From positions 1-35,951 of the IMG/VR virus record IMGVR_UViG_3300025117_000162: a stretch of 35,951 nt of DNA, one strand, 5' to 3'. The notes beneath the pieces were generated by a model, which searched no databases, was not told the origin of the DNA, and saw nothing but the letters and a program-made list of their open reading frames with translations. Origin of the DNA: a virus. The translations under genes and the position numbers were made by a program. Below, one piece after another: positions 1 through 35,951 of this stretch (position 1 is the first letter of the stretch; each line of letters begins with the position of its first letter).

Positions 1-68
1 CCGGGGGCACGGCCACGGCAGGCGACGGGGGCACGGCCACGGCAGGCGACGGGGGCACGGCCACGGCA
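1..68 (+). repeat. 24-bp tandem repeat encoding GDGGTATA
   Basis: Two complete identical 24-bp units (21-44 and 45-68) are preceded by a 20-base partial unit (1-20) with one mismatch. The array runs off the window. The period is a multiple of three, so copy-number change would keep the frame. Confidence 0.9.
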
Positions 69-212
69 GGCGCCAGGGGCACGATTATACTTTTTTGGTG
101 GGATGGAACTCGAAAACGTGCAGCGGTGGGTTACGTCGGCGAAAACGGAATTAGGCCGAACCAAAAATATAGCCTTAATGAAAAACATGAAATTCAAGAG
201 GTGTCAGCATGA
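3..212 (+). CDS. C-terminal part of a GDGGTATA-repeat phage protein (5' end outside window)
   Basis: An open frame enters from the left edge and ends with TGA at 210-212. It reads as perfect eight-residue units GDGGTATA, then a short globular end containing TIILFWWDG, VGYVGENGIRPNQKYSLN and a final QEVSA. From memory, this layout (GTATAG repeats followed by a VGYVGENGI.P...Y.LN tail) is found in uncharacterised phage and gut-bacterial proteins; the repeats probably form a solenoid. No function is known to me. The last bases overlap the next start codon (ATGA at 209-212), so the two genes are probably translationally coupled. The alternative frames through the repeat are Arg/His-rich and not protein-like. 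Confidence 0.75.
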   Translation, partial: GGTATAGDGGTATAGDGGTATAGARGTIILFWWDGTRKRAAVGYVGENGIRPNQKYSLNEKHEIQEVSA

Positions 213-712
213 AATCATCAATCTTACCATTCGGCTGTTCCGAAGGCCTTCTCGTCCGCGACCCAATTCACTGGATGAAGGGCGTGGACCCGGAGGACGT
301 CGTTTGCGTATGCTGCATGGGCGTCCAGCCAGCGGAGGACGATGTTAACCCCGGCCAGTGGCGTACTCGGGGCGTCCTCCAGTCTCAGGTAGAGTTTAAG
401 CTTTCCATGGTGAGCCTTCGTTTCATTGGGCTTCACAGGACGGAAGACGGCTGGATGTTTGATGAGCTATGGGCCACGGGCCGCCCATTCGACGACCTTT
501 GGTTTCCAATCACCCGATGGGATGTAATCGAGGACTTGATTTTGCCGGAGTTAGACCCGCTGGCCTTTAAATGGTGGGAGGCCCGGCTTAAGGAAGAGGA
601 AGAAGACCGTGCCGCCGAAGCGGCTGGCCTTGACGCCCCCACAAGCGATTCGTGGCGGTGCTGCCCATCGCTTTCCGAAGGCCTAACCGAAAAAGAAAAG
701 AACCCGGTGTAA
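209..712 (+). CDS. Hypothetical phage protein, 167 aa
   Basis: Not recognised. The ATG overlaps the stop of the upstream repeat protein (ATGA), with an AGAGG ribosome-binding site about 8 bases ahead. The protein is rich in Trp, Asp and Glu and looks soluble: there is no signal peptide or membrane segment. It has a Cys pair near residue 30 (VCVCCMG) and an acidic charged stretch (EEEEDRAAEA) near residue 130 before a Ser/Pro-rich tail. The next gene starts 9 bases after its stop, so it sits in the early operon. Coupled start and good spacing make it a real gene; its role is unknown. Confidence 0.7.
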   Translation: MKSSILPFGCSEGLLVRDPIHWMKGVDPEDVVCVCCMGVQPAEDDVNPGQWRTRGVLQSQVEFKLSMVSLRFIGLHRTEDGWMFDELWATGRPFDDLWFPITRWDVIEDLILPELDPLAFKWWEARLKEEEEDRAAEAAGLDAPTSDSWRCCPSLSEGLTEKEKNPV

Positions 713-721
713 GGAAGAGCT

Positions 722-2023
722 ATGAACACCCCACTTGAGGCAGGGATAAAGAAGTACAAGGACGCGGCTAAGGCTGTAGATGCCATGGGCTTTGGTTCAT
801 CGGGCTGCGACCTTTGCAAGAAGTACAGCAGAGATTGCAGAAAATGCGTCGTGGGAAGAAAGACAGGATATACCTCGGAGTCCATTCGCCTTTCCGGCTG
901 CGACGGCACCCCGTGGGAGCGGATTAGCAAGGCTCAACGGGAGTTCGCCGCCGCCCTCCGCGAAGAGGCGGCCTTCCTGGAGTCGTGCCGGGAGGAGGAG
1001 CCGTGGAAGCCGGTAGTCTATCCCTTCGGCCTTTGCTCCGCCGGATGCCCGCAGTACAGTGGCGCGCTTTACGGGAGCTGCAAAATGGGCTTTCACGGCA
1101 GGAAGGAAAACGGCCACGCCTACCCCGGCCCCGGCTGCCCGGCGTACAAGGAGCCGCCGAAGCCCGCTCCCACCTACAAGCCCGGCGACTGGGTGAAGGT
1201 GCTGGAAAGCGTGAGGGATGACCCAGAAAAAAACGACGGCGAGCGCGACATGCTCGCCAACATCGGGAGGACGCTTGAGGTTAAAAGCCTTGGGTCCTAT
1301 AGGATTTGTTTATGGAATCCAGACCGAAAAAATTGGTGGGCCTACCGCCTCTGCGACGTGGAGCCCGCTGAGAATATCCCCGCTCCGGTACCCGAGCCGC
1401 CGGAGAAGGCCAAACCGACCGACGAGATAGCCCCCGGCACCTGGATACGGATAACGGGCAACCAGAGCGAAAGCGGCGGACTGTTTCACTATTTATCCAT
1501 TGGCTCCATCTGGAAGATCGTTCTCAGACGCGGTAAATACTACGATCTGGAGGGAACGGGCAACCAGGACGGAAGCGAGAGATACTACGATCTGAAGGGA
1601 ACGGGCCAATCCATCCTCCGCGAGCACTTCGAGCCCTGGACGCCATGGGTCGGGGAGATGGTGAGGCCGCTGGAGCATGTGAGATACGCTGATAGCAGAC
1701 TTCCTCTAATAGGAAAGGCGATTAGGGCCTCTCGTATTTATCCTAATAGCGTGGTAGCGGCCAACCACTTCACATGGCACCCCTCCTGGCTCGAACCCGT
1801 CCTTGACGCGCAGCACATGCCGGTGACGGAGGAGGCTAAGCCCGCTCCCGCCCCGATGCCGAAGCCCTCGAAGTCCGACCTTCGGGTAATCGCCCGTGCC
1901 AGGATAGCGCGTGCCTTGGCGGAGGCCACAGGGAAGCATCCGACCGTTATTGACGCCATCTACCGGCGCGAGAAGGCCACCCCCGAGCAGATCGCCCGGT
2001 TCCTGGCCGGAGAGGAAACCTAA
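722..2023 (+). CDS. Cys-rich multi-module hypothetical protein, 433 aa
   Basis: AAGGAAG precedes the ATG by about 4 bases. The N-terminal third is Cys-rich (CDLCKKYSRDCRKCVVG, then CSAGCPQY and GCPAYK), suggesting metal-binding knuckles. After Pro-rich linkers come three modules that each open like a small beta-barrel: YKPGDWVKV, IAPGTWIRI and WVGEMVRPL, which resemble SH3/KOW-type folds. The C-terminal 50 residues (SDLRVIARARIARALAEATG...) look helical and could be a helix-turn-helix. A 45-bp tandem duplication lies inside the second module. I do not recognise the family. Modular binding domains suggest interaction with nucleic acid or protein, which is inference only. Confidence 0.75.
   Translation: MNTPLEAGIKKYKDAAKAVDAMGFGSSGCDLCKKYSRDCRKCVVGRKTGYTSESIRLSGCDGTPWERISKAQREFAAALREEAAFLESCREEEPWKPVVYPFGLCSAGCPQYSGALYGSCKMGFHGRKENGHAYPGPGCPAYKEPPKPAPTYKPGDWVKVLESVRDDPEKNDGERDMLANIGRTLEVKSLGSYRICLWNPDRKNWWAYRLCDVEPAENIPAPVPEPPEKAKPTDEIAPGTWIRITGNQSESGGLFHYLSIGSIWKIVLRRGKYYDLEGTGNQDGSERYYDLKGTGQSILREHFEPWTPWVGEMVRPLEHVRYADSRLPLIGKAIRASRIYPNSVVAANHFTWHPSWLEPVLDAQHMPVTEEAKPAPAPMPKPSKSDLRVIARARIARALAEATGKHPTVIDAIYRREKATPEQIARFLAGEET
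1537..1609 (+). repeat. Internal 45-bp in-frame tandem duplication
   Basis: The segment beginning ATACTACGATCTG at 1537 recurs at 1582 with two differences (one substitution, one extra C near the end). It encodes YYDLEGTG and then YYDLKGTG, 15 residues apart. It is a local duplication within the 433-residue gene. Confidence 0.8.
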
Positions 2024-2112
2024 TGCTCACCTTTCCCCCGCTCCTGTGGAAATGGACAGTAGAAAGGCGCGACACAAAGGCCGTCGTAAGCCGAGAAACC
2101 GATCACCATTGA
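2023..2112 (+). CDS. Possible 29-aa peptide coupled to the upstream gene
   Basis: An ATG at 2023 overlaps the upstream TAA (TAATG), the usual geometry for translational reinitiation. The frame encodes MLTFPPLLWKWTVERRD... and ends with TGA at 2110-2112. There is no separate ribosome-binding site and the product is unrecognised. It ends exactly where the predicted RNA fold (2113-2202) begins, so its translation could influence that fold. It may equally be chance. Confidence 0.25.
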   Translation: MLTFPPLLWKWTVERRDTKAVVSRETDHH

Positions 2113-2202
2113 CCGCTGTTCGGCCGGGCTGCGGCGTCTCATCAGGCGACTAAGCCACGGGCCATAAGCCCCCGACGCGAGGTAGCCCGGCTCATAGAGC
2201 GG
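2113..2202 (+). ncRNA. Candidate structured RNA / 5'-leader element
   Basis: The 200-base gap 2024-2223 holds nested complementary segments: CCGCT 2113-2117 with AGCGG 2198-2202; GCCGGGCT 2123-2130 with AGCCCGGC 2184-2191 (8 perfect pairs); GCGTC 2134-2138 with GACGC 2174-2178. Inside are two hairpins, GGC 2145-2147/GCC 2154-2156 and GGGC 2159-2162/GCCC 2168-2171. Together they give a stem closing a small multiloop, just upstream of the strong AAAGGAGGA site of the gene at 2224. It could be a leader regulatory element or a small RNA; it matches no riboswitch class that I recognise. The pairing is seen directly; function is inferred. Confidence 0.35.
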
Positions 2203-2223
2203 TTAACCCGAAAGGAGGATACG

Positions 2224-2499
2224 ATGAAACTCAATAAGTATGGTGTTTTAATTAGCGAAAACGGCACCAAGGATTGCCCGTTCGCCTTTGATGTGCAACG
2301 GCGAAACTCATACTCTGAATATCCGGACGAAGTTATCAGGATTCACTGCGGCTCCTGGTGCGCCCTGTTCACCATCGAAGACGAAAGGAGGCCAACTTTT
2401 CCAGATCCCGGAAAGCTTTCCGACCCCGGCGAGCTAACCGGCCGCAAGGTCGTAACGCTGTGCAACGGGCGCAGGATTGCCTGCGAGGTGGAGGATTAG
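2224..2499 (+). CDS. Hypothetical protein, 91 aa
   Basis: Not recognised. A near-ideal AAAGGAGGA site lies a few bases before the ATG, making the start secure. The product is a small, probably beta-rich soluble protein containing IRIHCGSWCALFTIEDERRP and, near the C-terminus, GRKVVTLCNGRRIACEVED. Its four Cys are not in a clear zinc-ribbon pattern. Its long leader contains the folded element at 2113-2202, so it is the most likely target if that element is regulatory. The next gene begins 2 bases after its stop. Confidence 0.7.
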   Translation: MKLNKYGVLISENGTKDCPFAFDVQRRNSYSEYPDEVIRIHCGSWCALFTIEDERRPTFPDPGKLSDPGELTGRKVVTLCNGRRIACEVED

Positions 2500-2501
2500 C
2501 C

Positions 2502-2621
2502 GTGCCCCTAATCGCCACCGGCACCATTATTTATTTCACCATGGCCATCTGCTTCACCCTTGGCTGGGTGGCCAGGGGAATATATCAGACGAAAGGAGAT
2601 CAACAGCATGAAGATCATTAA
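2502..2621 (+). CDS. Small single-pass membrane peptide, 39 aa, GTG start
   Basis: Too short for routine calling but well supported. GGAGG in the end of the previous gene lies 7 bases before a GTG at 2502, and the frame runs to TAA at 2619-2621. Residues 3-25 (LIATGTIIYFTMAICFTLGW) form a clear hydrophobic helix, followed by a charged tail ending in DQQHEDH. The last 14 bases overlap the start of the ATPase gene in another frame, which implies coupled translation. The function is unknown. Confidence 0.55.
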   Translation: MPLIATGTIIYFTMAICFTLGWVARGIYQTKGDQQHEDH

Positions 2622-3939
2622 GTTGGAAGCGCAAAACGTAAAACGGCTCAAGGCCGTCACTATCGAGCCCAACGGGAACATGATCGTCATCGGCGGAGAG
2701 AACGGCAACGGGAAATCGTCTACGCTGGACGCCATCCTTTACGGCATGGGCGGCAAGAGTGCAATCTGCAAAGAACCCTTGCGCCGTGGGGAAAAGAAGG
2801 GCCAGACGGTCATCACCACCGACACGCTGGTCATCAAGCGCACGTTCACCGAGGGCGGCGGCGGAACCCTCACCGTGGAAAACAAGGAAGGGGCGAGCTA
2901 CAAGAGCCCCCAGGCCATCCTTGACGCCCTGGTGGGGGAGATTGCTTTTGACCCCCTATCCTTCGCCAACGAGGAAGGAAAGCAACTCGAACGGCTCAAG
3001 CGCTTGGTGGGCCTGGACTTCTCAAAGCAGGACGCGGAGCGGAAGGCCCTCTATGACGAGCGCACGGCCGTCAACCGGGAGTACAAGGCGGCACTGGCAA
3101 GATTCAACGCCGCGCCAAAACAGGATGTTCCGCCCGACACGCAGCCCGAAAAGGTGGACGTGGCCGCGCTCATGAGGGAATTCGACTCCGCTCAAGCCGT
3201 TAACGCCGCAAGCGCCAAGAAGCGCAACGACCTTGAGGATATAAGAACCGCCACCAAGGACCTGGACGCCGATATCCGGGATATCAAAAAGCGCATCGAA
3301 GACTTACAAGCCGAACTCTACGAAATGGAACGGACGCGGGCCGGGCTTGTAAACGAAGGAGCGGATTTGAAGGCGGTTGTTGACGCCCTTGTGGACACCG
3401 ATACGCAGCCTATCAAGGATCGCATCGCGAGCGCCCAGGCCATTAACGACAGCATCAGGGATAGGGCCGAAGCCCGATCCACTGCCATCCGCGCCAACGC
3501 CGAAAAGGACCGCCTCAAGGTCGAGTCCGACGCCAAGCAGGCCGAATCCGAAGCCATCACCGCCAGGATTGACGCCGTTGACCGTCAAAAGGCCGAAGCG
3601 TTGGCCGGGGCGAAGTTTCCCATTCCCGGCCTTTCCTTCGACGACACCGGCGTCATCTACAACGGCCTTCCCCTGGAACAAGCCAGTGACGCGGAAAAAC
3701 TCCGCGTATCCGTTGCCATCGGTCTTGCCATGAACCCCGAACTAAAGGTGCTTCTCATTCGCAACGGTTCACTCCTGGACGAAAACAGCCTGCGGATGGT
3801 CGCGGAAATGGCCGAAGCAGCCGACGCCCAAGTCTGGATGGAGCGCGTAGGCCACGGCAAAGAATGCAGCGTCATCATTGAAGATGGGATGGTAAAGGCT
3901 TATGAGAAATATGGCGACATGATGGAGAATGACGAGTGA
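2608..3939 (+). CDS. SbcC/RecF-like AAA ATPase of a phage recombination module
   Basis: SMC/Rad50-type architecture. An N-terminal P-loop (GENGNGKSST, about residues 30-39) is followed by a charged helical coiled-coil middle (about 150-340) and a short C-terminal ATPase half with LLIRNGSLLDENSL near residue 380, then EAADAQVWMERVG. Phage relatives of this type assist an exonuclease and annealing protein, and the next two genes fit this. In relatives I remember, the C-terminal motif reads IRDG; here it is IRNG, so the catalytic acid may be altered. ATG 2608 is chosen over the in-frame ATG at 2560 because AAAGGAG lies 10 bases ahead. It is also much shorter than bacterial SbcC, as phage forms are. 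Confidence 0.85.
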   Translation: MKIIKLEAQNVKRLKAVTIEPNGNMIVIGGENGNGKSSTLDAILYGMGGKSAICKEPLRRGEKKGQTVITTDTLVIKRTFTEGGGGTLTVENKEGASYKSPQAILDALVGEIAFDPLSFANEEGKQLERLKRLVGLDFSKQDAERKALYDERTAVNREYKAALARFNAAPKQDVPPDTQPEKVDVAALMREFDSAQAVNAASAKKRNDLEDIRTATKDLDADIRDIKKRIEDLQAELYEMERTRAGLVNEGADLKAVVDALVDTDTQPIKDRIASAQAINDSIRDRAEARSTAIRANAEKDRLKVESDAKQAESEAITARIDAVDRQKAEALAGAKFPIPGLSFDDTGVIYNGLPLEQASDAEKLRVSVAIGLAMNPELKVLLIRNGSLLDENSLRMVAEMAEAADAQVWMERVGHGKECSVIIEDGMVKAYEKYGDMMENDE

Positions 3940-4088
3940 TCGAAATCGTTCCCTCCATGCCCTTCGCGGATTATCTCCGCGCTCCGGGGTTGTCTCAGTC
4001 CGCAGTCAGTAGCCCGCCCCACGGCCCGGCATTGGTCCCCCAGCTAATGCCGGGCTCCAACCCGGAAGGAGGTGGCGCGAATGATTGA
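3936..4088 (+). CDS. Possible 50-aa leader protein resembling a nuclease N-terminus
   Basis: A GTG at 3936 overlaps the ATPase stop (GTGA). The frame encodes MIEIVPSMPFADYLRAPGLS, then QSAV and a Pro/Gly-rich tail, and stops at 4086-4088, just inside the nuclease gene. The ..YL..PGLSQSA.. phrase is reminiscent of the start of exonuclease VIII/Cas4-like phage nucleases, and the downstream nuclease begins with a similar DYLSQTMLGQWF. It may be a separate coupled peptide or the decayed N-terminus of an older nuclease copy. The same DNA also forms two strong hairpins, so the coding call is uncertain. Confidence 0.35.
   Translation: MIEIVPSMPFADYLRAPGLSQSAVSSPPHGPALVPQLMPGSNPEGGGAND
3965..4056 (+). 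promoter_or_regulatory. Two strong hairpins ahead of the nuclease gene
   Basis: CGCGGA 3965-3970 pairs with TCCGCG 3976-3981 over a 5-base loop. GCCCGGCATT 4024-4033 pairs perfectly with AATGCCGGGC 4046-4055, extendable by a G-U pair (4023/4056). There is no T-run after the second stem, so a simple intrinsic terminator is unlikely. The second stem ends about 10 bases before the nuclease ribosome-binding site and could modulate its translation or transcript stability. Confidence 0.45.
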
Positions 4089-4893
4089 TTATCTTTCCCA
4101 GACGATGTTAGGCCAGTGGTTCCGCTGTCCGGAACAATTCCGGCGGCGCTGGATGGAGGAAGAAGTCATTCCCCCTGGAATAGCCGCCAGAATAGGTACG
4201 GGGCTGCACAAGGGCAACGAAACCAATCTCAAGGCCAAGATAGCCACCGGGAAGGACGAGCCCCTTAGCGTGGTTCAGGACGCGGCCCGCGACGGCTACG
4301 TGAAGGCCTGCAAGGAAGGAGGCGTATTTTTCCCGCCGGAGGAAATCCCTTCTGCCAAGGCCCAGCTTGCCGAAGGCGTGGATACCACGGTTGCCCTCGC
4401 GGGCCTTTACCATAAATCGCTTGCTCCTTCGGTTATTCCGGCTGCAATTGAACGCCGGATAACGATGCAAGACGACCGCCTACCGGTCCCGTTTGCCGGA
4501 ACGATAGACGTTTTGACGGCTGACAACTGGTGGTTTGATATCAAAAGCGCGGCCAGAAAGTGGGGACAGGGGCAGGCCGACACCGCCGTTCAGGCGACCC
4601 TCTATAACGAATTAATCAAGGAGGAAACGGGCAAGTATCCAGAACGTCTTTCCTTCGAGGTTTTTACCAAAACCAAAACACCGGAACACCAAAGCCTCGT
4701 TACCGTGAGAATACCGGAGGATTACGACGCTTTGGTGGCGCGGGCAGCGGTTATGCTTCGGGCAATTCATGCCGGCATCTTCCAGCCAGCCGAGGCCGGG
4801 CACTGGCTGTGCAGCCCAAAATGGTGCGGATACTGGTACACCTGTCCATTTATCCCGGCGCACAAAAAAACATTACCCAAAAGGAGCGCGTAA
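4081..4893 (+). CDS. Cas4-like PD-(D/E)XK nuclease with Fe-S cysteines
   Basis: Likely the exonuclease of the recombination module, generating single strands for the annealing partner. Visible active-site signature: His43 in GTGLHKG, Asp143 in GTIDV, Asp153-Ile-Lys155 (FDIKSA), then QATLYN, the usual Q...Y helix. Cys16 (WFRCPEQF) and Cys244, Cys249, Cys255 near the end (WLCSPKWCGYWYTC) match the four-Cys Fe-S arrangement of Cas4/AddB-type nucleases, though the C-terminal spacing C-x4-C-x5-C differs from the common C-x2-C. ATG 4081 is preferred to GTG 4072 because AGGAGG lies 8 bases ahead and overlaps the GTG. No CRISPR array accompanies it, so an adaptation role is not indicated. Confidence 0.85.
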   Translation: MIDYLSQTMLGQWFRCPEQFRRRWMEEEVIPPGIAARIGTGLHKGNETNLKAKIATGKDEPLSVVQDAARDGYVKACKEGGVFFPPEEIPSAKAQLAEGVDTTVALAGLYHKSLAPSVIPAAIERRITMQDDRLPVPFAGTIDVLTADNWWFDIKSAARKWGQGQADTAVQATLYNELIKEETGKYPERLSFEVFTKTKTPEHQSLVTVRIPEDYDALVARAAVMLRAIHAGIFQPAEAGHWLCSPKWCGYWYTCPFIPAHKKTLPKRSA

Positions 4894-4897
4894 AATC

Positions 4898-5974
4898 ATG
4901 GAAGATTTCGGAGAAGTGCAGGTATTCACCGGCGCTGAATTGGCCGAAAAGAAACACGAAACCCAAGCCGTGGTAGCGGTGGAACAATCGCGGGCCGTGG
5001 CCGAGGCCCAAGCCGCAATGGCGGTTGCGCGGGCCTGTCCCCGTGATGAGCAAACAGCTTACCTGAAAATCATGAAAGCCTGCCGACGCAAAAGCCTGGC
5101 GGAACAGGCGGAATATGCCTACAAGCGCGGCAGCTCTGTCATCTCCGGGCCAAGCATCAAGCTGGCCGAAGTTTGCGCCCAGGGCTGGGGAAACATCACC
5201 TACGGCATCAAGGAGCTTGGCCGGAGTGGCGGGGCCAGCGAGGTAGAAGCCTTCGCCTGGGACATGGAAAATAACGTCCGCGTGTCCCGGACATTCCAGG
5301 TCAAGCATATCCGCGAGAAGAAACAGGGCAACGAGGCATTGACCGGCGAGCGGGATATTTACGAGCTGGTGGCGAACATGGGACAGCGCCGAGTCCGGGC
5401 CGCCATTTTCGAGGTCATCCCCGGCGACATTGTGGAAGCCGCACGGGAGCAGTGCAAAAAGACCCTGGAAAGCGGCGACGGCAAGCCCCTGGCCGACCGG
5501 GTACGTGACATGCTGGTGGCATTCGAGCCGTTGGGCGTCACCAGGGAGATGATAGAGTCCCACGTCGGCCACCCCACTGGTGCCATCGTACAAGGCGAGT
5601 TGACGCGGCTGACACAGATTTACCGAAGTCTCAAAGACGGTGTGGCACAGCGGGAGGACTTCTTTTCCCTTTCTACCCAAACCCAGCCGGAACAGCCGGA
5701 GGCCGCCAAGCGCGGCCGTCCCAGGAAGGAGCCCGAAGCGGTCCACAAGCAGGAACCCGCCGACCCGGCCACGGAGACGGCACACTCCCCCGGTGACGCC
5801 ACGGAGGCCGAAATGGAAAACCGGGCGCGGGTCAATTCAGCCTTGGCCGGTTTGCCCGGCGAGAAGATCAATGAAATACTCGCGGTCAGTTGCGCCAACA
5901 AGGCGTTCCCGGTCACGGACAAAGAACGCTCAGCGGTCATAGACGCCGCCAACGCGGCGAAGGAGGGGCAATGA
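4898..5974 (+). CDS. Probable recombination partner (single-strand annealing-type) with AT-hook-like tail
   Basis: The 358-residue product starts at ATG 4898, 4 bases after the nuclease stop and behind AAAGGAG. Residues about 45-270 form a conserved phage domain recognisable by KIMKACRRKSLAEQAEYAY, GPSIKLAE, YELVANMGQRRVRA and IIPGDIVE-like phrases. I have seen this family in phages next to exonucleases and ATPases, usually unnamed; position argues for a RecT/Erf-like annealing role, which is inference. The C-terminal third is Pro/Glu-rich and low complexity, and carries KRGRPRK, a good AT-hook core that could bind DNA minor groove. The gene ends in an ATGA overlap with the next gene. Confidence 0.65.
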   Translation: MEDFGEVQVFTGAELAEKKHETQAVVAVEQSRAVAEAQAAMAVARACPRDEQTAYLKIMKACRRKSLAEQAEYAYKRGSSVISGPSIKLAEVCAQGWGNITYGIKELGRSGGASEVEAFAWDMENNVRVSRTFQVKHIREKKQGNEALTGERDIYELVANMGQRRVRAAIFEVIPGDIVEAAREQCKKTLESGDGKPLADRVRDMLVAFEPLGVTREMIESHVGHPTGAIVQGELTRLTQIYRSLKDGVAQREDFFSLSTQTQPEQPEAAKRGRPRKEPEAVHKQEPADPATETAHSPGDATEAEMENRARVNSALAGLPGEKINEILAVSCANKAFPVTDKERSAVIDAANAAKEGQ

Positions 5975-6276
5975 TCCGCATAACGTCTCAATATGCCCTT
6001 GATGTGGACACACGAAGCGTCATTGTGTGCCTTCTCGGGACCAACAAAAAGACCGGAGAGGAAAGCGTCCGGTATGAGGCATACTTCCCGTTCATCGTAA
6101 CCCACGGCGAGGAAAGCGGATTGACGCAAGCCAAGAAATACGTCTTGGCGATAGAGGCCTTTGCCGATTTTTCGGACGTTGACCGGGTGATTCAACGCAT
6201 GGAGAACATTTACCGGGCTATCGAGCAAAAAGACGCCGAGCTTCACGCGATGGTGCTGAGCGCGGCCAAAAAATAA
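5971..6276 (+). CDS. Hypothetical protein, 101 aa
   Basis: Not recognised. The start overlaps the previous stop (ATGA 5971-5974) with AAGGAGGGG just upstream, so translation is coupled to the recombination module. The product is a small soluble alpha/beta protein: a beta-rich first half (ITSQYALDVDTRSVIVCLLG, then YEAYFPFIVTHG) and a helical second half (IQRMENIYRAIEQKDAELHA). It is the last gene before a 316-base non-coding region with a terminator-like structure, so it probably closes this transcription unit. Confidence 0.7.
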   Translation: MIRITSQYALDVDTRSVIVCLLGTNKKTGEESVRYEAYFPFIVTHGEESGLTQAKKYVLAIEAFADFSDVDRVIQRMENIYRAIEQKDAELHAMVLSAAKK

Positions 6277-6350
6277 CCCTTTCCCCGGCCCCTTATGAAC
6301 CTTAACGAAAGGGTGGCAATCGCGGGGAATCTGGTCGATGGGGCCGGGGA
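6277..6350 (+). terminator. Long-loop inverted repeat with alternative pairing, terminator-like
   Basis: TCCCCGGCCCC 6282-6292 is perfectly complementary to GGGGCCGGGGA 6340-6350, and the 3' arm is followed by the A/T-rich TTTAATTTTA. The loop is 47 bases, long for an intrinsic terminator. CCCTTT 6277-6282 can also pair with AAAGGG 6308-6313, nested so that it competes only at base 6282. The structure directly follows the stop codon at 6276 and could end the recombination operon or act as a switch. Confidence 0.45.
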
Positions 6351-6377
6351 TTTAATTTTAAAGGCGGGTCCGGGTCT

Positions 6378-6560
6378 GGCGCGGCAAGGTTAGTTTCGGC
6401 AGGCAAGGCCAGTTAAGATTTGGTTTGGCGGGTTATGGCAGGCAAGGTCAGGTGTGTTCTGTCCCGATTTGGCAAGGCAGGCACGGTATGGCGAGGCGAG
6501 GTGTGGCTCGCCACGGCCTGGCGAGGCAGGCAAGGTGAGCAGTGGTTAGGCATGGCGTTG
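6378..6560 (+). repeat. Degenerate G-rich GGCA/AAGG tract
   Basis: The rest of this gap is filled by imperfect short repeats built on GGCAGGCAAGG and GGCGAGG (for example near 6400, 6440, 6475 and 6520). The + strand is strongly G over C. I see no conserved reading frame; the antisense frame through it has no protein-like features. Similar GGCAAGGCATGG-type tracts occur in other phage genomes, from memory, without an agreed function. An origin, recombination or strand-exchange role is possible. Confidence 0.6.
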
Positions 6561-6592
6561 TAAGGACAATAAACTAACAAGGAGGTTTTATC

Positions 6593-7261
6593 ATGGGATT
6601 GCAGAACATCACCAAAAAAAATGTAGCGACAGGCACCCCAGGCGATGGAGACGTGGTGTCCGAAAAGGGGAAGTTGTTCATCCCCAAGATGCAAATATCC
6701 AAACTCAAGATCACTGTGGAGGGCATCACTTCTCTGATCGTCCACCGCTTTTCGGAGAAGGCCCGCAAGCAGATGCTCGACAAGCAAATGAAAAAGGCTA
6801 AAGCCGGAAAGGACGCCAAAGACCCGGAGCGCGACTTCCGCGAGGCGTGCTACGTCAAGGACGGGAAGCATCTTTTCCCGGTCATTGCCTTCAAGGCTGC
6901 GGCGGTCACGGCTTGCACGAGCGTGGATGGCATCAAGAAAACCGAGGCCCGACAGGCGTTTCACGTCTCCGGCTTTGGGCGGAATGACGACTTTGTGGAG
7001 ATCATCGGCCCCGAACCCAAGATGCGTGAAGACGTGGTGAAGATCGCCATGGGCACTACGGACCTGCGTTTCCGCCCGGAGTACATGCCCTGGTCCGCTG
7101 AAATCCTGGTGAGGTACAACGTCAATACGCTTTCCCCGGAGCAGATTATCAACCTGTTCAACACGGCCGGTTTTGGCGTGGGCGTTGGGGAGTGGCGGCC
7201 TGAGAGGGACGGGGCCTTCGGGCAGTTTTCAGTCAAGGCTTTCGAGGATGTAGGGGCGTAG
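6593..7261 (+). CDS. Conserved phage protein of unknown function, 222 aa
   Basis: AAGGAGG lies 7 bases before ATG 6593. The product looks like a compact soluble protein. Recognisable phrases are ISKLKITVEGITSLIVHRFS, then EKARKQMLDKQMKKAKAGK, a CYVKDGKHLFPVIAFKAAA segment, and the C-terminal GFGVGVGEWRPERDGAFGQF. I remember proteins with the I.H.WSEKA...ML.KQ and G.GEWRPE..G..G.F signatures as widespread but unnamed in phages of Proteobacteria. The stop codon (TAG 7259-7261) lies inside the tRNA-like element that follows, so the ends of the gene and RNA are shared. Confidence 0.8.
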   Translation: MGLQNITKKNVATGTPGDGDVVSEKGKLFIPKMQISKLKITVEGITSLIVHRFSEKARKQMLDKQMKKAKAGKDAKDPERDFREACYVKDGKHLFPVIAFKAAAVTACTSVDGIKKTEARQAFHVSGFGRNDDFVEIIGPEPKMREDVVKIAMGTTDLRFRPEYMPWSAEILVRYNVNTLSPEQIINLFNTAGFGVGVGEWRPERDGAFGQFSVKAFEDVGA

Positions 7262-7329
7262 CTCAGTGGATAGAGAGCCGGGAGCCTTTATGGTCTCGGA
7301 GGCCGCGGGTTCGATTCCCGCCGCCCCGA
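7252..7329 (+). tRNA. tRNA-like element, non-canonical anticodon arm, possible UUA (suppressor) anticodon
   Basis: Clear tRNA features: GGGGCG 7253-7258 pairs with CGCCCC 7322-7327; U8-A9; D arm GCTC 7261-7264/GAGC 7275-7278 with AGTGGATAGA loop; textbook T arm GCGGG-TTCGATT-CCCGC 7305-7321. The first acceptor position (A7252/G7328) is mismatched and CCA is not encoded. The anticodon arm is odd. A 7-base loop CTTTATG (7286-7292, anticodon TTA) needs a weak stem with two G-U pairs and an A-C mismatch; the most stable fold instead is a long stem with a 5-base TTTAT loop. It overlaps the upstream CDS by 10 bases. It may be a divergent suppressor tRNA, a decayed tRNA or a tRNA-derived attachment segment. 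Confidence 0.55.
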
Positions 7330-7349
7330 ACAACAACAAAGGAGGAAAC

Positions 7350-7589
7350 ATGGCAGACGCAATCGGAGAAAAGGTCATCGAGGCGGCAAAGGAAGCGGTC
7401 GGCGAACTTTTGCGGGAGCACCTGGGCGACATGAACCGGGTCTTCCTGGAAAACGAAGACGGCATCAAGGCGGCCATCAAGCTCACGTTCAGCATGGCGG
7501 CCGAAGGGAACATGCAGGTGGACGCCACCTTTTCCATGAGCTTGGGCAAGGTCACGGCCGACGCCAGGAAATGGGCGAAGGAAGGATAG
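7350..7589 (+). CDS. Hypothetical protein, 79 aa
   Basis: AAAGGAGG immediately follows the tRNA-like element and sits 6 bases before ATG 7350. The N-terminal half is an amphipathic helix (KVIEAAKEAVGELLREHLGD); the second half is beta-like (IKLTFSMAAEGNMQVDATFS, then MSLGKVTADA). Small phage proteins with this helix-plus-strands pattern are common and uncharacterised. Because the tRNA 3' end and the ribosome-binding site are only about a dozen bases apart, 3' processing of the tRNA-like RNA would leave this gene with a very short leader. Confidence 0.7.
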   Translation: MADAIGEKVIEAAKEAVGELLREHLGDMNRVFLENEDGIKAAIKLTFSMAAEGNMQVDATFSMSLGKVTADARKWAKEG

Positions 7590-7603
7590 CCCCTCCGTGC
7601 CCA

Positions 7604-7625
7604 CCCTTCGGGGCGACTCGAAGGG
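7604..7625 (+). terminator. Intergenic hairpin, weak terminator candidate
   Basis: CCCTTCG 7604-7610 pairs with CGAAGGG 7619-7625 over an 8-base loop in the 78-base gap after the 79-aa gene. There is no T-run, so it may be a processing or attenuation hairpin rather than a true terminator. Confidence 0.3.
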
Positions 7626-7667
7626 GCAGCAGGGCGGGGAACGACAACCAACAAGGGAGGGCGCGAA

Positions 7668-8183
7668 ATGCAGAAATTATGGCGTGACATCAAAAACGAA
7701 TACAAAAGTTGGCCTGTCAACGAGTACGGGTTTCACGTTTCTCCTGATAACTTCTGGTTGATGGTGGGCAACGGGGCCACGGTGGGCGACGGGGCCACGG
7801 TGGGCAACGGGGCCACGGTGGGCGACGGGGCCACGGTGGGCGACGATGCCAGGGTGGGCGACGGGGCCACGGTGGGCGACGGGGCCACGGTGGGCGACAG
7901 GGCCACGGTGGGCGACAGGGCCATGGTGGGCGACAGGGCCAGGGTGGAGCACCCGACGCTTATCAGCCTGATAGGTTCCAGGCATTGTATCAGCCTATTT
8001 CATCCCCAGGATCGTCTACTGTCCATCGGCTGCGCGGTGCATACCATCGAGTGCTGGCTGCAAAATTATGTAGAAATTGGCCGTGCGAACGGCTACACGG
8101 AACAGCAGATTACCGAGTACGGGAGATATATTCGGCTGTTCGCGGAAATCCACTGGCCAGACGCGCTTGAGCTAAAAAAATAA
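7668..8183 (+). CDS. Hexapeptide-repeat (left-handed beta-helix) protein, 171 aa
   Basis: AAGGGAGGG precedes the ATG. After a 33-residue N-terminal cap (DIKNEYKSWPVNEYGFHVSP) come ten G-(D/N)-x-A-x-V hexapeptides (GDGATV and variants), then an 85-residue globular end with HCISLFHPQDRLLSIGC and WLQNYVEIGRANGYTEQQI. Hexapeptide repeats normally form left-handed parallel beta-helices. In this and related phage proteins the C-terminal domain (sensing of a C..H....F..E motif family) has no known activity, and there is no acyltransferase catalytic His loop. The unit order is nearly identical at DNA level, so the copy number is likely to vary between relatives. Confidence 0.75.
   Translation: MQKLWRDIKNEYKSWPVNEYGFHVSPDNFWLMVGNGATVGDGATVGNGATVGDGATVGDDARVGDGATVGDGATVGDRATVGDRAMVGDRARVEHPTLISLIGSRHCISLFHPQDRLLSIGCAVHTIECWLQNYVEIGRANGYTEQQITEYGRYIRLFAEIHWPDALELKK
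7767..7946 (+). repeat. Ten 18-bp tandem units encoding GDGATV
   Basis: Ten consecutive 18-bp units based on GGCGACGGGGCCACGGTG, with a few substitutions (AAC for GAC in units 1 and 3; GATGCCAGG in unit 5; ACAGGGCC in units 8-10). The unit closely resembles the 24-bp repeat at 1-68. Confidence 0.95.
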
Positions 8184-8261
8184 TCCACGGGCACCGCGTT
8201 GACCCATCCGCAGCGCCATCGGGGCGCGGTGATTCCTCCCAGGGTCCGACGCCGGGACTCG

Positions 8262-8496
8262 AAATGACGCACGGGCGAAAAGGGGAAATGATGAAAGACT
8301 CACGGTTCCCGCCAGATATTTGTTACGGAACGATCGAAACGCCACGCTGCCCGAACCTTGAGTCGGCCGGCGACGAGTATGTAATCCATGGTTATTACTG
8401 TTTGAAAAATCTTTGGTGGCCAGCACATTATAAGTGCCGCCAAAAAGAAAAGGACTTAGCGCCAAAATGACGCACGGGCGAAAGGGGAAATGATGA
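8262..8496 (+). repeat. Duplicated translation-initiation leader (8262-8294 and 8465-8496)
   Basis: A 32-33 base segment running from AAATGACGCACGGGCGAAA through GGGGAAATGATGA is present before both the 59-aa and 70-aa genes. The copies differ by one A. That difference makes the upstream ATG (8264) in frame in copy 1 but, in copy 2 (ATG 8467), gives an eight-codon peptide MTHGRKGK ending at the gene start. It suggests a tandem gene-cassette duplication that kept its start region. Confidence 0.85.
8291..8470 (+). CDS. Small Cys-containing hypothetical protein, 59 aa
   Basis: Begins MKDSRFPPDICYGTIETPRC and continues with YVIHGYYCLKNLWWPAHYKC, giving four Cys and several aromatics that could bind a metal. 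AAAAGGGG lies just upstream; ATG 8291 gives better spacing than ATG 8288, while an in-frame ATG at 8264 lies inside a leader sequence that is duplicated before the next gene. The 107-base gap ahead holds a hairpin, CACCGCG 8192-8198/CGCGGTG 8225-8231. The product is unrecognised. Confidence 0.55.
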   Translation: MKDSRFPPDICYGTIETPRCPNLESAGDEYVIHGYYCLKNLWWPAHYKCRQKEKDLAPK

Positions 8497-8705
8497 TCGT
8501 CAACTGTCCCATCTGCGGCGAGCCGTGCAAGCAGGAAGACGAGAGCCGCTACAAAATAATCTCAGGACGAAAAACCCACTTCCGTCCGGTGTACCTGTGC
8601 TCGGAATGCGGCTCCGAGTTCACCTTGACGCGGCTTGGCAGCATCAAGGTTGAGGCAGAAAACCCGGCCCCGCTCACAGGGGAAATGACTTGGGAAGACG
8701 CATGA
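8493..8705 (+). CDS. Zinc-ribbon-like small protein, 70 aa
   Basis: Two paired-Cys knuckles, CPICGEPC near the N-terminus and LCSECGSEF near residue 40, give a C-x2-C...C-x2-C zinc ribbon. The rest is a short beta-rich core. The start lies in the duplicated leader, and ATG 8493 has better spacing from AGGGG than ATG 8490. It is likely a small nucleic-acid- or protein-binding accessory factor, by analogy with other phage zinc ribbons. The stop overlaps an ATG (ATGA 8702-8705) that opens a 16-codon frame, probably not a gene. Confidence 0.65.
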   Translation: MIVNCPICGEPCKQEDESRYKIISGRKTHFRPVYLCSECGSEFTLTRLGSIKVEAENPAPLTGEMTWEDA

Positions 8706-8729
8706 ACTACTACAACGAGGAGGTAATAA

Positions 8730-9020
8730 GTGGACTTAAAACAGTATTTTGAGCGCGATATTTTGCCGCGACCTGTTGGAACTGAGCGGATGCGTAAATG
8801 GGGAATAGCGCGTTTTTTCAGAGCGCTATGGTGTCACTTTGCGCACCATAAGCACCATCAATCTTCCGGCCTACCTGCTGCTGGCGCTCGTCTTTGGCAC
8901 ATTATTAGCTGTTCCAAATGCGGCATATACTACGTTATTTCTACACCTAACAATCCTCAATATTCGTTGTCAATGCCGTGGGAGTCACCAGATAGAACCA
9001 AGCCAAAGTCATGGTTTTAG
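8730..9020 (+). CDS. His/Cys-rich hypothetical protein, 96 aa, GTG start
   Basis: GAGGAGG lies about 7 bases before GTG 8730, which starts [16 protein letters not shown] His-rich stretch ([12 protein letters not shown]) and [13 protein letters not shown] with a C-x2-C pair suggest metal binding. The layout, an H..HH..H cluster followed by LWHI..CS.CG, looks like a conserved small phage protein, but I cannot name it. No membrane segment is evident. The next gene starts 55 bases after its stop. Confidence 0.6.
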
Positions 9021-9075
9021 CCATCGTGCCGCAAGTCGCGGCGAGGTTCATAACGGCTGCAAAGGAGGCGACACA

Positions 9076-9618
9076 ATGAGACTGACACCGGAACAAGAAG
9101 CGAAACTTGGAGCAGAGCGCACTGCCAAGTACAACGCGCACCAAGAATGGATCATGGGCAATGGCGGCAAACGGCTGGATTGGTTCGGGGCCGACCTGTC
9201 CAGAGCCGACCTGTCCGGGGCTAACCTGTCCAGGGCCAACCTGTACGAGGCCAATCTGTACGAGGCCGACCTGTCCGGGGCTAACCTGTCCAGGGCCAAC
9301 CTGTACGAGGCCAACCTGTACGAGGCTAACCTGTACGGGGCCGACCTGTCCAGAGCCAACCTGTACGGGGCTAACCTGTCCAGAGCCAACCTGTCCAGGG
9401 CCAACCATATAATTTCGTGCTACGCCTGCGGGTATCTGGTTTTTGCCTTCTATTTCGACAGCATCACCCACGTAAAGGCGGGGTGCCATACCTTCACGCT
9501 GGCCGAGGCGGAAGCCTACTGGGGCGGGAAGCAGGGCCGTGAAGAGGCCATGGCGGCGCTGCGGTTCATCAGGGAAATGGCGGAGTTGAAGGGGTGGGAA
9601 AAGGAGACGACGGAATGA
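9076..9618 (+). CDS. Pentapeptide-repeat protein, 180 aa
   Basis: AAAGGAGG sits 8 bases before ATG 9076. After a charged N-terminal cap ([20 protein letters not shown]) come about 14 A(D/N)LxX pentapeptides, such as [10 protein letters not shown] and ADLSG, which would form a right-handed quadrilateral beta-helix. A 70-residue globular end follows ([20 protein letters not shown], then [14 protein letters not shown]). Pentapeptide proteins such as Qnr/MfpA mimic DNA, but here the array is short and the role unknown. The C-terminal domain resembles that of other phage repeat proteins. The 15-bp units repeat nearly perfectly in DNA. It ends in an ATGA overlap with the next gene. Confidence 0.8.
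9190..9399 (+). repeat. Fourteen 15-bp tandem units encoding A(D/N)LxX
   Basis: Units based on GCCAACCTGTACGAG and GCCGACCTGTCCAGA run without a break from 9190. Longer blocks of units recur (the [20 protein letters not shown] order appears twice), which suggests block duplication by slippage or recombination. Confidence 0.9.
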
Positions 9619-9929
9619 GCAAGCACACGCCGGGGCCGTGGCATTACGAAGCGGGATATGACGGCGGCGATTCAGACGATTCTGTGGCTTTCATCTGCCA
9701 CGAAGGAACAAGCAGCGAGGACACGGTAGTTGCTGCCATGCACCTGAGTGACCGGGTTGGGAATGAGGCATCGCTCATAGCCGACGCCCGCCTCATCGCC
9801 GCCGCGCCGGACCTCCTGGCGGCGCTGGAACGGCTTGCGTCCTACGGCAATATTTTTCGCTACAAGGAATCGGAGGTCAACCCTTACGAGCAAGCTATGG
9901 CCGCCATAGCGAAGGCGAAGGGGGAATAA
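9615..9929 (+). CDS. Conserved phage protein, MSKHTPGPW family, 104 aa
   Basis: Start ATG 9615 overlaps the previous stop (ATGA), with AAAAGGAGA a few bases ahead. The product opens with [12 protein letters not shown] and has [15 protein letters not shown] in the middle. Both phrases are hallmarks of a very common small phage and prophage protein family of unknown function. The stop is directly followed by the next ATG, so the genes are co-translated. The identification as a family member is firm; no role is known to me. Confidence 0.85.
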
Positions 9930-10304
9930 ATGGGAAAGCGGCATTTTGACGAGATCGCGGAAGCAGAATTTGATTCCGTACTTCGTATTTTCGCGGAAAA
10001 AGTACCGACCAAGACACTTCTTGACGAACTCCTCCGTCGCGCTTCCCTGCCTGCGGGCCTGACGCCGGAGCAGATTGAGACGCTGCGTGAGGCCCTGGCG
10101 GTCAACGGGTGGGCGAGTTTTAAGGTGCCCATTAATTGTTACGATGTGTGCATCGGTTCGTGTCCGGCCATGCACGGGCAGAATCCCGGTAAATGCTGGA
10201 TACGACACGGCATTGAAGATGCCTATATAGAGGGGAAGATAGTTTATTTACGCCCCGGCCCGTCCTGCCCGTGGACCAGGGCGAGGGAAAGGAAGGGAAA
10301 ATAA
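9930..10304 (+). CDS. Cys-rich hypothetical protein, 124 aa
   Basis: ATG 9930 directly abuts the preceding TAA, behind a GGGGG-containing site. The N-terminal half is helical and charged (DEIAEAEFDSVLRIFAEKVP). A short APD-like stretch (LTPEQIETLREALAVNG) precedes a Cys-containing end (INCYDVCIGSCPAMHGQNPG, then KCWIRHGIEDAYI and GPSCPW) that could hold a metal. The product is unrecognised. The stop overlaps the next start (TAATG at 10302-10306). Confidence 0.65.
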   Translation: MGKRHFDEIAEAEFDSVLRIFAEKVPTKTLLDELLRRASLPAGLTPEQIETLREALAVNGWASFKVPINCYDVCIGSCPAMHGQNPGKCWIRHGIEDAYIEGKIVYLRPGPSCPWTRARERKGK

Positions 10305-10633
10305 TGGGAACCAATACAAAGATTGAATGGGCAACGAAGACCTGGAACCCCGTAACTGGCTGCACGCCGACCTCTGAGGGGTGCGCGCACTGCTACGCCA
10401 AGCGGGCCGCCGAGGGGCCACGGCTACGGGGGAAGTTTGGCTACCCCAAGGATGAGCCCTTCCGCGCCATGTTCTGCCCGCCTGACTGCCCGGATAGGTA
10501 CTACGTTGACGCCTTGACGGGCTGGACGTACAAGGAATGGGTCTGTCGGCTTGCCAGCCTGAGAACCAAGGCCGGCGTGGTCGTACTCAAATGTCAGGAA
10601 TGCTATCTTAAGGAGGGAAAGTGCCACTCTTAA
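10304..10633 (+). CDS. Truncated DUF5131 (phage Gp37/Gp68-like) protein with a Cys-rich tail, 109 aa
   Basis: The first 50 residues are typical of DUF5131: TKIEWATKTWNPVTGC, then a C-x6-C-x2-C cluster (GCTPTSEGCAHCYAKR) and RLRGKFGYP. Family members are usually well over 200 residues and have a TIM-barrel, radical-SAM-like core. Here the match ends near residue 60 and is replaced by PPDCPDRYYVDALTGW and VVVLKCQECYLKEGKC. The product may therefore be a rearranged remnant or a new small Cys protein. Start ATG 10304 overlaps the previous TAA. The 3' end overlaps the next gene by 13 bases. Confidence 0.65.
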   Translation: MGTNTKIEWATKTWNPVTGCTPTSEGCAHCYAKRAAEGPRLRGKFGYPKDEPFRAMFCPPDCPDRYYVDALTGWTYKEWVCRLASLRTKAGVVVLKCQECYLKEGKCHS

Positions 10634-10992
10634 ATTTCAAGAAACAATTTGCGGGAGCCGTGCGGTCTGGCGAAAAGCGGCAAACCATCCGGGCGCTAAG
10701 AAATCGGTTGTTCTTGCCCGGCGACACCCTCTACCTCTACACCGGGCTGAGAACAAAAGGCGTGGAAAAGCTCGGTGAAGTCGTTTGCAAGACGGCCCAA
10801 TACATTGAGATGGATTCACCGGGCATAGGAATGCTGACCGTAAAGGTCGAGGGCAAGCCCGTAGCCGATCACGAGAAAGAGGCTTTTGCCTTGGCCGATG
10901 GCTTCACCGGCCCAGACCCATGGCTTGAATTTAAAAGATTTTTTCTTGGCAATCATCAGATGCCCTTCGAGGGACAACTTATCAAGTGGTAG
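10621..10992 (+). CDS. ASCH-domain-like phage protein, 123 aa, GTG start
   Basis: AAGGAGGGAAA precedes GTG 10621, inside the end of the previous gene. The product has LNFKKQFAGAVRSGEKRQTI at its start, then RLFLPGDTLYLYTGLRTKG, LGEVVCK, and a C-terminal DPWLEFKRFF...PFEGQLIKW. The K..QTIR...GD.L.LYTGLRTK order matches the ASCH/PUA-like beta-barrel proteins common in phages, which are thought to bind RNA or modified nucleotides. The complete length suggests an intact protein. Binding function is known only for the wider superfamily. Confidence 0.8.
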   Translation: MPLLNFKKQFAGAVRSGEKRQTIRALRNRLFLPGDTLYLYTGLRTKGVEKLGEVVCKTAQYIEMDSPGIGMLTVKVEGKPVADHEKEAFALADGFTGPDPWLEFKRFFLGNHQMPFEGQLIKW

Positions 10993-11001
10993 GAGACGCT
11001 A

Positions 11002-11523
11002 ATGTACCTTGATTCCGCCATCTCGCCAAAGCCGTTCTTTTACGCCAAGGCACAGGCCCCCGCCACGCACGGCTAGGGGCTCATCAGGGGCGTCTGCATC
11101 GGCTGCCAGCACATCAAGAGGGACCACCTGGAATTTCCGGCCTGCGTGGCCTGTACGAAGCTACAGGAAGTTCAGGCCAAAGCTTTCGGCGTGGAAGAGA
11201 TGACCCGGAAGCCAGTGTTTTCCAAGCCCGCCTATGCCTACAAACATACGGATAAAAACCGTGTCTGCAACGTCTGCGGCGGCCCGGTCTCGAAGTGCAA
11301 CCGCAAAGGGACATGCCTGGCCTGTTTAGAAATGGCTGCTTGGGAGGCAGAACAGGCGGCCATAGCGGAGGGGAGAACCGAGAAGTGCAAACAGTGCAAG
11401 GGGCGATTCTTAAAGGCCGAGATGAAAAATAATAGCCACTGCTTCGCATGCGCCGCAAAACAGGCAGAGCGCACCGCGAATTGGCGGAAACGAAAGGGAA
11501 ATAACTATGAAGCGAATTCGTAA
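11002..11523 (+). pseudogene. Cys-rich zinc-ribbon gene interrupted by in-frame TAG
   Basis: TAGGAG lies 6 bases before ATG 11002. The frame reads 24 codons (MYLDSAISPKPFFYAKAQAP, then ATHG), then TAG at 11074-11076, and continues in the same frame without another stop to 11523. Cys pairs immediately follow the TAG (VCIGCQHIK and FPACVACTK), then VCNVCGG, TCLACLE, KCKQCKG and HCFACA, so the reading sense is kept on both sides. It is either a nonsense-mutated gene or a readthrough/suppressed gene. No good ribosome-binding site exists for an internal restart; GTG 11146 would lose the first Cys pairs. Several zinc knuckles suggest nucleic-acid binding. The last 17 bases overlap the next gene. 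Confidence 0.65.
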
Positions 11524-11716
11524 CACTTATGATGCGTACCAGGCTGCAAAGAATTTCATTGCGGCGGTGGACGCGATTGACCTTGCGGCCACGGAGTTGG
11601 GGATCGAGGGCGGGGGAGAACAAATTTTAAACGTGGTCGGGCAGCGGGCGCTTTACGAGCGGTCCATGGAGTTAACTCGGGTGCTGGCCGAAATGAGGGA
11701 AGGGGGGGGCGGATGA
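11507..11716 (+). CDS. Hypothetical protein, 69 aa
   Basis: Starts inside the end of the Cys-rich gene, with AAAGGG about 8 bases before ATG 11507. The product is almost entirely helical (YDAYQAAKNFIAAVDAIDLA, then LYERSMELTRVLAEMREG) and ends in a Gly run from a G-rich codon string. It has no recognised motif. The stop overlaps the following ATG (GGATGA), so it is coupled to the last gene of the + operon. Confidence 0.6.
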   Translation: MKRIRNTYDAYQAAKNFIAAVDAIDLAATELGIEGGGEQILNVVGQRALYERSMELTRVLAEMREGGGG

Positions 11717-12018
11717 ATGAGAACAAGCCGTGCCCGATAGAGGACGCCCTTCGTCTCCGCGCCGAGACGACAATCCGCGCCGAGGCGGCCAAAACGCGAC
11801 GCAAGCAATCCCGGCTATGCCGTGCGCACGGTGGCCGGGATTCGCTTTTACGGGGCCTTCTCTATTTTCTTTTCCCCGGTGATCTGCCCGTCTTTCAAGA
11901 AAATCCCTACCAGGCCTGGAACGGCCACGGCCAGCGCCGCGTTCATGTCCATTTCCCCGGTGAGATACCCGGCCACCGCCCCGATGATAGCGAGGATGCC
12001 AGCCCAAAAGGTCTTTGA
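11713..12018 (+). CDS. Last + strand gene, doubtful 3' half, 101 aa
   Basis: ATG 11713 overlaps the previous stop. The first 34 residues (MNENKPCPIEDALRLRAETT, then IRAEAAKTRRKQSR) look like a genuine helical, charged phage protein. Beyond that the frame runs through the hairpin at 11807-11842 and antisense to the holin-like gene, and the translation loses protein-like character (repeated Pro, His, Gly). The true product may be this ORF, or the gene may have lost its original end at the operon junction. No function can be assigned. Confidence 0.4.
   Translation: MNENKPCPIEDALRLRAETTIRAEAAKTRRKQSRLCRAHGGRDSLLRGLLYFLFPGDLPVFQENPYQAWNGHGQRRVHVHFPGEIPGHRPDDSEDASPKGL
11807..11842. terminator. Bidirectional terminator candidate between converging operons
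   Basis: AATCCCGGC 11807-11815 pairs with GCCGGGATT 11834-11842 (9 bp). Inside, CCGT 11820-11823 pairs with ACGG 11828-11831. The + side continues into TTCGCTTTTA and the - side into a stretch ending GCGTTTT. It lies 6 bases beyond the stop of the - strand holin-like gene, so it fits best as that operon's terminator; it would also act on + transcripts. Confidence 0.55.
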
Positions 12019-12039
12019 TTTCAGGATTTCCCTGTTCAT
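11848..12039 (-). CDS. Holin-like small membrane protein, 63 aa
   Basis: GGAGGTGG precedes ATG 12039. The protein has two hydrophobic segments: FWAGILAIIGAVAGYLTG (about residues 11-28) and AALAVAVPGLVGIFL (about 34-48), with charged ends (MNREILKSK and KKIEKAP). Small two-segment proteins of the type KSKTFW...GYLTGE...GIFL.DG are frequent next to phage lysis genes, and often annotated as holins or left unnamed. Its position after an M15 peptidase and a lipoprotein supports a lysis role in the host inner membrane. The start overlaps the upstream stop (ATGA at 12036-12039). Confidence 0.6.
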   Translation of the reverse strand: MNREILKSKTFWAGILAIIGAVAGYLTGEMDMNAALAVAVPGLVGIFLKDGQITGEKKIEKAP

Positions 12040-12236
12040 TTCGCCACCTCCGGGTCGGGAAGGGAGGCCGCGGGCCGGACCTCGAACATTCCTTTAGCTT
12101 TCTCGTAAGCCTCTTTCGCGTCTTCCACGGAAAGCCCGTTGACGCGATAGTAATTCATGACGCCGATGACGGCGGCCTTGGCAAGCTCAGAACCTACCGT
12201 CCGGATGATTTCCTTTTCCTGTTCCGTCATGCCCAT
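12036..12236 (-). CDS. Hypothetical protein in lysis region, 66 aa
   Basis: Soluble, mostly helical product (MTEQEKEIIRTVGSELAKAA, then VEDAKEAYEKAKGMFEVRP) with no membrane segment. It begins 3 bases after the lipoprotein stop; two in-frame ATGs (12236 and 12230) are possible, neither with a strong ribosome-binding site, consistent with coupling. Its end overlaps the holin-like gene. Its role is unknown; its place between a lipoprotein and a holin-like gene suggests a lysis accessory. Confidence 0.6.
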   Translation of the reverse strand: MGMTEQEKEIIRTVGSELAKAAVIGVMNYYRVNGLSVEDAKEAYEKAKGMFEVRPAASLPDPEVAK

Positions 12237-12239
12237 GGA

Positions 12240-12572
12240 TCACCCCTCGATCTTGGCGATAAGACGCCAAATCTGTTTTTCGATTTCGGCCGGGGGGATC
12301 GCCCCGGTGTCCACGTACCCGGTGTAGATTTTCAAGGCGGTCTCCATTTCCTCAAGGACCTGTTTCTTCGCCCGGAGAATCGCCGCCTTCGTGGCCGTTA
12401 CCGAGGTTTCGGTTTGCGCCAGGTAAGAATCGTATTCCTGGTTGTAGATTCCGAGGAAGAAGGTGGCCTTCTGTTCGGGCGTCCACGACTTGAAGTCTTT
12501 CGTGACCGTCGCGCACCCGGCGGCCATGACGCACAGCATCAAAACCATCCCCAAAACCGCAACTTTTCGCAT
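12240..12572 (-). CDS. Lipoprotein with lipobox, candidate outer spanin-like or lysis protein, 110 aa
   Basis: AAGGAGGATTGCG precedes ATG 12572. A short positively charged start (MRKVAV), a hydrophobic core and MAAGC give a clear type II signal peptide with Cys20 as the lipidated residue. The mature part is helical and about 90 residues (YNQEYDSYLAQTETSVTATK, then LRAKKQVLEEMETALKIYTG). Phage lipoproteins in lysis cassettes are often outer-membrane spanins, but it lacks the Pro-rich character of many, and no inner spanin partner is obvious; the 96-aa TM protein at 13581-13871 is a possible one. Its lipidation would need host signal peptidase II. Confidence 0.65.
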   Translation of the reverse strand: MRKVAVLGMVLMLCVMAAGCATVTKDFKSWTPEQKATFFLGIYNQEYDSYLAQTETSVTATKAAILRAKKQVLEEMETALKIYTGYVDTGAIPPAEIEKQIWRLIAKIEG

Positions 12573-12745
12573 CGCAATCCTCCTTGTTTTAAAACCCCTT
12601 GCGGCTCTAAGGCCGCTTCCTACGGCTTCGTGTGGTCAACGTAGCGGGCCGATCGCAACCGCCCCCTTATGTTTGCCTGTCCCTTTTTACCCGGTTCCCG
12701 CCACCAAAGCCCCGCGAAGCGTGAGCGGGCAATCCGGAGCGTTTT

Positions 12746-13177
12746 TCAGGGCCGGATAAGCAATATTCCTTTTTCCTCTTTGTCGTGATTCCGAACGTCG
12801 AAATGGAACCACGGAATATCCATTTCCAGGCAGGTGATAAAACGGAAGTCCTCATCCCACGGCGTGGCTAAAATATCTCGGCGAATGTCTTCCGGGGAAA
12901 CATCTGCGGGAAGGGCATCCCCGGCCCGGCCGAATTTGTGCTGAGAAAGGGGGACACCCGTTTCCGAGTCGAAGGGCCGGAACCCCGACATGGTGCGCGG
13001 CCCGCCCACGCCCCAATTATTATAGGTCATGCGCCCGTAACGGTTCCGCAGGGCATCGGCGGTCCTGAGCAGCCGGTCGTCGAACATAAGCCAGAGGCTG
13101 CTCCCGCGATGCTTGAACTCGTTGAAAACAGACGGTGGAAGAAATTCGGTAAGTTGGAAGAACTTGGGAATATACAT
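12746..13177 (-). CDS. M15-like peptidase endolysin, 143 aa
   Basis: Carries the zinc-peptidase signatures of the M15 family (D-Ala-D-Ala carboxypeptidase/VanY type): PLSQHKFGRAGD (S-x-H-x3-G-x-A-x-D) and, near the C-terminus, PWFHFDVRN (W-x-H-x-D). It probably cleaves the peptide cross-links of peptidoglycan at lysis. The length suits a single-domain phage endolysin. There is no signal peptide, so release would depend on a holin. ATG 13177 is chosen over GTG 13183 because AAGGTAGG spaces well to it. The 173-base gap after it holds a weak hairpin (CCCGC 12711-12715/GCGGG 12725-12729) and otherwise nothing I can read. Confidence 0.75.
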   Translation of the reverse strand: MYIPKFFQLTEFLPPSVFNEFKHRGSSLWLMFDDRLLRTADALRNRYGRMTYNNWGVGGPRTMSGFRPFDSETGVPLSQHKFGRAGDALPADVSPEDIRRDILATPWDEDFRFITCLEMDIPWFHFDVRNHDKEEKGILLIRP

Positions 13178-13189
13178 GCTCACCTACCT

Positions 13190-13209
13190 TTTTGCTGACG
13201 TTAGCAAAA
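13190..13209 (-). promoter_or_regulatory. Perfect inverted repeat TTTTGCT-N6-AGCAAAA
   Basis: A 7-bp perfect stem with a 6-base loop lies between the 58-aa gene and the endolysin, just upstream of the endolysin ribosome-binding site. Its core GCTAACGTCAGC resembles the core of the larger palindrome at 13426-13455, so both may be hairpins or operators read by one factor. Confidence 0.4.
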
Positions 13210-13212
13210 TGG

Positions 13213-13389
13213 TTAAAGGCTATTCAGATATTCCGTCCCCTCGAAAAACACGTCATCATAACGAGGTTCCCGGAAATTGGCCCTCTCGCGTTCGCGGCGC
13301 ATCCGTTCAAGGTTTTGGACCGCTTGCCGCTCCTTGAACCTGCGGCGAATGTCCGCTATCTTTTCCGAAATTGTTTGTGTCTTTGCCAT
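13213..13389 (-). CDS. Small basic helical protein, 58 aa
   Basis: MAKTQTISEKIADIRRRFKE starts at ATG 13389, with AAAAAGG 6 bases ahead; a longer in-frame start at 13431 has no such site and would cross a palindrome. The product is highly charged, with an Arg-rich helix (RRRFKERQAVQNLERMRRER) and an acidic aromatic end (YDDVFFEGTEYLNSL). It is unrecognised and may bind nucleic acid or a phage protein. It is flanked on both sides by related inverted repeats. Confidence 0.55.
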   Translation of the reverse strand: MAKTQTISEKIADIRRRFKERQAVQNLERMRRERERANFREPRYDDVFFEGTEYLNSL

Positions 13390-13425
13390 GCTATACCTTT
13401 TTCCTGGCGTCACGAAAATGGTCCC

Positions 13426-13455
13426 GATCATTTTGCTGACGCCAGCAATATGATC
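13426..13455 (-). promoter_or_regulatory. 30-bp near-perfect palindrome
   Basis: GATCAT 13426-13431 pairs with ATGATC 13450-13455, and TTGCTG 13433-13438 with CAGCAA 13443-13448, separated by one T-T mismatch and closed by a 4-base loop. On the - strand the 3' arm is followed by GGGACCATTTTCG. It may be a terminator/attenuator or an operator for the genes at 13389-11848. Confidence 0.5.
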
Positions 13456-13515
13456 GCCGGGCTACCAGGTTCCCCGGCTGTTCCCTACTAACGAGCGCTC
13501 GCCCCTGGCGGATAA

Positions 13516-13541
13516 CTCCCGGCTTCCGTGGGCTCCGGGAG
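13516..13541 (-). terminator. Hairpin after the 96-aa membrane protein gene
   Basis: CTCCCGG 13516-13522 pairs with CCGGGAG 13535-13541 over a 12-base loop. On the - strand it is followed by TTATCCGCC, a weak T-tract. It occupies the 191-base gap 13390-13580, where I see no coding frame. Confidence 0.35.
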
Positions 13542-13580
13542 GGCCTGCCCCGTTTCAGCGCTACCGGCGGCAGGGGATGA

Positions 13581-13871
13581 CTATGAAAGCTTGCCCCGAA
13601 TGAAGGCCACGTCTTCCCCGATCTTTGTAAGTTTCGGAGTCAACACCTCGTACACGTGCTCCTCAAGGTCCGCTTGCCGCTCAGCCCGTGAAAGCATGTT
13701 AGCCTGGCATACCGGGTCTGAGCATGCGTTCTCGCGTTTCTCGTTGAAGATGTCCAGGAGCCCTTTGCGCTTAGCCCAGGCCGCCAGGAAGAACAGCGTC
13801 AGAGCCGCCCCGCCAACGGAGCCGCCCGCAATTTTTCCTACCGCCTCGATGGCCTGCAAGGCTTCCTGCAT
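13581..13871 (-). CDS. Single-pass membrane protein, possible lysis-associated, 96 aa
   Basis: The N-terminal helix (MQEALQAIEAVGKIAGGSVG) leads into a hydrophobic segment (GGAALTLFFLAAWAKRKG, about residues 16-36). A charged region with two Cys (ENACSDPVCQANML) follows, then a helical tail (AERQADLEEHVYEVLTPKLT). Membrane anchor plus periplasmic or cytoplasmic coiled-coil suits an inner spanin or holin regulator, and the gene lies at the edge of the lysis region. No family is recognised. The ribosome-binding site (AAAGG, about 8 bases ahead) is weak. Confidence 0.55.
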   Translation of the reverse strand: MQEALQAIEAVGKIAGGSVGGAALTLFFLAAWAKRKGLLDIFNEKRENACSDPVCQANMLSRAERQADLEEHVYEVLTPKLTKIGEDVAFIRGKLS

Positions 13872-13980
13872 GAGAGGGCCTTTCTGCGGTTAAAGGTTTA
13901 GGCGGCCAGCCTGCAATCTGCGATTCCCCCGTGGAATCCTCGTTGCCCGTGCAGTTCCCAGGCCAATCTCTACGGCCGCG

Positions 13981-14988
13981 CTACCAAAGCTGAATTACGT
14001 GCCGCCACGCCCCGCCGGCCGGGGCCGCAGCGGTGTACTTCCACGCGCCGATATCCCAGGGAACCGTGCGCGTGCTCCCGGCGTAGTCGTCGTCGAACGT
14101 GGCGGAAAGGTCGGTGCCTTGCCCGAGAGCAGCCGTGTCCGTGGGGTCAAGGCGGAAATCTCCTCCCGCCGCATTAACGAAAACCACGCCACCATCGTCC
14201 GTGCAGGTGGTCTTTACCCAGGTCCCGCCATCCCATTCGGCCGTGGTCGAGTCTTCGGCTATGCAATTTTTGGCGGTCGGCGAGGCGCCGCCCTGATCCC
14301 AAAAGCCCGTTGCCCCGCCGTAGGATGTATCGTTGTAAAAGGCAGTCCCGCCTTGATAAACACCAAAATTCATGGATTCGCAGTTAGCTGAAATGTTATT
14401 GTATATCTTGCAGTTGGTGCTCATGGCGTAGATGCCGAGACCAAGACCGACACCGGCGCCATTGATGTTGTGAACGTAGTTTCCTACGGCCTTGCAATTC
14501 CCGTCGACCAGAAAGGACCCCTGGGAGAACATGATCCCATAAGCATTCACTCCGTCCGTCGTGCTGGATTCGGTGATATCCAAGTACGCCACGCCGAAGT
14601 ATTGCTCGTAACCCGTGTCCAAGCTATAGACGTTGACTTGGATCACGCCTACGGCCGTCCAGGCGGTGAGCGTGCCGGAATAGTTGAACACTGGCCGGTT
14701 TGTCGGGTCCTCCCCCTGGATCGCCCGGAAACATGTCGAGGTGACCCCGGTCGCTCCGCTTATGGTCACGCGCATGTCGTAGGTTCCGGCCTGCACGGTC
14801 AAAACTTCCCCCGTCCCGGCCAGGTTCTTGGTGGTGGCTACCTCCCATGTCGTGAGGTTTGAGTAGTCGCACCCCGAGGCGCACATTGTCGTCTCGTTAT
14901 AGACGGCCGGCAACACCCAGGCCGATGCCGCCCAGGCCGGACTTGCAGCAAATGCTATAGCAAATGCTATGACAAGTGCTCGTCTCAT
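13981..14988 (-). CDS. Secreted beta-helix-like protein, 335 aa (paralog of 15557-16582)
   Basis: Starts with a textbook Sec signal peptide (MRRALVIAFAIAFAASPAWA, probable cut after AWA). The mature part has a Cys pair near its start (MCASGCDYSNL), a VQAGTYDMRVTISG strand repeat, and many short beta runs with Asn/Ser turns (VGNYVHNINGAG, IYNNISANC, YNDTSYGG, AKNCIAED), typical of a right-handed parallel beta-helix such as those in pectate lyases and tail spikes. The C-terminus reads GDFRLDPTDTAALGQGTD, then WDIGAWKY and a final WRHVIQLW. A related protein lies at 15557-16582, so the pair arose by duplication. The start overlaps the upstream stop (ATGA). No catalytic motif is visible. Confidence 0.75.
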   Translation of the reverse strand: MRRALVIAFAIAFAASPAWAASAWVLPAVYNETTMCASGCDYSNLTTWEVATTKNLAGTGEVLTVQAGTYDMRVTISGATGVTSTCFRAIQGEDPTNRPVFNYSGTLTAWTAVGVIQVNVYSLDTGYEQYFGVAYLDITESSTTDGVNAYGIMFSQGSFLVDGNCKAVGNYVHNINGAGVGLGLGIYAMSTNCKIYNNISANCESMNFGVYQGGTAFYNDTSYGGATGFWDQGGASPTAKNCIAEDSTTAEWDGGTWVKTTCTDDGGVVFVNAAGGDFRLDPTDTAALGQGTDLSATFDDDYAGSTRTVPWDIGAWKYTAAAPAGGAWRHVIQLW

Positions 14989-15545
14989 TTCTGTGTCTCC
15001 GTCCCCGGAAGCCCCGGCTTTGCCGCCGCGGCCTGGTCCGCGCCCTGGTCTGCCACGGCCTTAGTGGCCGTGCTCATGCGCTGGAACTTCTTGTCCGCGA
15101 ACACTTCCGATTTAGCATCAAACCACTTATCGTCCGGATCTCCCACCGGAAGGATGTACCGCCGCTCCCGGACTATCTGCCCCTTGTCGTCAATCTCCGG
15201 GCCTTCCAGGGCATCCGCTTCATGCCGAATCAGACTGTTGATGTGGACGATCTTGAACAGCTTGCCGTCCGTCTCAAGCTTCCCGGTAAAGCCACCCGCT
15301 GGAGCGATCTTCACGATGTCCCCGGCCTTGATGCTGCTTCCAACGTCCTTCACAGCCACCAGGGCGTCGCAGGGCATCGAGGTGGTGTTCCAGCGGTTTA
15401 TCCGGACGTGCAGGGGCTCGGCCGGCCACGCACTGGAAACCTTCCAGAACCCGAACCAGACGACTCCGACCACGATCACCAGGATCGCCCAGGCTGCCGC
15501 TTCCGAGAGCCATGTCCTAACTTTGGGGTCTTCGTTCTTTTCCAT
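14985..15545 (-). CDS. Membrane-anchored S26 (signal peptidase/TraF-like) peptidase candidate, 186 aa
   Basis: AGGAGG lies 8 bases before ATG 15545; a longer in-frame start has no such site and overlaps the upstream gene. Residues 16-34 (AAAWAILVIVVGVVWFGFW) form the single membrane anchor. Then VRINRWNTTSMP places Ser56-Met-Pro exactly as in the signal peptidase I/TraF nucleophile box, followed by SIKAGDIVKIAP. Lys98 (LFKIVHI), about 40 residues on, fits the general base, and ILPVGDPDDKWFDAKS resembles the GD-N-x-x-S-x-D-S-R box with substitutions. By family knowledge it would cleave signal peptides on the periplasmic side. It lies between two genes whose products carry such peptides. A degenerate, inactive homolog is possible. 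Confidence 0.6.
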   Translation of the reverse strand: MEKNEDPKVRTWLSEAAAWAILVIVVGVVWFGFWKVSSAWPAEPLHVRINRWNTTSMPCDALVAVKDVGSSIKAGDIVKIAPAGGFTGKLETDGKLFKIVHINSLIRHEADALEGPEIDDKGQIVRERRYILPVGDPDDKWFDAKSEVFADKKFQRMSTATKAVADQGADQAAAAKPGLPGTETQK

Positions 15546-15556
15546 TGCTTCACCTC

Positions 15557-16582
15557 CTACCACCACTGAATCAGGTGCGGCCATGCTGCTCCGCCCGGTA
15601 TCCATTCGTAAGCCCCGATATCGAAAGCGGCGCCGTAAGGCCGGGTAGTGCCGGCGTAATCGTCCGTGTATATCGCCGATTCATCCGTTCCTTGGTCCTT
15701 GGCCGCCGTGTCGTCTTCCTGCAACCGGAAATCATCGCCTGCCGCATCCACGAATAGGACCGGGGCGTCAACCAGGCAGTCGGTCAGGGCTGTCCACGCT
15801 GCCCCGGAATACGTAAACCCCGGAATCTGACTCTCTTGCGCGATGCAGTTTATTGCGCTGCCCGTGGACGCGCCTACATCTTTGAAAAAATCGCGTTCCG
15901 TTGCGTCATACGACGTGCAATTGTAAAAAACATTGTCGTCATCGGACGTATAAAAATTTGCCAGCTTATTCCTGGCCGCGATACAGTTTATCACTGTATT
16001 TCCGGGGGAGTTCATCCATATGCCGTAGGCCGCGCCGGCGGCCGGCGACGTCACATCATGAACCCAGAGCCCGACGAAGCGACCCTGACCTGCGATCGTC
16101 GTGTAAACCCCGGCGAGGTTGTTGGTCGTTGTCCCCGTATAGGTCACGTCAAAGTCGTACAGACACACCCATTGCTCCGTTACCGGCTCACCATAGTCGG
16201 CGTTGACCTGCAAAACGCCGACGCCAACGAAAAAACCAATCCCGCCTGAGTAGGCTACCAGCGGCCGGTTGGTGCGGCTGGCACCCCGGAACACCCGGTA
16301 GTTTTCCGCGCTGCCGTTTGTCGCGCCCGAGATCGTGACCCTCTCGTCATATGTGCCGAGAGACACCGTGACGACAATGCCGCCCGCCGCGCCCAGGTCA
16401 ACCGTCGTGGTCACTTCCGCGAGCCCGATCGAGGAAAAATCGCACCCGGACGGGCATACGGTATATTCCGTGTAGCTGGCCGGAAAAATCCTGGACGAAG
16501 CCCCCCACGACAACCGGGGACCGGCCACGGCCAGGGCCGACAGGAAGGCGAGAACGGCAAATGATTTCAGGACGCGGGGCAT
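15557..16582 (-). CDS. Secreted beta-helix-like protein, 341 aa (paralog of 13981-14988)
   Basis: Sec signal peptide (MPRVLKSFAVLAFLSALAVA). The mature part starts like its paralog: FPASYTEYTVCPSGCDFSSI, then VSLGTYDERVTISGATNG and NRPLVAYSG. Repeated short strands and Asn-rich turns (VINCIAARNKLANFYTSD, FYNCTSYDA, AINCIAQES) suggest a right-handed beta-helix. The end shares GDDFRLQEDDTAAKDQGTDE, DIGAYEW and PHLIQWW with the paralog. Its first six codons are duplicated at 16744-16762. The start overlaps the 54-aa gene by 16 bases. It is probably exported to the periplasm or surface; a virion or host-modifying role cannot be told apart from sequence. Confidence 0.75.
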   Translation of the reverse strand: MPRVLKSFAVLAFLSALAVAGPRLSWGASSRIFPASYTEYTVCPSGCDFSSIGLAEVTTTVDLGAAGGIVVTVSLGTYDERVTISGATNGSAENYRVFRGASRTNRPLVAYSGGIGFFVGVGVLQVNADYGEPVTEQWVCLYDFDVTYTGTTTNNLAGVYTTIAGQGRFVGLWVHDVTSPAAGAAYGIWMNSPGNTVINCIAARNKLANFYTSDDDNVFYNCTSYDATERDFFKDVGASTGSAINCIAQESQIPGFTYSGAAWTALTDCLVDAPVLFVDAAGDDFRLQEDDTAAKDQGTDESAIYTDDYAGTTRPYGAAFDIGAYEWIPGGAAWPHLIQWW

Positions 16583-16762
16583 GGGGTTTCTTTCAGGGCC
16601 TCCGCCAACTGCTTCATGACGCCCGGACGGGATAGGGCCTCCCTCACGATGGCCTCATCATTGGCATTGGCCAGCTTGAGAATGCGCCGGGCCTCTTGCC
16701 AGACTTCCTCCTCATAGGCTTTATCCGGCATTTCTTTCTCCTTATTTCAGGACGCGGGGCAT
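16564..16762 (-). repeat. 19-bp direct repeats at 16564-16582 and 16744-16762
   Basis: ATTTCAGGACGCGGGGCAT occurs twice exactly, 180 bp apart. On the - strand each copy is ATG CCC CGC GTC CTG AAA T. Copy 16582 begins the beta-helix gene; copy 16762 follows the upstream stop and now reads MPRVLK-stop. This leaves a vestigial start as the scar of an insertion. Confidence 0.95.
16567..16731 (-). CDS. Small helical protein inserted between direct repeats, 54 aa
   Basis: AAGGAG lies 7 bases before ATG 16731. The product is one long helical, charged protein (MPDKAYEEEVWQEARRILKL, then IVREALSRPGVMKQLAEALK) ending CPAS. It is too short for most callers but has a good start and a regular codon pattern. 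Its end overlaps the start of the beta-helix gene. It lies within a 180-bp unit bounded by exact 19-bp copies of that gene's start, so it was probably inserted or duplicated into place. The product is unrecognised. Confidence 0.6.
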   Translation of the reverse strand: MPDKAYEEEVWQEARRILKLANANDEAIVREALSRPGVMKQLAEALKETPCPAS

Positions 16763-16766
16763 CATG

Positions 16767-17240
16767 CTACCTCGGGCAAATGAGCGTCAGGACTTCTGTG
16801 CCGCCCTTGGGAGCGGTTCCGGAATGAATCGTGGTCACGGTAAAGGCCAGGGCGTCGCCTTCCGCCAGGTCGTCATAGGCGGTGTTGATGACGCCATCGG
16901 AAGCATACCATTCATCACCGATGGTCACGCCCGTGGATAAAACCGATACGTCAGACCCGGCCCGCTTCCGCAGCACGTTCATGGTCGTGGTTCCGGTCAC
17001 GCCCTTTTCTGCGACGTGCCCAAGGACATCCACGATGACGCACCCGGCGCAATGTTCCGGAATGGGAATAAATACGGTTTCGCCCGTGGTCGTCATTGCT
17101 GTGTTTTCGCCGGATTGCTCATAGGCCAGAGTCAGGAAACGGTATACCGGGTTCGCCCACGGCCCACGGTCCCATCCACCGGCCATCGCCGTCGAAGCCA
17201 AAACCAGCAGCCCGGCCAAAAGAAAGATCGCGCGTTTCAT
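16767..17240 (-). CDS. Exported protein with Sec signal peptide, 157 aa
   Basis: N-terminal signal peptide MKRAIFLLAGLLVLASTAMA with a probable cut after AMA. The mature region is beta-rich (NPVYRFLTLAYEQS, TMNVLRKRAGSDVSVLSTGV, then DALAFTVTTIHSGTAPKG) with two Cys in HCAGCVIVDVLG and one at the end (LICPR). It resembles small phage beta-sandwich proteins, such as DUF-type decoration or receptor-binding accessory proteins, but I cannot name the family. The start is 10 bases from the upstream gene's stop with a GGGGG site ahead; it belongs to the exported-protein operon. Confidence 0.65.
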   Translation of the reverse strand: MKRAIFLLAGLLVLASTAMAGGWDRGPWANPVYRFLTLAYEQSGENTAMTTTGETVFIPIPEHCAGCVIVDVLGHVAEKGVTGTTTMNVLRKRAGSDVSVLSTGVTIGDEWYASDGVINTAYDDLAEGDALAFTVTTIHSGTAPKGGTEVLTLICPR

Positions 17241-17250
17241 GGCAGCCCCC

Positions 17251-17682
17251 TTACTTCACCAAAAGGTAACAGGTCGGAGTGATGGCGTTCGCATCGCCAG
17301 TTTCTTCAATGATAAACTTGATATATTTTGAAAAGTGAGGACCAAATTGCGTGTATTGAGTCCCGGAAGCGGACGTTATCCCGGAAAAGACAATGCCCCC
17401 ACCTTCGGGCTCAACGTAATTGGTCCCGTCGTAGCTGGCCTGGTAGTAGAGTTTTCCCGTTCCATCCCCTAAGACAGAAAACTGCGTCCCAAAATAGCCC
17501 ACGTCCTGCGGGGTGATGGTGATGACGGTTGTGGTCGCGCTGTAGGCATGCCCTGCCGCGATCGCCGTATCTCCCGCCATGAGCGTGTGATAGGTCCAGG
17601 AGTTTTCTCCTGCCAGGACCGGAGCGGTGAAAATACAGGCCAGGATTACGATTGCCGAAAGGATAAGCCGAAGCTTTTTCAT
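17251..17682 (-). CDS. Exported protein with Sec signal peptide, 143 aa
   Basis: GGAGG lies 6 bases before ATG 17682. MKKLRLILSAIVILACIFTA then PVLA gives a signal peptide with an LA cut site. The mature part is beta-rich: TTVITITPQDVGYFGTQFSV, GKLYYQASYDGTNYV, and a C-terminal YIKFIIEETGDANAITPTCY. The ..YYQASYDGTNYV.. phrase is common in phage structural and tail-associated proteins of unknown fold. It is the first gene after the giant polyvalent protein and opens the exported cluster. Whether it joins the virion or is exported is unknown. Confidence 0.65.
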   Translation of the reverse strand: MKKLRLILSAIVILACIFTAPVLAGENSWTYHTLMAGDTAIAAGHAYSATTTVITITPQDVGYFGTQFSVLGDGTGKLYYQASYDGTNYVEPEGGGIVFSGITSASGTQYTQFGPHFSKYIKFIIEETGDANAITPTCYLLVK

Positions 17683-17738
17683 TGTGCCTCCATCTTGTAA
17701 TGGATACTACATTTAGCGGTTAAAAAGCAAGGCAATCG

Positions 17739-20700
17739 TTATTGCCCGTACTCGTTAAATCCGTAAGCCTCGCCAATATCTTGTTGAAATTGCCGCATAT
17801 ATTTTGGTTTCCGCTCGGCGTATGCCTTTGCACGATTTTTCTGCCTGCGAAGGATGGCTGAACGCAGGGCTTTGCCTGTAATCATTACGCCGCCATCCTT
17901 TTTTTGCTCCGCGTTGTAGGTTGCCAGGTCAGCCAAAACCGCCTGTCGGTCTTCCTGTGTCTTGGCGTGAATGAAAAGCTCCGCGAAGTCCGCAATCTTT
18001 TCGGCCCTGCGCTTCTGTTCCCTGGTTGCCAATTCCTGCGCCGACCTGGTTTCCGCCTCTCTGGTAGGCGTGAATCCCAAAGCCTTATAAACCTTTTCGC
18101 CGGGTGTGTACTCAATGGGCGGAGTGCCTTCAATGCCGGTTCCGCCTTCCAAGCCAAAGGCTATGTAGGGGTTACGAATCATGTCAGGCATCGCCATGAA
18201 GATACCGGCGGCCACGTCGCCGCGCTTGATGAGTTTGTAGCCACCCTGAACGCGCTTGTAGATGGTCTTGCCGGTCTGGAATCCTACCGGCAGGTCAATG
18301 ATGTCCGTTCCCTGGATGCGCCAAGACAGGTCGCTTCCAAAGACAGCCGGGATGCCGCGTGACGTTGCACGGGCAAAGTTTTTCCCGGTATTTTCATAAA
18401 GCCACTTCTCCCAATCGTCGGACGGGTCCGTAAAAAGCCGATAAATGAATCCTGCCAGCCACGCAAAGGGAAGGGCCGTCAACCCTCCAAGGGCCATGGT
18501 CCAGGCCAAATGAGAGCCAAGCACCTTCATGGTCATGGCACGGTCTTCCGTGGGCCACGCGGAAATGGCTTCCTGAACCCGGTGCTTCAGGAAAACCAGA
18601 TTGTTCACAGGATAGGTCATAAACGTGTAAAGCACGTTCCCAAAAGTACCGGCCTTGCGGACGACTTCCGGGCGATTGGTCCGGCCATAAAGAAAATGGG
18701 ACGCAAGAACGACCTGCTTTGCCACCAGCTTAACCGGGTCTTCCGCCTTAGAGTCTCTTGCCCGCCGATAACCGGCCAAGAAAGAACTCATGCGGTTGAG
18801 GCTTTCCGCGCCCGTGAACCCGGCATAAAGCAGCCGGCCGATGTCTGACGTGTAGCTTTCATGGACCTTGTTGGCGTGTATGCCGGTCACTTCCCCGAAG
18901 TAACCAGGGTCCAGATAGCCGCGTTCGTAGGCTTCCCGGATGGCATTGGTTTCGTCTTCCGTAATCCATTTTGATGCAGTCTTGAAAAGGGGCCGCCCGG
19001 CCTTCTTGTCCGCGAACCATGCGGCCATAACGTCCTTGTTGGCTTTGGCAAGCTGCTTTTCGGCGTTGCCCTTTGCATCGGGGATGGACCTAAGCATGGC
19101 TACGCCGTGGGTCCAATTCTGTGTCATGTTCAGGGCAGCAGCCGACACGTCCCCCGCCAGGAAGAAAGCCCCCGCAAGACGTTTGAACGCCCCGGCTTCG
19201 CCTTCGGCCGGCCCAAGCATGTCGGAGACGTATTCCCGCGCCGACCTCCACATGTTAGGCTTCTTGGCGGGGTCTATCAGCTTCATGGACTGCGCGAAGG
19301 CGTGCGCCGCCCTGCCCTTGGCGACGTAGGCGTTGAACCCCGTCAGGTATTCAGCCAGGACGTTATCAAGGTCCGTGCGGTATCCCAACGTCCCCTTGCG
19401 CGGGATAAGGTGCCGGGCAAAGCCCTTGGCCTTGTAAAGCTCGTCAACGTGCTTCGACAGGGCATTCCGGATGTCGGTCAACTGTTCCATCTCGGCCGGG
19501 GAAACCGTGTCCTTGAACCCGGCCATAAGCGCGTTCACGCTGGAATCGAGGATACCGTTAATTATGTCCAGCCGGGCTCCCTCGAAAAGCTCAACGGGAA
19601 GCTCCCGCGAACGGATGGGCTTTATTTTCTTTTCCTTCGCCATCGCCGCTATTTTCTCAGTGCTCCACCCAAGACGGTCCCGGATCACCTGAATGGCCGC
19701 ACGTTCAGCCGCATGCCTCCGCGCTTTCTTGGTGACGTGCAGCGTGCCCCGGATGGTCGGGACTTCAAAGAGGTATTCTTTCTTGGCGTCCCCCTCGCCT
19801 TCAACCACCTTGACAAGCCATTCACTTTCCCATTGATGCGGCACGTAGGCCCGGCGCTGAAAGGCCCAATCCGCCACGGCCTGAACAGCCTCAATCTGTT
19901 TTTCGGTAAGACCTAATTCGTTAAGGGATGTCGCCATCTTGGCGTTCGCGGCGTCTTCCGTTGTGCCGCTGGAAAGGGCGGTGTTTCTTCGGTTCACTAT
20001 CCGGCGCACTTCAACGACCTCAAATTCAGTCAACGCGCCTTCCCCGATGTCGGTAATGATGTTCCCCATAATGTGGTCAAGTTTCTGCTTCAAGACCTTC
20101 CGGATGCGCCAGAAAGCAAACCGTTCCTCGTCGGATAAGCCAAACCGTTCACCGGAAAGGGTGGCGTTCGAGAAGAATTTGTTCTCCCGGTCCCCTTCCA
20201 GTAAGGCGAAATCCACCTTTTTTCGGCTCTTGGCGGGAAGCTCAAAGTACGGCTTGGTCGTCTCCCTGTCCCGGATGCTCATCTGGTTTGCGTCACCGTT
20301 CCGGGCGATTTGGTTTTCAAGCAGGTTGTCCATTTCCCAATGGTCGTGCGCCAGGTCCACCATGGTCTGAAAGCGCCGGGTGAATTTGTTCAAGTCGTCC
20401 GGGTCGCTGGTAGGCAGTTCAATGCCGGTTTCTTCAAAGACGCGGGACAGGTCAATCTTGCCGTCCGGGGTCTTGTAGCGGTTCATGAAGTTGGTAACAA
20501 GACCCTGGCTGTACTGGTCGGCCATGTCGGAAAGCTGGCGGGTCTTCTGCTTGGTCTGAAACAGCGGCATGCCTTCCCGTAGGGCCTTGGAACGCATCTC
20601 GGGGGTGATGGGGAGGGCGTGGGCCGTGGTGTTGGCAATCTCCATACTGCCGACTTTCGCCCCACCCCATTCCTTCTTGTTGAAAAACTTGTTCACGGCC

Positions 20701-23700
20701 GCGGGCAGGATTTTGTCGTAAAAACCCTCGAATCCTTCCTTCCTCGGCATGGAAACACCGGAGGGTTCATCTTGCATTCTGGCCCACAGCTTCTTCGCCA
20801 GGGCGCCGGCGTCCTGGCCCTCGGTCAAAATCGGTTTGATGGCCTTGGTAAGTTCCGCTTCGGAGCCGACTGCGGCGGAATTCTCAGGGTTTAGGCCCTG
20901 GGACTCAGCTTCGGCTTCAAGGTCAATGCCGTCCGCCTCCCCTCCCACCTGAGACTTGGCTTCAACCCAGAATTTACGGGGAGCATCTTTAAATTCAAGG
21001 TTATCAGCCGGTATCTTCCAGTTTTTCGCAATCCGTTCCAACTCTACCTGCTGGTCTATCTTGGCAAATGCTTCCTGGGTCCAGGAGCCTAATTTACGAA
21101 TGTTGCGATACATGCCACCGCTCACCGAAGGCTTGCCCTCCTTGACCATGGCATCAACGAACTTGCCCGATGCCCGGTCTTCCTTCCATTCGATACGCTC
21201 TGTCCCCCACCGCTGGGTATGCACATCTCCTGGCGTCCAAGCCACCATATCAAAGCCGTTCTCCGCCGCGTAGCGCACCATGCGCTTCATGGCGAGAAGG
21301 CTCCAGGAAGAAGAAGCCTTGAATGGGGCGTCGGGGACTCCGCGACCTTCTCGATCATTCACAATAGCGTTATACCAATCCATATCCTCGGGCGACCACT
21401 CGCCAATTGAATGACGCTCAAGTTCTTCTTTTCGTGCCATTTCTTCGTCAGAAAGCCCTTTGTATCCTTCCTTCCTCCCCTTCTGGTGCCAGTCACTCTG
21501 CACCTCCTCAATGAACAGCACCCGCTCGCCGTTCGGGCCGGTGCGCTCGTTGAAGCGGACGTGAGCAAGGACGTTGGGCTTGTCCCAGTGAGAAGAACGA
21601 AAATTTTCTTTTCTATTGACTTTGCGTAAGCCTTTGTCAATTAAAGAATTGTATCTGTCCTTGGAAATGTCAAGTATTGCGCCCTCTGTCGGAACAGGCG
21701 CGATATGTGTATCTTCCCACCATTCCTCAAAAGATGGGGCATAATTGGGTTTCTCCGGCAGCGTCAGTAGCAGTTCCTTGTAGTTCTCGCCGCCGGGGAG
21801 CTGGTACTGGCCGAATTTGGTATTTCCAACCCCACGCAGTAGATGAGCATAATCTCTGTCTATTGTATTGAGAATTACGCTTTGCGCATCCTGCTTGTTC
21901 TCGCTCCCCAAAAATTCTCCATCCTGGTATATATCCCAGGTTTCACCGTTGTCATGGCTTTCAGCGTATATATCCTCCAGGTCGGACCATTGCATTTTAA
22001 GGATATGCGTTCCAGATTCATTGGTATCGTTCCAAATGGAAATATCAGAAAGTTTAGCCCCTGGCTCGCCAGTTTTCACCACTTCCTGCACGTCAACCGC
22101 GTTTTCATCCAGCCAGTCCAGCACATCCTCCTTGCTCACCTTGCCAACCTGCTTGTTCAACCAGCCCTCGATGCCCATCCAATCGAGTTCTTCCTGCTTG
22201 ATGCCTGGCGTCTTTTTGATGCGAGCTGCGAGGTCTTTGGCGGGCATGGCCTTGAAATCCATGGCCTCGATGGCGCGGACCAAGGCGCTGTACCAGCGTT
22301 GGGAGGTGTTGGAGTAGTCCGCGCCTTCCGTCGCTTCCGCTGTGACCTCTGGCACCCTTCCAGCCAGTTTTCCACTCTCCATGTCCCGAACCACGCCCCG
22401 GGCCGTCTGGTGAATCATGTTCACGATGCCGTCAATGAAGTCGGCTATTTTTTGCATGACGGCCCGCACCGGAGACGAAAGCCGGTCAAACTCCCGAGTC
22501 CGAAGGGCCTCCTCCATGAACCTGGCGCGGTCTTCTACTCCAGCCAAAAGGGACAATGGAGCACGCTTCCCGGCCGCGTCGTATGCCGACTGGAAGGGAA
22601 GCTTCCCGTCCTTGCGAAGCTTCCTGATTTCCGTGGAAAGAGCCTGCTGGTTGGCCTTGTTGACGAAGCCGTACCTCTCCAAGAAATGATACGTCTCATG
22701 CGCGGCGGTCCACTTGTCGGCCACGCCGCGAACCAGGCGGATGGTGTCGCCCTTGAACTCGCCGGCCACCACCTCGCCGGCCATGGCCCTGCGGCCCCGG
22801 TTGGCGGTAAAGGCTATCTCATCCGGCGTGATAGAGTCCACGGACTCCACCGTCAGGGAAGGCCCGGAGCGGTGTTGCAGCCAAATCTTGCCCTTGCCCG
22901 CGGTCCCCATGGTCCACCCGGAACGTGCCGGGAAGAACTGGCGCACGTCGGCGGCCGGGATGTCGGCCATGCGGTTGGAAGTCTCACGGGCGAGCCGGGT
23001 TGAAAACTCGGCGGACTCGGCTTCGGCTTCGGCTTCGGCTTCCTTTTTTGCTTCCTCAATCGCGTCCGACTCGGCCTTCGCTTGTTGCACCTTTCTATTT
23101 TCCTCGGAGTCTTTCGTTTTCTCTGCAAATGTCTCGCTGATGGCTTTGTTCCTGGTTGTTACTTCCTGCTTGCCTTCGTACAGCCGATTGTAAGACTCCA
23201 CCCATTCGGAAGGGAACTCGCTCGTGTTACCGATATCATAGGGCTTTAGCATCATGGCGGCCCCCACTACCTCCCCCTTGTCCTTGAAAAAGACCATGGG
23301 CTGGACGGTTTCCTCCGTAGCCGGGCTTATAAAGACTTTCGCATCTGGGTACATGGTCAAGATGCTATCTGCATACTGGGCCTGTATCGCGTAGTGCTGG
23401 CCGGACTTGCTTTCTACGTGAGCCACAACCATTTTGTCGTTTGCATCATTCCCAATGTAAGCTACGCCGCGAATCTGAGCCGGTTCAAACCCGGCGAGTC
23501 TTGGTTTTATGATGTCTTCCTGAAATTTTTTATCAAATTCTTTGCCCTGCACCTGGTTACTATCCTTAGGAACCACCACTCCGCTCTTTGGCGCACGGAT
23601 AACGTATCCATTACTGTGAATCCAAATATCGCCTATGTTTGCGGTTGCTTTGTCGCCGATGAAAAGCCCCTCTTTGCGGGGACTATACGGGTTGTAATAC

Positions 23701-26700
23701 CATCCAGCAAAGCCGCTCGGGCGCTTTTTTGGCGCATAAGATGGCGTAGCCTTTTTTTTCAATGGTACTAAAGGCTTGGTGGTGGTTTCTGGGAAAGATT
23801 GTGCTCTCTTCTTAAAATCCAGAAGCGACTTTTTGGTGTTCGGTACGGTAAACGTTCCGTCGCCAGGGACTTCAATTGTCACTGTGCCAATTTCTTTAAA
23901 CCATCTGGCAAAAGCCTCATCATATATAACATTCACTTCTTTTTCGGTTTTGCCCCTTGTGTCTTCGATTGTTGGCCTCTCAGGCTCAACGTCTGGCGCG
24001 GCTTTCGCGGCCCTGTCAATTTCCGCCAAGAGGAAGCTTTTTTGTTCTTTGCTGGTAAGTGCCTTAGCCTCTTTGGCAGGCATAGGCACCGTGACCTTCA
24101 CCCCTTCCGGTGTCGGCTTGACCACGGGGGTGGGCTTAGCCACAACGGACGGCACTTCTTTGACAGCGGGTGATGGCGGTTCTTCCTTGGCGGCAGGTTT
24201 GGGCGGTTCGGCGGCCGGGGGCTCTGCGGGCCTTTCCTTCGTCTTGGCTTTTTCCTTCGGCTCCTGCGCCTTTTCTTCCTTTGCCTGTGCCTTCTGCTCC
24301 TGTTCCTTCTCGACTTTGGCTTTTTTCTTGGCTTCCTTCAGGAAAAATTCCGCCTCGGTTCCTTCGGCAATCCTGGCTATGCGATCCATGTCGCCGGAAA
24401 CAATAGCATCTTGAAATTCTTTGCGCAGCCGACGAGCCGTTTCGATATACCTCGGCACTGCATCTTGAATGGCAGAAAGGGTTTCTCGCCATTTTATCCA
24501 TCTTTTTGCAGTCTTTTTCCCAAAAAGCTTTTCAGCGATGGAATCATCCCATACATGACCTGGGAAAATAGTTTGCTTTACAAACGCCGCCTCCGGTGTC
24601 TTGCCACTGCCTCCTTCAAAAGCATCCATAATTTCGGCATCCGTAATTTTTTGCCCGGTATGCCTGGATGCCCCAGAAATTTGGTGCAGGGTGTACCCGG
24701 AAAATCCACGGCTCAAAACCAAAGCTGATTTCAATTCCCCGGTTTCATCAATGGCAATTCCACCAGGTCCGCGAATGACGACCGCGTTGACCATCCCGCG
24801 CTTCAGGTCTAATGCGCTTAAAGCTCTGGCACTATCTTTAATCGTGCCTTCGGGCGTTTTTTCGGCTGCTATTTCTTCCTGTAAGCCCTTCCGAATTTGC
24901 GTAGAAATTCTGTCTCGCTTGCCCTTCAGCGCCGCAAGTTTATCCCGGCGTTCTTTGCGGAAATCGCGCAAAGCATTTTCAACGTCAGCGGGGCCGGCCT
25001 CCACCAAACCAAAGCGATCCTTGCCTTCGGCCGTGGTAGCCGCTTCTTTAGTCGTGGCTTTATAGGCCTTTTCCCCGGCGGCATCAGGATTTTTTTCGCC
25101 ATTTATCCGCGCCAATTCATAGGCGCGTTGAGCGTTTTCAAGAGCGATATTTTCAACCGATGGTGTTTCCGCTCCCGTCTTGGCGGACTCGGCAGATTTT
25201 TTATACATCGCCCGGCCTTGATCTTCTCGGTACCTACCGCCCGCTTTCGCCCATGGTTCATCAGCAAATTCGGACACGGCCCGGCCTAATGTCATGGTTG
25301 GGTCGGGTTGGAATGACTCTGTTAAACGGTTGCTTACGGCTCTGGCTTCGTCGGCGGCAACACCAAAGCGCCTCATTATAAAGGCGTCCAAGTCGCCCTT
25401 GGTCGTCATCTTTGAATGCGCCAGACGCAACGGCTTTGCGGCATTGTCTTCCGCGTATCTGCGGTCAACAGCAAGCGCGGCGGATTTCCATTGCCCCGCG
25501 ACTGTTAACATTTTATCGAAATCTGGCAAAGGCGCGGGCTGAACGGTCTCTCCGCTCGGCACGGTCCTTGACGGAGCGATCCTCATGCCGCCAGGGGACG
25601 GCGGAGCCGTGACAGGGATTTCTTGCGCGGGCGCGGGCGTAGGCACAATCGTTTGAACCGGCTGCTGCGCCTGGGCTACTGGTTCGGGCTGAACCGGTTG
25701 AGCTGGCTCAGGCTGTACAACCACTTCGGGAGCCGGTATCCGGATAGGCTCTACGGCTGCCGCGTCCTGGCCTTCTATGACCGCCGTGGGGGGCTTGACT
25801 TCTTCCGGCAGGGTTTCCGTTGCCGGGGCCACCGTTGGGGCCGCTACGGCCTTCACAGGAAGCGCTATGCCCGCTTCCTCAAGCCTTTTCTTGATGGCCT
25901 CAAGGCTTTTCTTCACCTTCGCGTTTTCGGGGTTCTTCTCGGCAAAGGCTGCAAGCGTCACGTACCGGCCAAGAAGGGCTTGCGCGTTTACAGGTTCCTT
26001 TTTGGGGGGCTCTGCGGGCTGCTCAGGCTCTACAGGGACCTTCTCCGGCTCGGCAAGGGCAACGGCAGGGGTCTCCGGCTTTGCAGCCTCTTGCACCCGC
26101 ACAGGCTGCTCAGGCGCGACTTCTGCGGCCGGGACGCCCTTGGGCTCGTTCGCCATCCTTGCCTTTTCCCTGGTGACAATCTCCGCGCTGAGTTCTTCCA
26201 GCACACCGGGAAGGCCAGGATATTTGTCCCCCCGCTTCTTGGCGATGTCTTCCGCTGTGGCATAAGCCGCCGCGAGGGCCTTGTCAGGAACGTCGGAAAG
26301 CCTGCCTTCCTGGGTCATGCCCGCCAGTAAGCGGACTTTGCGTGGCTCGTCAACCGTGCGTTCCCACACCTTCACGCCGGCCATGGTGCCGCCGCCCATG
26401 AGGGCCGTCACAAGGACCGTCTGCGGGGCTACCTGTGCAAGCGCATCCGTCAGGTCTTCCAGGCTGGTAAACGACGGGGCCTTCTCCGGTCCAATAGGCG
26501 TTCCGGCCGTAGCCTGTTCCTGGCCTATCTGCGTAATGGTTTCCGTAGCAAGTTCTTCACCGAAGGTTCCCGCGAGTTTTGCCAAGACCCTCGTAGCAAG
26601 GCTCTTGCCAAGCATCTTTTTCAGCGGCGTGGTCAAGGTCTTGAAAGCTATGCCGCCGCCTACGGCCTCGGGAATGGCTTCCCATAGCCCGTAGCTGGTT

Positions 26701-27425
26701 GCCTTGGCGGAAAAGTCTTCTTTGAGAGCGTTTTCTTCCTCGATGGTCAACGGAGCGCCTGCGGTTGAGGAGAGCTTTTCCTCATTCTTGGCTTCCAAGA
26801 ATGCCTGCATGATGTCATTCGACGCCATGCGGTAAGCTGTCGCGCCCGATGCTGCCATACCTGTGCCGTAGGCCAAAGCCGTACCGCCGCCCGGAAGCGG
26901 AGCCGCAAGTTGCGTTGCCGCGCCAGCGCCAAGGCCAGCGCCCGCCGAAACAGCGGAAAACCCAAGGTTCGGGACTACCTGAGCAACGTCTGTAACCTTG
27001 ATGCCGGGAAGAAAATTCCGGTCCCCATATTTTGACCGCACGTCTTCCACGAACGCACGTTCATTTTCTTTTTGTCCGGCAATGAAGCGGTCCATCCATC
27101 CTTGGTCGGCAACGGAAGCGCCTTCCTGCCCCTGAATGGCCTGGCCGGTCCTGGCCGCAATGGCACCAGGAAGAAGGGGAAGACTCCGGCCAAAAGTTTT
27201 CAACCCGCCAAAAAATCCGCCGCCTTCATCCTCAACTGGTCTTTGGCCTGCCGCCATTTGACGGGCAAGTCGGCCTTCTTCCGCCTTGATTTCGGCCATG
27301 AGTTCCGAAGGCGTCTGGCCGGGCCGGAGAGGGTAAACCCCTGGGGTAGAAGGCGCGACCGGCTGCTGCGCCTCTGTCTTGCTTGCCCGCTCGAGCATGA
27401 ACCGTCTGATTTCATCGTTGTTCAT
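17739..27425 (-). CDS. Giant polyvalent/internal virion protein with zincin motif, 3228 aa
   Basis: Large polyvalent proteins are carried in some phage and conjugative-element particles and enter the recipient. Order along the chain: an Ala/Gly-rich hydrophobic N-terminal region (about 100-330: PGAIAARTGQ, VSAGAGLGAGAAT, VLVTALMGGGTM); Pro/Glu/Ala linkers (about 425-640); a Lys/Glu/Ala coiled part (1030-1110); an ISPATEETVQPMVFF domain (about 1350); an HExxH metallopeptidase motif (AHETYHFLE, about 1576); an NVLAHVRFNERTG...EEVQSDWHQ domain (about 1955-1980) typical of phage polyvalent proteins; and a C-terminal LPD38-like region with NMTQNWTHGVAMLRS, TFMTYPVNNLVFLKHR and a membrane segment (about 2975-3000). 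It ends RQFQQDIGEAYGFNEYGQ. It likely helps DNA ejection and takeover. Confidence 0.8.
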   Translation of the reverse strand: MNNDEIRRFMLERASKTEAQQPVAPSTPGVYPLRPGQTPSELMAEIKAEEGRLARQMAAGQRPVEDEGGGFFGGLKTFGRSLPLLPGAIAARTGQAIQGQEGASVADQGWMDRFIAGQKENERAFVEDVRSKYGDRNFLPGIKVTDVAQVVPNLGFSAVSAGAGLGAGAATQLAAPLPGGGTALAYGTGMAASGATAYRMASNDIMQAFLEAKNEEKLSSTAGAPLTIEEENALKEDFSAKATSYGLWEAIPEAVGGGIAFKTLTTPLKKMLGKSLATRVLAKLAGTFGEELATETITQIGQEQATAGTPIGPEKAPSFTSLEDLTDALAQVAPQTVLVTALMGGGTMAGVKVWERTVDEPRKVRLLAGMTQEGRLSDVPDKALAAAYATAEDIAKKRGDKYPGLPGVLEELSAEIVTREKARMANEPKGVPAAEVAPEQPVRVQEAAKPETPAVALAEPEKVPVEPEQPAEPPKKEPVNAQALLGRYVTLAAFAEKNPENAKVKKSLEAIKKRLEEAGIALPVKAVAAPTVAPATETLPEEVKPPTAVIEGQDAAAVEPIRIPAPEVVVQPEPAQPVQPEPVAQAQQPVQTIVPTPAPAQEIPVTAPPSPGGMRIAPSRTVPSGETVQPAPLPDFDKMLTVAGQWKSAALAVDRRYAEDNAAKPLRLAHSKMTTKGDLDAFIMRRFGVAADEARAVSNRLTESFQPDPTMTLGRAVSEFADEPWAKAGGRYREDQGRAMYKKSAESAKTGAETPSVENIALENAQRAYELARINGEKNPDAAGEKAYKATTKEAATTAEGKDRFGLVEAGPADVENALRDFRKERRDKLAALKGKRDRISTQIRKGLQEEIAAEKTPEGTIKDSARALSALDLKRGMVNAVVIRGPGGIAIDETGELKSALVLSRGFSGYTLHQISGASRHTGQKITDAEIMDAFEGGSGKTPEAAFVKQTIFPGHVWDDSIAEKLFGKKTAKRWIKWRETLSAIQDAVPRYIETARRLRKEFQDAIVSGDMDRIARIAEGTEAEFFLKEAKKKAKVEKEQEQKAQAKEEKAQEPKEKAKTKERPAEPPAAEPPKPAAKEEPPSPAVKEVPSVVAKPTPVVKPTPEGVKVTVPMPAKEAKALTSKEQKSFLLAEIDRAAKAAPDVEPERPTIEDTRGKTEKEVNVIYDEAFARWFKEIGTVTIEVPGDGTFTVPNTKKSLLDFKKRAQSFPETTTKPLVPLKKKATPSYAPKKRPSGFAGWYYNPYSPRKEGLFIGDKATANIGDIWIHSNGYVIRAPKSGVVVPKDSNQVQGKEFDKKFQEDIIKPRLAGFEPAQIRGVAYIGNDANDKMVVAHVESKSGQHYAIQAQYADSILTMYPDAKVFISPATEETVQPMVFFKDKGEVVGAAMMLKPYDIGNTSEFPSEWVESYNRLYEGKQEVTTRNKAISETFAEKTKDSEENRKVQQAKAESDAIEEAKKEAEAEAEAESAEFSTRLARETSNRMADIPAADVRQFFPARSGWTMGTAGKGKIWLQHRSGPSLTVESVDSITPDEIAFTANRGRRAMAGEVVAGEFKGDTIRLVRGVADKWTAAHETYHFLERYGFVNKANQQALSTEIRKLRKDGKLPFQSAYDAAGKRAPLSLLAGVEDRARFMEEALRTREFDRLSSPVRAVMQKIADFIDGIVNMIHQTARGVVRDMESGKLAGRVPEVTAEATEGADYSNTSQRWYSALVRAIEAMDFKAMPAKDLAARIKKTPGIKQEELDWMGIEGWLNKQVGKVSKEDVLDWLDENAVDVQEVVKTGEPGAKLSDISIWNDTNESGTHILKMQWSDLEDIYAESHDNGETWDIYQDGEFLGSENKQDAQSVILNTIDRDYAHLLRGVGNTKFGQYQLPGGENYKELLLTLPEKPNYAPSFEEWWEDTHIAPVPTEGAILDISKDRYNSLIDKGLRKVNRKENFRSSHWDKPNVLAHVRFNERTGPNGERVLFIEEVQSDWHQKGRKEGYKGLSDEEMARKEELERHSIGEWSPEDMDWYNAIVNDREGRGVPDAPFKASSSWSLLAMKRMVRYAAENGFDMVAWTPGDVHTQRWGTERIEWKEDRASGKFVDAMVKEGKPSVSGGMYRNIRKLGSWTQEAFAKIDQQVELERIAKNWKIPADNLEFKDAPRKFWVEAKSQVGGEADGIDLEAEAESQGLNPENSAAVGSEAELTKAIKPILTEGQDAGALAKKLWARMQDEPSGVSMPRKEGFEGFYDKILPAAVNKFFNKKEWGGAKVGSMEIANTTAHALPITPEMRSKALREGMPLFQTKQKTRQLSDMADQYSQGLVTNFMNRYKTPDGKIDLSRVFEETGIELPTSDPDDLNKFTRRFQTMVDLAHDHWEMDNLLENQIARNGDANQMSIRDRETTKPYFELPAKSRKKVDFALLEGDRENKFFSNATLSGERFGLSDEERFAFWRIRKVLKQKLDHIMGNIITDIGEGALTEFEVVEVRRIVNRRNTALSSGTTEDAANAKMATSLNELGLTEKQIEAVQAVADWAFQRRAYVPHQWESEWLVKVVEGEGDAKKEYLFEVPTIRGTLHVTKKARRHAAERAAIQVIRDRLGWSTEKIAAMAKEKKIKPIRSRELPVELFEGARLDIINGILDSSVNALMAGFKDTVSPAEMEQLTDIRNALSKHVDELYKAKGFARHLIPRKGTLGYRTDLDNVLAEYLTGFNAYVAKGRAAHAFAQSMKLIDPAKKPNMWRSAREYVSDMLGPAEGEAGAFKRLAGAFFLAGDVSAAALNMTQNWTHGVAMLRSIPDAKGNAEKQLAKANKDVMAAWFADKKAGRPLFKTASKWITEDETNAIREAYERGYLDPGYFGEVTGIHANKVHESYTSDIGRLLYAGFTGAESLNRMSSFLAGYRRARDSKAEDPVKLVAKQVVLASHFLYGRTNRPEVVRKAGTFGNVLYTFMTYPVNNLVFLKHRVQEAISAWPTEDRAMTMKVLGSHLAWTMALGGLTALPFAWLAGFIYRLFTDPSDDWEKWLYENTGKNFARATSRGIPAVFGSDLSWRIQGTDIIDLPVGFQTGKTIYKRVQGGYKLIKRGDVAAGIFMAMPDMIRNPYIAFGLEGGTGIEGTPPIEYTPGEKVYKALGFTPTREAETRSAQELATREQKRRAEKIADFAELFIHAKTQEDRQAVLADLATYNAEQKKDGGVMITGKALRSAILRRQKNRAKAYAERKPKYMRQFQQDIGEAYGFNEYGQ

Positions 27426-27458
27426 CGAGGGCTTTCCGCTATCGAGATAAACGATTCA

Positions 27459-28676
27459 TTATTTCGCTGCCTTGCCCTGATTTTTTCCAAGAATCCTGCC
27501 GGCCCGGACATAGGCCGCAATGCCCTTTCTATTGAGGGCAAAACCTTTTTGCCCGAATATCTGCTCAAGCCTTGCGGCTGTATCCATCTGTTCGTACTGG
27601 TCCATGTCTGGAAAACGCTCTCGAATGGCGGAAACGAGTTCGTCATTTCCTGCGTATTGGCTATAATCAGCTTGAATTGGATACTGTTCATTTCCCCTTG
27701 AAAGAGCCGTAAGCGTGGCTATGTCTGGAATATTTGGGATAGTCGGAGCGTGGAGAGGGGAAACCCAATCGCCTCTGGCCATACTCCTTGCGCCTTGCCC
27801 CGGTTGCTCTCCCGATGGCAAAGCCGCAGCTACAGCATCCGCCATCTCAGGAGTGACGCTGGAAAGGATTTTCTCCGCTTCTGGACTACCTGGCTGAACG
27901 GCCGAAAGTTGCTTTATAACAGCGTCCACCGTGGCCTTGTCGGGCGGGGGCACTTTGGCTGGCACATCCTCCGGGTACAGGGGCTTGCCGGTTCTCGGGT
28001 CATAAGGAACGATTTCTTCTCCGACCTGTTTCCACACCATTTTTTTGACCTGAACATCAGGATTCAACGGGTCTTCTGCCATTTCCTCAACAAGTCCGTA
28101 TTTGGGCTTTTTTACGAATTCGGGTAGGAAATTTTTTTCTCTCGCCAGCCGGTTAGCTGCGGCTCCCTGTGCGGCCATGGTCCGGTGATATGCCGCTGTC
28201 TCTGCGAGTTCCTGCTTTTTGAGCCCCGTCGTGGCCTCAAACTCGGCCTTGTCTTGCAGGTTTTTCACATCCGCCAACTCCCTGGCCGACTGCGCTTCCT
28301 GGAACCGCAAGAGGCTATCGTTCAGCTTTCCACGCTGTACGATTTGGAGCCCAAGCGGAACGCCCTGGTACGTCTTGTAGAGAGGGCCGTCTTCGGCAAG
28401 AAGTTCCTCCTTCCTGTCATCGGCCATGGTGCTGGTCTTAACGGCATCGAACAACGTCACAGGAGCGGTATCCCATTCCTCGCGCTTCAGCTTGGCGAGC
28501 ATCAGTTCGCCTTCGCGGGCCTGCTGATTGCCCTGTAGCTCCAACGACTTCATGGCAAGACGTTGCCGTGCGAGTTCGGCCGCCCTGCGTTCTCCGCTGG
28601 CCCCTACGTCGGCCAAGGTCGCGCCAAGCCCACGAATCGCTTCAGGAACCGCGCCGTATGGATTGCTTATCGCCAT
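27459..28676 (-). CDS. Internal virion/ejection-type protein, 405 aa
   Basis: Opens MAISNPYGAVPEAIRGLGAT, the kind of start seen in podovirus internal core proteins. The first half is helical and charged (RRAAELARQRLAMKSLELQG, REGELMLAKLKREEWDTA); the middle has a Pro-rich linker (PYDPRTGKPLYPEDVPAKVP). The C-terminal end is helical (QYEQMDTAARLEQIFGQKGF, then YVRAGRILGKNQGKAAK). No signal peptide or membrane anchor is visible. It lies between a similar Ala/Gly-rich protein and the giant polyvalent gene, so it probably belongs to the ejected set. The family name is unknown to me. Confidence 0.65.
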   Translation of the reverse strand: MAISNPYGAVPEAIRGLGATLADVGASGERRAAELARQRLAMKSLELQGNQQAREGELMLAKLKREEWDTAPVTLFDAVKTSTMADDRKEELLAEDGPLYKTYQGVPLGLQIVQRGKLNDSLLRFQEAQSARELADVKNLQDKAEFEATTGLKKQELAETAAYHRTMAAQGAAANRLAREKNFLPEFVKKPKYGLVEEMAEDPLNPDVQVKKMVWKQVGEEIVPYDPRTGKPLYPEDVPAKVPPPDKATVDAVIKQLSAVQPGSPEAEKILSSVTPEMADAVAAALPSGEQPGQGARSMARGDWVSPLHAPTIPNIPDIATLTALSRGNEQYPIQADYSQYAGNDELVSAIRERFPDMDQYEQMDTAARLEQIFGQKGFALNRKGIAAYVRAGRILGKNQGKAAK

Positions 28677-28693
28677 GGGGAAACCTCCGTGGC

Positions 28694-29806
28694 TTAGAAG
28701 GAAAAGTTCAAGTTGTTCAGGTTGCTACGCACTTTGTCCATGGTCGTCTGCCCGGTTTTCGGTGCTGTTCCGTTTGCCGTGGTCCTGGCCTGGCTTGCCG
28801 GTGTCTGTTCTTTCCAAAAGTCGGGGGCAAGGCTTCCTTCGCCTCCCTTGTATCTGTCGGCGGCGGTCATTGGGTTGAAGTAGCGGCTTTCCTTGGGCGA
28901 CCCACCAAAATTGCCCCAGGCGGCTTCATTTAGCTTTTGAAGGCTTCCGGCGGTCCTTTGCCCGACCATGCCCAGGCTGTCATATGCAGCCGTTCCTTCG
29001 TCCAGATAGCTCTTGAAATCCTGCGGCAGCGCGCCCCAATCGTAAACCGGGTAGGACCCCTTGTAATCGTCAACCACGTTTCCGTACTGATCTGCTATCG
29101 AGGCAAAGTCAGGCGCATTCGGCACCTTGTACCCGCGCTTGGCAAGCTCGTCAAACGCCTGCTTCGCAGTTTCGTACTGTGCTTTGAGCTTGGAGAAGGT
29201 AAGGGCTTTGTCCCAGGTGGTTTCCTGATGGCCGAATTTTTCTTGAAGCATGGCAGGAACGCCAACGATGGCCCCCATAACCCCAAGATTCGCGGCAATA
29301 GTTCCCGCCCCTACGCCAGCACCGCCTATTCCGCCAGCTTCCGCTGTTACAGGAACTCCGCTCGCAAGAGCCTGCCCTGCCGGAGTCGCAATCGTGGGAG
29401 CGCCTACTAATGGAGCGGGCGCACCACCAGCCAACAAACTCGAAACACCGCTACCGATCGCCTTGGCCCCGGCCACAAGACCGCTTCCAATCGCTGGCAA
29501 CGCTTCCGGGAAGGCCAGATTCAGCCCAGTTATTCCGAGCCCTGCCCCGCTGATTAGGCTCGCCGTGTTGGCCTGGTCCCGTGCGGCTTTGACGGATTCC
29601 TGGTCAAGCGCGTATTGCTGTGCGGATGCAGACTCCTGATTTGCCAATGACCGGGCAGAAAGGTCGAGCGCTTTTTGCTCAAGGTCAGCCGCGCGTTTTG
29701 CCCGGAGACCTTCCGCATAGTATGGAGCCCGTGTCGCCGCAGCTTCCGCGTATCCAGGCCGGACCCTTCTTCCGGTTGTAAGGCCAAGCTGGCTGACGTA
29801 TGCCAT
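28694..29806 (-). CDS. Internal virion-type protein with Ala/Gly-rich hydrophobic core, 370 aa
   Basis: GAGGAAAATGCC precedes ATG 29806. After a helical start (AEGLRAKRAADLEQKALDLS) the middle (about residues 80-190) is very rich in Ala, Gly, Val and Ile (SLISGAGLGITGLNLAFPEA, then LVAGAKAIGSGVSSLLAGG and GAGTIAANLGVMGAIVGVP). Such segments are typical of proteins that enter or cross the host membrane during DNA ejection. The C-terminus is aromatic and Asn-rich (YPVYDWGALPQDFKSYLDEG). It has its own promoter candidate upstream. No homolog is named with confidence. Confidence 0.65.
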   Translation of the reverse strand: MAYVSQLGLTTGRRVRPGYAEAAATRAPYYAEGLRAKRAADLEQKALDLSARSLANQESASAQQYALDQESVKAARDQANTASLISGAGLGITGLNLAFPEALPAIGSGLVAGAKAIGSGVSSLLAGGAPAPLVGAPTIATPAGQALASGVPVTAEAGGIGGAGVGAGTIAANLGVMGAIVGVPAMLQEKFGHQETTWDKALTFSKLKAQYETAKQAFDELAKRGYKVPNAPDFASIADQYGNVVDDYKGSYPVYDWGALPQDFKSYLDEGTAAYDSLGMVGQRTAGSLQKLNEAAWGNFGGSPKESRYFNPMTAADRYKGGEGSLAPDFWKEQTPASQARTTANGTAPKTGQTTMDKVRSNLNNLNFSF

Positions 29807-29820
29807 GGCATTTTCCTCTT

Positions 29821-29856
29821 TTCGTGTATTATAACTTCCACAAGTAGAAAAGTCTA
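29821..29856 (-). promoter_or_regulatory. Sigma70-type promoter candidate inside the structural operon
   Basis: On the - strand, TAGACT (29856-29851), a 17-base spacer and a perfect TATAAT (29833-29828) lie ahead of the 370-aa gene. The -35 box matches four of six consensus bases. It would give a transcript starting near 29821. Confidence 0.5.
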
Positions 29857-29870
29857 ACCGTTTTTTCTAC
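29844..29870 (-). terminator. Hairpin over the stop of the 182-aa gene
   Basis: GTAGAAAA 29844-29851 pairs with TTTTCTAC 29863-29870 over an 11-base loop; the stem is A/T-rich and covers the stop codon at 29867-29869. It overlaps the promoter candidate, so transcription may be partly ended and restarted here. Confidence 0.35.
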
Positions 29871-30415
29871 GTTAGCGGCTCAACCATCCCCCGTGCATAG
29901 GCTCGTTTCTTGGCCGTTGTCCCTTGGGGCCGATAGGCCGGTTGTACCATCGGCAAAAAAAGCCGTTCGGTGATTTCCCCGTAAAGCTTTTTCATGTCAG
30001 CGTCCATCTGTTCGCGCCGCGCCATTTCCTGAGCCAGCAAGTCTTTTTCTTCCCGGTAAGCCATTCCTTCTTGTGCGCCCTTGACGCCACCCAGGACAGC
30101 CTGTGCGCCTCCAAGCCATGCTGCCGTCTGGTTCACCCTTTGAGCATCCCTAATCCCTTGCTCCTCTATCCCGAGACGCCTATCCGCGTTTAAGGCTTCA
30201 AGGTCCACCTCCCGGCCACGAAGGGCAAGCCGTTGCTGGCCGAAGGAAAGTTGCCTTCCGGCCGCCTGGTCAGCGTTTATCCGCTGCTGGTCCTTGGCCG
30301 AAAATGCAGCCGTCAACTCCCCGGCGTCCACCGTAGCAGGGCCACCGAACTGGCCGGCCATTGCCATCTTTCGGGCAAGAAGCCTCTGATATGCCGCATC
30401 GTCCATGATGTCCAT
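29867..30415 (-). CDS. Virion-associated helical protein, 182 aa
   Basis: Start ATG 30415 shares a base with the upstream stop (TAATG), with AGAGGA about 8 bases ahead; a longer frame to 30589 lacks a site and lies inside the upstream gene. The product is mostly helix: DAAYQRLLARKMAMAGQFGG, then QQRINADQAAGRQLSFGQQR, a short Ala/Gly hydrophobic segment (TAAWLGGAQAVLGGVKGA), and a charged coiled stretch (REEKDLLAQEMARREQMDAD). It has the same composition as the next internal proteins, so a core/ejection role is likely. The family is not recognised. Confidence 0.6.
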   Translation of the reverse strand: MDIMDDAAYQRLLARKMAMAGQFGGPATVDAGELTAAFSAKDQQRINADQAAGRQLSFGQQRLALRGREVDLEALNADRRLGIEEQGIRDAQRVNQTAAWLGGAQAVLGGVKGAQEGMAYREEKDLLAQEMARREQMDADMKKLYGEITERLFLPMVQPAYRPQGTTAKKRAYARGMVEPLT

Positions 30416-33400
30416 TATAGGTCCTCTCGCAGTTTTTCGGCCTGCACGCCCCATCCAAGCGGAGCAAGGAGTTTTCCGGTTGTGCTTGTCTTGGCCGCGA
30501 ACCTGAGCCGGTGCGCCCACCCCGGCTTGTTGGAGTTTCGCGTCCCTCGCGTCACCCGGTCCGGCCCAGTCGCCATGGCAACTTTCCAATCGTACTGCGT
30601 TATGGTCACGGACACGCCGGGGGTTTCGTTTACCACTGCCGAGTCCCCGGAAAGATACATCGTTTTCCCGTTGGTCGCAACGGATGTAATCAGAAACACG
30701 TTGTCGTTGCTCGTTGTTCCCCGGACCTGGATGTAAAGCCCCACCAAAAAGCCTGACGTGTTGAAATTTCCGGCCACGGTGGTTACAAATTCGCCGCCCA
30801 CATTGTTTTGAAACTGGAAGTCCGTTTGCGTCTCGTATGGAAGCGCTGAATCCGTATCCGCAAGATGCCCAATGAGCAGGTCAAAAGCCGTCCCGCTGGT
30901 TTTGCCCCATGCTTTCACCCGGCGGATAAGAGTCTTCCACCATGGATCGTTGGTCGGGAAAAAGTCTCCTGTCTCCCATGCGTGGTAAATCGGCTGGCCT
31001 ATCCAGGTTGCGCCATATTCAAGCCTGAGCACGACTCCTGTATTTATTCCAGCGTAAACGTGCCGGGTGCCCCATGAATCTACCACGGGAGTCCCGCATT
31101 GCGGATAATACTGGTGCGGGCTTTTCTGAAACCACCTACGCCGCACAAGATCATAGACAAGCCAAAGGTTGTTGGATGTCTGGCCCGATCCGGAAGGAAT
31201 TGCCAGGTTGTACTCACCCCTGGCCGCATCGTACCACCCACATGCTGTTGAAAGATAAATTTGATTGATGCCGGAAGTATCGTCCTGGTCAAAGTATTTT
31301 TCTACGCCGGGGATAGGCTTCAAAACCGTTCCGTCGAAGATGACAGGACCACGGGCAGAAAGCCAAAGTAAAATGTTTCTTTCCACGCCTTCGGCCATGA
31401 GATACCCGACTTCCGCGCTTGCCATTGTGCGATGGCTCACACATCCGAGCGTAGGAGAAATCAGGTTGATGATATAGTCCTCCGGGCCGGTCCCGGAAAG
31501 GAGGTACGTCTCCGTAAGTTTGCATACCGCTAAGGCCTCTATGATGTTCGACCCATAACGGTTATAGATGGACATTGCGGCCTTGCAGTCCTCGCTTCCG
31601 CCGAAGTAAAGGCTTTGGTTCCCATCGTCGGAAGAAAGGTCTCCGTTGAAAACGTTCGTCGTGTTCGGAGACGAAAAGTCCATCCTGTTACCCTGAAAAA
31701 GTAATGCTCTCCCGCCGAACATGGATGGAAAGTCGTGTGGCCCGATGCTCTTTTGTGCCGGCATGAATTGCACATAATCAACGTACACGTTGGTTGCCGG
31801 GAAGGCCGCTGAAACTGCCAACTTATAAATGTATCCGGAGACCCCAAACTTGTTGACCGGGACCTCCTCACCATCTTCCGGCGCGTCCCAGGTCACAAGC
31901 CCGGACTTTCCGGACGTAATGAAGCTGCGTTCCGCGATGGTCCCGTCAATCAAGCCCGACGTCGCCGTCCACCCCGACCCATTCCAGTAATAAACCGTCA
32001 ACGCGCTGGTGTTCGTGTTCACATTTCCGGCAATCATGTTGAGCACGACCCCGGCCGCACGTTCCTCGCACATCATTTCTACCCAATCGGTCGTCCCCAG
32101 GCTTTTCAGTTGTGCCGCCACAGGAGACGTGGCGTCCGACTGCACGTTCACGTCGTAGGTGTAATCCTCGTAGGTGCCAGTCACAGCCTTGTAAACCTGG
32201 AAGGAGATACACCCCCGGCGTACACCGTCCCATACGTCCACAGCAGGATTGATGTTGCTCGCCATGGTCACGCGATAAATGCCTACGGACCCGGCCGAAA
32301 GCTGAAACAAGTAGGCGTAAACGTAAGTCCCGTTGAAGCTGAACGGTTTGGCGGTCCCATAAGTATCGGCCCAGGAAACATTTCCGGTCGCGGCCATGGA
32401 TACGCCGCCGACAGTAGTCCCATCGGTAAGGGTCAGGGCGTTAAAGGCCCGGCCATCCCAAAACCAGCCCGAAAGTGTGGATGCAACTGTGTTGAATCCG
32501 TTCAGGTAAAGCCTTGCACCATCGAGCGGGACCGTAGAAAGAACAAGGAACTTGTCCGCCTTAGTCGAGTAGGGCCTGTTTGCCGGAGTAAAATCCGTGG
32601 TCCAACGCGGCACGCCTATGGAAACCCTGAACTCGTCAATGTATCCAGTGAAGTAGGAGAAAGAGCCGCCGTTCAGAGTGTATCGGCCAATTTCAAGGCC
32701 TGCCGCCAGGTCCGGGAGCGTGACCGCACTCGAAACCGTGTACGTCCCGCTGTCACCGTCAACGCAAATTCGCCAAGCGTTAGCGTCGCCGCCCCATCCC
32801 CGGATGACCGCTACATGATACCATTTATTGATGGAAAACCCGGCCGCAGGGGCATGATACCCGAGGATGGTCAACCCATATCCGCCAGCCGTGCTTTGCC
32901 CCATCAGCATGATGTAGGTTGAGGTCAAGATACACTGGACCTTTTCAACGTCCGAGTCACGTTGCTGAAAAAGGCCAACTGGCGTCGCGGAAAGGCTTGT
33001 CGCCATAAACCAGAAATCGAAGCAGAACGTCCCGGCTCCAAGGTTCCAGTAATCGCTTACCCCGTCGTCATCGGTCGTCGCAAGGTAATCGCCTGTTCCG
33101 TCGAAATAGCCCGACCCGCTCCCGAATTTACACGTCCGTGCTATTTTCGCGTTCCCGCTCGCCGTTACCGCATGCGCCGCAGAAGATGAATCCGTAAAAG
33201 TCGTACTGCCTTCGGACCCATCGCAATGGAGCACAAGTTTCGCGTTCGAGTCTATGCCATCGCCAAGGTTGGAAACGTTATCCTCGTCCTGTAAGTCGTT
33301 CTGTACCCTGGCCGTATGGTCTATGGGGTTGACGAGGTGCTTTCTGTCGGCCGCGATAGTTACGGATGCACCCGCCGCGTCCGTTCCCGCCAAAGTCCCC

Positions 33401-34764
33401 GTAGGAATCGTGATGGTAAGCCCGTCCACGGATAGGGCTTTGACATAGGTGGTCTTGTTGTTCCCGGCCGTGGTCGCGCCAGAGATTGAAAAAACCATCC
33501 CGGCCCGAAACCCGGCGGCGTAAAAGTCGCCCGCAACGCTGACAATGGTGTCGTCTGAAGCGCCGTTGTCGTTCAGGGCAATGTCCGTGCGCGTTACGCT
33601 CGGAATATCCACCTGGAAGAAACCGTCCACGATGGCCTCGTTCCCGCGCCACATGCACGTTTCTTTTCCGTTGCAGTACCAGACACTCCCACGAGGCCCG
33701 GCCGAAAAGCGCGGATCGCATGCGCCTGCTGCATCTTCGTGCAACATTCCTGCCGTAAATTCACCAGCATATGGCGGGGCTGTCGTGATGTCCCAAATAC
33801 CTTTTTTCGCGGTCTCAATGGTCCCATGAACAAGGATATGGTCCTCGTATGGATCATCCTTGTGAAATTGGAAAATATCGTTCAGTGAATACGCACAAAG
33901 CCTAAGATCAGTAATGGTTCCCGACCAGGAAGTAACAGCGGGATTATTGTACGAGCTTTGAGCAAACAGATAACGGAAGTCGTACTTGGATGTAGTCAAC
34001 GTGCTGGTATAGGCGCTTACGCCTGTATGAAGAACACTGTATGCCGAATCGGTGTATATGGTGACGTAGAGCGTCCCGTAGGCGCCCACGGACTCGTCAC
34101 GCCGGACCTTGATGTAATAGTCAGTGCCAACGTCGAGATCTAAGGTTGAAGCCCACGCGGAGCCTCTGCCTATAAACGAAAGGCCAACATGGGCAGCCCC
34201 GTCGCCAATCGCAAGAATCCCGAGTCCCGCGTTGTTTAAAGTAATCAGGTTAGGCAGTGGCAGGTTTGCCGCATTTGCCATACCCCAAATCAGGCACCCA
34301 TCGCCGTCTCCGGCCGATGTGCATTTCAGATGTACACGATGCTCGAAATCCCCGGCGAAATATCCGGCCGTAAAATCCTTGTAAACCCAAACAAGCTCCT
34401 GGTTTACGAGCGCTGTAACGGTCACACCGTTGGTCGTCAGCGCCACCCGGTCAGCCGCAACGTCCGTTTCCGTGTACTCGGCCGCGATGGCTTCTAAGTT
34501 GTTTGGGGGGGCTGTGTTGATGGCCGTGTAGCCCTTCACGCCCTCGATGCCCGCAAGTTCCCCGATGCCCCGGTAGCGCATGTTTGACAGCACGGAGAAG
34601 TTGTCAGGGCCTATCTCTGACGGGTCCAGGGTCGGGAGCCATTCCCCGGCAAACTTCCATGAAAGATTCGCCAAAGGTTCATCAGGAACCTGTGGAAGCG
34701 CATTCGCCATGAAAGGCTTGCGCGGTGCCACCTGAACGCCCTGCGCTGTGGTCTTAGCGGCCAT
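30415..34764 (-). CDS. Tail nozzle-like protein with LamG domain, 1449 aa
   Basis: ATG 34764 has GGGGAAGG 6 bases ahead; the longer frame from 34842 would begin with a false signal peptide inside the upstream gene. The N-terminus (FSVLSNMRYRGIGELAGIEG) resembles podovirus tail-tubular/nozzle proteins. A LamG/concanavalin-like jelly-roll follows (about 510-735: LVLHCDGSEGSTTFTDSS, FDFWFMATS, WYHVAVIRGWGGDANAWRIC, FTGYIDEFRVS). Two copies of a 55-residue module (GDFYAAGFRAGMVFSISG near 410 and GNFNTSGFLVGLYIQVRG near 1335) bracket it. The late part (GCVSHRTMASAEVGYLMAEG, GPVIFDG, WLVYDLVRRRWFQKSP) is propeller-like. The insert suggests carbohydrate or surface binding at the tail tip. Confidence 0.7.
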   Translation of the reverse strand: MAAKTTAQGVQVAPRKPFMANALPQVPDEPLANLSWKFAGEWLPTLDPSEIGPDNFSVLSNMRYRGIGELAGIEGVKGYTAINTAPPNNLEAIAAEYTETDVAADRVALTTNGVTVTALVNQELVWVYKDFTAGYFAGDFEHRVHLKCTSAGDGDGCLIWGMANAANLPLPNLITLNNAGLGILAIGDGAAHVGLSFIGRGSAWASTLDLDVGTDYYIKVRRDESVGAYGTLYVTIYTDSAYSVLHTGVSAYTSTLTTSKYDFRYLFAQSSYNNPAVTSWSGTITDLRLCAYSLNDIFQFHKDDPYEDHILVHGTIETAKKGIWDITTAPPYAGEFTAGMLHEDAAGACDPRFSAGPRGSVWYCNGKETCMWRGNEAIVDGFFQVDIPSVTRTDIALNDNGASDDTIVSVAGDFYAAGFRAGMVFSISGATTAGNNKTTYVKALSVDGLTITIPTGTLAGTDAAGASVTIAADRKHLVNPIDHTARVQNDLQDEDNVSNLGDGIDSNAKLVLHCDGSEGSTTFTDSSSAAHAVTASGNAKIARTCKFGSGSGYFDGTGDYLATTDDDGVSDYWNLGAGTFCFDFWFMATSLSATPVGLFQQRDSDVEKVQCILTSTYIMLMGQSTAGGYGLTILGYHAPAAGFSINKWYHVAVIRGWGGDANAWRICVDGDSGTYTVSSAVTLPDLAAGLEIGRYTLNGGSFSYFTGYIDEFRVSIGVPRWTTDFTPANRPYSTKADKFLVLSTVPLDGARLYLNGFNTVASTLSGWFWDGRAFNALTLTDGTTVGGVSMAATGNVSWADTYGTAKPFSFNGTYVYAYLFQLSAGSVGIYRVTMASNINPAVDVWDGVRRGCISFQVYKAVTGTYEDYTYDVNVQSDATSPVAAQLKSLGTTDWVEMMCEERAAGVVLNMIAGNVNTNTSALTVYYWNGSGWTATSGLIDGTIAERSFITSGKSGLVTWDAPEDGEEVPVNKFGVSGYIYKLAVSAAFPATNVYVDYVQFMPAQKSIGPHDFPSMFGGRALLFQGNRMDFSSPNTTNVFNGDLSSDDGNQSLYFGGSEDCKAAMSIYNRYGSNIIEALAVCKLTETYLLSGTGPEDYIINLISPTLGCVSHRTMASAEVGYLMAEGVERNILLWLSARGPVIFDGTVLKPIPGVEKYFDQDDTSGINQIYLSTACGWYDAARGEYNLAIPSGSGQTSNNLWLVYDLVRRRWFQKSPHQYYPQCGTPVVDSWGTRHVYAGINTGVVLRLEYGATWIGQPIYHAWETGDFFPTNDPWWKTLIRRVKAWGKTSGTAFDLLIGHLADTDSALPYETQTDFQFQNNVGGEFVTTVAGNFNTSGFLVGLYIQVRGTTSNDNVFLITSVATNGKTMYLSGDSAVVNETPGVSVTITQYDWKVAMATGPDRVTRGTRNSNKPGWAHRLRFAAKTSTTGKLLAPLGWGVQAEKLREDL

Positions 34765-34780
34765 GAAAAACCTTCCCCCG

Positions 34781-35428
34781 CTAACGAGCGGTAGCAACAG
34801 GGATAATCCGATCAGCAAGGCTATCGGAAACCGTCTTTTCATCGGCCACGCCGTCTTTCAGTGCTTCCATGAGGGCCACGAAACGCCCGTAAGCCTGGGC
34901 TGCGTCACCGTTCCTGCGGTCTTTCCAAAGCGCCATGGCCGTTGCAAATTCGATGACGGCTGGACGAAATTCACGCGGAATCTCCGTCAGATCGTCGGAA
35001 ACCTTATAACCGTAAACGGCAACGGTCTTTGAAGCCTGAGAAGCCCCAGGAACCGGCCAGAAGCCGACCTTTTCGGCAAACGAATAAAAATAGACCGGCT
35101 GGCCTGAAATCCCGGAGGACTGGACGTGGCGGAATTGGCGCAAATTAATTTTAATCAGGGGATAGTACGCCCCGGACCCGCCGTTATAGATGGCCGCGAA
35201 TATCCGCTTGACTCCGGTTGGTACGGAATATTCCAGCGTGCCGTTTGCCAAGGTCACGTTTGCGTTGTTTTCCAGTGCCAGGCCAATGGTGCATAAATGC
35301 ACACATCCAAGGAGTATCCAGTTCTGGATTTCCACGTCGGACCAAAAGGACGCCGTGGCTTCGTTCAGGTTCGCTCTGACCGCCGTCACGGCTGCCGCTA
35401 CGGTTGTCGGGTATCCGGCATCGGCCAT
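34781..35428 (-). CDS. Head-tail adaptor-like structural protein, 215 aa
   Basis: GAGGAGG lies 9 bases before ATG 35428. The N-terminus has the adaptor-type helix bundle (TTVAAAVTAVRANLNEATAS, then FWSDVEIQNWILLGCVHLCT), followed by a beta-rich core (LEYSVPTGVKRIFAAIYNGG, FYSFAEKVGFWPVPGAS) and helical end (FATAMALWKDRRNGDAAQAY). The FWSDVEIQNWI/L phrase with later Y.P..VKR matches podovirus connector and adaptor proteins that join portal to nozzle. Its position between another adaptor-like gene and the nozzle gene supports this. Confidence 0.65.
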   Translation of the reverse strand: MADAGYPTTVAAAVTAVRANLNEATASFWSDVEIQNWILLGCVHLCTIGLALENNANVTLANGTLEYSVPTGVKRIFAAIYNGGSGAYYPLIKINLRQFRHVQSSGISGQPVYFYSFAEKVGFWPVPGASQASKTVAVYGYKVSDDLTEIPREFRPAVIEFATAMALWKDRRNGDAAQAYGRFVALMEALKDGVADEKTVSDSLADRIIPVATAR

Positions 35429-35445
35429 TTAAAGGGGCCTCCTCG

Positions 35446-35951
35446 TTAGTAATCGTCGTCAAGCGGAACATTTTGCGGCCCCGCTTCGACTGGCCCGATG
35501 TATCGGACCAACTCGGCCATGGCCTTGAAAAATTCCTGGTCGTAGAACCCGGCCTTGTCCCCGTTCCCCAGGATTTTAAACACCTCACGGGCCACATAAT
35601 TCGCCAGAAGGGAATAATGGAGATATGCTGGGAGCGCGGCCGGTGTATCAGAATCGCCAGATAGGTCCGTGGTTTTCTGGTGATACCAAACCGTTAGGGT
35701 GTCGTTTGCGGACGGCTGGTAATAAATCTTGGTACCCTTGATGGCGAAGTAGGTGATGGAACCTTCCTCGTCCATGTCCGGAAATTTTTTCTGCATCTGC
35801 ATGAAGGTGTCCAGCCGGACCAGGTTCCCATCGTTCGCCAGGCTGTAAACCCCCACAACGTCCCGGAGGTACGTCGCCGGAAGGTCTTTGACATAGGTGG
35901 TCGAAACGGCCGCCACGCTCCCACTCGTCAAAAGGTCGGGAAGCGGCGGGG
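35446..35951 (-). CDS. Head-tail connector-like structural protein (5' end outside window)
   Basis: The frame is open to the right edge (PPLPDLLTSGSVAAVSTTYV), so the start lies beyond the window; an internal TTG is not a convincing start. Visible parts: KDLPATYLRDVVGVYSLAND, FAIKGTKIYYQPSANDTLTV and LHYSLLANYVAREVFKILGN, the helix/beta mix of SU10-type adaptor proteins, which have the YL-(R/K)-(D/L)V and I.Y.P....TL.V.Y signatures. Its place just upstream of a second adaptor-like gene and the nozzle gene fits. The end DDDY-stop lies 17 bases before the next gene. Confidence 0.6.
   Translation of the reverse strand, partial: PPLPDLLTSGSVAAVSTTYVKDLPATYLRDVVGVYSLANDGNLVRLDTFMQMQKKFPDMDEEGSITYFAIKGTKIYYQPSANDTLTVWYHQKTTDLSGDSDTPAALPAYLHYSLLANYVAREVFKILGNGDKAGFYDQEFFKAMAELVRYIGPVEAGPQNVPLDDDY

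Follow-up and report, generated by a model that had tools for sequence, protein, structure and literature searches.

Gene organization between the virion and lysis genes

The window, by which we mean the whole stretch of DNA analyzed, comprises 35,951 bases of an IMG/VR virus record and represents a podovirus-like contig. Its early genes lie on the plus strand up to about 12 kb and include recombination genes for an AAA_23 ATPase, a RecE-like exonuclease, and a RecT-like protein, whose gene is related to genes of phages that infect a wide range of hosts. The late genes occupy the minus strand, starting at the right end of the window. Among them are genes for an SU10-type adaptor (PF24175, E 1e-15), for a long protein with a lectin-like segment and a C-terminal part similar to a "phage stabilization protein", and for three proteins that look like internal virion proteins judging by position and size. 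Neither an integrase nor any head gene was seen in the window; the contig is possibly incomplete. The features relevant to this analysis are listed below from right to left.

17739..27425, minus strand: 3228-aa polyvalent/DarB-like virion protein, the upstream boundary of the module; its C-terminal ~550 aa are related to proteins of F116, H66, PBC5, and Skulduggery
17251..17682, minus strand: SP1, 143 aa, predicted from its sequence to carry a Sec signal peptide (residues 1–24) followed by a short domain
16767..17240, minus strand: SP2, 157 aa, predicted Sec signal peptide (about residues 1–20) and, by homology, a fiber-tip domain (residues about 51–151)
16567..16731, minus strand: small ORF of 54 aa, flanked by two exact 19-bp copies of the BH1 gene start
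15557..16582, minus strand: BH1, 341 aa, predicted Sec signal peptide and parallel beta-helix with a choice-of-anchor Q motif near the C terminus, assigned by profile matches
14985..15545, minus strand: 186-aa protein with one N-terminal membrane helix (about residues 14–37), a remainder of ~150 aa for which a periplasmic location is predicted, and a weak S26/TraF-like motif order
13981..14988, minus strand: BH2, 335 aa, predicted Sec signal peptide and beta-helix, assigned by homology to BH1 and to a protein of other phages
13581..13871, minus strand: holin-like in position and shape, 96 aa with a single hydrophobic segment
12746..13183, minus strand: endolysin-like protein (phrog_894 endolysin, E 2.5e-12), with which the lysis cassette bounding the module begins
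12240..12572, minus strand: 110-aa lipoprotein with the lipobox MAAGC, downstream of the endolysin, identified by sequence

Five co-directional genes (SP1, SP2, BH1, the 186-aa membrane protein, and BH2) form a module with the gene for the 3228-aa virion protein on one side and the lysis genes on the other. The first-pass annotation had described five adjacent genes at this location, and all five ORFs were found to be real, tightly packed, and located at the coordinates given above. The BH1 stop codon falls just ahead of the ribosome-binding site of the membrane-protein gene, whose own stop codon overlaps the BH2 start. For the membrane protein, the start at 15545 previously chosen is preferred to the start at 15605 in the ORF list, as GGAGG is present just upstream of the former. 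The 19-bp copies of the BH1 gene start (16564–16582 and 16744–16762) flank the 54-aa ORF, and the sequence of this region looks like an insertion or duplication.

The genes that follow the module encode, in order, the holin-like protein, the endolysin, and the small lipoprotein; a family search with the holin-like protein returned no match. On the other side, the relatives of the last ~550 residues of the 3228-aa protein are large DarB-like or PLxRFG proteins of F116, H66, PBC5, and Skulduggery, and the annotation of the H66 relative notes its detection in the virion by mass spectrometry. In Skulduggery and H66, lysis genes come directly after the DarB-like/PLxRFG gene, whereas five module genes intervene in the window.

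Predicted Sec signal peptides and the domains that follow them

Four of the five module products carry, by sequence, textbook Sec signal peptides at their N termini: MKKLRLILSAIVILACIFTAPVLA followed by GEN, MKRAIFLLAGLLVLASTAMA followed by GGW, MPRVLKSFAVLAFLSALAVAGPRLSWG followed by ASS, and MRRALVIAFAIAFAASPAWA followed by ASA. All four combine a basic n-region with a hydrophobic core and an AxA-type site downstream of a plausible start, which agrees with the four signals proposed from the initial inspection. Note that these signals were scored with our own consensus heuristic, and not with SignalP, over 399 six-frame ORFs. The top scores were those of the four module proteins and of the lipoprotein at 12240–12572, and comparator phage loci contained at most one such signal-like reading frame each, with several containing none. 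When a ribosome-site filter was added to the scan, BH1 fell off the list because only a distant GGAGG precedes its start; three of the four signal-bearing genes have a good or coupled start.

The domain carried by SP2 could be traced to phage fibers. Its residues 51–151 align over ~100 aa with the C-terminal end of fiber-like proteins from other IMG/VR contigs at 52–54% identity. These relatives are 259–304 aa long and carry the fiber-type motif LTNKTLTTPTIGD, and a further relative of SP2 forms the tip of a 742-aa protein. The relatives have no signal peptide, and their genes adjoin virion genes, one of which matches phrog_511 at E 7e-108. In SP2, only a ~30-aa linker separates the signal from the fiber-tip domain.

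BH1 and BH2 are paralogues (43% identity) that have both retained the signal. BH1 matches the Pfam Beta_helix model at 7.5e-5, which is below the cut-off, and phrog_18512 tail fiber at 2.8e-4, and it scores above the cut-off of the bacterial choice-of-anchor Q model NF041518. BH2 aligns over 292 aa, at 37% identity, with a signal-less beta-helix protein of 350 aa encoded on two other phage contigs (G001 and G002), and on one of the two a virion-structural PHROG match lies close by. This relative starts at the body domain, and its 360-aa open frame is too short for an added signal. In BH1 and BH2 the beta-helix begins directly after the signal, with no N-terminal virion-binding domain. A beta-helix profile built from three proteins gave K1 lyase (7w1c) as its best PDB match, a weak one at E 0.012, and the AlphaFold model of BH2 (pLDDT 31) was too poor for assessment of the fold.

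SP1 yielded no significant relative in searches of other contigs and phages. A match to a protein of a 484-kb phage (E 0.2) was attributed to chance, as that protein is an 824-aa tail-sheath-like protein in which the signal is absent.

Cysteine residues were also compared. Total cysteine amounts to 2.1%, versus 0.4% in the other late proteins, but this was set aside as export evidence, given that the beta-helix relative without a signal is likewise rich in cysteine. We counted only the extra N-terminal pairs, namely CxSGC in BH1 and BH2 and CAGC in SP2, each of which occupies sites where the signal-less relatives have no cysteine. The presence of these pairs in the signal-bearing versions fits what would be expected for folding in an oxidizing compartment such as the periplasm.

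The main new result, as read from these comparisons, is what the predicted Sec signals are attached to, which is phage fiber-tip or tailspike-like domains. Of the four proteins that look exported, at least three appear to consist of domains that other phages use in fiber-like or virion-cluster proteins, and in the window a putative Sec signal replaces the missing virion-anchoring part of these fiber or spike domains. The earlier proposal of an exported layer is thereby sharpened, in that the domains predicted to be exported are fiber-tip or tailspike-like, and its observation that Sec signals occur in the virion-to-lysis stretch of a tailed phage, together with a membrane-anchored neighbor and beta-helix proteins, is supported.

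These could instead be ordinary virion proteins whose hydrophobic N termini merely resemble signal peptides, which we regard as very unlikely. A chance N terminus of this kind does exist in the contig, on a 1475-aa ORF starting at 34842, which we rejected as an over-long reading with a likely start at 34764, after GGGGGAAGG; single signal-like cases therefore need care. However, the module presents four neighboring N termini of this kind, of which three follow a good or coupled start; both paralogues retain the signal, and the homologous domains elsewhere lack it.

Because tailed phages assemble in the cytoplasm, true Sec signals on fiber domains are unexpected. Phage-encoded target (hypervariable) proteins of DGRs, many of which have the C-type-lectin fold, reportedly lack signal peptides, unlike their surface-displayed bacterial counterparts (PMC6199706), and this survey underlines how odd signals on phage fiber-type domains are.

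The membrane protein and the S26 family

The 186-aa membrane protein had been interpreted as an S26-like signal peptidase, and part of that description held. The single N-terminal membrane anchor is present at about residues 14–37, and Ser56-Met-Pro58, Lys98, and GDPDDKWFDAK (residues 135–145) are located as reported. The GDxV box of S26 enzymes is also present, as GDIV at residues 75–78, such that the order TM-SxP-GDIV-K-FDxK is as in S26. The boxes themselves are incomplete. In the Ser box region, NTTSMPCDAL, Ser56 and Pro58 are present but the N–S spacing is one short and the Gly that is invariant after SxP in TraF is absent. Lys98 lies in the context LFKIV (compare LxKxV), the downstream GD/PGD is absent, and no aligner placed Lys98 at the S26 position. 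In the region of the SxD[SG]R[YF]xG box, the sequence KWFDAKSEVF keeps the Asp, has Lys in place of Arg, and lacks the Ser, Tyr, and Gly.

Family models did not detect the protein. A search against Pfam and NCBIfam gave no match, and a search of the window with PF10502 (limit E 10) and PF00717 (limit E 1) returned nothing while the controls were detected. We therefore compared it with a custom profile built from 13 diverse plasmid TraF peptidases. The protein scored 4.0 bits, the best among the ORFs of the window and a value equaled by 7 of 1446 scored shuffles, whereas the same profile gave 32.7 bits for the distant LepB of Escherichia coli and 111–195 bits for left-out TraFs. It is the SxDSRYxG box that accounts for the LepB score, and there the phage protein has retained the Asp alone, with Lys for Arg. 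By using hhalign, the comparison with the TraF profile yielded P 0.0009 and a probability of 23%. Pairwise alignment against shuffles reached a Z of at least 3 for only 2 of 14 S26 proteins, with LepB below zero. The spacing GDxxDxxxDxK is the same as in GDNRDNSADSR of LepB. A single-sequence AlphaFold model (pLDDT 45) cannot place Ser56 relative to Lys98. When the S26 boxes were written in order as a regular expression, none of 20,000 shuffles matched, and we gave this result no weight; the expression is post hoc, recovers 7 of the 13 TraFs, and misses LepB.

These results bear on the proposal of a dedicated export module, wherein the membrane protein would be an S26 signal peptidase of the TraF/LepB type that matures its four neighbors. 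The motif order, the top rank against the TraF profile, the hhalign value, and the LepB-like spacing speak for it. However, the family models are silent, the bit score is far from those of LepB and the left-out TraFs, the most diagnostic box is degenerate, and the motif was picked after the sequence had been seen. We consider this proposal quite unlikely, and the claim that the protein is an S26 signal peptidase is not sustained. It is not a demonstrated S26 member; from its sequence, a very divergent or inactive S26-like domain is possible. A phage peptidase would in any case not be required, because all four signals have the appearance of typical LepB substrates.

A different function is suggested by the location of the gene. 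The SieA protein of P22 is an inner-membrane protein encoded between the ejection and tailspike genes. It blocks injection by P22-like phages (PMC10883804). The 186-aa protein could be a SieA-like superinfection exclusion protein of the inner membrane, with the exported neighbors as envelope-modifying cargo for lysogenic conversion. The single-helix topology facing the periplasm and the location between ejection-protein genes and spike-like genes are consistent with this, but models of defense systems and known exclusion proteins gave no match to the protein, and no integrase was seen in the window. We judge this possibility to be improbable, no likelier than the dedicated export module.

Possible roles of the putatively exported proteins and comparison with known systems

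The reading that we favor, to which we assign about an even chance of being right, is that the phage encodes fiber-tip and tailspike-like proteins that are exported by the host, matured by host LepB, and active at the envelope. Gene order, the signals as read from sequence, the fiber-domain homology, the lack of signals in the relatives, and the predicted topology are what was observed; the export, cleavage, fate, and function of these proteins are inferred. The late operon would join tip or spike domains directly to Sec signal peptides, with the virion anchor left out. The proteins would be made late, whereupon host SecYEG would thread the four products across the membrane, host signal peptidase I would cut them, and they would fold in the periplasm. 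The mature proteins could then act on the envelope or surface of their own host, most probably as soluble proteins that bind (or cleave) receptors or glycans and thereby mask or alter the receptor. The outcome would be that superinfection is stopped, or that progeny do not adhere to cell debris when the host lyses. The 186-aa protein may serve as an inner-membrane partner facing the periplasm, and could act there as a Sie-like block, as a factor for folding or holding, or as a very divergent S26-type protease.

The strongest rival to this envelope-action reading is that the proteins are the phage's own tailspikes or fibers, which are exported, accumulate in the periplasm, and become attached to tail-less particles only at lysis. 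P22 tailspikes are able to join finished particles in vitro, which we counted in favor of this alternative, and no clear fiber gene other than the module genes was seen in the window. In P22-like phages the tailspike gene 9 is downstream of the ejection gene 16 (PMC10883804), and a tailspike position after ejection genes would match that synteny. The domains are, moreover, homologous to fiber and spike domains, with K1 lyase as the best, albeit weak, PDB profile match. However, the N-terminal virion-binding domain is absent, with the beta-helix right after the signal, and contact between exported spikes and particles would have to await lysis. No tailed phage is known to us to assemble its tail from exported spikes, and a literature search found none. 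We hold this alternative to be fairly unlikely.

In weighing envelope action, we counted as support the rarity of four neighboring signals in the comparators and the position of the module between ejection-type virion genes and lysis genes. Counted against it were the P22-like tailspike position, which fits a virion role, the lack of a clear other fiber gene, and the lack of a recognized relative for SP1. Scans of viral contigs, genome contigs, and phage and plasmid collections, which reach close relatives only, found no close relative of the whole module. The relatives recovered were of single domains only, and nothing shows conservation of, or selection on, the module as a unit; this too was counted against it.

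A more specific version of the favored reading is that a tailed phage has made free, Sec-exported fiber-tip and tailspike proteins by swapping the anchor for a signal, such that these serve during infection as secreted receptor-binding decoys or envelope-editing spikes, with the phage supplying its own membrane-bound periplasmic helper. We offer this only tentatively, as a possibility that is somewhat improbable. If the proteins are exported, phage receptor-binding parts would work away from the particle, and superinfection could be excluded or receptors masked by this route. If they are instead on the virion, the tail would be completed outside the cytoplasm, a no less surprising outcome. The signature of a signal peptide joined to a fiber-tip domain between ejection and lysis genes can be searched for in other phages.

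The module resembles several known systems in part. With the beta-helix tailspikes and fibers of podoviruses (P22 gp9 type; K1 lyase 7w1c) it shares the parallel beta-helix, the place after ejection-protein genes, and a C-terminal motif common to a module protein and a phage protein; it differs in having a Sec signal where the virion-binding N-terminal domain would be, and the sequence similarity is weak (E 0.012). The fiber-like proteins with the LTNKTLT motif and a C-terminal VTIGDEWYA...IHSGTAP tip (L028, L029, and L034) have a tip 52–54% identical to that of SP2, but there the tip ends a signal-less protein of 259–742 aa, whereas SP2 has the tip by itself, preceded by a signal. Bacterial choice-of-anchor Q proteins (NF041518) have, like BH1, a signal peptide, a beta-helix, and an FRL...DIGAYE-type C-terminal motif; unlike them, BH1 is encoded in a phage late operon and has a W-rich C-terminal tail with no known sorting signal. 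The 186-aa protein is similar to TraF and signal peptidase I (S26) in its one N-terminal helix and in having SxP, GDxV, Lys, and D-x-K in order, but it has no family-model match and lacks key residues of the last two boxes. Its likeness to P22 SieA is that of a phage inner-membrane protein encoded near ejection-protein genes; it fits SieA in topology and position only, with no sequence similarity shown.

Repeats and small open reading frames

Two of the repeats in the window accompany small open reading frames. The first codons of BH1, the 341-aa beta-helix protein with a Sec signal peptide, are present twice, in two identical 19-bp direct copies (window 16564-16582 and 16744-16762; minus-strand sequence ATGCCCCGCGTCCTGAAAT) that enclose a 54-aa small ORF. 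The arrangement resembles the insertion of a small gene at the BH1 start. Just upstream of the endolysin gene, a 72-aa ORF is flanked by a near-palindromic, TTTTGCTGACGTTAGCAAAATGGT-like repeat that occurs in three copies (window 13185-13213, 13394-13422, and 13426-13454). The left contig end (window 1-80) is itself a short tandem repeat, GGGGGCACGGCCACGGCAGGCGAC.

Repeat-fold proteins and a lipoprotein

Two repeat-fold proteins are encoded in the early region of the window, and a lipoprotein comes after the endolysin.

7668-8183: GATVGD-type hexapeptide run, left-handed beta-helix-like
8839-9618: pentapeptide-repeat protein (PF00805, E 3e-26)
12240-12572: lipoprotein of 110 aa, lipobox MAAGC

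A family search with the lipoprotein returned no match; perhaps it is an outer-membrane spanin or an exclusion lipoprotein.

Cysteine content and a Sec-like N-terminus elsewhere

Cysteine makes up approximately 2% of the predicted exported proteins, whereas the polyvalent protein of 3228 aa lacks it entirely, as do the two putative internal virion proteins that precede this protein (window 17739-29806). In another phage contig, L002, a 197-aa protein (6065-6658 of that contig) has a Sec-like N-terminus, MKKTIVVLLVLFGVFLCSTVVNS, and is encoded within an apparent virion gene cluster. This protein is a possible parallel to the signal-bearing proteins of the window.
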